A DNA stretch of 63,300 bases from Thermodesulfobacterium thermophilum DSM 1276. Lineage in GTDB: Bacteria > Desulfobacterota > Thermodesulfobacteria > Thermodesulfobacteriales > Thermodesulfobacteriaceae. Positions 1 through 63,300 of this stretch are shown here, piece after piece. The stretch is taken from contig NZ_ATXI01000011.1 in assembly GCF_000421605.1 (NCBI RefSeq), positions 1 to 63,300 on the forward strand, given 5' to 3'. Both the position numbers and the translations under genes were made by a program. Under the pieces are notes generated by a model. It made no database searches. It was not told the DNA's origin and was given only the letters and a program-made list of their open reading frames with translations. How positions within the stretch are numbered: the stretch's first letter is position 1; every line of letters begins with the position of its first letter.

Positions 1-94
1 AACCACTTCCTTTAATTAAGTCTGCTTTATACGAATTGAGGCAAATGTTTGTAAAGAGATTTTATAAGGAGACACAATTCTCTTGACAAGTGTC
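1..94 (+). mobile_element. Right end of an insertion sequence (IS256-like), rest outside the window
   Basis: The first 94 bases are the reverse complement of positions 63164-63257, with one mismatch near position 53. The boundary falls at the outer tip gacaagtgtc (ending at 94), where a reading frame typical of another transposase is cut. The element extends off the left edge. The plus-strand frame inside it ends at a stop 8 bases before the tip, as expected for a transposase whose 3' end abuts the inverted repeat. The family is inferred from that C-terminal peptide and from an 11-base match (agaattgtgtc) with the presumed end of the IS256-like remnant at 354-364. No target duplication can be tested because the other end is not visible. 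Confidence 0.8.
3..86 (+). CDS. Transposase, C-terminal 27 residues only (partial at window edge)
   Basis: The open frame enters from the left edge and stops with TGA at 84-86. It ends with residues ALYELRQMFVKRFYKETQFS. The same peptide, with identical sequence in the overlap, is encoded on the minus strand at the right edge of the window. A basic, aromatic C-terminus next to the inverted repeat fits IS256/mutator-type transposases, but the catalytic part lies outside the window, so the family call is tentative. The gene reads into the window and stops just before the IS tip. Confidence 0.6.
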   Translation, partial: PLPLIKSALYELRQMFVKRFYKETQFS

Positions 95-266
95 GGCGAA
101 TAAGGAAATAGCCATTTGCTTTGTTGTCTATACTATTTCTCAGAAAGATCTCCCGTTCCTTTTTCATAAGTTCATTCAGAAGTAAAGCAGCTAAAGTTCT
201 CAAACCCTCTTTTGAATCAATTTTTGAAAATTCTTCTAATATCCTTTCAAGATCAAATTCAGCCAT
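95..266 (-). pseudogene. IS256-family transposase N-terminus, interrupted by another IS
   Basis: A minus-strand frame starts at the ATG at 266, preceded by a good ribosome binding site (gggggtg). It encodes about 57 recognisable residues, including LLNELMKKEREIFLRN and DNKANGYF. This is the usual N-terminal signature of IS256/mutator transposases (a run ending in NKANGYY followed by the start of the conserved region). The frame leaves transposase sequence at about position 95, where the IS end that occupies 1-94 begins. The frame then continues through the IS to a chance stop at 27-29. The gene is therefore broken by insertion and cannot encode an active transposase. The remaining 5' flank of this older element extends to about 365-377. 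Confidence 0.75.
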
Positions 267-377
267 TTTGCACCCCCTATTTTGTTTTTTTAGGGTATCT
301 TATGTTATCTTATTTAAGTCAAAATTAAAATACTTCAAAATATCTAATCAATGGACACAATTCTAATTATACTGCCT
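95..377 (-). mobile_element. Remnant 5' end of an IS256-like element
   Basis: This stretch holds the broken transposase N-terminus (95-266), its leader, and a presumed terminal inverted repeat around 354-377. The repeat contains gacacaattct, which is the reverse complement of the 11 bases agaattgtgtc also found 13 bases inside the IS tip at 63176-63186. The outer limit is estimated from that spacing and could be off by several bases. The sharing of the inner repeat suggests that the interrupted and the interrupting elements belong to the same or related families. Confidence 0.45.
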
Positions 378-868
378 CTTTGATTTAAAAAATTTTTGCT
401 AAATTGCAATTTCTAATGCCCCTAAGTTTCATCTAATTTTTCAAATTTTAACAAAAATCCCTACAGTGTAATGAAGCTCTTCGGAAAACCTGTTTAAGAT
501 CATTTTTCAAAAGTTAAAAAGCTTTATCTCGCTTGCAAATGGGAAAACCACCTTGAAAAAGGGCATTAAATGCCTTTCTAAGAGTTTTCTTACTCGGTAA
601 TGATAAGTAAAAAGACTAAAAGCCCGTTAAGTATTTGATAAAGAAAAAGGCTTATGATAGCTGAAGTGGAGTAAATTCGTGGACGACCTGAAAAGTTTTT
701 TGCTTGACCATCCATCAGGATTGAGTTTACCGTCCATCACCTCCACCTTTTGAGAATTTTAAATCGCTTTATTATTTTACAGATTTTTATAAAAAATTTC
801 TCCTATGTAACTATTTCCTAACAGGCTCGGTTGATAATTTGAAAATTTGAAAAAAGTAAGAACTTGAG
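378..868. other. AT-rich intergenic stretch without a supported gene
   Basis: About 490 bases with no open frame that has a start, a ribosome binding site and recognisable protein sequence. It contains a short imperfect hairpin near 558-577 (aagggcat/atgcctt) that does not look like a strong terminator. It also has a short plus-strand run near 695-755 that could be read as about 30 residues ending in a stop, but it has no start. It is probably decayed mobile-element sequence. Confidence 0.4.
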
Positions 869-2809
869 TTAAATAGATATTTCTTGTGAATCAGGTAGGT
901 TCAATAAATTTTTGAGTTTTTTAATTAACGGATGCTCGGGATTGCTGTAAGTGATATAAATTCTATCTATGGCTCTTGTTAGGGCAATTCTTAACTTGTA
1001 AAAAACTTCCTTTTCTGTTTCGGTTTCTCCGTCAAAGAATTGCCACTGCTGAACTTTTCTCTTTGATAGCTGAAATTTTAAAAAGTCATACTGCTCATCA
1101 ATCAAACGACAAATTACAAACCACCCTTCTAATCCACGACAGTATCGATATTTCACAATTCTAAAACCCTGAACTGGGAAGTTTTTCTTTCTAATATCTT
1201 TAACTGTTCCATCCCAATATATGTAACCAAATATTTCAAGAATTTCGGTTATTTTCTTGTTTTTTTGGATATTATCAGGTTCTATGATTATACAATCTAC
1301 AGTATCATTTTTTTTCTCTCTTAAGTCATTAATTAAGGATATCCAGAAATCTGTTATTAACAATTTTGTATCAGGTATTATCTCAATTACACCTTCCCCA
1401 ATTTCTTTTTCAAGTCCTTCCTCTGTCCAGCTGTCATCTAAAAATTTTTCAGAAATCAATTTGTTAAATTTATAAAGTTTACCTTTTTGTCTGTAGTTTT
1501 GTCTGAGAGGGACAGTATGCCTTTTATCGTTTGGCAATTTTGGGAACCAGTCTGTATATTTTGGTCTTCCCTTTACAACCTGGTCTGGACCTATGGCTAC
1601 GATTAAATGTTGATATCCACCAGCCAACCACTTAACTATTTCCTGCTCCTTCTCATTCCAATCCTGCCCCTCATCAACTAATATATAGTCAACATTGTAT
1701 TCTGGATACTCTTGAATAAATGCACCTTTGTAAATGCCATCAGTGTCGATCATAATTTCATTATAAACATTTTCCAAAACTTTATCATGATAAATTTGCT
1801 CATAATTTTGTGGCGAAACTTCTTCCTTCTTATTAAAAAGAACTCCATATATTTTCCAAATTAATTCGTCTATAGTTTCTACTTCAATTTTCTCATGAAT
1901 ATATTTCTCAATTTTTAAGATGGTAACTAACCTTTCTATATCAGCCCGCAAAGCATGATTGTAAGTAAGATACAACACTCTTGCTCCCGCATTATGTAGT
2001 GAATAAGCATGATAGAGAAGTCTTATTGTTTTCCCTGTTCCAGCCTTTCCTTTAAAGGTTACAAATTTGCTGCCAATGTAGTCTTCGTATTTTGGCTTGT
2101 CTTTATGCACCCTTTCTTTAGTGATTGCCTCTACTCTTATTCTATCTGCTTCAGTCATTTTTATGGATATAGCTACTGAATAAAGAACCTTTTTAATGTC
2201 ACTTATATCTACATTTTGATTAAACGAATTTAAATGTTTAAATTCAATATCCTTTCTTTGATTTATAATCAATCTAATCATATCCTCTAAATCTGGCTTG
2301 CTGAAAATCACATAACTTTCTATTACTTCATTATTCAATTCGTTACTTTCTATTCTTGTCTTGGATATCTCTGGAAAATAAACACCACAATAAACATAAT
2401 GAAGAATGAAATTGTTATCAATTTTTTTAAATTTTTCTTTTAAATATGATTTTAAATTTTTTGCTTTTTTACTGAGTTTGGAAAGAACTTTCTCTGGTTT
2501 GTTTGAATAATAAACTACAATATCATTTTCTACTGAGATCTTAAATTCTTTATGCTCTTTTACCTCAATAATCATTAAAAGATTTGAAACCAATTTGTCC
2601 TTTCTCTGAATTGGGCTTCGTAATTTTACAAAACATACAATATCGGTTTCGCTGTGTTGGAGCCCTGGGATTGAAAAACCGCCAATTAAAAGACCCTTTT
2701 CTACATCTGGCGAGCTTTCAAGAATATCCTTAAACTCGTAAAGTGCGTTCTTCTCACTGTCCTTTAAGTGATTTAAATTTGCATTTAAAATCTTTACCTT
2801 TTCCTCCAT
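869..2809 (-). CDS. NERD-like nuclease domain fused to UvrD-type SF1 helicase
   Basis: This 646-aa protein carries an N-terminal nuclease-like region with the pattern TDIVCF (about residue 55) followed by IIEVKEHK (about 80), which fits the D...ExK layout of NERD/PD-(D/E)XK folds. Next comes an SF1 helicase core: Walker A GKAGTGKT (about 253-260), LYLTYNHAL (motif Ia), Walker B-like DEGQDW (about 378-383), LRQNYRQ (motif IV region), GFRIVKYRYCRGLEGW, and ALTRAIDRIYI (motif VI). Such proteins act on DNA or RNA ends and are common in phage-defence regions, but the exact job is unknown. The start is the ATG at 2809, preceded by aggga. The gene is markedly AT-rich and stands alone on the minus strand between mobile-element debris and two small exported proteins. 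The helicase call is sure; the nuclease domain is likely. Confidence 0.8.
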   Translation of the reverse strand: MEEKVKILNANLNHLKDSEKNALYEFKDILESSPDVEKGLLIGGFSIPGLQHSETDIVCFVKLRSPIQRKDKLVSNLLMIIEVKEHKEFKISVENDIVVYYSNKPEKVLSKLSKKAKNLKSYLKEKFKKIDNNFILHYVYCGVYFPEISKTRIESNELNNEVIESYVIFSKPDLEDMIRLIINQRKDIEFKHLNSFNQNVDISDIKKVLYSVAISIKMTEADRIRVEAITKERVHKDKPKYEDYIGSKFVTFKGKAGTGKTIRLLYHAYSLHNAGARVLYLTYNHALRADIERLVTILKIEKYIHEKIEVETIDELIWKIYGVLFNKKEEVSPQNYEQIYHDKVLENVYNEIMIDTDGIYKGAFIQEYPEYNVDYILVDEGQDWNEKEQEIVKWLAGGYQHLIVAIGPDQVVKGRPKYTDWFPKLPNDKRHTVPLRQNYRQKGKLYKFNKLISEKFLDDSWTEEGLEKEIGEGVIEIIPDTKLLITDFWISLINDLREKKNDTVDCIIIEPDNIQKNKKITEILEIFGYIYWDGTVKDIRKKNFPVQGFRIVKYRYCRGLEGWFVICRLIDEQYDFLKFQLSKRKVQQWQFFDGETETEKEVFYKLRIALTRAIDRIYITYSNPEHPLIKKLKNLLNLPDSQEISI

Positions 2810-2891
2810 TTTTCTCCCTACTTTAATTTTTCCTCACTATCCTTCCTAACAGGAAGTATACCACACACCAAAGTGCCTGCAAAACTAATAC

Positions 2892-3251
2892 CTAACAAAA
2901 TACTGTCCCTGGTAAAGCTTTAGAGATTAATTCTTCATTTTCAGCAAGACCGAAAGTTGTAAACAAGTTGCTCATTGCATTAATTTTACTTATACCAGTA
3001 TACACAGTAAAAATTAAAACAATCAGTCCGAATAAACTTACAGATATAAACCAAGCATTCACATACTTTACTTCTCTATAAATACTCAAAACCGATAAAC
3101 CAAAAAGCACTATAGGGATAACGTAAAGAAGGTAACCTATGCCTCCGACATGATGAATGTAAGCAATAAGCCCACTACCTGTCGCAACCGGCATAAAAAT
3201 ACCAATAATACCGAAAAAACTTAACACCACCCTTACCACCTTGATTTTCAT
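2892..3251 (-). CDS. Small integral membrane protein of unknown function
   Basis: The product is 119 residues, started at the ATG at 3251 because gaggagg sits 8 bases upstream; an in-frame ATG at 3293 lacks such a site and overlaps the upstream gene. Three or four hydrophobic stretches are visible: VVRVVLSFFGIIGIFMPV, YLLYVIPIVLFGLSVL and WFISVSLFGLIVLIFTV, with few charged residues between. The C-terminus ends abruptly in KALPGTVFC, so the gene may be shortened. It lies just downstream of the exported protein at 3277-3831 on the same strand and is probably cotranscribed with it. I recognise no family. Confidence 0.55.
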   Translation of the reverse strand: MKIKVVRVVLSFFGIIGIFMPVATGSGLIAYIHHVGGIGYLLYVIPIVLFGLSVLSIYREVKYVNAWFISVSLFGLIVLIFTVYTGISKINAMSNLFTTFGLAENEELISKALPGTVFC

Positions 3252-3276
3252 CCTTTGTCCTCCTCTTTTTTTATCG

Positions 3277-3831
3277 TTATAAATTTCTCTCAAGCGAACC
3301 TTCCTTTTTTCTTTTTTCCATTCTTTCAGCCTCCTTCACCTTCTGCCAGAAGTCCTTTCTTGCGTAAATCAAAGTCATTTCAAAGCTGAGATGGGGTGCA
3401 TCAAGGATGATTTTGGAATTCCCACTAACAAATTCAGCATACCTGTTCCCCACAAACGGAACCTGAGACTTCACGAGTTTATACTTGGACCTCAGGGACT
3501 TGAAAATTTTATCCCAGTAGTAATAGAATTCTCCAAATTTTGTCTTTGGAAATTCCATAATTACTGCGGTAAGAATGCCCCTTTCGTCAAAAATAGCAGT
3601 AGCTGAGCTTAACCCTTCTATGTCAATATTTGTGGTATCTACTTCATACATTTCACCCCTGCTATAAGCATTAATACCCTTTGATTTTACGGAATACTTT
3701 GCTTTCAGGTCCGCTATAGTTGCCTTGCCAATGGTTAATCCTAACGGAGAAGGATCACCGCTAGCAAAAACTAAAGAAAGATTAAAAAAGCTGAAAAAAG
3801 TTAGAATAAAAATCACCAGGCGAACCATCAT
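3277..3831 (-). CDS. Exported protein of unknown function
   Basis: This 184-aa product begins with a clear signal peptide: basic start, hydrophobic run LVIFILTFFSFFNLSLVFA, then a likely cleavage after ALVFASG-type residues. The mature part begins DPSPLGLTIGKATIADLKAK, a pattern (short beta strands with G-x-T-x-x-D-L) seen in small periplasmic proteins that resemble truncated TonB-box or SmpA-like lipoprotein domains; that comparison is only suggestive. The tail is charged (KEAERMEKRKKEG). A ribosome binding site (gaggggg) precedes the ATG at 3831. The gene overlaps the leader of the next membrane protein gene, and the two probably form one small operon. Confidence 0.6.
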   Translation of the reverse strand: MMVRLVIFILTFFSFFNLSLVFASGDPSPLGLTIGKATIADLKAKYSVKSKGINAYSRGEMYEVDTTNIDIEGLSSATAIFDERGILTAVIMEFPKTKFGEFYYYWDKIFKSLRSKYKLVKSQVPFVGNRYAEFVSGNSKIILDAPHLSFEMTLIYARKDFWQKVKEAERMEKRKKEGSLERNL

Positions 3832-4414
3832 AGCCCCCTCCCCTCACTTAATTTTTTGCTTGTCTTCTCTTTTATACTTCCTTCTTAATTATTAATAACT
3901 AATAACATGTGTCAAGTCTGACTTAAATAGATGAGAAAAGGAACTTGAGGTGTTCTCCATTTTTGAGTCCTTTTTTGAGAAGGATGTTTCAGAAAGGGCT
4001 TAAAAAGTGTTGGTAGGTATTAAGATAGAAGGTTCTATCTTGATGGAGAAAAGGAATTAAAGGTTTCAACTTTATAGCAGGGAGGAGGTTTGAAATCATC
4101 AAGGGCATTTGCAGGGCTACCTTCAATTTACCTTCAATTTAAGATATTCCCCAAATTGCCAATAAAAATTTATATTCATTCATGTGTTCCCCATTTTCCA
4201 ATTTATATAAACGATTTATAATATCATCCATCAGGTGAAAAATCCCTAAACCTAAGAGGATTTTGTTATGCCACAAAATTCTCTTAACTTCAAAAATCCT
4301 GAGAACTCACAAAAACCTAACCTCTCGTTCAGGATTTTTTTTGTTGATGCCTTTACCGGGTTCAAACAGGGGTTACAGCGCCTGGCAATATAAGCAGAAA
4401 ATCAGACAGCCAAG
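3832..4414. other. Intergenic stretch with decayed sequence
   Basis: No gene is supported. Visible structure: a perfect 9-2-9 inverted repeat at 4022-4041 (aagatagaa/ttctatctt), a 9-base tandem duplication ttcaattta-ccttcaattta near 4120-4141, and the terminator-like hairpin at 4292-4339. A 42-codon frame at 4269-4394 has a start but no convincing ribosome binding site. The stretch leads into an IS1380-like transposase remnant and is probably the worn-down remainder of mobile elements. Confidence 0.4.
4292..4341 (+). terminator. Terminator-like hairpin with a long loop
   Basis: Two 11-base arms (aaaaatcctga at 4292-4302 and tcaggattttt at 4329-4339) are exact reverse complements separated by 26 bases, and a run of T follows the second arm. 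On the plus strand this has the shape of an intrinsic terminator. The loop is unusually long, and no complete plus-strand gene lies upstream, so it may instead be a remnant of a mobile-element end or of a small RNA. Confidence 0.35.
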
Positions 4415-4546
4415 ATGACTTACAAGGGATTTCGTGGATATAGACCTATCATTACGGCATTTAAAGAGATACCTTTGATAGTTTATCATGAATTTAAGGA
4501 AGGCAATAGGCATGATGGACATGTAAGGCGAGGCAGTCAATTTTGA
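4415..4546 (+). pseudogene. IS1380-like transposase fragment
   Basis: The plus-strand frame reads TYKGFRGYRPIITAFKEI and then YHEFKEGNRHDGH before a stop at 4544-4546. The pattern Y-x-G-x-x-G-Y-x-P, a hydrophobic strand and then E-F-x-x-G-N is the usual middle part of IS1380-family DDE transposases. Both the upstream catalytic Asp region and the C-terminal Glu region are missing or unreadable, so this is a relic. It sits directly upstream of the TPR-Ppx/helicase module and may mark how that module arrived. Confidence 0.5.
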
Positions 4547-4812
4547 AGGTTGTGGTGGGGGTTGACAAGTTTAGGGAGTATTTGAGTATAAAAACACGGT
4601 TAGAGGAGTTAAATGGGTTGACGTAAGAGGTGGGGATAGTAGAGTTTATATATGAGGAGGTAAAAAGAGGATATGGGAGTTTTTAAGTCTAAAGATTACG
4701 GAAAGATTTCTGATTTTATTCTCTATCGGCAAAATTGGGAAATATTCCCCCTGTTAGACAGAAAAAAGCTTTCGGGTTATATTAAATGGAGAAGTTGAGA
4801 AGGGGGTAAAGT
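4547..4812. other. Short non-coding leader before the TPR-Ppx gene
   Basis: No supported gene. Reading plus-strand frames gives only short peptides broken by stops (for example IVEFIYEEVKRG at about 4638-4673), probably more transposon debris. No convincing promoter could be picked, though the transcript for the module should start here. A ribosome binding site (aaggggg) lies just before the ATG at 4813. Confidence 0.35.
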
Positions 4813-6732
4813 ATGAAGTTAAGAGCTATTTTAAGCTTCCTACTTCTTGTCCTTGCTCTAACCTCCCTTGCAAGGGCTCAAAATCCGATTGAGACCTGCT
4901 TTAACTACCTTGAGGCACAGGACTACAAGAGGGCGATAGAGGCAGGAAAGGTTGCTGTAAGGCTTTATCCAAATGTGTCTCTCTCTCACCTCTGCCTCGG
5001 AAAAGCTTACTTGAACACAGGGCAGGTTGACCTTGCCCTTGAATCTTTTAAGAAGGCTGAAAGAGAATCCCGAACAAAAGAAGAGCTTGCAGTTGTCTAC
5101 AACTGGATGGGGATGGCATACGATAAAAAAGGTCTTCTGGATGAGGCTCTTCTCTACTACAGCAAAGACCTCCACCTTAGTAAGGAGCTTGGAGACAAAA
5201 GAGGGGAAGCGGCAAGTTTGAATAATATAGCAGGTATATACCGGAGAAAAGGTGAATATCAAAAGGCCCTTGAATACTACAATGAGTCCCTGAGGCTTAA
5301 AACGGATGAAAAGGAAAAAGCGGTAACCTACAACAACATAGCTACCCTCTACTCAGACCTTGGAGACTACAAGAAGGCTGTGGAGCATTACAAAAAGTCT
5401 CTGGAAATTGACGAAAGATATGGTAACTACCATGGGTATGCTGCAACTCTTCTCAACCTTGGCAACATATATAGAAAAATGAAAGACTACAAGCAGGCAG
5501 AGGCTTGCCTTCTTGAAGGTTTAAAAAGGGTCAAGAAGATAGAAGACAGATTTTGGGAAGGTGTGGCATACGTATACCTTGGCTTGCTGTACAGAGACAC
5601 GGGCAACAGAGCCCTTGCTAAGGAATACCTCAACAAGGCTCTTAGGACCTTTCAGGAGATAGGAGCGCAGGAATCTGCCCTTGAAGCGCTTGCTTATCTT
5701 TATGAGCTTGAAAAGGTTGCGACTACCTTATACGGAGGGGTTGAGGTTGGGTCAAAGGGGGTTAAGGCTATTGCCCTTGAGCTTAAGCTTTCAGGGGATG
5801 AGCTTTATGAGATAAAGGAGCTTTACCGTGAAAGCATAAACACGACCATCATTGCGGGTGTCAAGGAGACGGGAAGATTTTCTAAGGATGGCATCGAAGA
5901 GACGATGAGGGCTCTTGCCTCTCTGATTGAGGGCATAAAAAAGGTAGGGGTCCCGGAGAAGAATATTTTTGTTGTGGCAAGCAGTGCTATCTCCGGTGTC
6001 TCAAACGTGGATGAGTTTGCAAGGGCTGTAAAGGAGAAAACAGGTTATGAGCTAATCCTTCTTGACAAGGATGGCGAGGTTCTTTACAACATTGTTGGTG
6101 CCGTGCCTAACAAGTATTTATACAGTTCTGTTGTTGTGGACATAGGGAGCGGAAATACGAAGATTGGGTATTTAGAGGAGGTGGGAGGGAAGCCCTTTGT
6201 GAGAAGCTTTGAGATACCCTATGGGACGGTGAGCCTCACCGAGGAGGCAAAAAAGAGGGGAAGCTTGAGGGCAGGTTTGAGGGAAGTGATAGAGAAAGAG
6301 GTGATCCCCCTTGTTAAGAGAGAGATGGAGAAGAAGCCAGCCTTCAAGAGCAGGAAAAGCGTATTCCTGATAGGTGGTATAGTTTGGGCGACCGTGAGCT
6401 TAACCATGCCAGAAAGCGTTGAGGAAAGTTATGTCAGGGTAAAGGTCTCAAAGGTTGAGGAACTGAGGAAGGCTTTAAGGGCTAATCCCAAGAGGGCTTT
6501 AAATCCAGATCTTTCAAAGCTCTCAGGGGAGAAGAGGGAGAGGGCGTTAAAGGCTTTGCAGAGGGTAAGGGAGGTATTTTCTGAGGAGAACTTAGTAGCG
6601 GGGACGGAGCTTTTGCGGGCCATACTTGTTAATCTTGGGACAGAGGGGAGGGAGTTGATTTTCCCGAGGCAGGGGAACTGGCTTATTGGCTACGTAGTGT
6701 TGAATGGCTATTTTGCCGAGGTAAAAAGGTAG
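4813..6732 (+). CDS. TPR-repeat protein with signal peptide and Ppx/GppA-like ASKHA domain
   Basis: This 639-aa protein starts with a strong Sec signal (MKLRAILSFLLLVLAL, likely cut after LARA). Residues about 25-300 form six or seven TPR units, such as AASLNNIAGIYRRKGEYQKA and AVTYNNIATLYSDLGDYKKA. Residues about 305-639 match the Ppx/GppA phosphatase fold: GVEVGSKGVKA (first phosphate loop), ASSAISGVSN (about 389), a GE pair in DGEVLYNIVGA where the family has its catalytic Glu, VVDIGSGNTKIGY (second phosphate loop, about 440), PYGTVSLTE, and LIGGIVWAT at the place of the usual GGT loop. Ppx/GppA enzymes hydrolyse polyphosphate or pppGpp in the cytoplasm, so an exported or membrane-anchored version is odd. 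The next gene, an SF1 helicase, starts 3 bases after the stop. Codon use is richer in G/C than the surrounding genes, suggesting transfer. Confidence 0.8.
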   Translation: MKLRAILSFLLLVLALTSLARAQNPIETCFNYLEAQDYKRAIEAGKVAVRLYPNVSLSHLCLGKAYLNTGQVDLALESFKKAERESRTKEELAVVYNWMGMAYDKKGLLDEALLYYSKDLHLSKELGDKRGEAASLNNIAGIYRRKGEYQKALEYYNESLRLKTDEKEKAVTYNNIATLYSDLGDYKKAVEHYKKSLEIDERYGNYHGYAATLLNLGNIYRKMKDYKQAEACLLEGLKRVKKIEDRFWEGVAYVYLGLLYRDTGNRALAKEYLNKALRTFQEIGAQESALEALAYLYELEKVATTLYGGVEVGSKGVKAIALELKLSGDELYEIKELYRESINTTIIAGVKETGRFSKDGIEETMRALASLIEGIKKVGVPEKNIFVVASSAISGVSNVDEFARAVKEKTGYELILLDKDGEVLYNIVGAVPNKYLYSSVVVDIGSGNTKIGYLEEVGGKPFVRSFEIPYGTVSLTEEAKKRGSLRAGLREVIEKEVIPLVKREMEKKPAFKSRKSVFLIGGIVWATVSLTMPESVEESYVRVKVSKVEELRKALRANPKRALNPDLSKLSGEKRERALKALQRVREVFSEENLVAGTELLRAILVNLGTEGRELIFPRQGNWLIGYVVLNGYFAEVKR

Positions 6733-6735
6733 GGT

Positions 6736-9700
6736 ATGGTAAATTTAAACAAAGCTTTGGGTAAAGAGGCTCTGGAGATAAGACATCTTAAATACTATAG
6801 GGAGATAGTCCTGCCTTCTCTATTCAAGGAGAGTTACGAAGAGTTCAAAGAAAGCCACGAAGAGTTTAAAAATAAAGGTCAAAAGAGCAATACACAGGAA
6901 GAAGGAGTAAAACTCCTTCCTCAAGTTTCCGAAGAAGACCTGTTGAACTTTCTTAAGGGCTTAAAAGAGCCCAACGCATTAGAAAGCATAGCCAAACCTA
7001 TTGCAGATGCACTCCTTGAAGAAATACAAAGGAGAAAAGGCTCTAAAGAGGAGGGAGAAGGTGGGGAGCTTCCCCTTGCCCTATGCGTATACAAAGAAGG
7101 CAGAAAATTCCTTGTTCCCCTACTTGTTTGGGTAAGTTTAGATTCCAGTGAGGACACCTATACAATAAGGCTTCTTGACCTTCCGCAAGTTAACAAACAT
7201 TATGTCTATTCAAAAGACGAAGAAGAGGCTTACCTGCCTCTTTTCAGAGAGGACGAGTTAGAAAGGCTGTATCCTGAAACCTTAAGTGTGGACGAGAATG
7301 GAATTGTATCGCTACCAGAAAAGTGGGAACCCTTTGTAGATGAGCTTCTAAATACCATTAAAGAGCGATTTTCGGAATATAAAGGTTCCATAAATTTTGC
7401 TACGCACCTCGGCATAGTGATTTCTCCATGGATAACGAGCCTGTATGAAGCTTATGAAAAACTAATCAAGTGGCTTAAAAAAAGCGATGAAGGTAAGGTC
7501 TCGCTTGAGCTTTTGAAAGAGTTCATAGCCGGTTCAGACCCTGAAAGACAGGAAAAGAATATGGAAAGGGAGCTTATAGAGAGCCTCCTGCATAGTCCAA
7601 AGCTAACCCTTTATGGACAGTTTAATTTCAACATTGCCGGAAACAGGGTCTTTGGTCTTAACTTAGAACAAAGGATATTTCTCAATGAGATGCTAAATGG
7701 CAATCCAAACTTGATTGAAGCTCTCAACGGTCCACCAGGGACGGGCAAAACCACAAGTCTTCAAACTCTTGCCGCTTCTTTGTTTGTCAGAAGCTACCTG
7801 CAGAAGGAAAAATCACCCATCATGGTGGGCATGTCCTTCACAAGGCAAGCCAAAAACAACATAATTGAAGGCTTTAGGATTGAAGAAAAAACAGAACAGG
7901 AGAACCACAAAAGGATAGGTGTTATCGCAAGAAGATTTCTGAGGACTAAAGAGGGAAAACCTCTTCATTACGGAATAAGCCTTGGCTATGGTGACAGCGA
8001 GCAGGATTACAATTTCTACAAATCACTTTATCAGGAATTAATAGGGGATGTTGAAGGCTTCTTAGATGGGCTGAAAACTCTAAAGGACAATCAAGAGGTT
8101 AGAAATTTCCTAAGGGTTACCTTCAAGGAAAATATTGAGAGGATCGGAAGGTTTTTAAACCTTTTTGCGGATGTTGAATACGGGAAATTAGAAGAAAGGC
8201 TTGAAGAAGCGATCAAACTAACCTACGAAGCGCTGATAGATTGGCATGCTCTGAGAAAGGATATAACTGAATGCCTCAACAAGCTTAACCCCTTAGAGGA
8301 GGAGATAAAGAGCCTTGAAAGAAAGTGCGATGAATTAAAGGAAAGGCTTGAGACACTTCAAGTTTGTGAGAAGAACTTTGAAGATTATGTTAAAACTCTT
8401 CCCTTCTATGTCAGATGGTTTTCTTTCTTTCAGATGCCCAGCCATTTAGAGGGCTTTCTGCATAGCGTGAGTGGGCTTGTTGATGTGCCAGAGGGTCTTT
8501 ATAAAATTGGAGATGTCAGAAGATTTTTAATTTCGGAAAGGACTAAAACCCAAGGAAACTTGAAAAGAAAGGAAGAGGAACTTTTAAAGAAAAAGAAGAG
8601 CTTTGAAAAGTTAAAAGGACAAATACGCGGCCTCAATTCCCTGCTTGATACCCTACAGAGAGTTTATCCTCTTGAAAACTTTAGCGCCATTAAGAATGCT
8701 CTGGAAAAAGGGCCAAAGGAAGCCTACCTGGAGCTATCTCACATCATAGATAACTTCTGTGCTTTTTTGTTGTTCAACCTCGTGATGAGAAAATGTGAGC
8801 TTGATTACTGGAAGAAGTTTACTGCTCAGGGAGTAGCTTACGAATTGAGTATAAAAATAAAGAACATACTCAAATCAGCTTTGAAGAGCTACATATTGTC
8901 TCCCGGGTTTGAAGAGGTACTTTCGCATATTGTAGAGCCTCTTATCAATAATTACCTGAACCTCACAGAAGCGGTGAAGGAGGTAGAGCATAGATTACTC
9001 AAGAAACTTGCTGCGGTTGAGGAGGTTTTTGCAGAAACACTTGAAGAAGCAATAGAGAAGATTGCATCCAACAAGAAGTTAAAGATCAAGGCAGAAAGCC
9101 TGAATGAAATTTTAAGCCTTATGAGAGCCGATAAAGGCGAGAACCAAGAAAAAGCTTCCCTTTATATAAATTCTTCTAAGGTAATACTGTGCTACTCTTC
9201 TACTGCTCATGCTCTTTATAACCGTTTTTCCAAAAAAGAAGGCCCCCTGGTGAAATTCATAGATTACCTCTTTGTGGACGAGGCTGGACAGGTTTCGCCC
9301 GAAGCGGGAGCACACGCCACTCTTCTTGCTAAAAGGATAATATGTGTTGGCGACACCATGCAGCTACAGCCTGTTTACAACATAACTTCAAATAGAGACT
9401 ATGCCATTTACAGAAGAATAGTAAATCCTTACATTTCCCAAGAGAAATTTGAAAAGTTACCCCATAACTGCTCTAACGGAAGCCTTATGAAGATAGCTCA
9501 GGAAAGGACATCCTACAACAAACAGTTTATGGATTTAGAGCCAGGCCTTTACCTTCTTGAACACCGAAGATGCCCAAAAGAAATCATAGAATTCTGCAAC
9601 ATAAACTTTTACAACGGAAGGCTCAGACCAGTTGAAAGCTTTGAGGACAGAAAGAAAAAGGGCACTATCCTTGACTGTCCGTGGGTCTTCGTTCACGTAA

Positions 9701-10212
9701 AAGGAAAAACTAAACGGTTAAGAGGTAGCAGGTGTAACGAGGAAGAAGCGAAATGCATTAAGAGGATAGTGGAAGAGTTCCAAAAGCTGAGAGGCGAGAG
9801 GGTCAAGCAGGAACTTGCGGTCATAACTCCCTTCAGGGAGCAGGAGAGAGTTCTGACGTATAAGCTTAAAGACATGATATACAAAAAACAGGATAAGGAT
9901 AAAAATGAGGATAAACTTGTAGTAGGTACTATCCACAAACTCCAAGGAGCAGAAAGGAAGATAATCATCTTCTCTACAGTTTACGACAGGGAACACAGGG
10001 ATAAAAATGTATTTATGGACAAGCACATGCTCAACGTTCTGGTTTCAAGGGCGAAGGAGAGCATAATAGTTGTTGGGGATATGGAATTCTTGTCCGGCAC
10101 CAAAAACGCTCTTGTCAGCAGCCTTTATCACTACTCGAGAGGGGAGAATTTCTTCAGAGAGTTTTCCAATTGTGAGGAGGCAATTGCTTACATAAGGTCA
10201 GTTTTTTCTTAA
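6736..10212 (+). CDS. Large SF1 helicase of the DNA2/NAM7 (UPF1-like) group
   Basis: This 1,158-aa protein has Walker A GPPGTGKTTS near residue 332, Walker B VDEAGQVSPEAG near 847, GDTMQLQPV (motif III), LLEHRRCPKE (motif IV, about 940), VGTIHKLQGAERK (motif V, about 1063) and LNVLVSRAKES (motif VI, about 1097). About 510 residues separate Walker A from Walker B; this insert contains coiled coil (about 509-545 and 600-640). The N-terminal 330 residues have no recognised domain and include a small tandem repeat (SYEEFKE/SHEEFKN) near 33-48. Helicases of this layout unwind or translocate on nucleic acid and recur in prokaryotic defence loci. It is coupled to the TPR-Ppx gene by a 3-base gap, and both share G/C-rich codon use. 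The partner, not the helicase, is the novel part. Confidence 0.85.
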   Translation: MVNLNKALGKEALEIRHLKYYREIVLPSLFKESYEEFKESHEEFKNKGQKSNTQEEGVKLLPQVSEEDLLNFLKGLKEPNALESIAKPIADALLEEIQRRKGSKEEGEGGELPLALCVYKEGRKFLVPLLVWVSLDSSEDTYTIRLLDLPQVNKHYVYSKDEEEAYLPLFREDELERLYPETLSVDENGIVSLPEKWEPFVDELLNTIKERFSEYKGSINFATHLGIVISPWITSLYEAYEKLIKWLKKSDEGKVSLELLKEFIAGSDPERQEKNMERELIESLLHSPKLTLYGQFNFNIAGNRVFGLNLEQRIFLNEMLNGNPNLIEALNGPPGTGKTTSLQTLAASLFVRSYLQKEKSPIMVGMSFTRQAKNNIIEGFRIEEKTEQENHKRIGVIARRFLRTKEGKPLHYGISLGYGDSEQDYNFYKSLYQELIGDVEGFLDGLKTLKDNQEVRNFLRVTFKENIERIGRFLNLFADVEYGKLEERLEEAIKLTYEALIDWHALRKDITECLNKLNPLEEEIKSLERKCDELKERLETLQVCEKNFEDYVKTLPFYVRWFSFFQMPSHLEGFLHSVSGLVDVPEGLYKIGDVRRFLISERTKTQGNLKRKEEELLKKKKSFEKLKGQIRGLNSLLDTLQRVYPLENFSAIKNALEKGPKEAYLELSHIIDNFCAFLLFNLVMRKCELDYWKKFTAQGVAYELSIKIKNILKSALKSYILSPGFEEVLSHIVEPLINNYLNLTEAVKEVEHRLLKKLAAVEEVFAETLEEAIEKIASNKKLKIKAESLNEILSLMRADKGENQEKASLYINSSKVILCYSSTAHALYNRFSKKEGPLVKFIDYLFVDEAGQVSPEAGAHATLLAKRIICVGDTMQLQPVYNITSNRDYAIYRRIVNPYISQEKFEKLPHNCSNGSLMKIAQERTSYNKQFMDLEPGLYLLEHRRCPKEIIEFCNINFYNGRLRPVESFEDRKKKGTILDCPWVFVHVKGKTKRLRGSRCNEEEAKCIKRIVEEFQKLRGERVKQELAVITPFREQERVLTYKLKDMIYKKQDKDKNEDKLVVGTIHKLQGAERKIIIFSTVYDREHRDKNVFMDKHMLNVLVSRAKESIIVVGDMEFLSGTKNALVSSLYHYSRGENFFREFSNCEEAIAYIRSVFS

Positions 10213-10458
10213 AATCGCTAACCCATTAACCTTTAACTTAAAGATTTAAACTAAAGGCCCACTATCCATGAAGAATTTTTTTGAACAGGAGGATGATTTA
10301 AATTTTTAAGCATGGATATTTCAAAAAGAGCAGACCCTATGTCCCCTAAAAAAAGGGGACTCTTCCAAGACAATAACTTTCATCTTAAGCTCCTTTTCTA
10401 AAAAATTTTTCAAGAGGGATATTGGAGTGCTCTCTTTTTTGAGACAGTTATTGAGTAG
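10213..10458. other. Non-coding stretch downstream of the helicase gene
   Basis: No gene is supported here. There is a G/C-rich inverted pair at about 10340-10361 (tgtccccttttttt-type sequence, cccc followed by aaaaaagggg) that could fold as a weak hairpin and end helicase transcription. Otherwise the sequence is AT-rich and broken by stops. Confidence 0.3.
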
Positions 10459-10621
10459 AATGGTGCTAAGTTCTCAAGCGAGCAAATTATTAATATCTTC
10501 GCCGAAGCAGACCTACCAAACAATTCAGTTGCTTCCGTAGCAAGAAAATACCACATCATTCTGGTTTTGGATACAGGACACCTATGGAGGTATGGCATGG
10601 TACAGAAGGGTAGTGACATGA
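10459..10621 (+). pseudogene. IS3-family OrfA (HTH) transposase remnant with frameshift
   Basis: The frame reads KFSSEQIINIFAEADLPNNS and VASVARKYHI, the hallmark of IS3 OrfA helix-turn-helix proteins (K-F-x-x-E-Q-I, then S-V-x-x-V-x-R-K-Y-x-I). After YHI the expected F-Y-x-W...YGGM segment continues only in another frame (FWFWIQDTYGGMAWYRR), which stops at 10619-10621. The OrfA relic is thus frameshifted, and no OrfB (integrase) sequence follows. It closes the accessory module on the right, as the IS1380 relic does on the left. Confidence 0.6.
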
Positions 10622-10970
10622 AAGGTGTCTCAAGAGTGTGGCATGTAATTGAAGACTCTCTCATAATACCTGTCTCGGATTTGAGGGCATATCAAACTCC
10701 TCCACCGCCTAAAACACCCAAAAAATTATTAATAACATCGTTTGTTATTCTATTTTTTAAAAATTTTATTTTTAAGTTTAAGAAAATCAATATCTCTTTA
10801 ATGCTCTTTTTCTAACGGAACTTTTTAAAGTCTGTTTATATCACCAATTAGTTTAAATTTTTCTCAGCAGAAGAAAAGTTAGATAATAGGAATTATAGTA
10901 AACAAACTACTGATTTTAATTGTTCAGGTGAAGATGGATGATTAAAGTTAAAAATAGATTTTAGTGCAGA
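10622..10970. other. AT-rich gap without a supported gene
   Basis: The sequence between the IS3 relic and the convergent nuclease gene has no open frame with a start and ribosome binding site. A proline-rich plus-strand continuation (QTPPPPKTPKK) is part of a chance frame. It ends with the stop side of the minus-strand nuclease gene. Confidence 0.35.
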
Positions 10971-11675
10971 TTACCCGCTCTTATTCCGATTTCTAAGCTG
11001 AAGAATATGTTGATCTCTGTTACAATACTCACAAGTTCCACTTGGCTCTGGCTCATTACTTGAAAAATAAGTATTTTTCAAATTTTCCAATAATTCTTCA
11101 TATTTTGAATAGTCAAGCTCTACAAGAAAAAATTTTCTCTCTTCAATTTTTTCGAAGTTTTCATCTATGTCAACTCTAATTTTATAAATTACACCAATAT
11201 CAGCTACCTCTTTTTGCAATTGTGACTTTAATTTACTAAACAAAAAACCATAAAATTCGAGTTGCCTTTTTTCAGAATCATAGATTTGTAAGGTATTACT
11301 TGTTGTTACTTTATAATCAAATGGCACAAGTAAACCATTTTCATTAACTAAAAGATCATCAATCTTTCCCCAATAAACTATTTTGTGGTCTTCATGATGA
11401 AATTCTAAGCCTTTATATCTCCATTCTTTTAATTTTTTAAAATCTGTATAAAGTTTTAACTTTTCACTTTCTAATTCTTTTAGGGGTTCTCCTTTTAATC
11501 TTAATTTATCAAAATACAATTTTAATTTTGAATCATATTTAGAGCCGATAAATCCTCCTTTTATTGCCTGGGGTCTTTTGATTTTGTGCTTTACTTCTAA
11601 CCAAAAACATCTGGGACACTCTATAAAAAGCTCAACCTGAGATCTTGAAATTCTTATCATTTTTATTTGCTCCAT
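10971..11675 (-). CDS. PD-(D/E)XK nuclease, Cas4/RecB-like
   Basis: This 234-aa protein starts SRSQVELFIECPRCFWLEVK, the usual Cas4/RecB N-terminus with cysteines, and has GKIDDLL (about residue 125) followed by LVPFDYKVT, giving the D...D-Y-K active site of PD-(D/E)XK nucleases. A Q-x-x-x-Y motif-like piece follows (RQLEFYGFLF). The C-terminus carries CEYC, so the N- and C-terminal cysteines could hold a 4Fe-4S cluster as in Cas4 and AddB. Cas4-like enzymes trim DNA ends, but no cas gene or CRISPR array is in the window, so this is a stand-alone member. The ATG at 11675 has no strong ribosome binding site. Its AT-richness and low-bias codons resemble the UvrD-like gene at 869, and both may belong to the same accessory pool. 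Confidence 0.75.
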   Translation of the reverse strand: MEQIKMIRISRSQVELFIECPRCFWLEVKHKIKRPQAIKGGFIGSKYDSKLKLYFDKLRLKGEPLKELESEKLKLYTDFKKLKEWRYKGLEFHHEDHKIVYWGKIDDLLVNENGLLVPFDYKVTTSNTLQIYDSEKRQLEFYGFLFSKLKSQLQKEVADIGVIYKIRVDIDENFEKIEERKFFLVELDYSKYEELLENLKNTYFSSNEPEPSGTCEYCNRDQHILQLRNRNKSG

Positions 11676-11957
11676 TTAAAATATTTTGGAAAACAAAAAA
11701 TAACTTTTTAATAAAAACACCAAACATTAATAATGTCAAGTATGGGCGAGGGTGTTGTAAAATTAGGTATTCTTAGAGTATAAATTTGGAGGTAGCTTCC
11801 AAATAGAAGCAGGGTAAAGAGAAAGTTTAAGGATTAAGGAAGTAAGGTTAGGCCCAGCTATAAGAATGAAGGAGACTTTAAGGCAGAAGATAGGGCATTT
11901 TCAATACTCTCACAGAATGTCAACACTAAAACCCTATCCCTTGAACATCAAGAAACA
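11676..11957. other. Gap between nuclease gene and tRNA-Pro
   Basis: About 280 bases. I see no gene. A short plus-strand frame (MKETLRQKIGHFQYSHRM, near 11867) could be mobile-element debris but lacks a ribosome binding site and homology I can name. No attachment-site duplicate of the tRNA 3' end was found by eye within the first 12 kb. Confidence 0.3.
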
Positions 11958-12031
11958 TCGGGGCGAGAGGATTTGAACCTCCGACCCCCTGCTCCCAAGG
12001 CAGGTGCGCTCCCAAGCTGCGCTACGCCCCG
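11958..12031 (-). tRNA. tRNA-Pro (anticodon UGG)
   Basis: The minus strand folds as a complete cloverleaf. The acceptor stem is CGGGGCG/CGCCCCG, the anticodon stem is CCTGC/GCAGG with loop CTTGGGA (anticodon TGG), and the T arm carries GGTTCGAATCC. The discriminator base is A, and no CCA is encoded. The gene forms the border between the accessory region on its left and the conserved ORP and dcw clusters on its right; tRNA genes are frequent integration points for islands. Confidence 0.95.
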
Positions 12032-12217
12032 ATAGTTTTTATTTTGATTACAATATAACTTATTCGTTAAATTTTACAACACTTAAATAGCTAAGATTTT
12101 TTGAATTTTTTAATCCTGTATATACCTTCTGATAAGGTTTAAGAAAAATAATTTGTTGTTCAGGCTTAGTCGTTTGATTTTGAGGCTATATGGTAGTTTT
12201 TTAACTTTTTTAAGAAC

Positions 12218-12245
12218 TTGTTTTTATTTTAAATATGATTATAAT
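12218..12245 (+). promoter_or_regulatory. Sigma-70-type promoter for the NifX/Mrp/MinD cluster
   Basis: A TTGTTT element (12218-12223) and a perfect TATAAT (12240-12245) are separated by 16 bases, followed by about 40 bases of leader to the first gene at 12285. This is the best-looking vegetative promoter in the window and is correctly placed to start the 4.5-kb ORP-type operon. Confidence 0.65.
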
Positions 12246-12284
12246 TCTCAATATCAAAAAAATTTAAAAGAGGGGGGTTATAAA

Positions 12285-12638
12285 ATGAGAATAGCGGTGG
12301 CTACAGAGGATGGATATGTGGCTCAACATTTTGGAAGATGTCCAAAGTTTACGATTTTAGAGGTTAAGGATGGACAGATTGTTAATCAGTCTGTTTTAGA
12401 AAACCCAGGTTATAGGACTCATCAACCAGGGTTAGTGCCTACTTTCTTGAGAAATCAAGGGGTAGACTGTGTTATAGCTGGGGGGATGGGGCCAAATGCA
12501 GTAAATATGCTTGAGTCTTTTGGGATAAAGGTCATCCTTGGCGTAACAGGAAAAGTTGAAGAAGTGATGAAAGCTTTTATCAGTGGAAGTTTAGAGGGAG
12601 GAGAAAGCCTTTGTGATCATGGAGAACATGAATGTTAA
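12285..12638 (+). CDS. NifX/NafY-like (dinitrogenase Mo-Fe cofactor domain) protein, ORP-type
   Basis: The product is 117 residues, started at the ATG at 12285 because gaggggggt lies 8 bases upstream; a longer in-frame start at 12153 has no ribosome binding site and lies in promoter sequence. The fold signature is MRIAVATEDGYVAQHFGRCP...FTILEV, GVDCVIAGGMGPNAVNML and IKVILGVTGKVEEVM, typical of the NifX/NifB-C/MTH1175 family that binds metal clusters. The C-terminus has an extra Cys/His tail (CDHGEHEC) likely to bind metal. In Desulfovibrio, a protein of this family is the orange protein (ORP) carrying a Mo-Cu cluster, encoded with Mrp and MinD ATPases as here. It is the first gene of the operon. 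Confidence 0.85.
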   Translation: MRIAVATEDGYVAQHFGRCPKFTILEVKDGQIVNQSVLENPGYRTHQPGLVPTFLRNQGVDCVIAGGMGPNAVNMLESFGIKVILGVTGKVEEVMKAFISGSLEGGESLCDHGEHEC

Positions 12639-12662
12639 CATTAAAAAATATCTTTTAGGGTC

Positions 12663-12690
12663 TTGACTTTTTAAAGAGTATGGTTAAATT
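12663..12690 (+). promoter_or_regulatory. Internal promoter before the DUF5320 gene
   Basis: TTGACT (12663-12668) and TAAATT (12685-12690) are spaced by 16 bases in the 100-base gap after the first NifX-like gene. The arrangement (TTGACT, 16 bases) repeats that proposed in front of mraZ. A palindrome that resembles a Fur site begins 4 bases downstream, where the start of transcription would be. Confidence 0.5.
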
Positions 12691-12694
12691 TAAT

Positions 12695-12713
12695 AATGAA
12701 AATCATTTTCATT
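12695..12713. promoter_or_regulatory. Fur-box-like perfect palindrome
   Basis: AATGAAAATCATTTTCATT is a perfect 9-1-9 palindrome. It agrees with the central part of the classical Fur box (AATGATAATCATTATC) at 14 of 16 positions. It overlaps the predicted transcription start of the internal promoter at 12663-12690, an ideal position for repression by an iron-loaded Fur protein. Iron control would make sense because the next genes encode Fe-S cluster ATPases. Binding is inferred from the sequence only. Confidence 0.6.
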
Positions 12714-12738
12714 AAAAAACTAAAAGGAGGTGTTGGGT

Positions 12739-13059
12739 ATGCCTTGGGGAGATAGAACAGGTCCACTTGGGTTAGGACCAAGAACAGGAAGAGGTTTAGG
12801 ATATTGTTCTGGGGCTAATACTCCTGGGTTTATGATTCCTGGAGGATTAGGATGGGGTAGAGGTAGAAGAGGTGGTTGGGGTTGTTGGAGATGGTTTGCA
12901 GGTCTTGGAAGAGGGTGGAGATGGTTCTGGAGAAGGACCTTTGGAGCAGGTTCTCCTTCAGTAAATGAAGCAGAAATACTAAGGCAGGAGGCAGAGATTT
13001 TAAGAAAGAATCTTGAAGCTATAGAAAAACGTTTAAGTGAAATCGAACAGGGTAAGTAA
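12739..13059 (+). CDS. DUF5320-like glycine/tryptophan-rich small protein
   Basis: The 106-residue product starts at the ATG at 12739, with aaggaggt placed 7 bases upstream; a GTG at 12730 in the same frame overlaps that site. The N-terminus MPWGDRTGPLGLGPRTGRGLGY followed by CSG is the signature of DUF5320 proteins. The middle is rich in Gly, Trp and Arg, and the C-terminus (EAEILRQEAEILRKNLEAIE) is a short coiled coil. These proteins are nearly always next to NifX-like and Mrp genes in anaerobes; their function is unknown, though metal or cluster handling is a fair guess. Confidence 0.8.
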   Translation: MPWGDRTGPLGLGPRTGRGLGYCSGANTPGFMIPGGLGWGRGRRGGWGCWRWFAGLGRGWRWFWRRTFGAGSPSVNEAEILRQEAEILRKNLEAIEKRLSEIEQGK

Positions 13060-13096
13060 TTTAAAATTTTTTAAAAAATAAGCAGGAGTTAATGCC

Positions 13097-13414
13097 ATGA
13101 AAATTTGTATAGTCTCTCAAGGAAAGGATTTAGAGGCAGAGATAGACTCAAGGTTCGGACGTTGCAGATATTTTGTTTTTTACGATACAGAAACAGGAGA
13201 GTACGAGGTAGTAGAGAATACCTGGAGAGAGGCTGCTCAAGGGGCTGGGGTTCAGGCTGCCCAGTTTGTAGCTTCTAAGGAGGTTCAAGTTTTAGTTACT
13301 GGTGGTAAATTAGGTCCGAAAGCAGAAAGGATAATTGGTTCGGCGAAAATAAAAATTTTAGAAGTTTCGGGTAAGGTGATAGATGGAATCAATCAGGTTA
13401 AAAATCTGAGTTAG
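13097..13414 (+). CDS. Second NifX-like (Mo-Fe cofactor domain) protein
   Basis: This 105-aa protein has the same fold as the first gene: MKICIVSQGKDLEAEIDSRF, then GRCRYFVFYDTETGEYE, QVLVTGGKLGPKAERII and IKILEVSGKVIDGI. It keeps the F-G-R-C motif whose Cys is a candidate cluster ligand but lacks the Cys/His tail. An agcaggag site precedes the ATG. Two different members in one operon suggest a heteromeric or relay arrangement, as in the ORP gene sets of Desulfovibrio. It ends 12 bases before the Mrp gene. Confidence 0.85.
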   Translation: MKICIVSQGKDLEAEIDSRFGRCRYFVFYDTETGEYEVVENTWREAAQGAGVQAAQFVASKEVQVLVTGGKLGPKAERIIGSAKIKILEVSGKVIDGINQVKNLS

Positions 13415-13426
13415 GAGGCCTGAAGT

Positions 13427-14308
13427 ATGGAAGAAAAAGGTTGTAGCTGTGAGAATCAATGTAGTCCTCAATGTGATGCAAAACAATGTGATGCAAAAAA
13501 AGGATTAAATGAAGAGGGTCAGGATGGGCTTAAAAATACAGTTTCTAAAATAAAAAGAAAAATTTTGGTGTTATCTGGAAAAGGAGGGGTTGGTAAAAGT
13601 ACGGTGTCTACCAATCTTGCGGTGGGGTTATCTCAAAAAGGATATTTTACTGGACTCTTGGATATAGATATTCACGGGCCTAATATTCCTAATATGTTAG
13701 GCTTACAAGGTATTCCTCCTTTGGTTACCGATGCCGGGCTTTTCCCTTTGAAGCCTTTTGAAAATTTAGAAGTAATCTCTATAGGGTTTTTCTTGCAGGA
13801 AAAAGACACACCGGTAATTTGGCGAGGTCCCCTGAAACATCGGGTGATAGAGCAGTTTTTAACAGAGGTTCGTTGGGGACCCCTTGATTATTTAGTGGTT
13901 GATTCTCCTCCAGGTACAGGAGATGAAGTGATTTCTATCCATCAACTTTTAGATAAAGTTGACGGAGCTGTCATAGTAGCTACCCCTCAAGAGGTAGCTT
14001 TGGCTGATGTGAGAAGGTCTATAAGGTTTTGTTTAGAGGCTTCGATCCCTATCCTTGGAGTTGTAGAAAACATGAGTGGGTTTGTTTGTCCCCGTTGTGG
14101 AGATATAATCGAAATATTTAAGACAGGTGGAGCGGAAAAAATCGCTAAAGAGTATAACATTCCTTTTTTAGGCAAAATTCCTCTTGACCCAAGGATAGTT
14201 CAGGGAGGAGACGAAGGAAAACCAGTTTTATTATACTATCCTGACAGTGAACCTGCTAAAGCTTTTGCAAAAGTGGTAGATAAAATCGTGGAGGCCCTTA
14301 ACCCTTGA
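13427..14308 (+). CDS. Mrp/NBP35-type Fe-S cluster carrier ATPase
   Basis: The 293-aa product has deviant Walker A SGKGGVGKSTVSTNLA near residue 49, switch GLLDIDIHGPNIPNM, VDSPPGTGDE and a C-terminal CPRC that holds the bridging 4Fe-4S cluster in Mrp/ApbC proteins. A Cys-rich N-terminus (CSCENQC...QCDAKQCDAKK, with the unit QCDAK repeated) resembles the extra N-terminal cluster site of NBP35. A gaggcc ribosome binding site precedes it. The stop overlaps the next gene by 4 bases. Expected role: assembly and transfer of Fe-S or mixed metal clusters in the cytoplasm, probably to the NifX-like proteins nearby. Confidence 0.9.
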   Translation: MEEKGCSCENQCSPQCDAKQCDAKKGLNEEGQDGLKNTVSKIKRKILVLSGKGGVGKSTVSTNLAVGLSQKGYFTGLLDIDIHGPNIPNMLGLQGIPPLVTDAGLFPLKPFENLEVISIGFFLQEKDTPVIWRGPLKHRVIEQFLTEVRWGPLDYLVVDSPPGTGDEVISIHQLLDKVDGAVIVATPQEVALADVRRSIRFCLEASIPILGVVENMSGFVCPRCGDIIEIFKTGGAEKIAKEYNIPFLGKIPLDPRIVQGGDEGKPVLLYYPDSEPAKAFAKVVDKIVEALNP

Positions 14309-15018
14309 TAGAAGTTACCATAGTTTTTGATAACTATAAGGGTGAACCAGGTTTTGAAACAGGTTGGGGATATAGCTGCGTTGTTAAGAGAAACGATGAA
14401 TTTTTACTTTTTGATACCGGGGCCGACGGACAAAAGTTGATAAAAAATTTAAAAAGAGCAGGGATAACTCCTTCTTTAGTTTCAAAAATCATTCTATCTC
14501 ATGCCCACAAAGACCATACAGGTGGTTTAAAAGAGATACAGAGTTTAATGCCTGAGGCTGAGATTTATGCCGGAGTCTCTTTTTATAAAGAGGCTAAAAA
14601 GTTATTGCCTTACGCAAGGTTGTTTAAAGTTTCTTCAGAGGTTTTAAGGATTACCCAAGGAGTTTATCTTACCGGTGAGCTTGAAGGAAAGGTCAAAGAA
14701 ACTTCCTTGGTTTTAGAAGCCAAAGATGGGGTGATAGTCCTTACAGGGTGTGCTCATCCTGGGATCGAAAAAATTATCGAAAAAGTTATCTCTGAGATCA
14801 ACCCTAAGGTTTTAGCGATTTTAGGAGGTCTTCATCTGCTTGATAAAAACGCGGAAGAAATTAGGAACGTGATAGCTTGTTTAGAAAGTAAAGATGTCCG
14901 ATTGCTCGCACCATCTCATTGCACCGGAGACCTTGCTCTAAAGCTTTTTAAACAACATTTTAAAGAAAGGTTTTTAAAGGTAGGGGTAGGGACTAAAATT
15001 ACTTTTGAGAGCAAATAA
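14305..15018 (+). CDS. MBL-fold metallohydrolase
   Basis: The 237-aa protein carries the metallo-beta-lactamase motif SHAHKDHTGGL (HxHxDH), GCAHPGI and GGLHL, giving a two-metal centre. The layout resembles the dihydropteroate-synthase-related MBL group (7,8-dihydropterin-linked enzymes). It starts with TTG at 14305 inside the last codons of the Mrp gene (TTGA overlap), which indicates translational coupling. Substrate unknown; genes of this group are commonly found with Mrp/NifX clusters in anaerobes. Confidence 0.8.
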   Translation: MIEVTIVFDNYKGEPGFETGWGYSCVVKRNDEFLLFDTGADGQKLIKNLKRAGITPSLVSKIILSHAHKDHTGGLKEIQSLMPEAEIYAGVSFYKEAKKLLPYARLFKVSSEVLRITQGVYLTGELEGKVKETSLVLEAKDGVIVLTGCAHPGIEKIIEKVISEINPKVLAILGGLHLLDKNAEEIRNVIACLESKDVRLLAPSHCTGDLALKLFKQHFKERFLKVGVGTKITFESK

Positions 15019-15042
15019 GAAAAGGTTATACAAGATAAACGA

Positions 15043-15885
15043 ATGATAATCTCAGTTGCCAGCGGAAAAGGAGGAACAGGTAAAACTACGGTAGCGGTTT
15101 CTTTAGCCTTAACCATAGGTAACGCTCAGATAATCGATTGTGATGTAGAAGAACCAAATGTTCGACTTTTTTTAACCCCAGAGATCAAAGAAACCTATCA
15201 AGTAAATACCCTGATTCCTGAGATAGATAAAGAAAAATGTACTTATTGTGGTTATTGTAGCAAAATATGCGTTTATAATGCTTTGTCTGTGTTAAAGTTT
15301 GAACAAGGTGGGGAGGTTTTCTTTTTTCCTCATCTATGTCATGGATGTGGAGGTTGTATTTTACTCTGTCCTGAAAAGGCTATTTATTCTGGATTCAGGC
15401 CTATAGGAGAAATAACCAAAGGTGTTAAAGAAGGCATAGAGTTTATAGAGGGGAAGCTAAACATTTCGGAGGTGCTTGCCCCTAAGGTAATCGAAGAAAC
15501 TAAAAAGTTTATCGATCCTGATAAGATTGCAATCATCGATGCCCCACCTGGTACTTCATGCCCTACGGTGGCCTCAATAAAAGGTGCTGATTTCTGCATT
15601 CTGGTTACAGAGCCAACCCCTTTTGGACTTCATGACTTAGAGCTTGCTTATGAAATGACCAAAGCTTTAAACATACCCTGCGGGGTAATTATTAATAAAT
15701 CTCAGGAAGATAAAATTGTGGAAAACTTTTGTGAAAAGGTTGGCCTTCCCATTTTGATGAAGATACCTTTTAAAAGAGAAATAGCTGAACTTTATTCAAA
15801 GGGCATTCCTTTGGTAGTTGGTATGCCTGAGTATCGGGAAGAATTTCGAAATCTTATTGAATCGATAAAGGGATTTATAAGATGA
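15043..15885 (+). CDS. MinD/ParA-like ATPase with inserted ferredoxin domain (first copy)
   Basis: This 280-aa protein has deviant Walker A SGKGGTGKTTVAVSLAL at the start, DCDVEEPN, and IDAPPGTSCPTVAS. Between them, about residues 64-110, lie two 4Fe-4S motifs, CTYCGYCSKIC and CHGCGGCILLC. Proteins of this kind, encoded as adjacent pairs, belong to the orange-protein complex of Desulfovibrio, which has been linked to cell division in that genus. Here the pair stands directly upstream of the division cluster. The ATG at 15043 has a weak ribosome binding site; the stop shares ATGA with the next gene. Confidence 0.9.
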   Translation: MIISVASGKGGTGKTTVAVSLALTIGNAQIIDCDVEEPNVRLFLTPEIKETYQVNTLIPEIDKEKCTYCGYCSKICVYNALSVLKFEQGGEVFFFPHLCHGCGGCILLCPEKAIYSGFRPIGEITKGVKEGIEFIEGKLNISEVLAPKVIEETKKFIDPDKIAIIDAPPGTSCPTVASIKGADFCILVTEPTPFGLHDLELAYEMTKALNIPCGVIINKSQEDKIVENFCEKVGLPILMKIPFKREIAELYSKGIPLVVGMPEYREEFRNLIESIKGFIR

Positions 15886-16742
15886 AACAGATTTTGGTGA
15901 TAAGTGGAAAAGGTGGAACAGGTAAAACCTTTTTTACAGGTTGTTTGGCAGTAGCTATCTTAAACAAGGTTATCGTAGATTGTGATGTGGATGCCGCTAA
16001 TTTACATCTGCTTTTACATCCTTCTATAGAGCAATCTTTTGAGTTTTTTGGAGGAAAGAAAGCCTTTATAGACAAAGAAAAATGTACCTTATGTGGGGCT
16101 TGTAGGGAGGTTTGTCAATTTGAGGCTATAAATGATGATTTTCAGGTGGATACGATTTCTTGTGAGGGTTGTACCATTTGTAGTTATGTGTGTCCAGCCT
16201 CAGCCATTGTGCTTTATGAAGCATTATCAGGACACTACTTTATTTCTCAAACTGAGTATGGAAAAATGGTTCACGCAAGACTTGGGATTGCTCAAGAAAG
16301 CTCAGGGAAATTGGTAGCTAAACTGAGAGAGATAGCTAAAGAAATAGCTGAGACAACCAAGGCAGATCATATCATCCTTGATGGGCCCCCTGGGATAGGT
16401 TGTCCGGTGATGGCCTCTATGACCGGGGTTGACCTTGCCATAGCCATCACCGAGCCAACTGTTTCTGGTCTTCACGATGTAAAAAGGGTGATAGATCTTG
16501 CTCGACATTTTAAGGTGGACCTAAAGGTGATTATCAATAAGTATGACTTAAATCCTGAGATGAGCCAGCATATAACCACCCATCTTGATAAAGAAGGAGT
16601 TGAGGTAATAGGTGTAATTCCCTTTTCTGAAGAAATTTTAAAGTCAGTAAAAGCTGGGATTCCTTATCTAAAATTTTCGAGAGGTAGTTTAGCCAGAAAG
16701 ATAGAACAACTCATATTTAAAATTCTTGAAGAAATCACTTAG
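15882..16742 (+). CDS. MinD/ParA-like ATPase with inserted ferredoxin domain (second copy)
   Basis: The 286-aa paralogue of the previous gene shares its plan: SGKGGTGKTFFTGCLAV, DCDVDAANLH, ferredoxin motifs CTLCGACREVC and CEGCTICSYVC, and LDGPPGIGCPVMAS. It starts within the stop of the first copy (ATGA), so the two are made together and probably form a heterodimer. It is the last gene of the cluster; 180 bases later mraZ begins the division genes. No terminator is visible between them, so read-through is possible. Confidence 0.9.
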   Translation: MKQILVISGKGGTGKTFFTGCLAVAILNKVIVDCDVDAANLHLLLHPSIEQSFEFFGGKKAFIDKEKCTLCGACREVCQFEAINDDFQVDTISCEGCTICSYVCPASAIVLYEALSGHYFISQTEYGKMVHARLGIAQESSGKLVAKLREIAKEIAETTKADHIILDGPPGIGCPVMASMTGVDLAIAITEPTVSGLHDVKRVIDLARHFKVDLKVIINKYDLNPEMSQHITTHLDKEGVEVIGVIPFSEEILKSVKAGIPYLKFSRGSLARKIEQLIFKILEEIT

Positions 16743-16861
16743 TTATTTTTTACGAACGTCAATTTGTAAGCATCAAAACTTAGTACGAGCTAAAATCCTA
16801 ACCAGAAGCTTATATCAAAAAAATTCTTATTTTATAATCAATTAAATTTAAAAAATCGGTC

Positions 16862-16889
16862 TTGACTTTTATTCAGTTTTTTATATTGT
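16862..16889 (+). promoter_or_regulatory. Promoter of the dcw cluster
   Basis: TTGACT (16862-16867) and TATTGT (16884-16889), 16 bases apart, lie just before the MraZ-box repeats. The -10 element is imperfect; TATATT two bases earlier is an alternative with a shorter spacer. The same TTGACT-16 arrangement is proposed in front of the DUF5320 gene. Confidence 0.45.
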
Positions 16890-16890
16890 A

Positions 16891-16920
16891 AGTGGTATAT
16901 AGTGGTAAAAAGTGGAAGAT
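16891..16920 (+). promoter_or_regulatory. MraZ operator: three 10-bp AGTGG repeats
   Basis: Three consecutive decamers (agtggtatat, agtggtaaaa, agtggaagat) place AGTGG on one helix face at exact 10-base steps and end one base before the ATG of mraZ. MraZ proteins bind GTGG-type repeats with this period in front of their own operon, so this is almost certainly the autorepression site. It overlaps the ribosome binding region (ggaaga) and lies at the expected start of transcription. Confidence 0.85.
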
Positions 16921-16921
16921 A

Positions 16922-17371
16922 ATGTTTAGGGGCAAGTTTAAGCATTCTTTAGATGAGAAAGGTCGATTTAGTCTTCCAGCTAAGTTTAGGGAGGTTCTAA
17001 GGGTTAAGTATGGGAGCGAAAATTTAGTGGTTACCAACTATCCGGAGTGTTTGGTAGCCTATCCTGTAGAGGAATGGCAAAAGATAGAAGAGAAGTTGTT
17101 GGGGCTTCCTTGGGATGTTCCAGAGGTAAGGGAATATGTAAGGTATTTTTTAGGTTCTGCTGAGGAATGCCAGCCTGACAAACAGGGAAGGATTTTGTTA
17201 CCTCAGTCTTTGAGAGAAGAAATTGGGTTAGAAAAAGAGGTGGTGCTGTTAGGAATGCTTTATCATTTTGAGATATGGAATCCAGTTCATTTAGAAAGCA
17301 GGTTTAGAGAGACAAAGAATAATTTCAACCAGATTATGCAGATGATAAATCCCTATCTGACCGGGAGGTAG
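16922..17371 (+). CDS. mraZ: Transcriptional regulator MraZ
   Basis: The 149-aa product starts at the ATG at 16922 (MFRGKFKHSLDEKGRFSLPAKF). The earlier in-frame GTG at 16892 lies inside the operator repeats and would add non-family residues. Two SpoVT/AbrB-like halves are visible, each with D-x-K-G-R: SLDEKGRFSLPAKFRE and QPDKQGRILLPQSLRE. MraZ is a DNA-binding repressor or activator of the dcw genes; its AGTGG boxes lie directly upstream. The stop TAG at 17369-17371 comes right after gggagg, which serves as the ribosome binding site of rsmH. Confidence 0.95.
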   Translation: MFRGKFKHSLDEKGRFSLPAKFREVLRVKYGSENLVVTNYPECLVAYPVEEWQKIEEKLLGLPWDVPEVREYVRYFLGSAEECQPDKQGRILLPQSLREEIGLEKEVVLLGMLYHFEIWNPVHLESRFRETKNNFNQIMQMINPYLTGR

Positions 17372-17374
17372 AGT

Positions 17375-18235
17375 ATTTCTTTCCATGAGCCTGTGCTTTT
17401 AGAGGAGGTTATAGATTTGCTTGAAGTGGTTCCAGATAAGATCTATGTAGACGGCACCGTAGGGATGGGAGGGCATAGTGAAGCTATTCTTGAAAGGTCT
17501 TCTCCTACAGGTGTTTTATACGGTTTTGAATGGAATGAACCTTCTTTTGAGCTCGCTAAGCAAAGGTTAAGTAAGTATGGAGATAGAGCAAGACTTTTTA
17601 ACTTAAATTTTATTTATATAAAAGAAGTTTTACAGAAAGAAGGTGTGTTGGCAGATGGGATTTTATTAGACCTAGGTATTTCTTCTTTTCTGTTAGAACA
17701 TAGCGGACGGGGTTTTTCTTTTCAAAAAGATGGGCCTTTAGACATGAGGATGAGTTTGGAAAGAGAGCTTACCGCAGAAAAAATCTTGAATACCTATGAT
17801 ATAAAAAGGCTTTCTCAGGTTTTTTTAACAGGTGAGGTCCCAAGTGCCCTTAAATTTGCTCAGTTTATCTGCGAAAGAAGAAAAAGAAAACCCTTTAAAA
17901 CCACTAAAGATTTGGTAGAGGCTGTTAAGGAGTTTTATAAAAGTAGCAGAAAGAGCCTTCTTGCTGTGATCTTTCAAAGCTTACGAATAGAGGTTAACGA
18001 AGAACTTAAGAATTTAGAAAAGGTGTTAAAGGAGGTGCCCGAGGTTTTAAAAACAGGAGGAAGGATAGCGATAATTTCTTTTCATTCTTTAGAGGATAGG
18101 CTGGTAAAAAATTTTTTTAAGGTTGACCCAAGGATAAGGCCTGTGTTAAAAAAGCCGGTTGTTCCTACTTTAGAAGAGATAAGAAGAAATCCAAGGGCCC
18201 GTAGTGCCAAACTAAGGGTGGGGGAGAAAATATGA
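17375..18235 (+). CDS. rsmH: 16S rRNA m4C1402 methyltransferase RsmH
   Basis: RsmH methylates the N4 of C1402 in 16S rRNA. Visible: YVDGTVGMGGHSEAIL (SAM binding), ILLDLGISSFLLEH, SGRGFSFQKDGPLDMRM and IISFHSLEDRLVKNFF. No ATG, GTG or TTG lies upstream of the GTG at 17393, yet the family N-terminus (H-x-P-V-L-L-x-E-V) is encoded from FHEPVLLEEV, which begins before that GTG. The in-frame codon ATT at 17375 lies 6 bases after gggagg (17363-17368) and right after the mraZ stop, so translation probably starts at this rare codon, giving 286 residues. A start at the GTG would remove the conserved His-x-Pro. It is an odd but well-supported start. Confidence 0.9.
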   Translation: MSFHEPVLLEEVIDLLEVVPDKIYVDGTVGMGGHSEAILERSSPTGVLYGFEWNEPSFELAKQRLSKYGDRARLFNLNFIYIKEVLQKEGVLADGILLDLGISSFLLEHSGRGFSFQKDGPLDMRMSLERELTAEKILNTYDIKRLSQVFLTGEVPSALKFAQFICERRKRKPFKTTKDLVEAVKEFYKSSRKSLLAVIFQSLRIEVNEELKNLEKVLKEVPEVLKTGGRIAIISFHSLEDRLVKNFFKVDPRIRPVLKKPVVPTLEEIRRNPRARSAKLRVGEKI

Positions 18236-18588
18236 TAGCCAATAAAACCTTGGTTTATAAGCCTCATTTAGACCGTAGGGTTAACCAGGTTTCGAGTTCT
18301 CAAAAGAAAAACGTGGCCAAGTTTTGTTTTAAAGAATGGATAAAACAGCTGACTTTTAATACCGCTCTTATCCTAACCACGGTATTGCTCTTTGTAATGT
18401 CGGTAGCTACAGCCTATAAAACCTATGTTTGGATTAAGCTAAAGGTAGAAAAACACCAGCTTCTTAGCAAAAATAAAGAATTAAAAAATCAGTTTTATAG
18501 CTTAACCAGTCGAGAAATAGTGTTAGAAAAGGCTAAAAAACTTGGGTTAAGACCACCTCAAAATGGGGATTATATTTTTCTAAGATGA
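18232..18588 (+). CDS. ftsL: Cell division protein FtsL-like
   Basis: The 118-aa protein has a basic cytoplasmic N-terminus, one membrane helix (TALILTTVLLFVMSVATAY) and a short coiled-coil tail (VEKHQLLSKNKELKNQFYSL) ending in LGLRPPQNGDYIFLR, which matches the FtsL pattern. FtsL forms the FtsQLB complex that activates the septal synthase. It overlaps both neighbours by 4 bases (ATGA), in the position always held by ftsL between rsmH and ftsI. Sequence identity of FtsL is low across bacteria, so the call rests on topology and place. Confidence 0.85.
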   Translation: MIANKTLVYKPHLDRRVNQVSSSQKKNVAKFCFKEWIKQLTFNTALILTTVLLFVMSVATAYKTYVWIKLKVEKHQLLSKNKELKNQFYSLTSREIVLEKAKKLGLRPPQNGDYIFLR

Positions 18589-19547
18589 GTAAAAAACAGC
18601 ATTACAGTTTATGGTGTTTTTTGGGCATATTTCTGTTTTTTCTGGTGTTGGTGCTCAATTTTTCTGTCGAAAAGGTTACCGGCAAATCTTCTCTTCCTGA
18701 GGTAAAACGAGGATATATTTTTGATAGAAACTACGAACCCTTAGTCATTACTTTAGAAAACTATAAGGCCTACTATGTTATTAAAAACAACAACTGGATG
18801 GCTGAGTCTATCCCTGAGGTTGTAAAGGCTTACCTTCCTTCTACCTTAAACCTTCCAAAAAAGGGGATTATCCTTCTTTCTGAGGATTTGACGTTAGATG
18901 AAGTAGAGAGGCTCTCAAAGGAGTCAAGAGTTCTTATAGAAAAATCTTTTAGAAGAAAGATACTGGTTCCAGAGATAGATTTTCTGATAGGAGAAACGTT
19001 TAATGGTTATGGGGTTTCAGGTTTAGAAAAGAGGTTTGATGCTTATCTCCAGAAAGGAGAGCCGCTGGTGTTATCTTTGGACCTTAAAAAGGAAAAAAAG
19101 TTTCTGAATCTAAAAAAACAGTTAGAAAAAAATTATAAACTAGGTTTAGCAGAAATAGACCTTTTTACAGGAGAGGTTTTAGCTTACGTGGATGAAAAAG
19201 AAACTCCGTTGTTTGAAGAAGCCTACCCTTCATCAGTTTTTGGGATATTTCATAAAAATCAAAAGACAACTCTCTGGGGTTTAGGGGAATACTTTTTGGC
19301 CAGTCTTTGTGGTCAGAATATTTCTATTGATTTTGTGAAAAAAAACGAAAAGGTTTGCAATCCAGAGTTGGAAAATTTCTCCAAAGACAAGATGATGTTT
19401 TTATTGGACAAATCGGTGGTAAGGGTTTATTTTAAGGATAATAAAATGTTAATTGTAGTTTTAAAAGAGAAGAACAATTCTTCCGAGGACATAAAGATTA
19501 GTCTTTGTTCAGAACGGTTTGACGACTTATTTGCAGGGTTGTTATGA
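18585..19547 (+). CDS. Degenerate FtsI/PBP3-like protein without transpeptidase motifs
   Basis: The 320-aa protein sits in the ftsI slot and keeps the PBP class B N-terminal half: one membrane helix (about 11-27), RGYIFDRNYEPL (about 42-53; normally R-G-x-I-x-D-R-x-G), GYGVSGLEKRFDAYLQ (about 141-156) and AEIDLFTGEVLAYV (about 189-202), equal to the strand before the active site. Where FtsI has P-G-S-x-x-K, it has YPSSVFG (about 214-220), so the Lys partner is Gly. SxN and KTG motifs are absent, and only about 100 residues remain instead of about 300. It cannot be an active transpeptidase. The frame is intact and overlaps ftsL and murE by 4 bases each, so it is still translated, perhaps as a structural partner. 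Confidence 0.8.
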   Translation: MSKKQHYSLWCFLGIFLFFLVLVLNFSVEKVTGKSSLPEVKRGYIFDRNYEPLVITLENYKAYYVIKNNNWMAESIPEVVKAYLPSTLNLPKKGIILLSEDLTLDEVERLSKESRVLIEKSFRRKILVPEIDFLIGETFNGYGVSGLEKRFDAYLQKGEPLVLSLDLKKEKKFLNLKKQLEKNYKLGLAEIDLFTGEVLAYVDEKETPLFEEAYPSSVFGIFHKNQKTTLWGLGEYFLASLCGQNISIDFVKKNEKVCNPELENFSKDKMMFLLDKSVVRVYFKDNKMLIVVLKEKNNSSEDIKISLCSERFDDLFAGLL

Positions 19548-21034
19548 AAACTCTGAAGGACATTATTCAGGACGTAGAAATACTAAAGGTTTATCCTGAG
19601 GATGAGGGGTGGTTAACCATTCAGGCATATGGAATTGCTGACAACTCTAAAGAGATATCTGAGGGCTACGTGTTTATAGCAAGGAAAGGGACTAATCTTA
19701 AGGGCGAAGACTTTATACCTGAGGCTATTAACAGAGGTGCTAAGGTTATCGTTAGGGAGACCCCTATAGAGCCCCAAAAAATTCCCTCAGGGGTTTATCA
19801 AATCCAGGTAAGGGATGTTAAAAAAGCCCTTTCTCAGATGGCTTTGAATTTTTTTGACCACCCTGAAAAGAAACTAACCCTTATAGGGGTTACCGGAACC
19901 AACGGAAAAACTTCGGTATGCTACTTTACAAAAACGTTGTTGCAAAGCCTTGGGGTAAAAACCGGGTATATAGGAACTATTTTTTACGAAATAGAAAGAA
20001 GAATTCCTGCTACTGAGACCACGCCTTCTATCATAAAACTTGGTTGGTTGATGAAAGAAATGGTAGATAAGGGATTTAAAGCCTGTGTGATGGAGGTTTC
20101 TTCTCATGCTTTAGACCAAAAAAGAGTAGAAGGACTTTCCTTTGAAATAGCAGGTTTTACCAACCTTTCAAGAGATCACTTGGATTACCATAAAACCATG
20201 GAAGCCTATTTTCAGGCTAAAAAGTTACTTTTTACCGATTATTTAACTCCAGAAGGCAAGGTAGTTTTATCTTTTGAGACAGAGTATGGGAAAAGACTTT
20301 ATCAGGAGTTAAAAACCTTTTTACCTGAAGACCGGATCTTTATTGTAAATAATGGTGGTTTAAGGGTAGAGATTTTAGGGATGGAAGATGGGCTTGAGGT
20401 AGAGTTAAAATTTTTAGAGACTGGTGAGGTATATAGGGTTAAAACCACACTTTTTGGAGAATACCAGGCAAAAAATCTGGCTACGACAGTAGGGATTTTG
20501 ACAGCTTTAGGCTATCCCAAGGAAGAGATAGCTTTAAGGCTTAGGGAGCTTAGAAATCCGGTAGGAAGGTTAGAGCTGGTAGCTGAGTTTAACGGGGCTA
20601 AGGTGTTTGTAGACTATGCCCATACTCCTTCAGCTCTGGAGTATGCCTTGAAAAGTTTATTACCTCTAAAGAAAAACAGGCTTGTCGTGGTTTTTGGTTG
20701 TGGAGGGAACCGAGATGCTGGTAAAAGACCTCTTATGGGTGAGATAGCAGAAACTATTGCAGACTATGTAATTATTACCTCAGACAACCCCCGTTTTGAA
20801 GAGCCCGAGGCTATCATCAACGATATAAAGAAGGGGCTAAAAGGTATAAAACCCTGTGAAGTGATTCCAGACAGAAGAGAAGCTATCGAGTTTGCGATAA
20901 AACTTTTAGAAGAAGGAGATGTATTGTTAATCGCAGGAAAGGGGCATGAAACCTATCAGGAGATTCAGGGAAAAAGGTATCCCTTTTCTGACCAGGAAGA
21001 GATTTTGGAAACTATAAAGAGGCTAAGAGGTTAA
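19544..21034 (+). CDS. murE: UDP-MurNAc-L-Ala-D-Glu:meso-DAP ligase MurE
   Basis: The 496-aa ligase adds the third residue of the peptidoglycan stem in the cytoplasm. Visible: TGTNGKTSVCYF (ATP loop), ATETTP, VMEVSSHALDQKRVEG, DYAHTPSALEYAL, GGNRDAGKRPLM, and DNPRFEEP; the DNPR motif marks enzymes that use meso-diaminopimelate. GHETYQ near the end is the usual C-terminal signature. It overlaps the ftsI-like gene by 4 bases and precedes murF with a 4-base gap, so it lies within one long transcript. Confidence 0.95.
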   Translation: MKTLKDIIQDVEILKVYPEDEGWLTIQAYGIADNSKEISEGYVFIARKGTNLKGEDFIPEAINRGAKVIVRETPIEPQKIPSGVYQIQVRDVKKALSQMALNFFDHPEKKLTLIGVTGTNGKTSVCYFTKTLLQSLGVKTGYIGTIFYEIERRIPATETTPSIIKLGWLMKEMVDKGFKACVMEVSSHALDQKRVEGLSFEIAGFTNLSRDHLDYHKTMEAYFQAKKLLFTDYLTPEGKVVLSFETEYGKRLYQELKTFLPEDRIFIVNNGGLRVEILGMEDGLEVELKFLETGEVYRVKTTLFGEYQAKNLATTVGILTALGYPKEEIALRLRELRNPVGRLELVAEFNGAKVFVDYAHTPSALEYALKSLLPLKKNRLVVVFGCGGNRDAGKRPLMGEIAETIADYVIITSDNPRFEEPEAIINDIKKGLKGIKPCEVIPDRREAIEFAIKLLEEGDVLLIAGKGHETYQEIQGKRYPFSDQEEILETIKRLRG

Positions 21035-21038
21035 AGAT

Positions 21039-22442
21039 ATGAACGTAGAAAACGTGTTTTTTACCGAAGATATCATAAGAGCTACTTCTGGGATGTTGCT
21101 AAACGGAGACATGGGCTCAAGTTTTAGGGGCCTTTCTACTGACACGAGAATTATTAAGCCAGGTTATCTCTTTTGGGCTTTAAAAGGGATGAACTTTGAC
21201 GGACATGATTTTTGGAAAGAGGCTATAGAAAAAGGGGCAAAGGGATTGGTTATTTCTCGATTTTCTTCAGGTTTTAGGTTAGAAGACTTACCTAAAACCA
21301 TATCTGTTATTTTAGTAAAGGATACACTAAGTGCTTTAGGGGATTTTGCAAAATTTTGGAGAAAAAAACTGAACTGCGTGGTAGTAGCTATCACCGGTTC
21401 CTGTGGTAAAACTACCACCAAAGAACTTACCTTTGAAATCTTATCTCGATTTTTCCAGACATTCAAAAACTTAGCCAATTATAATAACCTGATAGGAGTT
21501 CCTCTTTCTATCCTTTCTATGAAAGAAGGCACTGAGGTAGGTGTTTTAGAGCTTGGGACAAATGCTCCTGGTGAGATCGCTCGCTTGTCAGAGATAGTTT
21601 TTCCTCAGGTTTCAGTGATTACCTGCGTGTATCCTGCCCATTTAGAAGGCCTGGGGTCTTTAGAAGGGATTTTAGAAGAAAAATTATCTATTTTTAAAAA
21701 TACAGACCTTAACGGAAAGTTGGTTTATTTCTATGACCAAGAACCTCTAAGAGAAAAGGTAAAAGTTTTTAAACAGGAAAAAATTTCCTTTGGTTTTGAG
21801 GAAGGAGCTGATTTAAGGGCTAAAAACTTGGAGTTAGATAAAGACAAGCTTAAGGTAGAGATAGCTTTTAAAACCCATAAAAAGTCATTAATCTTACCTC
21901 AAATAGGGAAACATAATGTTTTAAATCTACTTGCAGCGATAGCTGTGGGTTTAAGCCTTAATTTAGATTTAGATTCTATCGCAGAAAAGATAGAAAAGGA
22001 AGTGCCCCTTTATCAAAGGGCTAAGTGTTATAAAAAAGGAAGGTTTTTGATAATAGACGATACTTATAACGCCAACCCTGGATCTATGAAAGCCTCTTTA
22101 GAGTGGTTACGAAGCTTCTCAGATTATCCTCAAAAGATAGTTATCTTAGGAGACATGTTAGAATTAGGGCCTGAGAGCAAGCGATATCATGAAGAGGTAG
22201 GAGATTTGGCTAAACAGGTAGCTGATCAAGCCTATTTTATAGGGGAAAATGCTAAGTTTTATGCAGCTACCTTTTCTCCAAAGCCTTGGGAAGTCTTTGC
22301 AACCACAGAGGAATTTTTAGAAGCTCTTAGATTTTTGAGGATTAAAGACCTATTCTTTGGAAACACAGCTATTTTAGTAAAGGGCTCAAGGGGTTTGAGG
22401 CTTGAGAGGGTGGTAGAAAGACTTTTGGAGGAACTTGAGTAA
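21039..22442 (+). CDS. murF: UDP-MurNAc-tripeptide:D-Ala-D-Ala ligase MurF
   Basis: The 467-aa enzyme joins D-Ala-D-Ala to the UDP-MurNAc tripeptide. Visible: ITGSCGKTTTKELTFEIL (ATP loop), NYNNLIGVPLSIL, VLELGTNAPGEIARL, GKHNVLNLLAAIAVGL and IDDTYNANPGSMKASL. A SD-like taaagat precedes the ATG. The stop overlaps the start of mraY by 1 base. The length and motif order are normal. Confidence 0.95.
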   Translation: MNVENVFFTEDIIRATSGMLLNGDMGSSFRGLSTDTRIIKPGYLFWALKGMNFDGHDFWKEAIEKGAKGLVISRFSSGFRLEDLPKTISVILVKDTLSALGDFAKFWRKKLNCVVVAITGSCGKTTTKELTFEILSRFFQTFKNLANYNNLIGVPLSILSMKEGTEVGVLELGTNAPGEIARLSEIVFPQVSVITCVYPAHLEGLGSLEGILEEKLSIFKNTDLNGKLVYFYDQEPLREKVKVFKQEKISFGFEEGADLRAKNLELDKDKLKVEIAFKTHKKSLILPQIGKHNVLNLLAAIAVGLSLNLDLDSIAEKIEKEVPLYQRAKCYKKGRFLIIDDTYNANPGSMKASLEWLRSFSDYPQKIVILGDMLELGPESKRYHEEVGDLAKQVADQAYFIGENAKFYAATFSPKPWEVFATTEEFLEALRFLRIKDLFFGNTAILVKGSRGLRLERVVERLLEELE

Positions 22443-23521
22443 TGCTTTATCAATTTTTGTACTCTTTAACCGATTATTTTTCGTTGTTTAATGTGTTTAA
22501 GTATATTACGTTTAGGATGATCTGTGGTGCGATAACCTCGTTTTTCTTAGTTTATTTTTTGATGCCACCCTTTATTCGGTTTATGAAACTCAAACAGTTT
22601 GGGCAAATAGTAAGGGAGGAAGGTCCTTCTCATCATAAAAAAAAGACAGGAACCCCTACGATGGGGGGGACTGTGGTGCTTTTTGCTATACTGGTGTGTT
22701 GTATTCTCTGGTGTAAGCTTTCTAATCCTTTTGTATGGTTAGTGCTCTTGGTTACTATAGGGTTTGGTTTGATAGGGTTTTTAGACGATTACTTAAAAAT
22801 AAAAAGAAAGAAAAATTTAGGGCTTAGAGCCAGAGAAAAGATCCTTTTTCAGATTGTGTTGGTAGGCCTGTTTTATTTTATAGCGTTTAAAGGGCTTGGT
22901 TTTTCATCGCAGTTGGTTTTTCCGTTTTTCAAAAACCTGATTATAGATTTAGGAATTGGTTATCTTCTGTTTAGCATGTTGGTGATTCTTGGGAGTTCTA
23001 ACGCAATGAACCTTACAGATGGACTTGATGGTTTAGCCATAGTACCTTTTATAGTAGTGGCTGGAGTTTACAGCGTGTTAAGTTATGTTGTAGGTAACAT
23101 AAAGTTTGCTACCTATCTTTTATTACCTTACATACCTTATGCCAGTGAATTAGCTATCGTTTGTGCCATCTTTATAGGAGCGGGATTGGGGTTTTTGTGG
23201 TATAATTCCTATCCAGCAGAGATTTTTATGGGAGACGTAGGTTCTTTAGGGTTAGGGGCAGGGTTGGGGTCTATCGCTATTTTAGTAAAACAGGAATTTT
23301 TGTTGGTGATAGCTGGAGCTCTTTTTGTGATGGAGGCGCTTTCTGTGATGTTGCAAGTGGCTTATTTTAAGCTTACCCATGGAAAAAGGATTTTTAAGAT
23401 GGCACCGTTACATCATCATTTTGAACTTTTAGGTTGGCCAGAGAATAAAGTAGTGGTAAGGTTTTGGATTATCTCGTTGATTTTTGGGCTTATAGCTTTA
23501 AGTACTTTAAAAATTAGGTAG
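22442..23521 (+). CDS. mraY: Phospho-MurNAc-pentapeptide transferase MraY
   Basis: The 359-aa integral membrane enzyme makes lipid I from UDP-MurNAc-pentapeptide and undecaprenyl phosphate. Visible: GTPTMGGTVVLFAI, IGFLDDYLKIKRKKNLGLRA, SNAMNLTDGLDGLA, FMGDVGSLGLGAGLG and the HHH motif APLHHHFELLGWPE. About ten membrane helices are evident. It starts in the last base of the murF stop. Confidence 0.97.
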   Translation: MLYQFLYSLTDYFSLFNVFKYITFRMICGAITSFFLVYFLMPPFIRFMKLKQFGQIVREEGPSHHKKKTGTPTMGGTVVLFAILVCCILWCKLSNPFVWLVLLVTIGFGLIGFLDDYLKIKRKKNLGLRAREKILFQIVLVGLFYFIAFKGLGFSSQLVFPFFKNLIIDLGIGYLLFSMLVILGSSNAMNLTDGLDGLAIVPFIVVAGVYSVLSYVVGNIKFATYLLLPYIPYASELAIVCAIFIGAGLGFLWYNSYPAEIFMGDVGSLGLGAGLGSIAILVKQEFLLVIAGALFVMEALSVMLQVAYFKLTHGKRIFKMAPLHHHFELLGWPENKVVVRFWIISLIFGLIALSTLKIR

Positions 23522-23531
23522 GTGAAAGATA

Positions 23532-24926
23532 ATGGAAATCTCAGGAAAAAAGGTAGTAGTTATCGGTTTTGGAAAAAGTGGACAGGCTGCTACTAAACTT
23601 TTACTCAAAAAAGGGGCTAAGGTTTTGGTTTCTGAGACCAACCCCAGAGAAAAATTTGACCCCTCTTTGATTTCTAAATTTGAAACCCAAGGGGTGGAGT
23701 TTAAGTTTGGAGGTCATGAAATAGAAGATTTTTTGAAATCCGATTTAGTAGTCGTAAGTCCAGGGGTTCCAAGAGAGGTCTATCAGGAATGTTTGAAAAA
23801 AGATATCCCGGTGTTAGGTGAGCTTGAACTTGCCTGGCAGTTTTTAAGAAATAAAGAGCAAGTTATAGCTATTACCGGTACCAACGGGAAAACTACTACT
23901 ACCGCTATGGTTTCTGACCTTTTAAAACTTTCAGGATATAAGGTGTTTACCGGCGGAAATTATGGTATCCCCCTTTCAGAACTGGTTTATCGTGAAACCG
24001 AGGTAGACAAAATCGTACTTGAGGTATCCAGCTTTCAGTTGGAAACCGTAGAAACGTTTAAACCCAAGGTAGGAATTTTACTTAACATTACCCCCGACCA
24101 CTTAGAGAGATATGAATCAGAAAAAGAGTATGCCTATTACAAGTATAGGCTTTTTGAAAATCAAACCTCTCAAGACTATAGCATCCTTCCTTTAAACGAA
24201 CCTTGGTTTTCTCATTTTCAGGACTTGGTGAAGGGTAAGATCTGCTTTTTTTCTGAAAAAGAAGAAAAGACAGCTCAAGCCTATTTGAAAGATGAAAACC
24301 AATTTGTATTAAGGATAGGGGATAAAGAAGAGGTATATTCTTTTAAGGGTTTTAAGTTATTGGGTTTACATAATAAGTTAAACTATATAGTGGCAAGCTT
24401 GGGGGCACGTCTTATGGGGGCATCTCCCTCAAGTGTTGAAAGACTGATAACGGAGTTTAAGGGGTTCCCTCACAGGATAGAGTATGTAACCTCCTTGGGA
24501 GGGGTGATTTTTATCAACGATTCTAAGGCCACCAACGTAGATGCCACTTTGCAGGCTTTAAAAGGGCTTGAGGGGAGATTTATCCTTATCATGGGAGGAA
24601 GACACAAAGGGGCCTCTTATAGTCCTCTAATTACTTATATTAAAGAAAAGGTTAAGGCTTTGGTGTTGATGGGAGAGGCAAGGTATGTGATAGCTGAAGA
24701 GTTAGGCCAGGTAGTGGAAACCTATCTTGTCGAAAACTTAGCGCAGGCTGTAGCCATTGCTTTAAAATTAGCTGAACCTGGAGATTGTGTGCTATTGTCT
24801 CCTGCTTGTTCAAGTTTTGATCAGTTTAAAAACTATGAAGAAAGAGGCGAGGTTTTTAGGGACCTGGTTTTTAAATATGCTCCTCTTTTTCTTAAAGACC
24901 ATGAAATAAACGAGGTATACCATTGA
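23532..24926 (+). CDS. murD: UDP-MurNAc-L-Ala:D-Glu ligase MurD
   Basis: The 464-aa ligase adds D-glutamate. Visible: VVIGFGKSGQAATKLLLKKG at the N-terminus, ITGTNGKTTTTAMVSDLL, LEVSSFQLETVETFKPKV, LNITPDHLERY, NDSKATNVDATLQAL and LLSPACSSFDQFKNYEERG. The stop overlaps murG by 4 bases. In nearly all dcw clusters ftsW follows murD; here no space exists for it. Confidence 0.95.
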   Translation: MEISGKKVVVIGFGKSGQAATKLLLKKGAKVLVSETNPREKFDPSLISKFETQGVEFKFGGHEIEDFLKSDLVVVSPGVPREVYQECLKKDIPVLGELELAWQFLRNKEQVIAITGTNGKTTTTAMVSDLLKLSGYKVFTGGNYGIPLSELVYRETEVDKIVLEVSSFQLETVETFKPKVGILLNITPDHLERYESEKEYAYYKYRLFENQTSQDYSILPLNEPWFSHFQDLVKGKICFFSEKEEKTAQAYLKDENQFVLRIGDKEEVYSFKGFKLLGLHNKLNYIVASLGARLMGASPSSVERLITEFKGFPHRIEYVTSLGGVIFINDSKATNVDATLQALKGLEGRFILIMGGRHKGASYSPLITYIKEKVKALVLMGEARYVIAEELGQVVETYLVENLAQAVAIALKLAEPGDCVLLSPACSSFDQFKNYEERGEVFRDLVFKYAPLFLKDHEINEVYH

Positions 24927-26002
24927 GGTGGTTGATTGTAGCCGGAGGAACAGGAGGACATCTTTTCCCAGGGATAGCGGTTGCAGAAGAATTGCAGAGG
25001 TTGGGTAAAGAGATTTGTTTTGTTTCTGGCAAAAGAAAGATAGAAAAGACCATCCTCAAAGACAGACCTTTTAAAGTTTATGAACTTGACGTAGAAGGGT
25101 TTTTAGGAAGGTCGGTGTTAGATAAGTTTAGGGCTGGGTTAAAGATGGTAAAAGGGATATTTCAGTCTTACCGGTTAATAAACCATCTTAATCCAGATAT
25201 TATTTTTGCTACCGGTGGGTATATTTCTTTCCCTGTGGTGATCGCAGGAAAAATAAAAAACAAGGTTACTGCCCTTCATGAGCAAAACGTAGAACCTGGA
25301 TTGGCTAATAAAATACTTTCTTACCTGGTAGACAGGGTTTTTATAAGTATCCCAGGTAGCGAAAAGTCTTTCCCTAAGGGAAAGGTAGTTTTTTCAGGAA
25401 ATCCTGTCAGAAAGTCTATCTTGACAAAAAGGCCTAAGGAACATACAGGTTTAGGGTTGTTGATTTTAGGAGGTAGTTTAGGGGCAAGGTTTATTAACGA
25501 GTTAGCCTTAGAAATTATGCCTAAACTGCTGATCCAGTTTAAAGATTTATTCGTTTTTCATCAAACAGGGATGGAGGAATACGAAAAGGTTAAAAATGCT
25601 TACGATAAAACAATACCTAAGGATTGGCAAGAAAGGGTTAGGGTTTTTCCGTTTATAGAGGATATGGGTTGGGCATATTCTCAGGCAGACCTGTTTTTAG
25701 GAAGGGCTGGGGCTACCACCTTGGCTGAGCTTTTTGCCGTGGGATTGCCAGCTGTTTTTATTCCTTTCCCTTATGCTACCCGAGACCATCAAAAGAAGAA
25801 TGCCTTGAGGGTGGCTGAAAAAGGAGGGGCGGTGGTTGTAGACCAAAAAGAGGCGACCCCAGATAAAGTTTTACAGGTTTTGAAGAATTTGCTTAACGAT
25901 AGGAAAAAACTACAGGAGATGGCTGAAGCTATGAAAAGTTTTTTTGTCCCTTCTTCAGAAAAGATCATCATCGAGGAGCTTGAGAGGTTGGCTAATGTTT
26001 AA
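24923..26002 (+). CDS. murG: UDP-GlcNAc:lipid I GlcNAc transferase MurG
   Basis: The 359-aa glycosyltransferase forms lipid II at the inner face of the membrane. Visible: IVAGGTGGHLFPGIAVAEEL, ATGGYISFPVVIAGKI, HEQNVEPGLANKIL, GGSLGARFINELAL and GRAGATTLAELFAVGLP with FPYATRDHQ. It starts with TTG at 24923 (ATTGAGG) in the last codons of murD, and the stop overlaps murC by 8 bases. Confidence 0.95.
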   Translation: MRWLIVAGGTGGHLFPGIAVAEELQRLGKEICFVSGKRKIEKTILKDRPFKVYELDVEGFLGRSVLDKFRAGLKMVKGIFQSYRLINHLNPDIIFATGGYISFPVVIAGKIKNKVTALHEQNVEPGLANKILSYLVDRVFISIPGSEKSFPKGKVVFSGNPVRKSILTKRPKEHTGLGLLILGGSLGARFINELALEIMPKLLIQFKDLFVFHQTGMEEYEKVKNAYDKTIPKDWQERVRVFPFIEDMGWAYSQADLFLGRAGATTLAELFAVGLPAVFIPFPYATRDHQKKNALRVAEKGGAVVVDQKEATPDKVLQVLKNLLNDRKKLQEMAEAMKSFFVPSSEKIIIEELERLANV

Positions 26003-27398
26003 GGTTTTTGGTCATAAAGATGGGCCTAAAAGGATACATTTTATAGGGATAGGCGGCGTAGGAATGAGCAGCTTAGCTATGGTTTTGCACTCTTTGGGAC
26101 ATAAGGTCAGTGGTTGCGACCTTAACAAAAGTAAATATACCGAAATGTTAGAGAAACAAGGGATAAAAGTTTATTACCAACACCATGAAGACCACCTTAA
26201 AAAGGTAGATATAGTGGTTTATTCCTCGGCGATTTCTCAGGACAATCCAGAGCTTTCTAAGGCTAAAGAAATGGGAATTTGGGTTATTCCTCGGGCCCAG
26301 ATGTTGGCAGAGGTGATGAACCTTTATCCAAAAAGTATTGTGGTAGCAGGTTCTCATGGTAAAACTACGACTACCTCTATGATAGCAGAAATGTTGCTTA
26401 AACTGGATAAAAGCCCTACGGTCATAGTGGGAGGGATCATATCTAACATCAAAACCCATTCTGTTTTAGGTAAGGGAGATTATTTGGTGGCTGAAGCTGA
26501 TGAGAGTGACGGTTCCTTTTTATGTTATAACCCTTACATAGAGGTAATCACCAACATCGACGTAGAACATTTGGATTTTTATGCAGACTTCAACGCTATC
26601 AAAAAGGCCTTTATCAATTTTATAAAAAAATGTTCTCCTGAGGGAAGGGTTATACTCTGTGGAGACGATCCAGGGGTTAAAGAAGTTCTTAAAGAGATTG
26701 CAGGACCTTTTTTACTATATGGTTTTTCGTCAGGAAATCAGTTGAGGGCAGAGGTTATAGAAGAGGACGAAGGTTATCCTTTAGTAAAGGTTGTGTTTCA
26801 GGAAAAGTTTTTAGGACAGATGAGACTTTCTATCCCTGGTAAACATAATGTGTGTAATGCGTTAGCTGCTATAGGGGTAGCTTTAGAGCTTGGTCTTCCG
26901 ATTAAACAGGTGATAGAAATTTTACAAGAGTTTAAAGGGGCAGGCAGAAGGCTTGAGTTTAAAGGTTTTTGGAAAGGAGCAGTCCTGATAGATGACTATG
27001 CACATCATCCTACTGAAATCAAAGCTTCTCTTGAAGCTTTAAGAAAGGTTTATAAAGATAAAAAGCTTGTGCTTATTTTTCAACCCCACCGTTATACCAG
27101 GACTAAGTTCTTATGGGATAAGTTTTTGTTAACCTTAAAAGAACCTGATATTTTGGTTTTGACTGAGATTTATCCTGCAAGTGAAAAACCTATACCTGGG
27201 ATTTCAGGTTATATCCTTTTTGAAAACCTAAAAAATCTTAGAGGAGGAAAACCTACCTTTTTTGTAGAAAACTTAGATAACATAAAAGAGCTTCTTGAAG
27301 ATATATTAGATGAAAACCAGGTTGTTATTACTATGGGAGCAGGGAACGTTTATAAAATCCACAAATTACTCTTAGAAAAAGATGAGGCAAGAAATTAG
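25995..27398 (+). CDS. murC: UDP-MurNAc:L-Ala ligase MurC
   Basis: The 467-aa ligase adds L-Ala to UDP-MurNAc. The start is the ATG at 25995 in the murG stop region; a longer frame from 25944 runs over murG and adds no family residues. Visible: IHFIGIGGVGMSSLAMVL, SHGKTTTTSMIAEML, ADESDGSFLCYNP, GKHNVCNALAAIGVAL, IDDYAHHPTEIKASL and FQPHRYTRT. It overlaps murB by 17 bases. Confidence 0.95.
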   Translation: MFKVFGHKDGPKRIHFIGIGGVGMSSLAMVLHSLGHKVSGCDLNKSKYTEMLEKQGIKVYYQHHEDHLKKVDIVVYSSAISQDNPELSKAKEMGIWVIPRAQMLAEVMNLYPKSIVVAGSHGKTTTTSMIAEMLLKLDKSPTVIVGGIISNIKTHSVLGKGDYLVAEADESDGSFLCYNPYIEVITNIDVEHLDFYADFNAIKKAFINFIKKCSPEGRVILCGDDPGVKEVLKEIAGPFLLYGFSSGNQLRAEVIEEDEGYPLVKVVFQEKFLGQMRLSIPGKHNVCNALAAIGVALELGLPIKQVIEILQEFKGAGRRLEFKGFWKGAVLIDDYAHHPTEIKASLEALRKVYKDKKLVLIFQPHRYTRTKFLWDKFLLTLKEPDILVLTEIYPASEKPIPGISGYILFENLKNLRGGKPTFFVENLDNIKELLEDILDENQVVITMGAGNVYKIHKLLLEKDEARN

Positions 27399-28302
27399 AG
27401 AATTTTTAGAAGAAAACAAAATTTTCTATTTAGAAAACGAGCCGTTGGCTTCCTATACTACCATAAAGATAGGTGGACCTTGCGATCTTTTGGTTTTTCC
27501 CAAAGAAAAGGAGGTTTTAGTAAAACTACTAGAGTTTTTGGAAAATACAGGGACACCTTTTTATATTTTGGGTGGAGGAAGCAATCTTTTGGTTGCAGAC
27601 GAAGGTTTTAAAGGGGTGGTGATTAGCCTAAAAAGATTAAAAGGGATTGAGTTTTTAAATGAGGAAAAAGACGAAGTAGTTTTGAAGGTCAAAGCTGGGA
27701 CAGGGGTTAATAAGCTTATAAGTTTATGTCTTAAAAAGGGTTTTTCTGGTATGGAGTTTTTAGCAGGGGTTCCTGCAACCATAGGTGGGACAGTTAGGAT
27801 GAACGCAGGGGCCTTTGGAAGAAGTATTTCTCAGGTAGTAAAAAAAGTCCTACTTTACCATAGGGGAGATTTAGTCTATTGTGAAGTTAGTGAGGAGGAC
27901 TGGAGTTATAGAAGGTTTAAAAAAGAGGGGGTTATTTTAGAAGCAGAGCTTAAGCTTGAAAAAAGTGAAAAAGAGGTGGTAAAAAGAAAAGTTTTAGAGG
28001 TTTTAAACAAACGGAGACTTACCCAACCGATTTCTAAAAGTACCTTTGGGTCGGTGTTTAAAAATCCTCCTTGTTACTATGCCGGTCAGTTGATAGAGGC
28101 CTGTGGTTTGAAAGGTTATAAGGTAGGAGGAGCAGAGATATCTAAGAAACATGCTAATTTTATCGTAAATCTGGGTAGAGCCAAGGCTAAAGAGGTGTTA
28201 GAATTGATGAAGTTGGCTAAAACAAATGTGTGGGAAAAATTTAGGGTAAAGTTAGAACCTGAGGTAAAGTTTTTGGGAATAAAAGATGGAGAAATTTTTT
28301 AG
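27382..28302 (+). CDS. murB: UDP-N-acetylenolpyruvoylglucosamine reductase MurB
   Basis: The 306-aa FAD enzyme makes UDP-MurNAc. Visible: NEPLASYTTIKIGGPCDLLV, ILGGGSNLLVADEGFKGVVI (FAD loop), GMEFLAGVPATIGGTVRMNA, WSYRRFKKE, STFGSVFKNPP (with the catalytic Ser) and GLKGYKVGGAEISKKHANF. A type II (shorter) MurB by length. It overlaps murC and ftsQ by 17 bases each. Confidence 0.95.
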   Translation: MRQEIREFLEENKIFYLENEPLASYTTIKIGGPCDLLVFPKEKEVLVKLLEFLENTGTPFYILGGGSNLLVADEGFKGVVISLKRLKGIEFLNEEKDEVVLKVKAGTGVNKLISLCLKKGFSGMEFLAGVPATIGGTVRMNAGAFGRSISQVVKKVLLYHRGDLVYCEVSEEDWSYRRFKKEGVILEAELKLEKSEKEVVKRKVLEVLNKRRLTQPISKSTFGSVFKNPPCYYAGQLIEACGLKGYKVGGAEISKKHANFIVNLGRAKAKEVLELMKLAKTNVWEKFRVKLEPEVKFLGIKDGEIF

Positions 28303-29014
28303 TTTGCTAAAAAGACCTGTTTTCTGGGGGGGTATAAGTTTTTTAGTTTTGGTAGGGCTGGTGTTTTATTTACTTTATTTTACAGATCTTTTTGTTTTAA
28401 AAGAGATTAAAGTTAGCCCTACCAAAAGGGTAAGTAAAGATGAAATAATTAAACTTACAGGTCTTAAAGGAGGAGAGCGTTTTTTTGCTATCTCACTAAA
28501 AGATTTAAGAAACCAGATACTAACTAACAAGAACATAGAAGAGGTAACGATTGTTAGGCATTTACCTGGCACTTTAGAATTGGTGATCAAGGAAAGAGAA
28601 CCTTTGGCTATCATAGTAAAAGATAATAAAGGGTTTTTAATAGATAAAAAAGGCGTGATTATGGAAGGCATTTTACCAGAAGATTATTTCTTTTACCCTG
28701 TTTTAGAGTTAAAAAGCGAGGTATCGAAAGATAAATTTTTTGAATTTCTTTTTTGGTTAAAAAACAACAAAAACTATTTGCCTGTTTATGAAAACATTGC
28801 TAAAATTGTATTAGATGATAACAAAATAGTTATGGTAACCAAAAATCATATTAAGATTTATTTTCCTTTGGTTTCTGAAAAAGATTGGGTTTATTTTTAT
28901 AAGAACCTCGACAAGATAATGGCCTATCTTTATGAAAACGGACAGACAGAAAAAGTAGAATTGATTCGGTTAGACTATCCTTTAGGGCAAGCCTTAATCA
29001 AATTTAGGGAGTGA
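28286..29014 (+). CDS. ftsQ: Cell division protein FtsQ/DivIB
   Basis: The 242-aa bitopic membrane protein has one helix near the N-terminus (FWGGISFLVLVGLVFYLLYF) and then a POTRA domain (FVLKEIKVSPTKRVSKDEII), followed by the beta domain with RHLPGTLELVIKEREPLAI. It is part of the FtsQLB divisome complex. Its position before ftsA/ftsZ is standard; ddl, often found before it, is absent here. Confidence 0.9.
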   Translation: MEKFFSLLKRPVFWGGISFLVLVGLVFYLLYFTDLFVLKEIKVSPTKRVSKDEIIKLTGLKGGERFFAISLKDLRNQILTNKNIEEVTIVRHLPGTLELVIKEREPLAIIVKDNKGFLIDKKGVIMEGILPEDYFFYPVLELKSEVSKDKFFEFLFWLKNNKNYLPVYENIAKIVLDDNKIVMVTKNHIKIYFPLVSEKDWVYFYKNLDKIMAYLYENGQTEKVELIRLDYPLGQALIKFRE

Positions 29015-29019
29015 TTAAG

Positions 29020-30264
29020 ATGGGTAAAGAGACAGGAATTTTGGTAGTAGATGTAGGGACTACCAAAGTATGTGTTTTAATAGGAGAAGAGAGAGAAGGA
29101 GAACTTTGGGTTACTGGAATTGGTATAGCTCCTTCTCAAGGGTTAAAAAAAGGCATGGTTTTAAACATCGATGAAGCAACACAGAGTATCAAAAATGCTA
29201 TCGAAAAGGCTTTATCTCAGGCCAAAATAGGCATAGGAAGTATTTATGTGAGTATAGCTGGGCCTCATATCAGAACTATTTCTGGGATGGGTGTGGTAGC
29301 TTTAAGACAAAAGTGTGTTACAGAAGAGGATGTAGAGGAGGTCCTTAGGTCAGCTCAGAATTTAAATCTCCCCCCTGAAACAGAGATTTTGCATGTTATC
29401 CCTCAGGAGTATATTTTAGACCAGCAAGGGGGGATTCTCCAGCCTGTTGGGATGACAGGGGTTAGGTTAGAGGCTCATGTAAAACTTATAGTTTGCAACC
29501 GTTCTTCTTTGCAAAATCTGCTTAGATGTTTCGAAAATCTCAATTTAGAGGTAGACGGGGTTATTTTCCAGGGCCTTGCTTCAGCCGAAGCAGTTTTGAC
29601 CCCTGAAGAAAAGGAATTAGGAGTAGTGCTTTTAGACTTTGGCGGTGGGACTACAGATGTAGTTATCTACTGGGATAACGTTTTAAGAGGAGTTTTTTCT
29701 ATTCAGGTAGGAGGGGAACATTTAACCAACGACTTAGCGGTTGGGCTGAGAACTTCGAGAAAAGAAGCAGAAAGGCTTAAGATAGAAAAAGGGGTTTGTT
29801 TAAGGGAGCTTGTGGAGGAAGAGGAAATTTTAGAGGTAACAGGTATAGGTAATCGTCCCCCAAGGAAAGTAAGTAAAAAGTTTTTGGCTGAGATTTTAGA
29901 ACCCAGGGTTAAAGAGCTTTTTGAGTTGATAGAAAATGAGCTTCGAAAAGAGGTTTTAAGTCAGTTTAAAGGTTTTGATTTTAAGTCTAAGATAGGAAGT
30001 GGAATGGTAATTACTGGAGGTTCTTCCCTTATACCTGGTTTGGTCTATTTAGCAGACCAGATGTTTGACTTGCCTGCTCGTGTAGGCTATCCTGTAAGAC
30101 TTTATGGTCTCACTGAAGAGGTCTATCATCCTCAGTTTTCTACCGCGGTAGGTATGTTGCTTTATGCATACAAGTATGGAGAAAGGCCAGGGCTTAAAGA
30201 GGAAGGAGAAGGTATCATAGAAAAGATAAAACAAGGTATAAAAAAAATTTTTAAAGGGGGCTAA
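29020..30264 (+). CDS. ftsA: Cell division protein FtsA
   Basis: FtsA is an actin-fold protein that ties FtsZ to the membrane. Visible: GILVVDVGTTKVCVLIGE (phosphate 1), VSIAGPHIRTISGMG (1C domain), LLDFGGGTTDVVIYWDN (phosphate 2), GGEHLTNDLAVGL and GMVITGGSSLIPGL. The C-terminus GIIEKIKQGIKKIFKGG is the amphipathic membrane-targeting helix. The ATG at 29020 is preferred to the GTG at 29011 because agggag lies 11 bases before the ATG and only 2 before the GTG; the difference is three residues. Confidence 0.95.
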   Translation: MGKETGILVVDVGTTKVCVLIGEEREGELWVTGIGIAPSQGLKKGMVLNIDEATQSIKNAIEKALSQAKIGIGSIYVSIAGPHIRTISGMGVVALRQKCVTEEDVEEVLRSAQNLNLPPETEILHVIPQEYILDQQGGILQPVGMTGVRLEAHVKLIVCNRSSLQNLLRCFENLNLEVDGVIFQGLASAEAVLTPEEKELGVVLLDFGGGTTDVVIYWDNVLRGVFSIQVGGEHLTNDLAVGLRTSRKEAERLKIEKGVCLRELVEEEEILEVTGIGNRPPRKVSKKFLAEILEPRVKELFELIENELRKEVLSQFKGFDFKSKIGSGMVITGGSSLIPGLVYLADQMFDLPARVGYPVRLYGLTEEVYHPQFSTAVGMLLYAYKYGERPGLKEEGEGIIEKIKQGIKKIFKGG

Positions 30265-30267
30265 GAT

Positions 30268-31395
30268 ATGAGCATTTCTTTTGAGTTGTTAGAAGAAGAA
30301 ATTCGGGTACAACCTAACATCAAGGTAATAGGTGTAGGTGGTGCTGGAGGGAATGCTGTTGCTAACATGATTAGAAATAAACTTTTAGGTGTAGAGTTTG
30401 TGGTAGCCAATACAGATTACAAGGTCCTTGAATTGAACCCAGCCCCTATAAAGATCCAGTTGGGGAAAAGACTTACCAACGGAATGGGAGCAGGTGGAAA
30501 GCCAGAAATAGGTAAAAGGGCCGCAGAAGAAAGCGAAAAAGAGATCCGAGATGTTTTGAAAGATGCAGAAATGGTGTTTATTGCAGCAGGTATGGGAGGA
30601 GGTACGGGAACTGGTGCAGCTCCGGTGATAGCTAATATATGTAAAGAGCTTGGAATTCTCACCGTAGCAGTAGTAACCAAACCTTTTTCTTTTGAAGGAA
30701 GGCATAGAATTAGGATTGCTGAGGAGGGTTTGGCAGAACTTTCTAAGTTTGTAGATACCTTGATTACCATCCCAAACGATCGGTTGCTCACCCTTGGTTC
30801 TCCCCAGGAAAGATTGGCAGAAATGTTTAAAAAAGCCGATGATGTATTATATTATGCGGTGAGAGGTATTTCAGATCTTATTTTATCCCCAGGGTATATC
30901 AACCTTGATTTTGCAGACGTTAAGGCGGTGATGAGTGATAGCGGAGGTATGGCTTTGATGGGTATGGGTGAAGCCGCAGGAGAGGGTAGGGCAGAAATAG
31001 CTACCCAGATGGCAGTCTACAGTCCGCTTTTAGAAGACCTTTCTATTTCAGGGGCTAAAGGGGTGTTGCTTAACATAAGCGTTAACCCTGAAAATTTTAC
31101 CATCCATGAGACCCAGGTAATAACCAGTATGGTTTCAAAGGAGATCCATCCAGATGCTAAGGTATATTTGGGTGTGGTTTTTGATGAATCTTTGGGGGAT
31201 GTTTTAAGGGTTACTGTGATTGCCACCGGGCTTGACTCTGCTAAAAAAGAAGAGAAAAACGGTAAGGTTGTCAACATAGAAGAAGGAGTAAAGAGAAGAG
31301 AAGAGAGAGAAAAAGTTAATAGATTAGAAGAAAATTCCTTAGAAGATACAGATGTGCTTGATATCCCAACATTTCTTAGAAGGAACGCAGACTAA
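30268..31395 (+). CDS. ftsZ: Cell division GTPase FtsZ
   Basis: The 375-aa tubulin homologue forms the division ring. Visible: VIGVGGAGGNAVANMI, AAGMGGGTGTGAAPVIA (tubulin signature), NDRLL, and FADVKAVMSDSGGMALMGMG. The linker (about 330-360) is charged and rich in E/K/R, and the C-terminal peptide DIPTFLRRNAD is intact, so contacts with FtsA and MinC-type partners are expected. It follows ftsA by 3 bases with the start in a clear ribosome binding site (aaggggg). Confidence 0.97.
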   Translation: MSISFELLEEEIRVQPNIKVIGVGGAGGNAVANMIRNKLLGVEFVVANTDYKVLELNPAPIKIQLGKRLTNGMGAGGKPEIGKRAAEESEKEIRDVLKDAEMVFIAAGMGGGTGTGAAPVIANICKELGILTVAVVTKPFSFEGRHRIRIAEEGLAELSKFVDTLITIPNDRLLTLGSPQERLAEMFKKADDVLYYAVRGISDLILSPGYINLDFADVKAVMSDSGGMALMGMGEAAGEGRAEIATQMAVYSPLLEDLSISGAKGVLLNISVNPENFTIHETQVITSMVSKEIHPDAKVYLGVVFDESLGDVLRVTVIATGLDSAKKEEKNGKVVNIEEGVKRREEREKVNRLEENSLEDTDVLDIPTFLRRNAD

Positions 31396-31421
31396 AGAGG
31401 AGATTTTAAATAGGAGAGGGT

Positions 31422-32204
31422 ATGAGAGAGGTAGCCACCTTTGAAGATCCTGTAAAAAAACAACCCCTCACCTTAGCTGTTTTTGAAATAGAAGAGGTTC
31501 ATAGACCACCTTTTCAACGCGACCTTTCAGAAAGTTTAAAGAAACATTTAGAGATAGCTATAGAAAAGTTGGGTTTTTTGACCCCTATTGTTGTGGTTTA
31601 TAAGGACGGAAAGTATTATGTAGTAGACGGTCAACATCGTCTTGAGGCTATGCGAGATATAGGGGCAAGAGAAATAGTAGGAATAATCGTAGATGAAAGT
31701 CTGTATCATCATATCTTAGAGTTTAACACCGAGAAACCACCAAACGTTAAAGAAAAGTCTAAGCAAGCCTATAGACTGTATCAGGAACTTTTAAAAGAAG
31801 ATGAAAATCTGATAGAGGAAGAGTTGTTTACCTATTTTAAAGACCCTATGTATATCACCTTTGGTTTTGCGATAGAAGAGTTTGACCCTAAGTTTCCTGC
31901 AAGTTTTTATGAAAACTTTGTGTCTAAAATAGATGAATTTTTAAGAAAACCTTTGAAAGAGGCGGTAGAAGAGAGAAGAAACAGAGCGCAAGCTTTGATA
32001 GATTTAAATCAGGTGGTTAACCGAAAATATGCTGAATTTGGTTGGGATAATGCCCTTCTTAAAGGAGACATTATCCGTAAAGCCGTACAAAAGGCTTTTG
32101 GTGTAAGAGTCAGAACCATCGAAGAAGAATTCTATGCTGCCATAGACAGGGTTAAAAAGTCCTGTGAAAGCCTTACTACACAAGATTTTGGAGAGGGAGA
32201 GTAA
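31422..32204 (+). CDS. ParB/sulfiredoxin-like domain protein
   Basis: This 260-aa protein has a ParB-like N-terminal domain: PPFQRDLSESLKKHLEIAIE, LGFLTPIVVVYKDGKYYVV, then DGQHRLEAMRDIGAREI; the D-G-Q-H-R box replaces the G-E-R-R of chromosomal ParB and resembles DndB and other ParB-like NTPases/nucleases. The rest (about 100-260) is helical without a recognised HTH. It starts 27 bases after ftsZ and overlaps the next gene by one base, so it is cotranscribed with the division genes. Function unknown; a CTP/ATP-binding role is inferred from the fold. Confidence 0.75.
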   Translation: MREVATFEDPVKKQPLTLAVFEIEEVHRPPFQRDLSESLKKHLEIAIEKLGFLTPIVVVYKDGKYYVVDGQHRLEAMRDIGAREIVGIIVDESLYHHILEFNTEKPPNVKEKSKQAYRLYQELLKEDENLIEEELFTYFKDPMYITFGFAIEEFDPKFPASFYENFVSKIDEFLRKPLKEAVEERRNRAQALIDLNQVVNRKYAEFGWDNALLKGDIIRKAVQKAFGVRVRTIEEEFYAAIDRVKKSCESLTTQDFGEGE

Positions 32205-33403
32205 TGGAATTAGAATATCCGGTAGATTTTAAACCTATTTTAAGGTATGTAGACGTAATACCTGCTGAGCAAGAAGGTCAACCTGTTTTTCTGCTAAGAG
32301 ACCCTTTAGGGTTTATAGACGAACTGGTGGTAGTGCCTCAGTATCTTGCTTTTTTACTTGCTTTGATGAACGGACAAAATGACTTAAGAGACCTTCAGTC
32401 TGAGGCTACCAAACAGTTTGGCCAGGTAATTCCCTTAGAAGAAATAGTTAAAATAGTCAGGTTTTTGGATGAAAAAGGACTTTTGTGGTCTAAAACCTTT
32501 GAAAAAATCAAAGAAAAGGCCTATTCCAAATGGTTTTCTTATCCTTTCAGGGCTATGGCACATGCTAATTCTGCTTATCCCTTGTCTGCGGCAGAGGCTA
32601 AGTTTTTTGTAGAAGACATCTTAAAACTTGGGTCTTCTGAGGATGGCAAACCACCTAAGGTTTTGATAGCCCCTCATATTGACATAAAAGCAGCTGCTAA
32701 GTCCTACGCAGAAAGTTATAACAGGTTTAAAATCCCACCCGGCTCGAGAGTAATTATTTTGGGGGTGGGACATCACTTAGACCTTCCTTTTTCCGTGCTT
32801 ACAAAAGACGTAGCCACCCCTTTTGGTCTGATCAAAAACGATAGAGGAGGGTTGTTTTTCTTAAGAACTTCCAAAAAATTAGAGATATTCCCAGACCATA
32901 TAGCCCACCGTTTAGAACACTCTATAGAGTTTCAAGCTCTCTTTTTACATCATATCTTGAAAGACCAGTTTATGGTTTTACCTGTGTTGGTAGGTCCTAT
33001 GCCTACTCTTTTTGAAAATCCAGAGTTGACAGAAAAGTTTTCCGAGGGATTAGCCCAGCTTATGGAGGATGAGAACACCTACTTAGTCTTAGGGATAGAT
33101 TTTTGTCATCTTGGTTTAAGATACGGAGACCCCTTTGAAGTCTCCGAAGAACATGCCAAACAAGCTTTAAAAAACGATGTAACCCTTTTAAACCTTGTTT
33201 TCAATGGGACCAAAGACGAGTTCTTAGAAAAAGCCAAACAGTCTCTACCTTTAAAGGTATGCGGTCTTTCTACTCTGTATCTTACTAAACTGATTATGGA
33301 CAAGTTAAGGGCCAAAGGTGAGTTAAAGTTATATCATCAAGAGTTTGTACCCTTTGGACAAGGCTCAGCGGTATCGGTAGCTTCTGCAGGTTATCTGGTT
33401 TAA
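32204..33403 (+). CDS. AmmeMemoRadiSam system protein B (Memo family) with N-terminal extension
   Basis: The 399-aa protein carries the Memo-like fold from about residue 140: LIAPHIDIKAAAKSYAESYN, IILGVGHHLDLPFSVLTKD, HRLEHSIEFQALFLHHIL, VLPVLVGPM, LGIDFCHLGLRYGD and FVPFGQGSAVSVASAGYL. The conserved His and Asp residues of Memo (metal-binding in some members) are present. Residues 1-130 form an extra domain (ELVVVPQYLAFLLALMNGQN) that resembles PqqD/RRE-type winged helices and does not belong to the Memo fold. The A (AMMECR1) and radical SAM partners are not in this window. Start ATG at 32204 overlaps the ParB-like stop. Confidence 0.8.
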   Translation: MELEYPVDFKPILRYVDVIPAEQEGQPVFLLRDPLGFIDELVVVPQYLAFLLALMNGQNDLRDLQSEATKQFGQVIPLEEIVKIVRFLDEKGLLWSKTFEKIKEKAYSKWFSYPFRAMAHANSAYPLSAAEAKFFVEDILKLGSSEDGKPPKVLIAPHIDIKAAAKSYAESYNRFKIPPGSRVIILGVGHHLDLPFSVLTKDVATPFGLIKNDRGGLFFLRTSKKLEIFPDHIAHRLEHSIEFQALFLHHILKDQFMVLPVLVGPMPTLFENPELTEKFSEGLAQLMEDENTYLVLGIDFCHLGLRYGDPFEVSEEHAKQALKNDVTLLNLVFNGTKDEFLEKAKQSLPLKVCGLSTLYLTKLIMDKLRAKGELKLYHQEFVPFGQGSAVSVASAGYLV

Positions 33404-33410
33404 CGGGTAG

Positions 33411-34031
33411 TTAAACTTCTAACTGCTTAAAAAGATTGCTTATTTTGGTAGAATCCTTGATTCCAGGAGAAACTTCTACTCCAGATGAGAGGTCGATACC
33501 ATAGGGACCTATGGTTGAAATAGCTTGTTTTACATTTTCTGGAGTTAGCCCTCCTGCTAAAAAGACTTTATAGCCATGGTCTACCAACACCTTGGCTAAA
33601 CTCCAGTTAAAGGTTTTTCCTGTGCCCCCTGGTACACCCTTTACAAACGTATCCGTAAGGATCGCATAAGCCTTTTCCCAGGGGGCAACAAGGTCTAACT
33701 CTACCTTATCTTTAATTCTAAAAGCCTTGATAACACGGGAAAGACCAATTTTTTTAGCAAACTCAACGGTTTCTTCCCCGTGAAGTTGAATTAAATCAAT
33801 ACCTGTGTCTAAAACTGCCTTTACTTCTTCATAGGTTGGGTTAACCAATACTGCAACCTTTTGAATACCTTCTCTTACATAACCTAAGAGATGTTTCAGA
33901 TTTTCTCCCACATACCTTGGAGATCGAGGGTATAACACAAAACCTAAATAATCTACAGGAAATCGGTTTAAAAACAGCAGATCTTCTTTACGGGTCAAGC
34001 CACAGATTTTTATCTTGGTTTTTAAGCCCAT
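33411..34031 (-). CDS. trpF: Phosphoribosylanthranilate isomerase TrpF
   Basis: The 206-aa TIM-barrel protein catalyses the Amadori rearrangement in tryptophan synthesis. Visible: IKICGLTRKEDLLF with the catalytic Cys, DYLGFVLYPRSPRYV, DLIQLHGEE, LTDTF, PGGTGKTFNW, LAGGLTPENV and DLSSGVEVSPGIKD, where Asp is catalytic. No other trp gene is near. It is the last gene of a minus-strand run and ends 7 bases from the convergent Memo gene, with no terminator between. Confidence 0.95.
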   Translation of the reverse strand: MGLKTKIKICGLTRKEDLLFLNRFPVDYLGFVLYPRSPRYVGENLKHLLGYVREGIQKVAVLVNPTYEEVKAVLDTGIDLIQLHGEETVEFAKKIGLSRVIKAFRIKDKVELDLVAPWEKAYAILTDTFVKGVPGGTGKTFNWSLAKVLVDHGYKVFLAGGLTPENVKQAISTIGPYGIDLSSGVEVSPGIKDSTKISNLFKQLEV

Positions 34032-34038
34032 TAGAGGT

Positions 34039-34593
34039 TTATTTTACAGGGGGCCTATCAAAATAGATGTTTTTTCCCTTTACACTTAAGGGTATTCCCA
34101 TGATTACGTTGCCTTTTATCAAGTTTAACCGTTTGGCTGCAACTCCTATGGTATACATTATCCTGTTGTCCACACAAAGGTCTTTAGCTTTAGCTACAGC
34201 AGACCCTAAGGCAATGCCCATGTCTAAAAGTTTTATTCCACATACAGGTCCGTCAAAATCAAGTGAGCTTTTTTCCTGTTTTAGCAGCTCTTCACACCTA
34301 AAACCACATATACCACAATCTAACCCTAAGGGTTTGTTAAAATTAAGGGAAATAAGGATAACTGCATCAGAATTTCTGACGTTATCTGCATCTCTCTTAA
34401 AAAATTTAAAAGCTGCGCCCTTTTCTTCAGCGATTTTTTCCATCTCTTGAGCAAGACTTTCCTTTTCTTCAGGATCGGTAATCAAACCAAAAACCAAATC
34501 GTCTACCCCTTTGGCTTTAGGAGCAGTCCTTGCTGCAACTAATATTTGTTTAGCTAACTCCTCTACAATTTCCAATTCTGGATTGACCTTCAT
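34039..34593 (-). CDS. DUF2148 ferredoxin-like domain protein
   Basis: The product is 184 residues, started at the ATG at 34593 because ggggggt lies 6 bases upstream; a longer frame to 34632 overlaps ribE. Visible: AARTAPKAKGVDDLVF, SDAVILISLNFNKPLGLDCG with CGICGFRC, then PVCGIKLLDMGIALGSAV and VDNRIMYTIGVAA. The cysteine pattern (C-x2-C-x3-C plus a later C) suggests an Fe-S cluster. The family is widespread in anaerobes; the function is unknown. It is flanked by trpF and ribE on the same strand with short gaps. Confidence 0.85.
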   Translation of the reverse strand: MKVNPELEIVEELAKQILVAARTAPKAKGVDDLVFGLITDPEEKESLAQEMEKIAEEKGAAFKFFKRDADNVRNSDAVILISLNFNKPLGLDCGICGFRCEELLKQEKSSLDFDGPVCGIKLLDMGIALGSAVAKAKDLCVDNRIMYTIGVAAKRLNLIKGNVIMGIPLSVKGKNIYFDRPPVK

Positions 34594-34618
34594 AGCTACC
34601 CCCCTTATAGGATGATGG

Positions 34619-35272
34619 TTATAAAAACCCATGTTGTTTTAGAAATTCTAACGAAAGCTGCGATTTTTTTTCTTGCTGGTTTAGGTAAGGAGAAAGCCAT
34701 TTATGTACCATCTTGGCTATCATGTCTATTTCTATGTTGACTAAATCTCCAGGCTTCAGGTATTTCAAGGTGGTTACCTGGTAGGTATGAGGGATGATCA
34801 TAAGTTCAAAGGAGTTTTCTTTTACCTTGTTTATGGTAAGACTTATTCCATCTACGGCAATCGATCCTTTTTCAACTAAGTAAACTGCTAAAGCCTCAGG
34901 TATTTCGATTAAAATTTGATAAAAATCACCTAAAGGATTGATGTTTAATACCTTCCCTATTCCGTCTATGTGCCCAGAAACAAGGTGTCCTCCTAACCTG
35001 TCGCCTACTTTTAAGGCTCTCTCAAGGTTGACCCAATCACCCTGTTTTTTGTATTTAAAGGTGGTCCTGTTTAGAGTTTCTGGAGAAATATGGGCTTTAA
35101 AGGTTTTGGGTTTTACCTCTATAGCCGTTAAACAAACACCGTTTACTGCAATACTATCGCCGATTTTAGTGTCTTCTAAAGCAAAAGAGGGTTGAATTTC
35201 TATGGTTAACCCTCCCTTCTCAGGGAGAAGGGAGGTAATCCTACCTTCTCCTTCTATAAGTCCTGTAAACAA
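34619..35272 (-). CDS. ribE: Riboflavin synthase, alpha subunit
   Basis: The 217-aa enzyme joins two lumazines into riboflavin. Two lumazine-binding repeats are visible: MFTGLIEGEGRITSL...VNGVCLTAIEV, and LVSGHIDGIGKVLN...VDGISLTINKV, with the conserved N-terminal MFTG. It ends in the leader of the DUF2148 gene and starts 3 bases after the ahcY stop, so the minus-strand genes metK-ahcY-ribE-DUF2148-trpF are probably one unit. The other rib genes are not in the window. Confidence 0.95.
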   Translation of the reverse strand: MFTGLIEGEGRITSLLPEKGGLTIEIQPSFALEDTKIGDSIAVNGVCLTAIEVKPKTFKAHISPETLNRTTFKYKKQGDWVNLERALKVGDRLGGHLVSGHIDGIGKVLNINPLGDFYQILIEIPEALAVYLVEKGSIAVDGISLTINKVKENSFELMIIPHTYQVTTLKYLKPGDLVNIEIDMIAKMVHKWLSPYLNQQEKKSQLSLEFLKQHGFL

Positions 35273-35275
35273 GCC

Positions 35276-37722
<2,447 letters not shown>

Positions 37723-37816
37723 GGGATTACCTCCTGCTTAGATTGTTAACTTTTAACGAAAATTTACTATAACTTTAAAATAAAGCAATAATAGGGAAAA
37801 TTTTTTTTGATTTTTA

Positions 37817-37844
37817 TTGAAAAATGCTAAAAAACTTCTAAAAT
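37817..37844 (+). promoter_or_regulatory. Promoter for alaS
   Basis: TTGAAA (37817-37822) and TAAAAT (37839-37844), 16 bases apart, lie 50 bases before the alaS start in the divergent metK/alaS gap. The elements are close to the sigma-70 consensus. A matching minus-strand promoter for metK is less clear. Confidence 0.5.
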
Positions 37845-37893
37845 AGAACCTTTAAAGATGAAAAGGGTTTAAAAGTTCAGATGAGGTGATAAG

Positions 37894-40488
37894 ATGAAAG
37901 GGTCTGAGATCAGACAAAGGTTTTTGCAATTTTTTAAAGAGAGAGGTCATGAGGTTGTTCCCAGCTCTCCTTTGATCCCAGCAGATGACCCAACCCTTCT
38001 TTTTACCAACGCAGGGATGGTTCAGTTTAAAAAGGTCTTCTTAGGAGAAGAAACCAGGCCTTATAAAAGGGCTACCTCTTGTCAAAAATGTATGAGGGCA
38101 GGAGGTAAGCATAACGACCTTGAAAACGTAGGGTATACCGCAAGGCACCATACCTTTTTTGAAATGCTTGGTAATTTTTCCTTTGGGGATTATTTTAAAG
38201 AAGAAGCCATTTCTTATGCCTGGGAATTTATTACTCAGGTTTTAGGATTGCCTAAGGAAAGAATCTATGTAACTGTATACAAAGACGATGACGAAGCCGC
38301 CCGATTATGGAAAAAGATAGCAGGGCTTTCTGAAGAAAGAATCGTAAGACTTGGAGAAAAAGATAACTTCTGGATGATGGGAGATACAGGGCCTTGTGGC
38401 CCCTGTTCAGAAATTATTTTTGACCAAGGAGAGAGTTTTGGTTGTCAGTCTCCTCAGTGTGGCCCTGGTTGTGATTGCGATCGTTTTCTCGAAATTTGGA
38501 ACCTGGTTTTTATGCAATACGAAAGAAATAAAAAGGGAGAACTAAAACCTCTTCCTAAAGGCTGCATCGATACAGGTATGGGACTTGAAAGAATAACCGC
38601 CGTTCTTCAAGAGGTCCCTTCTAACTACGATACCGACCTTTTTAAAGGAATTATGGATAAAATTTCAGAGATTACCGGTAAAGCCTTTAAAGAGAATAAA
38701 GAAACTGAAGTGGCTTTTAAGGTCATTGCAGACCACATCCGGGCTGCTACCTTTCTTTTGGCTGAAGGGATAGTTCCTTCTAACGAAGGAAGAGGCTATG
38801 TATTGAGAAGGATCATTCGTAGGGCTGAAAGGTTTGGACGTCTTTTAGGTTTAAAAGACCCTTTCCTATACCAGATTGTCCCCTCTGTGGTGGCAGAATA
38901 TAAAGAGGTGTATCCTGAAGTTTTACAAGGTCAGGAATTTGCTGAAAAGGTAATCAGGGTTGAAGAAGAAAAATTTTTAGAAACCCTTGAGACAGGGCTT
39001 AACATCCTTGAAAAGGAAGTCGCTCAACTTAAAGAAAAAGGTGTCAATCTCATACCAGGCGATTTAATTTTTAAGTTGTATGATACCTATGGTTTTCCCT
39101 ATGACTTGGTAAGGGACTATGCGATCGGGATGGGTTTTACCTTAGATACTGAGGGTTTTGAAAAATTAAGAGAAAAGGCAAGAGAAGAAAGCAGAAAGAC
39201 CTGGAAAGGTACCTTAGAAAAATTGCCTGAGTTTATAAAAGAAAAGGCCAAAGAAGGCATACAAACCTTTTTTGTAGGTTACGATACGTTAGAAGCTTCA
39301 GCTAAGATATTAGGTTTAGAAAAAGAAAACGGGATTTACTATTTGATTACCAACGTTACTCCTTTTTATCCAGAAGGCGGTGGTCAAGTTTATGACCAAG
39401 GATGGATATTTGGTAAAGAGGGTAAAGCTCAAGTTTTAGAAGTATATAAGGTAGGAGACCTTATCTACCATAAAGTAAAACTAATCGAAGGGATACTTAA
39501 ACCAAACGAAGAAGTTCAGTTAAAAGTAGACGTAGAAAGAAGAGCCCATATCGCTAAGCATCATACCGCTACCCATCTTTTACATGCAGCGTTAAGAAGG
39601 GTTTTAGGTCCCCATGTAAGGCAAGCTGGTTCGTTGGTAGAAGAGGAACGCTTGCGTTTTGACTTTACCCATTTTTCTGGTTTGACCCAAGAGGAAATAG
39701 ACCATATAGAAGAACTTGTCAACCGTTGGGTGTTAGAGAACTATCCCTTAGAGTTTGCATGGGTTAACAGAGAAGAAGCAGAAGCTATGGGAGCAATCGC
39801 CCTTTTTGAAGAAAAATACCAGGATGTGGTTAGGGTGGTTAAAATCGGTGATGTTTCTATCGAACTTTGTGGTGGTACTCATGTAAAGAGCACAGGAGAG
39901 ATAGGTTTAGTAAAAATTGTTTCAGAAAGTAGCGTAGCTTCAGGTATAAGAAGAATAGAAGCTGTAGCTGGTATGAAGGCCTATCAATGGATAAAAAATC
40001 AAGAAAGACGTCTGATGAATCTTGCTCAGCTTCTTAAGACTTCTCCTAAGGAATTAGAGAAAAAAGTAGAAGCCTTACTTACACTTTTAGAAGAAAAAGA
40101 AAAGGAGCTTAAACGTCTAAAGAGTTTTGATTTGAAACAAGATTTAGAACAAAAACTTTCCGAGGTAGAAGAGGTAGGAGGTATAAAAGTATTGGTTTCC
40201 TCTTTTAAAACCGAAAAAATGGAAGACTTAAGGGAAATAGGGGATTGGTTTAAGAATAAGTTAGGTTCTTGTGTGATTTTCCTGATAGGAGAAAAGGAAA
40301 AGGGTAGTTTAGCCTTGTGTATGGTTACCAAAGACTTGGGGGATAAACATCCTGCATCTAAGTTTTTTAGAGCCTTGCAACCTCTGGGGCTTAAAGGAGG
40401 AGGAAAAGAACTTTTGGCCCAAGGAAGTTTTTCTGAAAAACCAGAGGTTAGTAAAATTAAAGAAGAGATAAAAAAGGTTTTGGTTTGA
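37894..40488 (+). CDS. alaS: Alanyl-tRNA synthetase
   Basis: The 864-aa enzyme charges tRNA-Ala. Visible: RFLQFFKERGHEVVPSSPL, FTNAGMVQFKKVFLG, ARHHTFFEMLGNFSFGDYF, MGDTGPCGPCSEI, GMGLERITAVLQ, the editing-domain metal site HTATHLLHAALR and CGGTHVKSTGEIG, and a C-terminal coiled coil (about 715-760) followed by the C-Ala domain (KLGSCVIFLIGEKEKG). A short zinc-like cysteine insert (CQSPQCGPGCDCD, about 188-200) occurs in the catalytic part. It starts the plus-strand operon alaS-unknown-nth-lgt. Confidence 0.97.
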   Translation: MKGSEIRQRFLQFFKERGHEVVPSSPLIPADDPTLLFTNAGMVQFKKVFLGEETRPYKRATSCQKCMRAGGKHNDLENVGYTARHHTFFEMLGNFSFGDYFKEEAISYAWEFITQVLGLPKERIYVTVYKDDDEAARLWKKIAGLSEERIVRLGEKDNFWMMGDTGPCGPCSEIIFDQGESFGCQSPQCGPGCDCDRFLEIWNLVFMQYERNKKGELKPLPKGCIDTGMGLERITAVLQEVPSNYDTDLFKGIMDKISEITGKAFKENKETEVAFKVIADHIRAATFLLAEGIVPSNEGRGYVLRRIIRRAERFGRLLGLKDPFLYQIVPSVVAEYKEVYPEVLQGQEFAEKVIRVEEEKFLETLETGLNILEKEVAQLKEKGVNLIPGDLIFKLYDTYGFPYDLVRDYAIGMGFTLDTEGFEKLREKAREESRKTWKGTLEKLPEFIKEKAKEGIQTFFVGYDTLEASAKILGLEKENGIYYLITNVTPFYPEGGGQVYDQGWIFGKEGKAQVLEVYKVGDLIYHKVKLIEGILKPNEEVQLKVDVERRAHIAKHHTATHLLHAALRRVLGPHVRQAGSLVEEERLRFDFTHFSGLTQEEIDHIEELVNRWVLENYPLEFAWVNREEAEAMGAIALFEEKYQDVVRVVKIGDVSIELCGGTHVKSTGEIGLVKIVSESSVASGIRRIEAVAGMKAYQWIKNQERRLMNLAQLLKTSPKELEKKVEALLTLLEEKEKELKRLKSFDLKQDLEQKLSEVEEVGGIKVLVSSFKTEKMEDLREIGDWFKNKLGSCVIFLIGEKEKGSLALCMVTKDLGDKHPASKFFRALQPLGLKGGGKELLAQGSFSEKPEVSKIKEEIKKVLV

Positions 40489-40491
40489 AAG

Positions 40492-41169
40492 ATGAAGTTT
40501 TATACCTTAGAATGGATAAAAGAGCTGTTTAAAGAGTTTTTAAATAGCGAAAATAGTTTTTTTATCGAAGAAAAAGGGGTAGGCTTTGAGCCAAAATTCT
40601 TTTTTTGGGCGTTACTTCATATTTACAAAAAACAAAATCTACCAGAAATATTTAAGGCCTTAAAGGTTGATTTAGAAGAGTTAGAAGCTCTTTTTAATCG
40701 GCAAGAATTTGATTTTATGTTCTTGGTAGACCTTTTACGTAAAGAGTTTTCCTTTTGGTTTCGGGAGGTTTTACTGCATAAAGATTTTCAATCACCGGAC
40801 CTTTTAAGAGTAGCTTGGGAGTTTTTAATGCTTGAAGAGCAACTTAGAAAACAAATCCAGATACCCCTTCTTGACCGTTTGAAAAAGCTTATTCTTGATG
40901 CAGAAGAGATCATAGAAAAAGGTTCCTTCTCAGAAACTACTTTTAATGAAAGACAATTTTTGAGATTGTTAAGATTTTTTAACGCTGTAGAAACCTTAGA
41001 GAGTTCTTTAAGTGCAAGGTTGGTTGAGAGGGCAAAAGAGGTAGAGAATAAGTTAAACCTTGGTTTTAAAAGTGACATACCACCTCTTTCAGAGGAAGAA
41101 AAAAAGGTATTTTATCAAAACCTTATGCAAGGGCTTAAACAAATAGGAGGTTCTTTGGATGGAGGTTAA
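40492..41169 (+). CDS. Hypothetical helical protein between alaS and nth
   Basis: The 225-aa product starts 3 bases after alaS and overlaps nth by 11 bases. It is mostly predicted helix, rich in Leu, Glu, Phe and Lys (for example EEQLRKQIQIPLLDRLKKLI and ETLESSLSARLVERAKEV), with no signal peptide, membrane span or cysteine motif. I recognise no family. Tight coupling to alaS and nth shows that it is expressed with housekeeping genes, but this gives no clue to the function. Confidence 0.7.
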   Translation: MKFYTLEWIKELFKEFLNSENSFFIEEKGVGFEPKFFFWALLHIYKKQNLPEIFKALKVDLEELEALFNRQEFDFMFLVDLLRKEFSFWFREVLLHKDFQSPDLLRVAWEFLMLEEQLRKQIQIPLLDRLKKLILDAEEIIEKGSFSETTFNERQFLRLLRFFNAVETLESSLSARLVERAKEVENKLNLGFKSDIPPLSEEEKKVFYQNLMQGLKQIGGSLDGG

Positions 41170-41797
41170 ACAAAAGGTAAAACTGATAATAGAAAGGCTT
41201 AAAACTTCATATCCAGACGCTAAAATAGCCCTTAAATTTGAAAATCCTTTACAGCTTTTAATCTCTACCATACTTTCTGCACAGTGTACTGACGAGAGGG
41301 TAAACGAGGTAACGGCAAAACTTTTTCAAAAATATCGGACAGCAGAGGATTTTGCTAAAGCCTCGTTAGAGGAACTTGCAGAAGATATCAAAAGCACAGG
41401 TTTTTATCAGCAAAAGGCTAAATATATAAAAGAGGCTTGCCGAATCCTCGTAGAAAAGTATAACGGAGAAGTCCCTAAGACGATGGAGGCCCTTTTAGAA
41501 CTTCCTGGGGTTGCAAGGAAAACTGCCAACATCGTGTTGGCTAATGCTTACGGAATAGTAGAGGGCATTCCTGTTGATACTCACGTTAGAAGACTTTCTC
41601 AGAGGATTGGTTTGGTAAAATCTAATCAACCAGAAAAAATAGAAAAAGAGCTGATGGAAATAGTCCCTAAGGATGAGTGGTTTGTCTTTCCTCATCTTTT
41701 GCAAGCTCATGGAAGAAAGGTATGTTTAGCCAGAAAGCCTAAATGTGAAAAATGTGTGATAAAGGATCTTTGCGATGCTTATACATCCACAAATTGA
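41159..41797 (+). CDS. nth: Endonuclease III (DNA glycosylase/AP lyase)
   Basis: The 212-aa base-excision enzyme removes oxidised pyrimidines. Visible: STILSAQCTDERVNEVTAKL, helix-hairpin-helix LLELPGVARKTANIVL with the catalytic Lys, GIPVDTHVRRLSQRIGL with the catalytic Asp, and the Fe-S loop CLARKPKCEKC...LC. Start ATG at 41159 lies inside the previous gene, and the stop overlaps lgt by 23 bases. Confidence 0.97.
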   Translation: MEVKQKVKLIIERLKTSYPDAKIALKFENPLQLLISTILSAQCTDERVNEVTAKLFQKYRTAEDFAKASLEELAEDIKSTGFYQQKAKYIKEACRILVEKYNGEVPKTMEALLELPGVARKTANIVLANAYGIVEGIPVDTHVRRLSQRIGLVKSNQPEKIEKELMEIVPKDEWFVFPHLLQAHGRKVCLARKPKCEKCVIKDLCDAYTSTN

Positions 41798-42566
41798 CCC
41801 GGTAATCTTTAAAATAGGCCCTTTTGAAGCCCGTTGGTATGGATTAATGTATGTTATAAGTTTTTTCTGTGTACTTTTTCTTACAAGGTATCAATTAAAA
41901 GAAAGAAACCTTACTCATCTTTATCCCTTTTTAGAAAACCTTCTTTTTTACAGTTTTTTAGGATTAATCCTCGGTGCACGTTTAGGTTTTTGTTTTTTTT
42001 ACTATCCTGATTATTTTTTAACCCATCCATGGGAGATAATAGCTATTTGGAAAGGAGGGATGTCCTTTCACGGAGGATTGATAGGTGCGTTGGTAGTAGG
42101 GTATGGTTATGTAAAATATAAAAGGCAGTCTTTTTTATGGTGGGCTGATTTGATAGCTGTGTGTGCTCCTATAGGGCTTTTCTGGGGAAGGATCGGTAAT
42201 TTTATCAACGGAGAGATTTACGGAAAACCTACGTCCTTACCCTGGGGTATGGTTTTTCCTGAGGGAGGGTCTTTACCTCGCCATCCTGTACAGCTTTATG
42301 AGGGGTTAGTGACCGGACTTTTGTTGTTTCTTTTTCTCTGGAGTTTAAGAAAAAAAGAATGGGCTCCAGGGACAAAGTTTGCTATTTTTTTAATAAGCTA
42401 TGGGGTCTTACGGTTCTTGTTTGAGTTTTTAAGAGAACCTGCCCAGAGTTTTGACCTTATTTTTGGCTGGATGACGATGGGGCAGGTTCTTTGCTTAGGA
42501 ATGATAGCCTTTGGATTTTTACTTCTTTATTTAGTTAGGATGAGAACTTTTCAAAAGATTTTCTAA
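41775..42566 (+). CDS. lgt: Prolipoprotein diacylglyceryl transferase Lgt
   Basis: The 263-aa membrane enzyme attaches diacylglycerol to lipoprotein cysteines. Visible: FKIGPFEARWYGLMYVISFF, GGMSFHGGLIGALVVGYGYV, GRIGNFINGEIYGKPTSLPW (lgt signature) and RHPVQLYEGLVTGLLLF, with about seven membrane helices. It overlaps nth by 23 bases and the convergent tyrA-like gene by 36 bases. Confidence 0.95.
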   Translation: MLIHPQIDPVIFKIGPFEARWYGLMYVISFFCVLFLTRYQLKERNLTHLYPFLENLLFYSFLGLILGARLGFCFFYYPDYFLTHPWEIIAIWKGGMSFHGGLIGALVVGYGYVKYKRQSFLWWADLIAVCAPIGLFWGRIGNFINGEIYGKPTSLPWGMVFPEGGSLPRHPVQLYEGLVTGLLLFLFLWSLRKKEWAPGTKFAIFLISYGVLRFLFEFLREPAQSFDLIFGWMTMGQVLCLGMIAFGFLLLYLVRMRTFQKIF

Positions 42567-43349
42567 GGTTTTAGCTAAGGTTTTTACTTCTCTGAAATTA
42601 GTCTCAAAGAGATCCTGAGCCTCAGAGGAATTTAAAGCCTTGATAAACTTTTTACACTCTCTGTAAAGAAGGTTTCTAAACCTTTTCCCATAAGGGTTAT
42701 CAAGCTGTATTTTTGCATATAATTTCTCGTCTTGATAGGCTAATCTTTGCAATATTTCGAGCTGTTTTAGAAAACTTGGGGTGGCTAAAGAGACTATTTC
42801 TTCAAGGCGAAAACCTGAATGGTTTATGATGTTTCCTAACAATACCAACCAAAAGTGGTTTAATACCTGAACTAATCCCATAATCTGGTCGTGTTTTTTG
42901 GGAGAAATTTTTATTAAATTTAAACCATCTTCAGACATAACCTTGATAAACCAGTTTAAAAGATTTTTACCGCGTATCGGAAAATAGGCTATGGTTTTTC
43001 CCTTTAGCGAGGTCTCATAAGGACCAAAAAGGGGATGGGTAGCTAACACCTCAGGTTTTTTAAGTAAACTTTTCATTATTTTATAAGGCTCTAATTTAAG
43101 AGAACACACATCTAATATCCAGTGTTCTGGAGTAGTAAACTCTGCAATCTCTTCTACCACTTTCGGAAACACAGACATAGGGACAGAGATAAGGATAACT
43201 TTAGCTTCTTGCAAAAGGCTTTTGTTGTCCAGTTTAGTATCTTTGTCTGACACAAGTACTTCATATCCTTTCCCTTGAAAGAACCTTGCAAAAAATTCTC
43301 CCATCTTTCCTTTTCCACCGATGATACCTATCTTAAAGTTATCTTCCAT
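42531..43349 (-). CDS. Prephenate dehydrogenase-like protein (TyrA family)
   Basis: The 272-aa protein has the NAD(P) loop GIIGGKGKMGEFFARFFQGK, VLISVPMSVFPKVVEEIA, WILDVCSLKLEPYKIM, THPLFGPYET and HDQIMGLVQVLNHFWLVLLG, matching prephenate/arogenate dehydrogenases of the T-protein-like type without a mutase domain. The step is oxidative decarboxylation in tyrosine synthesis. The 3' end overlaps the convergent lgt gene by 36 bases, so both C-termini are encoded by the same DNA. I am sure of the family; substrate preference is unknown. Confidence 0.85.
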   Translation of the reverse strand: MEDNFKIGIIGGKGKMGEFFARFFQGKGYEVLVSDKDTKLDNKSLLQEAKVILISVPMSVFPKVVEEIAEFTTPEHWILDVCSLKLEPYKIMKSLLKKPEVLATHPLFGPYETSLKGKTIAYFPIRGKNLLNWFIKVMSEDGLNLIKISPKKHDQIMGLVQVLNHFWLVLLGNIINHSGFRLEEIVSLATPSFLKQLEILQRLAYQDEKLYAKIQLDNPYGKRFRNLLYRECKKFIKALNSSEAQDLFETNFREVKTLAKTLENLLKSSHPN

Positions 43350-43374
43350 CTTAAGCTCCTTGTTTTATTAAAAT

Positions 43375-45852
43375 TTAGGCTATTTCTGAAAGTTTTAATC
43401 TTTCCTCCCATCTTCTGGTTAGTTCTTCTTTAAGAATAGGATGTTTACTAAGGTCTGGGTCTTTTTCTATCAAAGAAAAGGCATCTTCCCTTGCCCACAA
43501 AAGGATTGGGTAGTCCTTTACTAAGTCAGCTTTTTTAAATTCAAGATATCCCGATTGTTTTGTCCCTAAGAAGTCTCCAGGGCCTCTGAGTTTTAAGTCT
43601 TCTTCTGCTATTTTAAACCCGTCGTTTGTTTGACATAGTATCTGCAAGCGTCTGTAAGCCTCGCTTTCCATAGATATCTTATAAGCTATCAAAAAACAAT
43701 AAGACTGCGCCTCTCCCCTTCCAACCCTTCCTCTTAGCTGATGAAGTTGAGACAAACCGAACCTTTCAGCATGTTCTATTATCATAACTGTAGCATTGGG
43801 GACGTCTACACCGACTTCTACCACCGTGGTAGAAACTAAGATGTCTATTTCTTTGCGCTTAAACTGATGCATGATTTTTTCTTTTTCCAAAGAACTCATC
43901 TTTCCGTGTAAAATCCCTACTTTAAACTCTGGAAAAAACTTTGTTTGTAACTCTTCACCGTAGGTGGTTACTGCCTTAAGGTCGAGTTTTTCTGATTCTT
44001 CTATCAGAGGAAGGATTACATAAGCTTGATGTCCTTTCTTTAATTCTTCTTTAACTGCTGCATAGGCTTTGTGTTTGTTATATTCTATGAAAAGTTTGGT
44101 AATGATAGGTTTTCTGCCTTTAGGCATTTCGTCTATTATCGAAAGGTCTAAATCTCCGTAGATGGTAAGCCCAAGGGTTCTGGGGATAGGGGTGGCTGTC
44201 ATAACCAAGGTATCTGGGGTTATACCTTTAGCCTTTTCTCTTAAGGCTGCCCTTTGTAAAACACCAAAACGATGTTGTTCGTCTATGATAACCAGTCCCA
44301 GTCTTTTAAACTCTACTCTTTCTTGAAAAAGGGCATGGGTTCCTATCACAAAATCTATAAACCCAGTAGCCAATCCATAATAAATTTCTCTTTTTTTAGC
44401 AGGAGGGACCCCTCCAGAAAGAAGGGCTACGTTTACTCCCATGAGCTGGGCATAACGTCTAAAGTTATGGTAATGTTGCTCAGCAAGGATTTCAGTAGGA
44501 GCCATCATCGCTACCTGATATCCGTTTTCTATCGCAGTGAGTGCAGCAATAAAGGCTACAACCGTTTTTCCACACCCTACATCTCCTTGTACTAACCGGT
44601 TCATAGGCACTGGACTGGCCATGTCTTTTTTGATTTCTTCTAACACCCTTTTTTGAGCTGAGGTAAGCTCAAAAGGAAGTTTGGCTAAAAAGGCTTTTAC
44701 TTTTTCTCCGTCAGTTCTAAAAGATATTCCCTGTTCTTTTTTGACTTTACTTTTTTTCAAAGCCAAGGCTAATTCTAAGAAGAAAAATTCATCATAAGCC
44801 AAGCTCTTGTGATAGACGCTTTCCTCTTTTTTAAGCAAAGAAAGGTCTTTTTCATCCTCTGGAAAATGCAAATTTTTTATGGCTAAGTTTAATGGCAAAA
44901 GCCTTCTTTTTTTTAAGAATTCGCGTGGAATAAAATTTTCTAAAAAATCTGCATAATCTTCTACCGCATTTTTGATGATCTTTCTTAGTTGCCTTTCACT
45001 CAAACCTTCAACCGCAGAGTAAACAGGTACAATCTTTCCTAACTCTAACTCGAGCTTATCCTCTTCTCCCTCTGGTATTATTTCAGGATGGACCATCTCA
45101 AAAACCCTACCGAATTTACCTACCTCCCCTATGGCATAAACTCTTTTGCCCGATTGTAAAAGGTTTCTCAAAAAAAAGTCCTTAAAGTTAAACCACCGAA
45201 GGAGGAGAAATCCAGTGCCATCAGTAAGCTGGGCTTCAAAGACCTTTCTTCTTGAGGTATAAACAATTCCACTTTTGATGACTTCACCAAAAACCACCGC
45301 CTTTTGTCCTTCTTTTAAATTTAAATTAGAAATAGGGATTAAATGTCTTCGGTCTTCATAATCCCTTGGCAGGAAAAACAATAGGTCTTCGATCGTATGA
45401 ATGTCTTTTTTAGCAAACTTTTTGGCAATCTTAGGCCCTACCCCTTTTAAAAACTGAACAGGTTTTTTAAGTTCCTCTTTAGCTTGTCTGTATTCTTCTA
45501 AAGAAAAAGTCGGTTCTTGATAAACCTCCTGGTTTATCGGTTCTTCTGGAGGTTCTTCAACCTCAGAAGTTCCTTCTTTATTAATCCCTAAAGCAATACA
45601 CAAATCAAACAACGCCTTTATTTTTTCCTTTTTTTCGTCTAAAGCTGCCTGATCTAAACCATAACAAAGTTCTAAAAATTTTTCTCGATAAGGTTCAAAT
45701 TCTTGGGGAAGGTTTTCTATAAATTTTAAAAGTGTTTTTTCTAAATATTTTATTTTGTGTAGATTTTGAAAATTATTTTTATAGGCAAACTCTAAGGGTT
45801 TAGTAAACTTTACCAACCAATCTTTTTTGCTAAACATTTTTTCTTCTTTCAT
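43375..45852 (-). CDS. recG: ATP-dependent DNA helicase RecG
   Basis: The 825-aa branch-migration helicase rescues stalled replication forks. It has an N-terminal extension of about 130 residues, then GVGPKIAKKFAKKDIHTIEDLLFFLP (start of the wedge domain), an OB fold (GQKAVVFGEVIKSG), and the helicase core: QGDVGCGKTVVAFIAAL, AEQHYHNF, IDEQHRFGVLQR, TATPIPRTL, VVEVGVDVPNATVM and QLHQLRGRVGRGEAQS. The start at 45852 overlaps the glycosyltransferase stop by 4 bases. Its length is slightly above the usual 690-780 because of the N-terminal extension, also known in some thermophiles. Confidence 0.95.
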   Translation of the reverse strand: MKEEKMFSKKDWLVKFTKPLEFAYKNNFQNLHKIKYLEKTLLKFIENLPQEFEPYREKFLELCYGLDQAALDEKKEKIKALFDLCIALGINKEGTSEVEEPPEEPINQEVYQEPTFSLEEYRQAKEELKKPVQFLKGVGPKIAKKFAKKDIHTIEDLLFFLPRDYEDRRHLIPISNLNLKEGQKAVVFGEVIKSGIVYTSRRKVFEAQLTDGTGFLLLRWFNFKDFFLRNLLQSGKRVYAIGEVGKFGRVFEMVHPEIIPEGEEDKLELELGKIVPVYSAVEGLSERQLRKIIKNAVEDYADFLENFIPREFLKKRRLLPLNLAIKNLHFPEDEKDLSLLKKEESVYHKSLAYDEFFFLELALALKKSKVKKEQGISFRTDGEKVKAFLAKLPFELTSAQKRVLEEIKKDMASPVPMNRLVQGDVGCGKTVVAFIAALTAIENGYQVAMMAPTEILAEQHYHNFRRYAQLMGVNVALLSGGVPPAKKREIYYGLATGFIDFVIGTHALFQERVEFKRLGLVIIDEQHRFGVLQRAALREKAKGITPDTLVMTATPIPRTLGLTIYGDLDLSIIDEMPKGRKPIITKLFIEYNKHKAYAAVKEELKKGHQAYVILPLIEESEKLDLKAVTTYGEELQTKFFPEFKVGILHGKMSSLEKEKIMHQFKRKEIDILVSTTVVEVGVDVPNATVMIIEHAERFGLSQLHQLRGRVGRGEAQSYCFLIAYKISMESEAYRRLQILCQTNDGFKIAEEDLKLRGPGDFLGTKQSGYLEFKKADLVKDYPILLWAREDAFSLIEKDPDLSKHPILKEELTRRWEERLKLSEIA

Positions 45853-46715
45853 GGTTTAGGCAAAGGTTTCAAAGGACTAATTACAGATTCTTTAAAGGTT
45901 TCTTCAAAAAGTTTTTTCAACTTAAAAGCTTGATAAAGGTTGCCGTGTTTTAAAGCTCCTTTATAAAAAATGTTAAACTTATTTTTAGCCTCTCCAAATA
46001 GTATCAATTTCTGTTCTAAACTTAATTCCTTTTGGTAGTTTTTAAAGAGCTTTATAAGGGCTAAAGTTCTATAATAATCAAGCCCTTTGGTAGCAGAAAG
46101 CTGATCTTCTCTTCCGCCGCTTTTGATTACTAAAGGTTTAGGTATCAATCCTACAGGGTTTTTTATCGCAACCCTTAACCAAAATTCGTAGTCTTCGCAT
46201 ACCCAAAATTCTTCGTCAAACACCCCAATTTCTTCAAAAAGTTTTCTTTTTATCAAAACCGTAGACATAGAAACAACGCACAACTTAACAGCCCTTTCAA
46301 AAAACCAGCCTTCGGCTTTTTTATGAATCTTTTTTGGGTTAAGTCTTTTTTCTCCTTTGTACCAGATCTCATCTGTTTGAACGATTTTATAAGAAGGGTA
46401 TTTTTCAAAAAAAGTTAACTGTTCTTCAAGTTTGGTAGGGGTAAACACATCGTCGCTGTCTAAAAAGGCGATGTAACGCCCTTTGGCATGAAAAAGCCCC
46501 CTATTTCTGGCATGAGCTACCCCTTTTCTTGGCTTTTTTACATAGACTACAGGGTATGGGGTAATAAGTTTAGGGGTTAGGTCTGTGGACCCGTCGTCTA
46601 CTACGATGATTTCTAAGTCTTTAAAGGTTTGGTTAAGTACACTTTTGATAGCCTTAAACAGGATGTAAGCTCGATTGTAAGTAGGGATGATTACGCTTAC
46701 TACAGGGTTTTTCAT
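45849..46715 (-). CDS. Family 2 glycosyltransferase
   Basis: The 288-aa protein starts VSVIIPTYNRAYILFKAIKS, then IIVVDDGSTDLTPKL and RNRGLFHAKGRYIAFLDSDD with the DxD-type metal site, and EDYEFWLRVA in place of the usual ED catalytic base motif. GT-A enzymes of this group transfer sugars to lipids or glycans; the acceptor is unknown. It precedes recG with a 4-base overlap. Divergent with the broken histidine kinase gene at 46778. Confidence 0.85.
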   Translation of the reverse strand: MKNPVVSVIIPTYNRAYILFKAIKSVLNQTFKDLEIIVVDDGSTDLTPKLITPYPVVYVKKPRKGVAHARNRGLFHAKGRYIAFLDSDDVFTPTKLEEQLTFFEKYPSYKIVQTDEIWYKGEKRLNPKKIHKKAEGWFFERAVKLCVVSMSTVLIKRKLFEEIGVFDEEFWVCEDYEFWLRVAIKNPVGLIPKPLVIKSGGREDQLSATKGLDYYRTLALIKLFKNYQKELSLEQKLILFGEAKNKFNIFYKGALKHGNLYQAFKLKKLFEETFKESVISPLKPLPKP

Positions 46716-46777
46716 CAGATAAAATTATACCCTCATTTTATGAGATTGACAGAGTTGTGGTATATTAGAAAGTTGTT

Positions 46778-48071
46778 ATGGAAAAATTAAACCAAATTTT
46801 TAAACAGATAAGTTTTAAATCTACCTTAATTCTATGGGGGGTTGTAGCTTTAGCTGTAGTTACCTTGTTTTTAAGTGCGATTTTTTTTATAAAAATTCAA
46901 AGCTTTTAGCCCAGAAAGCCCTTGAGGACCAAGCTATGATGATAGCTATCACCCTTCAGGGAGTTATGACTTATGCCAACCTTGATGAGATCAACTACAA
47001 CACCTTTTTAAACATCATTTTAAGCCAAAATTGGGAAAACTTAGAATTTATCATGCTTTATGACGAAGACGGAGACATTATCCTTCATTCTAACCCAGAA
47101 CTGATAGGCTATAAAATAGACCCTGAAGAATTAATAGAGTTAAAGAGGCACAAACTACCCTATTATCGTTTTTATTCAGACCAAGAAGAACCTTATAAAC
47201 AGATTTTTCTGGCAGATTTTAACTTTTATACTTAAAAATATAACCTTTATCTTAGGGTGGGGCTAAACATAAATACCTTTTCGTTTATCGTAAAAAGGGC
47301 TCAGTTTTTGTTTTTCTTAAAAATGTTGGCCTGCTTAGGGCTTTTAACAGCAGGTGGGATAGGTACCAAGTTTCTCATCCGTTATGAACGTATGGAACTT
47401 AAGATGAAGCAATTAGAAAGTATTTCTACCATGGCGAAGATTTTATCTCACGAGATCAGAAATCCCTTAGGAAGTATCAAAGGCTTTTCTCAGTATTTGG
47501 CAGAAAAGATAACAGAAAGAGATTATAAAAGGTATTTAGGAATTATTTTTAACGAGGCTTTAAGGATAGAAAGGTTAACAGATGAGTTGATTTTTTATGT
47601 TAATCCTGTCAAGATAGAACCTAAGCAGTTTGACTTAAGAGAACTGGTAGAAGAGGTTTGGTTAAGTTTTAAAGATAAGTATCCTCAAGTAGACGTAACT
47701 TTTTTATTAAAGGAGAGGATTTTAGTATCATAACTGATCCTGACAAATTAAAAGAAATAGTGGTAAACTTAATTCAAAATGCCTTTGATGCTGTGTTAGA
47801 AACCAACCAGGAGAAAAAAGAGATAAAAGTAGAAATAGAAGACAAAGGAGAAACCCTGAGGTTAGGGGTAATAGACAACGGGATAGGTATGGATGAAGAG
47901 ACTTTGAAAAAAGCGTTTACTCCTTTTTTTACTACCAAACCTAAAGGATCAGGCTTAGGTTTGGCAATAGTAGAAAAGCTATGTGAGGCCATGAAGATTA
48001 AGATTAAAGTTCAAACCAAACCAGGAGAAGGAACAGCCATATGGTTAGAAATGCCAAGATTTTTATCTTAG
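46778..48071 (+). pseudogene. Sensor histidine kinase (ZraS-like), disrupted
   Basis: The gene starts at the ATG at 46778 with a membrane helix (TLILWGVVALAVVTLFL), followed by a periplasmic sensor part (LEFIMLYDEDGDIILHSNPE), a second membrane helix (about 47300-47355), the H-box LSHEIRNPLGSIKGFSQYL and the ATPase domain (NLIQNAFDAVLE, GIGMDEETLKKAF, GSGLGLAIVEKL). Three lesions break it: loss of one T in the run at 46881-46888, an in-frame TAA at 47233-47235, and a one-base shift near 47715-47730. All domains can be read by changing frame, so decay is recent. It would have sensed an envelope signal and phosphorylated the adjacent regulator. Divergent glycosyltransferase upstream. Confidence 0.85.
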
Positions 48072-49404
48072 AAGACGACCTTTCTTTTGCCACCCTTTTA
48101 GAGGTGTTGCTAAAAGAGGGAGGTTATCAGGTAGAAACCTGTGAAGACCCTGAGTTAGCTTTTAAAAAGGTGTTTGATTTTTGATTTTAACCCAGACCTT
48201 ATCATTACAGACCTTAAACTTCCTAAGATGAGTGGAATAGATTTTATCAAAAAGGTAAAACCTGCCTTACCTAATACTTTATTTTTAGTAATAACCGCCT
48301 ATGCTACTGTAAGTTCTGCGGTAGAGGCCATGAAAAAGGGGGCTGTAGATTATATTACCAAACCTCTTTCCAGTCCTGAAGACTTTTTAAGTTTAGTTCA
48401 AAACATCTTAGCTAAAAAACCCAAGGAAGATTCTGAGGAAGAAACCCAAGAAGAACTTCCTCCTTTAGAAATCTTATTTTTAGGGATGGAGGAAGTTTAC
48501 GATAAAGTAGTAAAAGTAGCCCCTACAGACACTACTGTGATTTTATACGGTGAGACAGGTACAGGAAAGTCGTTGATAGCTAAGGTCATCCATCGTCTTA
48601 GCCGAAGGCCAGGTAAATTTGTAGAGGTTAATTGTGCAGCCATCCCTGAAACGTTAATAGAAGCCGAACTATTTGGGTATGAAAAGGGTGCTTTTACAGG
48701 GGCCTTAAAGAGTAAACCCGGAAAGATAGAGTTAGCCAAAGATGGAACGTTATTCTTAGACGAAATTTCAGAGATGAACCTTACCGTACAGGCAAAATTT
48801 TTAAGTGTATTACAAAATAAAACCTTTGAAAGATTAGGAAGTTTAACCTCTATAAAGACTAACGTCAGGTTTATTACGGCAACCAACCGGGACCTTATTA
48901 AGTTGGTTAAAGAAGGTAAGTTTAGGGAGGATTTATTTTTTAGGATTAATGTATTTCCTATAGAGGTAAAACCCTTGAGAGAAAGAAAGCAAGCTATATT
49001 AAAGATAGCGGAGTTTATCATCCATAGGTTAGCTAAAAAGTTACAGCGAGACCTCTTACCTTTAAGTTCAAATTCTAAGGAATTTTTGTTAAAATATCCC
49101 TTTCCAGGTAACGTAAGAGAACTTGAAAACTTGTTAGAAAGGGCTTTCCTGATGTCAGAAGGCAAAGAGATTGAGGTAGATTTGGGATACCAAAAGTCCC
49201 TCCCTTTTTATACAGAAAGTAAACCTTCAGAAAAATCAGGCTTTTTATCTGAAGAAGTAGTAGACCTTAGATCCTTGGAAAAAAATGCCATCATAGAAGC
49301 CTTAAAAAAGACCCAAGGGAATAAAAAAAGAGGCGGCAAAACTTTTAGGGATTTCTCTGAGGACCCTTTATTATAAACTAAAGGAATACAACATTAAGTT
49401 TTAA
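48041..49404 (+). pseudogene. Sigma-54-dependent response regulator (ZraR/NtrC-like), disrupted
   Basis: The frame starts at the ATG at 48041, inside the kinase 3' end, and reads KIFILEDDLSFATLLEVLL, then breaks. A perfect 7-base tandem duplication (tttgatt at 48173-48179 and 48180-48186) shifts the frame; removing one copy restores FDFNPDLIITDLKLPKMSG with the phospho-acceptor Asp. The AAA+ part is intact: GETGTGKSLIAKV, GAFTGA, DEISEMNLTVQ and the R-fingers. Near 49323-49329 an extra A in a run of seven shifts the C-terminal Fis-type HTH, which is readable as EAAKLLGISLRTLYYKLKEY ending at 49404. Both lesions are insertions. The protein would act at sigma-54 promoters; a likely target is the small gene at 49441-49797. 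Confidence 0.85.
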
Positions 49405-49440
49405 GGTTTGTAACCACTCTGATAGTAAAAAGAGAAATTT

Positions 49441-49797
49441 TTACCATCCACATAGTTTTCTGAAGTTTAACCCTTTCCTCGGACCATAAGGAAGTCCTTT
49501 TCCATAAGCCTTTTTTTGGATATCAACCCTGATTTTTTGAATTTCTATTTCCTTTTGCTGTATAGCCTCCCAATTAGGTGGAGTTTGTGCCCACAAGACA
49601 CGCACTTCAGAAGAAAGCTGCAGTTGTTTTTGCCAGAGAGGCTGTATTTCTTGACAAAACTCTTTAACCTTGGTTGGGTTTAGATTAGGAGGATAGTATT
49701 TACCTCCTACCGTCGTTTCCTTTTTCCCAAAGCCTATATCTGTAAATACTAAACTCAAAAAACTAAGTATTATCAAGCCTTTCGCTATACCTCTCAT
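49441..49797 (-). CDS. ZraP/CpxP-like small periplasmic protein
   Basis: The 118-aa protein has a signal peptide (GLIILSFLSLVFTDIGFG) and a helical mature part with the ZraP/Spy pattern: CQEIQPLWQKQLQLSSEVRV, PNWEAIQQKEIEIQKIRVDI, then KKAYGKGLPYG. In enterobacteria, ZraP is a zinc-binding periplasmic chaperone that is switched on by ZraSR through sigma-54. Here it stands directly next to a ZraSR-like pair, convergent with the regulator, and has its own sigma-54-type promoter. The regulator genes are broken, so it is either silent or under other control. Function is inferred from the pattern and the neighbours. Confidence 0.65.
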   Translation of the reverse strand: MRGIAKGLIILSFLSLVFTDIGFGKKETTVGGKYYPPNLNPTKVKEFCQEIQPLWQKQLQLSSEVRVLWAQTPPNWEAIQQKEIEIQKIRVDIQKKAYGKGLPYGPRKGLNFRKLCGW

Positions 49798-49858
49798 TTA
49801 TAAAACCTCTTTTCTCAAAGTTTTAAAGAATAGTCAGTAAACACTTTCATATAACTTT

Positions 49859-49876
49859 TGGCAAAAAACATACCGT
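49859..49876 (-). promoter_or_regulatory. Sigma-54 promoter of the ZraP-like gene
   Basis: On the minus strand, a GG pair (plus 49873-49874) is followed after exactly 10 bases by GC (plus 49861-49862). Read in full it is CGGTATGTTTTTTGCC, which fits the -24/-12 pattern (TGGCACG-N4-TTGC) at GG, A, G and TTGC. The predicted start of transcription is about 50 bases before the ATG at 49797. Confidence 0.6.
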
Positions 49877-49940
49877 TTTTATAATAGCTCTACCAAACGT
49901 TATACAAAAATGCATAAACTAAAAAATAGACTTAAGTTTG

Positions 49941-49976
49941 TAAATATTGCAATTTTTGTATAAATTGCAATATTTA
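49941..49976. promoter_or_regulatory. 36-bp perfect inverted repeat, candidate enhancer for an NtrC-type regulator
   Basis: Two 15-base arms (taaatattgcaattt and aaattgcaatattta) are exact reverse complements around 6 bases. The site lies about 75-115 bases upstream of the -24/-12 element of the ZraP-like gene, the usual place for activator binding. It also lies 16 bases after the miaB stop, but neither side has a T run, which argues against a terminator. The likely binder is the broken regulator at 48041-49404. Confidence 0.55.
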
Positions 49977-49992
49977 ATATAATTTATTTAGT

Positions 49993-51333
49993 TTATTTTA
50001 GAGTTTTAAGATAGCTTCCTTTTAAAGAGTGTTTTCCTGCTTCTTCTATCAGAACTTTGACCAAACTACCTTTTAGGTCAAGCCTTGGAGAGGAAAAATT
50101 CACTATTACGTTGGTGGTGGTGCGTCCCATAAGTTGAGTTTTCGATTTTGAGCTAAAACCTTCAACCAACACTTCCATTTCTTTACCTACGTATTGTTGA
50201 TAGATTTCTTGGGTAATGGTGTTTTGTAGCTCCTGAACTAATTTTAGTCTTCTTTCTTTTTCTTCTTCAGGAATTTTGTCCTCGAAGTTTTTAGCTGTGG
50301 TAAACGGACGATCTGAGTACTTAAAGGAAAAAATTTCATGATACCTTACGGTTTTTAGCATCTCTAAAGTTTCTTCAAAATCCTCCTCGGTTTCTCCCGG
50401 AAATCCTACGATGATATCGGTGGTGATGGCTATGTCAGGAATTAGCTCCCTAAGTTTTGCTACTTTTTCTAAATATTCTTCTTTAGTATATTTACGGTTC
50501 ATTCGTTTTAATATTCTGTTTGAACCAGCCTGAAGAGGGAGATGGATATGATGACATATTTTGGGATTTTCAGCCATAGTTCTTATTAGTTTCTCTGAAA
50601 GGTCTTTAGGATGACTGGTAGTAAACCTTATCCTCCATAAGTCTTCTATGGCTGCAATTTGGTTCAAGAGTTCTGGAAAATCAGGATAACCTTTTTCCTT
50701 TAGCCCATAGGAGTTTACGTTTTGTCCTAAAAGGGTAACCTCCCTTACCCCTAATTCTACCAATCTCTTTATCTCTTCTATGATTTCTTCTGGAGGTCTA
50801 CTTGTTTCTCTTCCTCTGACATAAGGAACGATACAATAAGAACAAAAATTATCACATCCTTGCATTATCGTGACAAAAGCAGTAACCTTTTCGGTGTTTT
50901 TAGATAAAGTCTCCTCAGGAAGCACTAAAGGTGGTTTAAACTCGTTAGTTAATTCGGTTAACACAATAGGTTTAGGATCCTTTTGAAGTTTAGTTATAAC
51001 CTCCTTTATTTGATAAAAACTTTGGGTTCCTAACACGAAATCTACATAGGGAAGTTTTTTAATCAGGTTTTCTCCTTCTTGTTGGGCAACACATCCCATA
51101 ATACCTATGAGGAGATGTTTTTTTTTCTTTTTTAAGGGTTTATACCTCCCTACCTCACTATAGACTTTGTGTTGAGGTTTTTCCCTTACAGAACAGGTAT
51201 TTACTATGATAAGGTCTGCTTCTTCAGGGTTATCGGTAGGAACATACTCTTCTTTTAAAAGAATGAGTACCTTTTCTGAATCGTTTTCATTCATTTGACA
51301 ACCAAAAGTTTTTATATAAACCCTTTTCTTCAT
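49993..51333 (-). CDS. miaB: tRNA-2-methylthio-N6-dimethylallyladenosine synthase MiaB
   Basis: The 446-aa radical SAM enzyme adds a methylthio group to i6A37 of tRNAs. Visible: IKTFGCQMNENDSEKV (N-terminal cluster), VNTCSVREKPQHKVYSEVG, GIMGCVAQQEG, the SAM cluster QGCDNFCSYCIVPYVRGRE, GQNVNSYGLKEKGYPDFPEL, and a C-terminal TRAM domain (KEMEVLVEGFSSKSKTQLM). The start ATG at 51333 has a weak ribosome binding site. Divergent from the creatininase gene. Confidence 0.95.
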   Translation of the reverse strand: MKKRVYIKTFGCQMNENDSEKVLILLKEEYVPTDNPEEADLIIVNTCSVREKPQHKVYSEVGRYKPLKKKKKHLLIGIMGCVAQQEGENLIKKLPYVDFVLGTQSFYQIKEVITKLQKDPKPIVLTELTNEFKPPLVLPEETLSKNTEKVTAFVTIMQGCDNFCSYCIVPYVRGRETSRPPEEIIEEIKRLVELGVREVTLLGQNVNSYGLKEKGYPDFPELLNQIAAIEDLWRIRFTTSHPKDLSEKLIRTMAENPKICHHIHLPLQAGSNRILKRMNRKYTKEEYLEKVAKLRELIPDIAITTDIIVGFPGETEEDFEETLEMLKTVRYHEIFSFKYSDRPFTTAKNFEDKIPEEEKERRLKLVQELQNTITQEIYQQYVGKEMEVLVEGFSSKSKTQLMGRTTTNVIVNFSSPRLDLKGSLVKVLIEEAGKHSLKGSYLKTLK

Positions 51334-51392
51334 AGCAAATTTTAATTATAATTCAAATAATCAAAATATCGATAGTTCCAAGAGGTTAAATT

Positions 51393-52127
51393 ATGTTAGT
51401 AGAGGAGATTACTTCTTTAGAATTTGAAGAGGCTAAAAAACAAGTAAAGACCGTTATTTTCCCTGTAGGTTCTGTTGAGGCTCATGGTCCTCATTTACCT
51501 TTAGCTACAGACCTTTATACTATCTATGAGGTCTGTAAAAAGGTAGCCGAGAAAAAAAAGGTTCTTATAGCCCCACCGATTTATTATGGTCTTTGTAGAA
51601 GTACGAGCACCCTTGCTGGGACGATAAGTATTACCGGAGAGATATTAAAAAAATTGATGCTAAACCTTTTTCATCAGTTTTATCTTTGTGGTTTTAAAAA
51701 TTTTATGGTTCTTTCTGGACATGCAGGAGGTACCCACAACGCCTATCTGGTAGACGCAGCTGAATCTTTTATATCGTTAGTTCCTTATTGTAATTTTTTT
51801 GTAGCCGACATTTTTCAGCTACTTAGGCCTTGTTTAAAAGATATGGGTATTCCTGAGGAGGATTCTCATGCAGGAGAATGGGAAACCTCCCTTATGCTTT
51901 ACCTAAAACCAGATTTGGTAAAAGACGGGGGATTTGAAGATTATCCTAAATTTCCTAAGTTTAGGGTGGTGTTTGAGAAAGAAAAATACTGGAGTACTGG
52001 AATATGGGGTAACCCAAGCAAGGCATCCTTTGAAAAAGGCAAAAAGATGGTGGAGTGGTTGGTAGAGTTTTTGATAAGTGAAATCGAAAAGATGGAAAAA
52101 GAGCTTGATGAAAAATGCTTGTTATAG
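51393..52127 (+). CDS. Creatininase-family amidohydrolase
   Basis: The 244-aa protein shows the creatininase fold: VIFPVGSVEAHGPHLPLATD with metal-binding Glu and His-Asp, YYGLCRSTSTLAGTISITGE, VLSGHAGGTHNAYLVDAAE, and DSHAGEWETSLMLYLKPDLV. Members hydrolyse cyclic amides or act in cofactor pathways (creatininase, ArfB, MftE). The true substrate here is unknown. It starts an overlapping operon with rtcA (13 bases shared), an RNA ligase and a siroheme gene. A weak aagaggt site precedes the ATG at 51393. Confidence 0.85.
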   Translation: MLVEEITSLEFEEAKKQVKTVIFPVGSVEAHGPHLPLATDLYTIYEVCKKVAEKKKVLIAPPIYYGLCRSTSTLAGTISITGEILKKLMLNLFHQFYLCGFKNFMVLSGHAGGTHNAYLVDAAESFISLVPYCNFFVADIFQLLRPCLKDMGIPEEDSHAGEWETSLMLYLKPDLVKDGGFEDYPKFPKFRVVFEKEKYWSTGIWGNPSKASFEKGKKMVEWLVEFLISEIEKMEKELDEKCLL

Positions 52128-53170
52128 ATGGTGCTTACGGTGAAGGTGGTGGTCAGGTTTTACGCACCTCTTTATCGCTTTCGGTAGTCACCGGTAAACC
52201 TTTTAAAATTTTTAACCTTAGAGCTAAAAGACCTAAACCAGGTCTTCAGCCTCAGCATTTAGCCTGTGTTAAAGCATTAGCCTATCTTTCAGAGGCAGAG
52301 GTAAAAGGGGATGAGTTAGGTTCTCAAGAGATAGTTTTTATTCCCAAAAAACTTCCAGAAAAGTTGCACTATTCCTTTGATATAGGAACTGCAGGCTCAA
52401 CCTTGCTTCTTTTCCAGACAGTTGTGTATCCTCTGAGTTTAAGTGAAGGTGGAGAGGTGGTGATCAAAGGAGGTACCCATGTTCCTTTTAGCCCCTGTTA
52501 TCACTATGTAAAAGAAGTCTTTTTACCAATGGCCAAACTTTTTGGTCTGGAGGTAGACCTTCATCTTGAAGCCTATGGGTTTTATCCTGCAGGTGGGGGG
52601 AAGATAAGAGCTTTCATTAAACCCTGGAAAGAGTTTTTTCTGCCGACTTTACCAGAGTGTTTTATTCCTGAAAACCTCACCGTTTATAGTGTATCATCTG
52701 AAAGACTTCCTGCACATATCGTAGAAAGGCAACTAAAAGGTGTATTGTCAGAGTTACCAAACTGTGAGAACCTTATAGTCTATAAAGAAAGAGTGAAGTC
52801 TAAATCTGACGGAACTTTTGTTTTCTTAAAATCTTTAGATAAGGAAAAGGTCCTATATGCTGGATTTACCGAGCTGGGGAAACGTGGCTATCCAGCAGAG
52901 GAGATAGGGAAAAAGGTAACAAGAGAATGGAAAAATTTTCTAAGCACTAAATCTCAGTTTGAAGAACATCTGGCAGACCAGGTCTTGATACCTATAAGTT
53001 TAGCCCTTTTAAAACTGCGGTCTGCTAAATTTTTTGGTTTTTCTGTTGCTAAAGTAACCAAACATCTTCTTACTCAAGCCTGGTTGATCCCTAAATTTTT
53101 GCCTGAGTTAAAAATTACCATCGAAGACAAAGAAGGAGAGAAGGGATATGTTAGTCTTTACCGAGAATGA
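52115..53170 (+). CDS. rtcA: RNA 3'-terminal phosphate cyclase RtcA
   Basis: The 351-aa enzyme converts RNA 3'-phosphate to 2',3'-cyclic phosphate through AMP. Visible: DGAYGEGGGQVLRTSLSLSV, RAKRPKPGLQPQHLACVKAL, FDIGTAGSTLLLFQTV, GGTHVPFSPCYHYV, GYPAEEIGKKV and EEHLADQVLIPISLALLKL with the His that accepts AMP. It overlaps the creatininase gene by 13 bases and the ligase by 23. No rtcB or rtcR is near. Confidence 0.95.
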   Translation: MLVIDGAYGEGGGQVLRTSLSLSVVTGKPFKIFNLRAKRPKPGLQPQHLACVKALAYLSEAEVKGDELGSQEIVFIPKKLPEKLHYSFDIGTAGSTLLLFQTVVYPLSLSEGGEVVIKGGTHVPFSPCYHYVKEVFLPMAKLFGLEVDLHLEAYGFYPAGGGKIRAFIKPWKEFFLPTLPECFIPENLTVYSVSSERLPAHIVERQLKGVLSELPNCENLIVYKERVKSKSDGTFVFLKSLDKEKVLYAGFTELGKRGYPAEEIGKKVTREWKNFLSTKSQFEEHLADQVLIPISLALLKLRSAKFFGFSVAKVTKHLLTQAWLIPKFLPELKITIEDKEGEKGYVSLYRE

Positions 53171-54311
53171 AAAAGAAGTAAGGGAGTATTTTCAACACTG
53201 CTGGAAGAAAAATCCAGATTTAAAAAGGTATCCCTTAGAAGAATGGGAAAAAGGTTTACAAACAGGGAAGATTCTCTTTTTTACCTGGAAAGATAAAGGC
53301 TTTTTTAGGCTAAACAAGGATTTTAAAAGTTTTCCCATGGGAACGTTTTTTAACGACCAGGTTTTGGTAAGAGGTTACCCTCAGATTCCCAGGGTTTATG
53401 TATTAAAAACTGGATTGGTAAGATATATGACTTCTCCTTTTTATGCTGAAGAAAAGGTAGAAGGGTATAACGTAAGACTTTTTAAAGTAGGAGATGAAAT
53501 CTTAGGTTTTACCCGAAGAGGATTCATCTGTCCTTTTGCTACCGATCGATGGGAGGATTTTTTACCTAATCTTCCTGAGTTTTTTGAGAAACATCCAAAT
53601 TTAGTGGTTTGTGCTGAAGTAGCCGGACCAGAGAATCCTTTTGTTAGTGAATATCCTGCTTATATCACAGAGGATGTAAACTACTTTGTTTTTGATTTTA
53701 TGAAAACAGGTGTAGGAGGATTTTTGTCTCAGTCAGAAAAGTTGAATCTCCTTGAAACCTATGGTTTTAACGCCCCTGAAATCTATGGGCCTTTTGACCC
53801 GGTAAAGGATTATGAAAACATAAGAGAACTTTTAAGGCGTTACCACCAAGAAAAAAGAGAAGGGGTAGTTTTTAAGTCCGAAGATGGGAAATATAGGATT
53901 AAATACGTGACTCCATTTTCTAATCTTGAGGACTTAAGGGTAGTCTTTCCTTATTTGGGAGAGGTAGACCCTCATTTTATTTACCTAAGATTGATAAGGC
54001 TTGCTCTGAACCTTTATGAATTTGAAGAATTTAAAGAAGAGGTTTATAATAAACTACCTGTAAATCTTTTTGAAGAAGTTTTAAGTTTTTTTGAAAAAAA
54101 TCAGGTGGTAAGCGAAACCTTTAGGGTAAGGTTTAAAAAGGAGAGTAGTTATCTGGCTATGCTTGCACATTTTAGGGCAGCAAAGATAAACATCGAGGTT
54201 AAACAGGTAGTAAAAGAAAAAGGCTATTTAAAAGTGGAATTTGTAAAACTATACCCTAAGGCTACTCAGTTTTGGAGGTCTAAACTTGAAGGATGGGGAG
54301 AGGTTGACTAA
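53148..54311 (+). CDS. Rnl3-type (archaeal) ATP-dependent RNA ligase
   Basis: The 387-aa protein has the nucleotidyltransferase motifs in order: EEKVEGYNVRLFKV (motif I, with K as the AMP-bound residue), RRGFICPFATDRW (Ia), LVVCAEVAGPENPF (III), YFVFDFM (IIIa), REGVVFKSEDGKYR (IV) and KYVTPF (V). The pattern K-V-E-G-Y-N and the long C-terminal helical part identify the Rnl3 family known from archaea such as Pyrococcus and from a few thermophilic bacteria. It starts inside rtcA and overlaps the next gene by 26 bases. With RtcA it suggests an RNA end-healing or sealing pair. Confidence 0.9.
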   Translation: MLVFTENEKEVREYFQHCWKKNPDLKRYPLEEWEKGLQTGKILFFTWKDKGFFRLNKDFKSFPMGTFFNDQVLVRGYPQIPRVYVLKTGLVRYMTSPFYAEEKVEGYNVRLFKVGDEILGFTRRGFICPFATDRWEDFLPNLPEFFEKHPNLVVCAEVAGPENPFVSEYPAYITEDVNYFVFDFMKTGVGGFLSQSEKLNLLETYGFNAPEIYGPFDPVKDYENIRELLRRYHQEKREGVVFKSEDGKYRIKYVTPFSNLEDLRVVFPYLGEVDPHFIYLRLIRLALNLYEFEEFKEEVYNKLPVNLFEEVLSFFEKNQVVSETFRVRFKKESSYLAMLAHFRAAKINIEVKQVVKEKGYLKVEFVKLYPKATQFWRSKLEGWGEVD

Positions 54312-54963
54312 CGTCTATTTTCCGGTTTTTTTAAACTTAGAAGGGAAGCTTTGTGTGGTTATAGGAGGAGGAAAAGTTGGTGAAAGAAAGGTTTTGTCTT
54401 TGCTTCAGGCTAAAGCTTTCGTTAAGTTGATTTCTCCTGAAGCTACTCCAGTTTTACAAAAGTTAGCTGAAGAAGGTCAGATAATCTGGGAAAAAAGGAT
54501 TTATCAGACAGGAGACCTTGAAGGAGCCTGGTTGGTGGTTGCTGCAACCAACGACCCTTCTACCCAAAGGTCTATATATGACGAAGCCAACGCAAAAAGG
54601 GTATTTTGTAACATGGTAGATGTTCCTGAATTTTGCAGTTTTATCGTGCCTTCTGTGGTAAAAAGAGGAAGTTTAACCATAGCCATCTCTACTTCTGGGG
54701 CAAGCCCTGCGGTAGCAAGAAGGATAAGAGAAAGTTTAGAAATGCAGTTTGGCCCAGAATATGAAATATACTTAAAGCTTATGGAGAACTTAAGAAAACA
54801 AATCCTTGAGTTAAACCTTTCTCCAACAGAAAAGGAGGTAAAACTTCATCGGCTTGCGATGGCCCCTATACCCCAATATATAAGAGATAGAGATTTAGAC
54901 CTGTTAAAAAATATCATCGAAAAAGAAGGTCTTATCTTCCCTTCAGAGCTTTTTGAGTCATAA
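54286..54963 (+). CDS. Precorrin-2 dehydrogenase (siroheme synthase N-terminal domain)
   Basis: The 225-aa protein has YFPVFLNLEGKLCVVIGGGKV and GERKVLSLLQAKAFVKLISP at the start (NAD loop), then FCNMVDVPEFCSFIVPSVVK and SPAVARRIRESLEMQFGP; this matches the CysG N-terminal/Met8 dehydrogenase that forms sirohydrochlorin and may insert iron. The TTG at 54286 is chosen because ggaggt lies exactly 6 bases before it; TTG at 54304 is an alternative. It overlaps the RNA ligase by 26 bases and the convergent Nudix gene by 32. Siroheme is needed by dissimilatory sulfite reductase, which suits a sulfur-metabolising host. Confidence 0.85.
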   Translation: MKDGERLTNVYFPVFLNLEGKLCVVIGGGKVGERKVLSLLQAKAFVKLISPEATPVLQKLAEEGQIIWEKRIYQTGDLEGAWLVVAATNDPSTQRSIYDEANAKRVFCNMVDVPEFCSFIVPSVVKRGSLTIAISTSGASPAVARRIRESLEMQFGPEYEIYLKLMENLRKQILELNLSPTEKEVKLHRLAMAPIPQYIRDRDLDLLKNIIEKEGLIFPSELFES

Positions 54964-55513
54964 CCTTCCAATAAAGTTGCCACAACAACCTAAAAGAAAA
55001 GGTAAAATCTTCTGGGTTTTTCTGTACCCATTTATCTACTTTTTCTAAGGGAAAAAAACCGCCTGTTTCTATTTCTAAAGGGTTGGGCTTAGGTGTTTTA
55101 CTGGTAGTTCCCGTAAAAAGGACTAAACAGTCTATGTCGTTGTTCAAGTCTTTTGGGGCGATACGAAGTACTTCCTCTAATTTTGTTCTTATAGAGAGCT
55201 CTTCTTTTAACTCTCTTTGAGCAGTGGTTAAAAAACTTTCTCCTACCAAAACATGTCCTGAAGCCGAGGAAGTCCACAAGCCAGGGTTTTCCTCAACCAA
55301 CTTAGATTTTTTTTGAAGATAGATTTCCCCTTCCTTGTTAAACAAAAAAATATGGACTGTTTTATGAAAATAGCCTTTTTGATGGATTTCTTCTCGCTTT
55401 AGGATGGTGATGGGGTTGCAGTTTTCATCAACCGCTTCCAATAGTTCTCGTTTGCGACTTTCAGGAGTTTCTTTAACCTTCCTTCCTTTTTTATTGTTGA
55501 AATTTTTATTCAT
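54932..55513 (-). CDS. Nudix hydrolase, IPP-isomerase-like
   Basis: The 193-aa protein carries FHKTVHIFLFNKEGEIYLQK and the Nudix box GHVLVGESFLTTAQRELKEEL, giving the G-x5-E-x7-R-E-x2-E-E layout. The N-terminal region ELLEAVDENCNPITILKREE and the SSASGHV segment match the IDI/YfcD-like branch. Substrate unknown. Its 3' end overlaps the siroheme gene by 32 bases (convergent). Confidence 0.85.
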   Translation of the reverse strand: MNKNFNNKKGRKVKETPESRKRELLEAVDENCNPITILKREEIHQKGYFHKTVHIFLFNKEGEIYLQKKSKLVEENPGLWTSSASGHVLVGESFLTTAQRELKEELSIRTKLEEVLRIAPKDLNNDIDCLVLFTGTTSKTPKPNPLEIETGGFFPLEKVDKWVQKNPEDFTFSFRLLWQLYWKVMTQKALKGR

Positions 55514-55588
55514 TTTATAATATATACCTTTGTAACTATAATTAGAGATAAATATTACAGAAAAATAAAAAAAATAAAGGGCTTGGGA

Positions 55589-57955
55589 TTAATTTTTGAT
55601 AACTAATTTTATAACTTCGTCAAGGTGTGAGACCAAGATAAAGTTTATTTTTTCTCTCAGTTCCTTGGGTATATCTTCCAAGTCCTTTGAATTTCTATCA
55701 GGGATAAGGACGTTTTTAACTCCTTTTCTTAAGGCAGCAAGACTTTTTTCTTTTATCCCCCCTACAGGAAGCACTTTACCCCTAAGGGTGACTTCTCCGG
55801 TCATCGCATAATCTTTGGAAATAGCCTTTTTGGTTAAGGCAGATACCATCGCTACTGCTATGGTAATCCCAGCACTTGGTCCATCCTTAGGTATGGCCCC
55901 AGACGGCACGTGGACGTGGATGTCATACTTTGAATAAAACTTAGGGTCAATCCCCAACTCTTTATACTTAGAACGAATATAGGATAGAGCTGCCTGGGCG
56001 CTTTCCTTCATCACCTCTCCTAAATGCCCTGTTAGGATGAGGTTTCCTTTTCCTGGCATAACTACCGCCTCTACGTAGAGCACCTCTCCACCATTAGGTG
56101 TCCAGGCAAGGCCAGTAGCTACTCCTATTTCGTCTTCTTCTTGTTTAAGCTCCTCTATGTATTCAGGAGGACCTAAAAATTCTACTAAATTTTCCTCTGT
56201 AACCTTAAAAGCTCCCTTTTCTCCTTCGGCGAGCTTTCTGGCTACCTTTCTACAGATAGCCGCAAGCTTTCTTTCTAACTCACGTACCCCTGATTCGTAA
56301 GTATATTCTTCGATAACCTTTAGAATAACCTCGTCAGAGATTTTAAGAATGTTCTTTTTCAGCCCGTGTTCTTTTAAAAGCTTAGGCAAGATGTGTCTTT
56401 TGGCAATTTCTAATTTTTCTTGATAGGTATATCCTGAAAGGTAGATTACCTCCATTCTGTCTAAAAGTACCCGTGGTATAGGTTCTGTCATGTTGGCTGT
56501 GGCTATAAAGAGAACCTTAGAGAGGTCAAAGGGAACGTCTAAATAGTGGTCTACAAAGTCTTTGTTTTGTTCTGGGTCAAGAACCTCTAAAAGAGCTGCT
56601 GCAGGGTCTCCGTGAAAATCACTACACAGCTTGTCTATTTCATCAAGTAAAAACACCGGGTTGTTTACCCCAGCTTGTTTTATTCCTTGAATGATCCTTC
56701 CTGGCAAAGCTCCTACATAGGTTCTTCTATGGCCCCTTATTTCAGCTTCATCCCTTACCCCACCTAAGGCTACTCTCACAAACTTTCTACCTAAGGCTTC
56801 AGCAATGGATCTTCCAAGACTTGTTTTACCAACCCCAGGAGGTCCTACAAAACAAAGGATGGCACCCTTGGCCTTAGGATTGATTTTTTTGACTGCTAAG
56901 AACTCAATTATTCTGTCTTTTACCTTCTCTAAATCATAGTGGTCTTTGTCCAACACTTTTTTAACATGTTTGAGGTCTAAGTTGTCTCGAGTAGACTTGT
57001 TCCAAGGAAGATCTATCAACCATTCGAGGTAATTTCTTATTACCGCCGCCTCAGAAGAGTCAGGATGCATGTATTCTAATCGCTTAAGTTGCTTTAACGC
57101 CTCCTTTTCTACCTCCTTAGGCATTTTGGCTTTTTTAATCTTTTTCTTTAAATCCTCAATCTCGTCTTCAACATCCTCAAATTCTCCCAACTCCCTTTTT
57201 ATAGCCCTTAGTTGTTCTCTTAAGAAATATTCCCTTTGAGACCTCCCAATCTCTTCTTGGGCTTGGGCTTGAATTTTGTTTTGAAGGGTGGTAATTTCTA
57301 TTTCTTGTAGGAGTATTTCAGATATTTTCTTAAGCCTTTCTACCCCATCTAAGGTTTCTAAAAGGTCTTGGGCAGTTTTAACCTTTAATTTAAGATAAAC
57401 TGTGATTAGGTCTGCGAGCCTTCCTGGTTCTTCTATAGAATGAATAACCGTTGAAATTTCTGGATTTAAAATCCCTTTTAACACCAATAATTTTTCTGTG
57501 TTTTCCTTTACCGTGCGTATTAAAGCCTCTATTTCAGGGGTTATGATTTCCGGTTCCTTTTCTTTACAGGGCTCTATTTTTACCTTAAAACAGGGCTCAG
57601 TTTCTAAATATTCTTGGATTTCACATCTTGAAAGCACCTGCACCACTACTTTTAGTCGGTTTTCAGAGAGATTAAGGGTTTTAAGGATAAGCCCGATCGT
57701 CCCGATTTTATAAAGGTCTTCTGGCTTGGGATTTTCTATTCGAGAGTTTTTCTGGGTAGAAAGAACGATTAGTTTATCTTTATTTAAAGCTTCCTCTACT
57801 GCCTTTAGAGATTTGGTCCTTCCTACAAAAAGAGGAATTACCATCGAAGGGAAAAGGACGATGTCCCTTATAGCCATTAAGGGTAAAATTTCAGGAACGT
57901 CTATGATCTCCCCTTCTGAAATCTCTGCAAAATTGACCTCTAATCCTTCCTTCAT
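55589..57955 (-). CDS. lon: ATP-dependent protease Lon
   Basis: The 788-aa serine-lysine protease degrades damaged cytoplasmic proteins. Visible: N-terminal substrate domain ([20 protein letters not shown]), a coiled coil (about 230-290), [20 protein letters not shown] (about 368-387), [30 protein letters not shown], and the protease domain [12 protein letters not shown] (Ser near 693) and [11 protein letters not shown] (Lys near 735). ATG at 57955 with gggagc before it. The 125-base gap upstream carries a 9-5-9 palindrome (58001-58023). Confidence 0.97.
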
Positions 57956-58000
57956 ACTGCTCCCTTTCTAAAAGTTTTTAATATTGTTAAATGTAAAACC

Positions 58001-58023
58001 TTATCTTGATTATTTCAAGATAA
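58001..58023. promoter_or_regulatory. Palindrome in the lon / kinase gap
   Basis: TTATCTTGA and TCAAGATAA are exact reverse complements around 5 bases. The site lies 46 bases before the lon ATG and 57 bases before the divergent GTG start at 58080, so a bound regulator could act on both. It is not a CIRCE or HspR site as known. lon is often under heat-shock control, so this may be a local version of such an operator. Confidence 0.4.
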
Positions 58024-58079
58024 TAAAGGAAAAAACGTAAAAGCACTGTAAAGATTTTTTCTAAAAACTTGCCAAAATC

Positions 58080-59651
58080 GTGGTAGCCGTTAAAATACCT
58101 TTTATGGAACCAAAGGCCTGGGACCGGTTGATAGATGTCTATTCTTTCCCGTATCCTACTCAAACTTTAAGGGTGGTTCAAACTCATATATCCTATGTTT
58201 TTATCACAGACCTGTTCGTTTATAAGATCAAAAAACCAGTTAATTTTGGTTTTTTAGACTATACCACCTTAGAAAAGAGAAAACATTTTTGTGAACGAGA
58301 GGTGATGCTGAACCGAAGGCTATCTCCTGAAATATACTTAGGGGTTGTGCCTGTAGTGAAAACTTCTAAAGGATATAAGTTTGAGGCTGAAGGAGAGATA
58401 GTAGAATATGCCGTAAAGATGAAGAAACTTCCTGAAGAAGGGATGATGTTGAAGCTTTTAAAAGAAAAGAAAGTAACTGAAGCTCATATAGACTCTATAG
58501 TTTCAGTGTTGGTTCCTTTCTATCAAAAGGCAGAAACCGGAGAAAAGGTAAACCCTTACGGAAGTATAAAGGTTATCAGTTTTAACACCGAGGAAAATTT
58601 TCTTCAAACCAAAGAGTTTGTTGGATTAGCTTTAGCCAAATACAAATACGAACATATCATAGGATTTACACGCAGGTTCTTAGAAGAAAATCAAGCCCTT
58701 TTTCAAGAAAGGATAGATAAGGGATTTATCAGAGACGGACACGGAGATCTATATTCAGCTAACATCTGTTTTGAGAATGTAAACAAAGTTTATATCTTTG
58801 ATTGTATAGAGTTCAACGAAAGATTTAGGTGTGGTGATGTGTGCTCAGACATAGCTTTTTTGGCTATGGACTTAGATTTTTATAGAGAAAGAAGTCTATC
58901 TGAGTATTTTATAGCTCAGTATGTTTCTCAGAGCCAAGACCAGGGGATCAACAAACTTTTGAATTTTTATAAATGTTATCGGGCTTATGTTAGGGGTAAG
59001 ATAGGATGTTTTACCTATGCCTCAACCGAACAAACAAGTCCTGAAAAACAAGGATTTTTAGAACAAGCCAGAAGGTATTTTGACCTTGCTTATCACTATG
59101 CAGGGGGAATTCCTAAGCTAATAGTATTTATGGGGCTTTCAGGTACTGGTAAAAGCTTTCTTTCGCAAAACCTTATGTCTAAGCTCCCTGCGGTTTACCT
59201 TTCTTCAGACATAACCAGAAAACGTCTTTTGTCTTTGCCAGAATCTAAGCATTATTATGCAGAGTTTGAAAAGGGTATTTATACCCCAGAGATTACTGAA
59301 AAAACTTACAAGAAAATGATAGAGATGGCTAAGGAAGAGCTTAGTTATGGGAGAGATGTAATAATTGATGCTACGTTTAGAGATAAAAAATACAGAAGCT
59401 GGTTGCTTGAGGGGATAAAAGAGGTTAAGGCGGAGGTTTTTTGGGTGTGGTGTACCGCTGAAGATAATGTAGTTAGGGAAAGGTTATTTAAGAGAAAAGA
59501 AAATACCTGTTCTGATGCTTTGTGGGATATTTATCTTGCTCAAAAAGATAAGTTTGAACCCCCAAAGGAATGTTCTCCTTTGTTGGTTTTAGACACAACC
59601 TATCCTGTAGAAACCCTTATGAAAAGTCTTGTTGAATTTTTAAAAATTTAA
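58080..59651 (+). CDS. APH-like kinase fused to a P-loop kinase
   Basis: The 523-aa protein has two parts. Residues 1-340 resemble aminoglycoside phosphotransferase/choline kinase folds: VYKIKKPVNFGFLDYTTLEK, then RDGHGDLYSANICFEN (catalytic HGDL) and FDCIEFNERFRCGDVCSDIA. Residues 345-523 are a P-loop kinase: FMGLSGTGKSFLSQNLMSKL, SSDITRKRLL, VIIDATFRDKKYRSWLL. This two-domain family is widespread; its substrate is unknown. It starts with GTG at 58080 (or ATG at 58104); neither has a ribosome binding site. Divergent from lon and 101 bases before groES. Confidence 0.85.
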   Translation: MVAVKIPFMEPKAWDRLIDVYSFPYPTQTLRVVQTHISYVFITDLFVYKIKKPVNFGFLDYTTLEKRKHFCEREVMLNRRLSPEIYLGVVPVVKTSKGYKFEAEGEIVEYAVKMKKLPEEGMMLKLLKEKKVTEAHIDSIVSVLVPFYQKAETGEKVNPYGSIKVISFNTEENFLQTKEFVGLALAKYKYEHIIGFTRRFLEENQALFQERIDKGFIRDGHGDLYSANICFENVNKVYIFDCIEFNERFRCGDVCSDIAFLAMDLDFYRERSLSEYFIAQYVSQSQDQGINKLLNFYKCYRAYVRGKIGCFTYASTEQTSPEKQGFLEQARRYFDLAYHYAGGIPKLIVFMGLSGTGKSFLSQNLMSKLPAVYLSSDITRKRLLSLPESKHYYAEFEKGIYTPEITEKTYKKMIEMAKEELSYGRDVIIDATFRDKKYRSWLLEGIKEVKAEVFWVWCTAEDNVVRERLFKRKENTCSDALWDIYLAQKDKFEPPKECSPLLVLDTTYPVETLMKSLVEFLKI

Positions 59652-59752
59652 TCTTGACTACCTTGTCTTTTAAAATCGAATGATTATTTTTTTTTCGTAA
59701 TTTAATTCTTAGGGTTTAAAAATCAAAAAATCTTTAAGGAGGAGGTGGCAGT

Positions 59753-60043
59753 ATGAAGATCAGACCTTTACATGATCGCATTTTAGTTCAACGCATCGAA
59801 GAAGAACAGAGGACTGAATCTGGAATCATCATCCCAGATACAGCAAAGGAAAAACCTATCATGGGTAAAGTGATTGCTGTAGGCGATGGTAGGGTTTTAG
59901 AAAACGGTCAAAAACAGCCTTTAACCGTCAAAGAAGGAGATAAAGTCCTTTTCAGTAAATATGCTGGAACTGAAATCAAGATCAAAGGTGAAGAATATCT
60001 TATCATGAGAGAAGATGACGTCTTAGCTATCCTTGAAGACTAA
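59753..60043 (+). CDS. groES: Co-chaperonin GroES
   Basis: The 96-aa lid protein of the chaperonin has [40 protein letters not shown] (mobile loop and core) and [16 protein letters not shown]. aaggaggaggt precedes the ATG. It is followed by groEL after 50 bases. No CIRCE element is visible upstream; a TTGACT at 59654-59659 could be part of the promoter but has no good -10 partner. Confidence 0.97.
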
Positions 60044-60060
60044 GTAAGGCTAAGTCCTAA

Positions 60061-61713
<1,653 letters not shown>

Positions 61714-61730
61714 CCTCTGATTGAGTCTTT

Positions 61731-61761
61731 AGCCCCTGGGGGATCCCCAGGGGCTTTTTTT
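61731..61761 (+). terminator. Intrinsic terminator after groEL
   Basis: agcccctgggg and ccccaggggct form an 11-bp GC-rich stem around a 3-base loop, followed by a run of T. It is oriented for the plus strand and ends groESL transcription; on the minus strand the T run is missing, so it does not serve the convergent rubredoxin gene. Confidence 0.95.
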
Positions 61762-61776
61762 ATTATTTTCCTTTAT

Positions 61777-61980
61777 TTATTTTTCTTCTACAAGGTCCTT
61801 AAGTCTCTTAAAATTTTTTTTAGCGTTTCCACAGTTAGGACAAGTCCAGGTTTCAGGAAGGGCCTCAAAAGGGGTGTTTGGAGGGATGTGTTGGTGTTTA
61901 TCCCCTTTTGAGGGAAGATAGATATAACCACAGTTGTTTAAAGTACAAACCCAAGCGTTTTTTAAATCTTTGGTGATCAT
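61777..61980 (-). CDS. Rubredoxin with C-x4-C first motif (type II-like)
   Basis: The 67-aa protein has WVCTLNNCGYIYLPSKGD and ALPETWTCPNCGNAKKNF. The second iron knuckle is the usual C-P-x-C-G, but the first has four residues between its cysteines (CTLNNC) instead of two, like the Rd2 rubredoxins of some Desulfovibrio. Rubredoxins carry electrons in oxygen or superoxide detoxification of anaerobes. The ATG at 61980 has gaggcc just before it. Single gene, convergent with groEL. Confidence 0.85.
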   Translation of the reverse strand: MITKDLKNAWVCTLNNCGYIYLPSKGDKHQHIPPNTPFEALPETWTCPNCGNAKKNFKRLKDLVEEK

Positions 61981-62192
61981 GGCCTCACCTCATTTTGTAA
62001 ATGTTTCTAATAATAAATTATTAACCAAAAATTTTGAAACGGTCAATAAAATTGGTAAAAATTTATCACTCGTTTATAAATTTTATTATAAAATTTTTTT
62101 TAGAATAAAACTTATAAACTTAGTTTTTTATGTTGTCAAAAACTTAAAAATTATTAGAATAAAATTCAAATAAGACTAAAAGGAGCAAAAGC

Positions 62193-63242
62193 ATGATGAT
62201 GAGAAAGATTTTGGTAATACTTCCTGTAACATTTTTAAGAAAATTGGTGGAAGATATACTAAAAAATTACTTTCACGATATTTCTTTAGTAGCTACAGTC
62301 AAAGAAGCTTTGAGTTTGATAAAAGCTGGTCAAATTCCTGATTTGATAATTTCCTCATATATTTTAGAGGATGGAGATGTTTTTGATCTGTTAGAAGCAC
62401 TTGAAAAAGAGCAAAAAATCCAAAAAGTTCCGGTTTTATTGTTAACTTCAGAAGAGGACCCAGAGTTGATAGAGAGGGCTTTAAAAAAAGGTGTATTAGA
62501 GGTTATCCTGAAAAAGGATATACCTAAAAAACTTCCTAAGGTTTTAAAACATTTTGTCAGGATTATAGAACTACAAAAGTTAGAAGGTACTATTATTTAT
62601 GTAGAAGATGCAAATTTGTATGTAAAATTTTTAACACAGATTTTAGACGAAACTAAATTAAAAGTTTTCTCTTTTCAAACCGTAGAAGAAGCTTTAAAGT
62701 TTTTTGAACAAAACGATATAGACCTTGTGATAGCCGACTATGTTTTAGGTGGAGGAGATTCAGGGTTAGATTTAGTTAGAAGTATAAGAGAACATCCAGA
62801 AAAAGGAGATGTTCCTATCATAGTGCTTACCGGATATGATACACCTGCAAGAAGGATAGAGCTTTTTAAAGCAGGTGCAGATGATTACATCCCTAAGCCC
62901 CCTTTAAAAGAAGAAATTTTAATCAAGGTTTTTAATTATCTCACTAAAAAGAAAGTTTTAGATCGTTTGAAAGAAAAGATAAGAGAATTAGAAAGTCTCT
63001 ACATAAAAGATCCGTTGACCGGTCTTTACAACCGCAACGTGATTGAAGATTTTTTGCTAAAAGAATTTGAAAGGGCCAAGAGATATAACTACGACATAGG
63101 TTTTATAATGGCTGATTTAGATAGATTTAAAGAGATAAACGACAAGTTTGGACATCTGACCGGGACACTTGTCAAGAGAATTGTGTCTCCTTATAAAATC
63201 TCTTCACAAACATTTGCCTCAATTCGTATAAAGCAGACTTAA
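62193..63242 (+). pseudogene. Double-receiver diguanylate cyclase truncated by an IS insertion
   Basis: The protein has a first receiver domain (about 1-120) in which the phospho-acceptor Asp is replaced by Ser (DLIISSYILEDGD), a second normal receiver (about 135-255; VIADYVLGGGDSGLDL and VIVLTGYDTPARRIE), and the beginning of a GGDEF domain (DPLTGLYNRNVIEDFLLKEF, MADLDRFKEINDKFGHLTG). At 63164, just after GHLTG, the IS tip begins. The G-G-D/E-E-F signature is therefore lost, and the frame ends in IS sequence at 63242. The broken gene cannot make c-di-GMP. aaggag precedes the ATG. REC-REC-GGDEF proteins resemble PleD. Confidence 0.85.
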
Positions 63243-63300
63243 TTAAAGGAAGTGGTTTTTGCCATCTCGTTTTCTGAATCCGACTTACTGTTATGTATAT
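63164..63300 (-). mobile_element. Insertion sequence end (IS256-like), rest outside the window
   Basis: The tip gacacttgtcaagag begins at 63164 in the GGDEF gene. The first 94 bases are the reverse complement of positions 1-94, with one mismatch. On the minus strand the sequence 63172-63300 encodes the C-terminal end of a transposase and stops 8 bases before the tip. The element runs off the right edge. Confidence 0.8.
63172..63300 (-). CDS. Transposase, C-terminal 42 residues (partial at window edge)
   Basis: The minus-strand frame enters from the right edge and reads YITVSRIQKTRWQKPLPLIK, then ALYELRQMFVKRFYKETQFS to a stop at 63172-63174. It is the same protein end as at positions 3-86. 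The pattern (K-x-R-W-x-x-P-L near the C-terminus) fits IS256/mutator transposases; the DDE part is outside the window. Confidence 0.6.
   Translation of the reverse strand: MYITVSRIQKTRWQKPLPLIKSALYELRQMFVKRFYKETQFS

Follow-up and report, generated by a model that had tools for sequence, protein, structure and literature searches.

Two adjacent genes on a strain-specific stretch

We analysed a 63,300-nt stretch of the Thermodesulfobacterium thermophilum DSM 1276 genome (hereafter the window), near the start of which two genes, A and B, lie on the same strand only 3 nt apart, as an initial annotation made from the sequence alone had reported (Table 1). Its description of A as a protein with a Sec signal, TPR repeats and a Ppx/GppA-type ASKHA domain is borne out by Pfam (TPR_12, 6.8e-38; Ppx-GppA PF02541, 5.9e-17) and by a confident AlphaFold model (mean pLDDT 94), in which a TPR superhelix, comprising about eight repeat units, accompanies a Ppx/GppA fold. 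The best PDB matches of this model include consensus TPR superhelices and the Aquifex Ppx/GppA structure 1t6d (TMt 0.77), and PHROGs returned only families of unknown function, matching in the TPR part or across the TPR/ASKHA junction (phrog_5208, 2e-16, aa 165–343). Of 13 complete close relatives, 12 carry a signal of the same type (L031 and L149 being judged by eye), and A is predicted to be exported or, alternatively, anchored by its N-terminus.

Gene B encodes a UPF1/DNA2-like SF1 helicase with all SF1 motifs intact (AAA_12, 2.1e-30; AAA_11, 9.5e-11), whose closest solved relatives are UPF1, NAM7, DNA2 and SMUBP-2. The reported spacing of the two Walker motifs, about 510 residues, proved correct (Walker A at residue 332, Walker B at residue 847), and part of this span is predicted to form an antiparallel helical insert. 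Unlike that of A, the predicted structure of B is poor outside the helicase core (mean pLDDT 55), and only the insert was used, with pLDDT 70–86 at its core and low values around it. PHROGs gave generic helicase families only, and the top PADLOC model was MkoC of Mokosh type II (6.3e-128, 426.6 bits), a likeness that the initial annotation had missed. Mokosh systems are defined by two parts, a COG1112 helicase and a PLD nuclease, encoded by one gene in type II and by separate genes, together with a kinase domain, in type I (PMC11672841). B shares the UPF1-like COG1112 core with MkoC but stops after motif VI, with no PLDc match, no HKD region and no STK; judged on its sequence, it is Mokosh-like yet lacks one of the features that define Mokosh. 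The PLD domain is also absent from the other helicases adjoining TPR-ASKHA genes. Among MkoC relatives in viral contigs it is present in three (L120–L122) and absent from one (L119), which argues that its absence from B is not simply decay.

Table 1. Features at the locus, in window coordinates
Feature	Position	Strand	Evidence or remark
Schlafen group-3 type SF1 helicase, 646 aa	869–2809	-	PF09848 5.8e-6; PADLOC C3a187 NERD+UvrD 9.4e-12
c3-like, small multi-TM protein	2892–3251	-	hhalign E 1.4e-4, probability 53%; start set at internal ATG
c1, exported protein, 184 aa	3277–3831	-	Family adjoins TPR-ASKHA genes in Aquificota and Thermodesulfovibrio
IS relic between c1 and A	4180–4790	+	Partly matched at 18 further places in this genome
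Gene A, exported TPR-ASKHA (Ppx/GppA-fold) protein, 639 aa	4813–6732	+	ORF call, Pfam, AlphaFold model
Sec signal peptide of A (predicted, ARA|Q site)	4813–4878	+	MKLRAILSFLLLVLALTSLARA|QN
ASKHA (Ppx/GppA-fold) domain of A, aa 302–639	5716–6729	+	Invariant K318, E422, D443 and GSGNTK (445–450)
Gene B, UPF1/DNA2-like SF1 helicase, MkoC-like, no PLD domain, 1,158 aa	6736–10212	+	
Walker A of B, GPPGTGKT, aa 332–339	7729–7752	+	
Antiparallel helical (coiled-coil) insert of B, predicted, between Walker A and B, aa 482–643	8179–8664	+	Model
Walker B of B, VDEAGQ, aa 847–852	9274–9291	+	
PD-(D/E)XK nuclease, Cas4-like, 234 aa	10971–11675	-	PF12705 1e-10; PADLOC Cas4 9e-9
Right edge of strain-specific stretch, with tRNA-Pro(TGG) at 11957–12032	11918–12032	-	Synteny with three genus relatives ends at 11918, 39 bases 3′ of the tRNA

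The pair lies on strain-specific DNA. Three genus relatives align from the right edge onwards (G013 at 98.7%, G006 at 92% and G010 at 73–90%), and nothing of what lies to its left was found in the matching stretches of the same three genomes. This break in synteny, which had gone unremarked, lies beside a tRNA-Pro gene, the sole match in a scan for RNA families, and likely marks a variable site; since the window begins where the contig does, the left end of the strain-specific stretch lies outside view. The G/C-rich codon use noted earlier is reflected in GC3 values of 0.52 for A and 0.44 for B, against about 0.28–0.30 for neighbouring core genes, and the flanking IS relic was confirmed upstream of A. 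Beyond this relic, on the strand opposite to A, lie two small genes that the initial annotation had overlooked, c1 and a gene whose product is probably a relative of the c3 membrane protein, in a layout that would fit the rearrangement of an older operon. The Schlafen-type helicase, in the same strain-specific stretch, is possibly a further defence gene, and no cas genes were seen beside the Cas4-like nuclease.

Recurrence and transfer of A with a helicase

Full TPR-ASKHA relatives of A from Thermodesulfobacteriota, Nitrospirota and Aquificota provided 14 intact loci, among which the G026 copy, cut by the contig start, counts as intact for its visible part only. A Mokosh-like SF1 helicase gene lies downstream of A on the same strand in five of them (the window, G320, G026, G508 and G481), separated from A by 35 nt in G320, by a 97-aa exported gene, c6, in G026 and G508, and by the membrane-protein gene c3 in G481. 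The remaining nine (L031, L032, L033, L034, L036 and L149–L152) have no downstream helicase, no helicase of the same family was found elsewhere in the five helicase-free genomes searched (G419–G423), and the helicase partner is absent from all of the roughly 70 wider A-family loci checked. On a tree of A, a minimum of three changes in the helicase label is required, that is, repeated gain and/or loss, and the clade of the window A is otherwise free of helicases. Since the relatives of A mostly lack this partner, it is optional, and A has a helicase-free function.

Small genes recur beside A irrespective of this partner: c1 (about 185 aa, exported), c3 (90–122 aa, with several TM segments) and c6 (97–113 aa, exported). 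Gene order in helicase-free loci is A-c1-c3 (L031, L149) or c1-A (L150–L152), and c5 lipoproteins occur together with TraT in two TPR-ASKHA loci (L031 and L141).

The helicases of G320, G026, G508 and G481 constitute one subfamily (34–92% identity), to whose members the window B is 22–33% identical. In the collections searched, this subfamily was met only beside a TPR-ASKHA gene. Among 246 Nitrospirota genomes it is present at full length in two, both times adjoining the TPR-ASKHA gene, which itself occurs in four; the co-occurrence in genomes has a hypergeometric p of 2e-4, adjacency not counted in. Plasmids yielded only generic 32% partial matches to the subfamily. A phage origin was rejected for A and for this four-member subfamily, with no A in viral contigs and no member of the subfamily in viral contigs or phage records. 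The expectation that the two genes would be conserved together holds from the side of the helicase, four of the five paired helicases falling in a subfamily that, in these collections, always adjoined such a gene, but not from the side of A, whose homologues usually stand without one.

Evidence of joint movement came from two members of different phyla. G026, a Thermodesulfobacteriaceae MAG, and G508, from the Nitrospirota sample, have 3.9 kb in common at 94.7% DNA identity, spanning the C-terminal part of A, c6 and the helicase and stopping 7 bases after the helicase stop codon; the G026 contig starts inside A, and the left end of the common stretch is outside view there. This sharing indicates that A (at least its C-terminal part), c6 and the helicase were transferred together in one lineage. 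In G508, a dispersed repeat flanks the cassette on both sides in the same orientation (L140 6987–7174 and 12325–12513), and about ten longer copies of it are found in that genome. Together with the strain-specific setting of the window, the co-transfer upholds the earlier suggestion of a mobile cassette.

Chance adjacency of A and the helicase is rejected by the recurrence, by the rarity of the helicase subfamily and by the co-transfer. We are highly confident that the pairing is real, and consider it fairly probable that the two genes share a function. The pair is a real, mobile accessory cassette, apparently undescribed, found repeatedly in thermophiles from different phyla. Our literature search found nothing relevant on a Ppx/TPR/helicase system or a kinase–ASKHA system, and no described system of this make-up; the initial view of an undescribed system stands for the combination, but B itself is not of a new kind, given its likeness to MkoC.

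On the helicase tree the window helicase groups with MkoC (82/82) and not with the other four, and a single clade of all five has a p-AU of 0.158, by which a single origin is neither shown nor rejected. The window helicase may be a separate acquisition, and helicases may have come to fill this slot on two occasions, which would favour a functional link. The tree placement, the top score with MkoC and the otherwise helicase-free clade of the window A are also what one would see if B alone were a degenerate Mokosh II protein, an MkoC minus its PLD domain, with A as a chance neighbour. We regard this as highly improbable, since four other TPR-ASKHA genes also have PLD-less Mko-like helicases directly downstream and the viral-contig relative L119 likewise lacks the domain.

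A further explanation separates the two functions while accepting that the genes travel together: an envelope operon (A, c1, c3, c6 and TraT- and CsgG-like neighbours) would share a mobile cassette or a variable site with a Mokosh-like defence helicase that acts alone. Consistent with it, A keeps its c1, c3 and c6 partners with and without a helicase, two divergent helicase groups fill the slot, and the locus, next to a tRNA, is variable and carries IS relics. The operon-like spacings of 3 and 35 nt, the confinement of a rare helicase subfamily to the side of A in the samples searched, and a stretch common to two phyla that extends from within A and ends barely beyond the helicase all speak against it, and we consider this explanation somewhat unlikely.

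A tentative defence pathway and its relation to known systems

The reading that we prefer, though tentatively and at a little under even confidence, is that the mobile cassette unites the TPR-ASKHA protein, its small envelope partners (c1, c3 and c6) and a dedicated cytoplasmic Mokosh-like helicase in one pathway, most likely of defence against phages or incoming nucleic acid. The TPR/ASKHA protein would sense an event or ligand at the envelope, such as a phosphate-rich nucleotide, a polymer or a peptidoglycan-bound partner; the membrane partner c3 would relay the signal inward; and the helicase would then bind and remodel foreign DNA or RNA, which would thereby be blocked or passed on to a nuclease of the host. 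As a route from the exported A to the helicase, c3 is a weak candidate. Because B has no nuclease, an effector step is missing from this scheme. In its favour are the recurrent pairing, the rare helicase subfamily and the stretch common to G026 and G508, as well as the patchy, island-like placement at tRNA-Pro in the company of the Schlafen-type helicase and the PD-(D/E)XK nuclease, which are defence-like. Against a defence pairing stand the nine of 14 close A relatives, and the whole of the wider family checked, that do without such a helicase.

A broader version of this proposal, which we think unlikely, holds that the exported ASKHA sensor family represents a novel type of defence by signalling from envelope to genome, triggered on envelope breach and acting through varied effectors: Mokosh-like helicases here, and Ser/Thr kinases or tubulin-like proteins elsewhere.

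Several known systems share parts of this architecture. Relative to Mokosh type II, the locus differs not only in the missing PLD nuclease and STK but also in having an exported TPR-ASKHA partner. Type I (MkoA/MkoB) shares the SF1 helicase core, and the G026 helicase has MkoA as its top match (2.9e-60); here, however, B contains no kinase domain, no PLD gene was recognised beside B, and kinases are limited to distant relatives of A, either as neighbours or as fusions. In CoCoNuT types II and III, a UPF1-like CnuH helicase can occur with an Hsp70-like ASKHA module and TerY-P components (PMC11090510). The likeness lies in a UPF1-like helicase belonging to systems in which an ASKHA module may also be present, but that of A is exported and of the Ppx type rather than Hsp70-like, and Pfam identified neither a McrB GTPase nor McrC (CnuB/CnuC) in the window around B; the flanks of the relatives were read as ORFs. 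Zorya and Kiwa provide precedent for an envelope sensor working with a nucleic-acid effector (PMC12904381), and the resemblance is one of logic, with the effector placed in the cytoplasm: no homologous parts were recognised, and the locus has no ZorAB motor and no KwaAB. If A and B cooperate, they would add an example of an exported ASKHA protein tied to a helicase inside the cell. Mokosh-like helicases would then join Zorya and Kiwa in relying on an envelope sensor, and a branch of Mokosh that works without its nuclease would be indicated. Taken as a whole, the initial reading of the pair is partly supported.

The active site of A and its wider family

Across 84,980 species genomes, a scan turned up at least 373 loci that code for relatives of A. 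The family is spread over at least Thermodesulfobacteriota, Nitrospirota, Aquificota, Acidobacteriota, Planctomycetota, Bacteroidota and Cyanobacteria, and a crude test detected a signal peptide in 80 of 90 family members. We found no role described in the literature for this exported Ppx-like family. In a profile alignment to Aquifex Ppx, whose catalytic Glu pair we take to be E119 and E148, the first Glu corresponds to E422 of A and the second to K450. The residues K318, E422, D443 and the GSGNTK motif (445–450) are invariant in 46 aligned sequences from several phyla, so Lys450 stands in place of the second Ppx/GppA Glu in all 46. Because these residues are invariant and the second Glu aligns with a lysine, the site of A is conserved yet unlike that of a standard exopolyphosphatase, and for the latter reason we do not accept A as an ordinary exported Ppx enzyme. 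With the exopolyphosphatase and pppGpp hydrolase family it has in common the fold, PF02541 and one catalytic Glu; it differs by export, by fusion to TPR repeats and by the invariant lysine.

The same site bears on a reading in which defence plays no part, A being an ecto-type ASKHA hydrolase or chaperone that handles nucleotides, polyphosphate or nucleic acid at the envelope, and B processing DNA that is taken up or released. Exported ASKHA nucleotidases exist, namely the GDA1/CD39 NTPDases, and the invariance of the site, as well as the TraT and lipoprotein neighbours, is compatible with such an activity; the replacement of the second catalytic Glu is not readily so, and the patchy, mobile distribution and the MkoC likeness suit defence better. 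We judge this reading improbable and retain the defence pathway as our working proposal. Irrespective of the helicase, A exemplifies a large exported Ppx-like family with an altered, conserved active site and recurrent kinase and tubulin-like neighbours.

Distant members of the family occupy varied settings. Kinases adjoin distant A relatives at L030, L038, L044, L046, L065 and L075, and Cyanobacteria encode fusions of a zinc ribbon, a Ser/Thr kinase and the ASKHA domain of this family without a signal peptide (L066 6894–9062, L068 377–2542 and L078 3637–5952). On an Azospirillum lipoferum plasmid (L030 1088–11020), a cluster of FHA, two PP2C, trypsin-like and Ser/Thr kinase genes has a Ppx-like gene at its end. 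Tubulin_2 proteins are encoded near a Ppx-like ASKHA gene at L042 (3889–7080) and L052 (5280–8798), bringing tubulin-like and actin-fold genes together. In Acidobacteriota and Planctomycetota (L040, L043 and L044), two Ppx-like ASKHA genes adjoin each other or are one gene apart. Finally, one TPR-ASKHA copy in an Aquificota genome (G729; L154 8166–9034) has decayed, with two in-frame stops, a sign of loss.

Follow-up and report, generated by a model that had tools for sequence, protein, structure and literature searches.

Loss of FtsW is linked with retention of a catalytically dead FtsI in Thermodesulfobacteria and neighbouring families

Which function can an FtsI protein have in the dcw cluster when its catalytic centre is gone? 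This question is raised by a gene of 320 codons, referred to as pseudo-ftsI, in a stretch of 63,300 nucleotides of Thermodesulfobacterium thermophilum DSM 1276 (the window). The source genome has a size of 1.79 Mb, consists of 46 contigs and is rated 100% complete. Pseudo-ftsI is inserted between an ftsL-like gene and murE and occupies the regular position of ftsI (Table 1). A previous sequence-only reading had placed it at 18585–19547 in overlap with both neighbours, and these coordinates proved to be exact, with 4 bases shared on each side. The closest named relative is the protein of Thermodesulfobacterium hveragerdense with 92% identity over the protein. The region directly upstream of mraZ (14305–16742) encodes, as read from the sequence, a metallo-β-lactamase-fold protein and two adjoining MinD/ParA-type ATPases, into which ferredoxin-like cysteine motifs are inserted.

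Table 1. Pseudo-ftsI, its parts and the neighbouring dcw genes in the window
Feature	Position	Strand	Remarks
mraZ	16892..17371	+	
mraW (rsmH)	17393..18235	+	
FtsL-like protein, 118 aa	18232..18588	+	4-base overlap with pseudo-ftsI
Pseudo-FtsI, catalytically dead FtsI orthologue, 320 aa	18585..19547	+	
Pseudo-FtsI, membrane helix, residues 5–27	18597..18665	+	DSSP helix on model, hydropathy
Pseudo-FtsI, retained anchor/head module, residues 41–160	18705..19064	+	KRGYIFDRN and G..G.SGLEK.FD motifs
Pseudo-FtsI, miniature transpeptidase core, residues 161–320	19065..19544	+	SxxK..SxN segment and KTG absent
murE	19544..21034	+	4-base overlap with pseudo-ftsI
murD (23532–24926) overlapping murG (24923–26002)	23532..26002	+	usual ftsW site empty
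ftsQ, FtsQ-type POTRA	28286..29014	+	
ftsA	29011..30264	+	
ftsZ	30268..31395	+	

A Pfam search with pseudo-FtsI yielded a sub-threshold PBP_dimer match (residues 40–92, E 0.0015) and no transpeptidase match. The AlphaFold2 model (mean pLDDT 84.1, pTM 0.72) finds its best structural matches in FtsI/PBP3 crystal structures (Foldseek E 1.9e-11). Superposition onto PBP3 (7onk) gives a Z of 18.9 and an rmsd of 4.1 for 281 aligned residues over residues 30–320, and superposition onto FtsI of the divisome core (8bh1) a Z of 18.2. Pseudo-FtsI shares with FtsI/PBP3 the locus, the single N-terminal membrane helix, the anchor motifs RGxIxDR and G..GlE and the class B PBP fold including the anchor/head module. 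It differs from them by the absence of the catalytic motifs SxxK, SxN and KTG, of the anchor-loop, of the pivot region and of an FtsW partner, and the corresponding proteins of the class are shorter, with 291–522 aa compared to about 590–690 aa in FtsI.

The nature of the losses emerged from an alignment of 32 proteins from the ftsI slot of the class with E. coli FtsI as reference. In all 32 the segment from SxxK to SxN is filled to 0–21%, the KTG motif itself is missing and the anchor-loop region (E. coli FtsI 201–228) is filled to 7–29%, i.e. 71–93% of it is missing, whereas most of the anchor strand, of the head and of the initial strands of the transpeptidase domain is retained. The pivot region is also gone in the short forms (11% filled). 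Judged from this alignment, the active-site segments of pseudo-FtsI are deleted, not merely mutated. The sequence-only reading had correctly recognized the retained N-terminal FtsI module with its membrane helix and the loss of SxN and KTG, but had taken the tetrapeptide SVFG (residues 218–221) for an altered SxxK. This assignment has to be abandoned, as the whole segment from SxxK to beyond SxN is excised and relatives carry other letters at this place (YPLNLFG etc.). Neither is the protein a half left by truncation, as had been assumed; the anchor and head modules are followed by a miniature transpeptidase core, in which the strands flanking the excised active site on both sides remain.

The distribution of this form was analysed in 41 genomes of the class from three families and ten genera (Thermodesulfobacterium, Caldimicrobium and relatives); families are designated in the following by f codes and genomes by G numbers of this analysis. 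The ftsI slot is readable in 34 of them, including that of the window, and carries an intact open reading frame in each case, in several of them on a single contig. Its product comprises 291–340 aa in the genus of the window and two other genera, 370–392 aa in further genera of the same family, 449–474 aa in f3 and 522 aa in f2, compared to 593–670 aa of normal FtsI in more distant members of the phylum. The longer slot proteins (part of f1, f2 and f3) keep the PASTA tail found in the normal FtsI of the phylum, which is lost in the genus of the window and its Caldimicrobium-like relatives. In a phylogenetic tree the f2 and f3 proteins group with FtsI apart from PBP2 with a split support of 1.000. 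Pseudo-ftsI is a true orthologue of ftsI; for the short form of the window, we base the assignment on synteny and on the graded series leading to the longer f2 and f3 forms.

The shortening within the class, which leads from 522 down to 291 aa, together with a faster evolution of the C-terminal part within the genus, might suggest a relic that shrinks stepwise and neutrally since the loss of FtsW. However, a broken copy is absent among the 34 class genomes and 22 columns are invariant in the slot proteins of three genera. The dN/dS ratio of the slot gene amounts to 0.087–0.199 in nine species pairs of f1 and f3, a range shared by ftsL, murE and mraW when compared between these species, and is also low (0.05–0.30) in the C-terminal part. 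Because its dN/dS resembles that of murE, the slot gene is no pseudogene, and we regard its neutral decay as very improbable. Scarcely better founded is the idea that the gene merely couples translation of ftsL to that of murE. Such a role would be compatible with the ATGA overlaps at either end of the gene in the window and with short overlaps in many relatives, but it would constrain the ends of the gene alone, whereas the constraint on amino acids runs throughout, and some relatives have small gaps instead.

An intact, translated-type frame for a dead FtsI in the dcw operon, noted before as a very unusual trait, is common to the class and under purifying selection. A recent truncation is ruled out by the class-wide occurrence of the dead form, and comparison of the slot across the relatives revealed no normal ftsI within the class. 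A frameshift or assembly error, for which the 46 contigs of the source assembly might be held responsible, is incompatible with the same short frame in the single-contig genomes G004, G010, G013, G017, G018, G025 and G027.

The second feature of the locus, which had escaped the sequence-only reading, is the loss of ftsW in the same genomes, accompanied by the loss of FtsW-facing elements of the protein. FtsW is the enzyme thought to make the septal wall in nearly all walled bacteria. E. coli carries its gene exactly between murD and murG; in the window the end of murD (24926) overlaps the start of murG (24923) and leaves no room for it. A genome-wide search revealed one SEDS gene in the source genome, encoding RodA, and a single SEDS gene was likewise found in 41 of 41 class genomes (in G012 a second match was obtained, which corresponds to the opposite end of this gene, located on a different contig). 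This sole SEDS protein adjoins PBP2 and falls outside the FtsW clade, and the sole class B PBP falls in the PBP2 clade; tree and neighbours thereby rule out that the remaining pair is a relocated FtsW–FtsI. The only SEDS protein available to pseudo-FtsI is therefore of the RodA type.

Three sites with a transpeptidase domain were detected in the source genome, and none of them is a split-off half of FtsI. The first is PBP2 (648 aa), whose gene has rodA immediately downstream and a small MreD-like frame with several membrane segments upstream; PBP2 is the only protein with a PBP_dimer domain above cut-off, so that the proposed search for other class B PBPs ends with PBP2. The second is a class A PBP of 629 aa with SxxK, SxN and KTG all present, and the third a protein of 354 aa, which according to its sequence may be an S11-type DD-carboxypeptidase. 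In the class genomes PBP2 keeps motifs of the STYK/SCD/KTG type and RodA its catalytic aspartate. With one SEDS protein, one class B PBP and one class A PBP recovered, a hidden active septal pair elsewhere, like an assembly error that broke ftsI and dropped ftsW, is refuted for the known SEDS and PBP families, and we attribute a negligible probability to it. The cells must consequently divide with wall-building enzymes other than FtsW–FtsI. This agrees with the earlier proposal that septal cross-linking is done by another enzyme, for which PBP2, the class A PBP, the S11-like carboxypeptidase and three YkuD L,D-transpeptidase-like proteins of the source genome are possible sources. The other division proteins FtsZ, FtsA, FtsQ, FtsL, FtsB and an FtsN-like protein are all retained, FtsB (113 aa, membrane helix and coiled coil) and the FtsN-like protein (229 aa, membrane helix and SPOR) being encoded outside the window. 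In the source genome and in f1 and f3, RodA scores below the NCBIfam RodA cut-off, though RodA is the best family.

What remains of pseudo-FtsI probably fulfils a structural or regulatory function. The anchor/head module, devoid of pivot helix and anchor-loop, is its best-conserved part; within the short group the mean identity is highest for residues 41–66 (0.77), stays at about 0.65 up to residue 160 and drops to 0.33–0.55 toward the C-terminus. Most invariant residues belong to the anchor strand and the head, which face FtsL and FtsB. In E. coli, the pivot helix (51–61) and the anchor-loop of FtsI touch ECL4 of FtsW, while the head and other parts touch FtsL and FtsB (PMC10390529). As the FtsW-facing elements and FtsW itself are both absent, these parts were apparently lost along with FtsW in the family of the window. 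Several points count against a role as FtsQLB subunit. The anchor-loop, kept in some families devoid of FtsW (see below), also contacts FtsL. Moreover, the C-terminal part of E. coli FtsI pairs with FtsL in the so-called truss, and the poor conservation of this part in pseudo-FtsI (mean identity 0.33–0.39) argues against an FtsQLB subunit. Instead, the protein might be a sensor of the peptidoglycan/PASTA type or a membrane adaptor independent of FtsQLB. The PASTA tail kept in part of f1, in f2 and in f3 conforms to this idea, as do two families outside the class, f25 and f49, whose proteins keep mainly the helix and a PASTA-like tail, and one close pair of f3, in which constraint on the C-terminal half exceeds that on the rest of the gene. 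On the other hand, the genus of the window and its Caldimicrobium-like relatives manage without a PASTA tail and conserve the anchor/head module best of all, which renders this alternative rather unlikely.

The combination of a dead FtsI and a missing FtsW, likewise overlooked in the sequence-only reading, recurs in other families of the phylum. Of 118 sampled genomes of the phylum, 6 belong to the class; among the 112 others, two or three SEDS proteins were counted in 90, one in 21 and none in one. Among these 22 genomes with few SEDS proteins, five keep FtsW in the dcw cluster (G096 with a normal FtsI) and sixteen have a cluster devoid of ftsW; G094 stands separate, as no mraW was found there and its RodA lies next to PBP2. 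For six genomes with one SEDS protein, this protein was shown to be a RodA adjoining PBP2. The slot frame lacks the PGSxxK, SSN and KTGT motifs in 16 of 16 ftsW-less clusters outside the class, distributed over nine families, whereas all three motifs are present in FtsI of each of the 11 clusters that possess ftsW together with a complete ftsI frame; in a twelfth cluster with ftsW (G051), SxxK and SxN are present and the frame stops before KTG. The dead proteins of these families differ in what they retain. That of f19 has the full length of 643 aa with replaced motifs (ELGELAG for EPGSTFK), and those of f16 and f60 are also long. Most or all of the anchor-loop persists in f16 and f19 despite the absence of FtsW, which indicates that loss of this loop was a later step in some lineages. 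In f25 and f49, little has been left beyond the membrane helix and the PASTA-like tail; the anchor/head module is accordingly not indispensable everywhere.

The number of independent losses was estimated from a phylogeny of seven other dcw proteins, a quick tree with groups named after the data had been seen. The best tree requires three losses of FtsW together with FtsI catalysis. Uniting all ftsW-less genomes in one clade is disfavoured (p-AU 0.018), the union of f19 with the main clade is not rejected (p-AU 0.38) and that of f25/f49 with the main clade is borderline (p-AU 0.088). In view of the latter two values we claim two or three losses in the phylum, not three; a strict single origin is, on these sequences, disfavoured rather than excluded.

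Several further observations were made on these clusters. At the ftsW position of f25 and f49, between murD and murG, a conserved multi-membrane frame of about 263 aa is found (L124:5588–6376, L125:5610–6392, L130:5295–6083, L132:5354–6136); we do not claim it as a shrunken FtsW, as it has no Pfam match and profile comparison to FtsW gave a probability of 0.4%. Small CxxC-rich frames (68–91 aa) are located between the same genes in G149 (L131 near 9141–9344) and G107 (L127 near 8817–9089). Apparent MurE–MurF fusions of 982–1045 aa occur in the dcw clusters of G117, G107, G128, G082 and G157 (L123, L127, L129, L133, L135). The genome G128 (f16) gave no SEDS match, although it is rated 99% complete and its dcw cluster is otherwise present. 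The reverse case, FtsW in the dcw cluster and seemingly no RodA, is represented by the single-SEDS genomes G058, G059, G062, G098 and G096 (L110, L111, L112, L115, L126).

That the dcw cluster of Thermodesulfobacteria has lost ftsW is stated in one clause of a 2022 LBCA cell-wall study (PMC8871954), the passages found of which do not mention a dead FtsI, the lack of a further SEDS protein in the whole genome or a recurrence elsewhere. No report of these three features and no work on FtsW/FtsI in Desulfobacterota was found in a library of open-access papers. Hence, the loss of ftsW from the cluster is known, and the dead FtsI appears unreported in these papers. Among experimentally studied systems, PBP3 of C. 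difficile comes closest, by analogy, to a class B PBP that works in the divisome without catalysis. This organism, lacking a vegetative FtsW–FtsI, divides using the class A PBP1 (PMC10693644), and its class B PBP3 is recruited to the divisome, forms a complex with PBP1 and promotes septation independently of its catalytic activity (PMC12539705). Both systems share a vegetative division without canonical FtsW/FtsI and, if the role proposed here holds, a class B PBP whose task needs no catalysis (PMC10693644, PMC12539705). They differ in that the dcw pair SpoVE/SpoVD of C. difficile is catalytic and sporulation-specific and PBP3 an intact orphan enzyme, whereas the dcw FtsI of the class is dead, ftsW is absent and, unlike in C. 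difficile, FtsA and an FtsN-like protein are present.

On balance, we consider it fairly probable that pseudo-FtsI acts as a non-catalytic subunit associated with FtsQLB, while the septum is made by RodA–PBP2 and/or the class A PBP. According to this scenario, the FtsW–FtsI pair would have fallen out of use in the ancestor of the class, and probably of several neighbouring families as well. Subsequently, ftsW would have been deleted and ftsI would have lost its catalytic segments, while the FtsI body was kept by purifying selection. Pseudo-FtsI might then remain membrane-bound in company with FtsQ, FtsL and FtsB, as a subunit of structural or regulatory function, and link the signal of the Z-ring, transmitted by FtsA, the FtsN-like protein and FtsQLB, to the remaining synthases; construction and cross-linking of the septal wall would fall to RodA–PBP2 and/or the single class A PBP. 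A role as scaffold, already proposed in the sequence-only reading, or as activator is suggested by the pattern of conserved parts and by the precedents, and membership in FtsQLB as well as the identity of the septum-building enzyme are likewise proposals.

As to this enzyme, RodA–PBP2 is the sole SEDS–bPBP pair left, with intact motifs, and either serves both elongation and division or leaves division to the class A PBP. If pseudo-FtsI is the FtsQLB-associated subunit, a septum made by the class A PBP alone, with RodA–PBP2 confined to elongation, is a serious possibility towards which we do not quite lean. It is backed by the C. difficile precedent (PMC10693644, PMC12539705) and the intact class A PBP of the source genome, but is less easily reconciled with the markedly faster evolution of RodA in f1 and f3. 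There, RodA has diverged 2.2–2.5 times as far as the RodA of G025, compared to 1.05–1.8 times for mraW, murE and PBP2. This would fit a changed, perhaps double, role of RodA and is not decisive; G025 is without acceleration. A more specific version of the FtsQLB-associated subunit, offered tentatively and with greater doubt, assumes that side wall and septum are both products of RodA–PBP2, alone or aided by the class A PBP, and that the dead FtsI, devoid of its FtsW-facing parts, is the adaptor by which FtsQLB and the FtsN-like protein turn on septal synthesis. This arrangement would have arisen two or three times in the phylum, in each case by loss of ftsW and inactivation of a retained ftsI.

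To our knowledge, FtsW–FtsI was considered universally essential for septal wall synthesis, with C. difficile as the described exception. Here, a whole class and many neighbouring families keep FtsZ, FtsA and FtsQLB, have no FtsW and carry a dead FtsI. The larger finding is that loss of FtsW is linked with loss of FtsI catalysis while the FtsI body is retained. These bacteria constitute a natural experiment, in which the structural work of FtsI is separated from its chemistry. It shows which parts of FtsI survive without catalysis and without FtsW, and it opens the way to testing whether RodA–PBP2 or a class A PBP can be driven by FtsQLB in septum formation.
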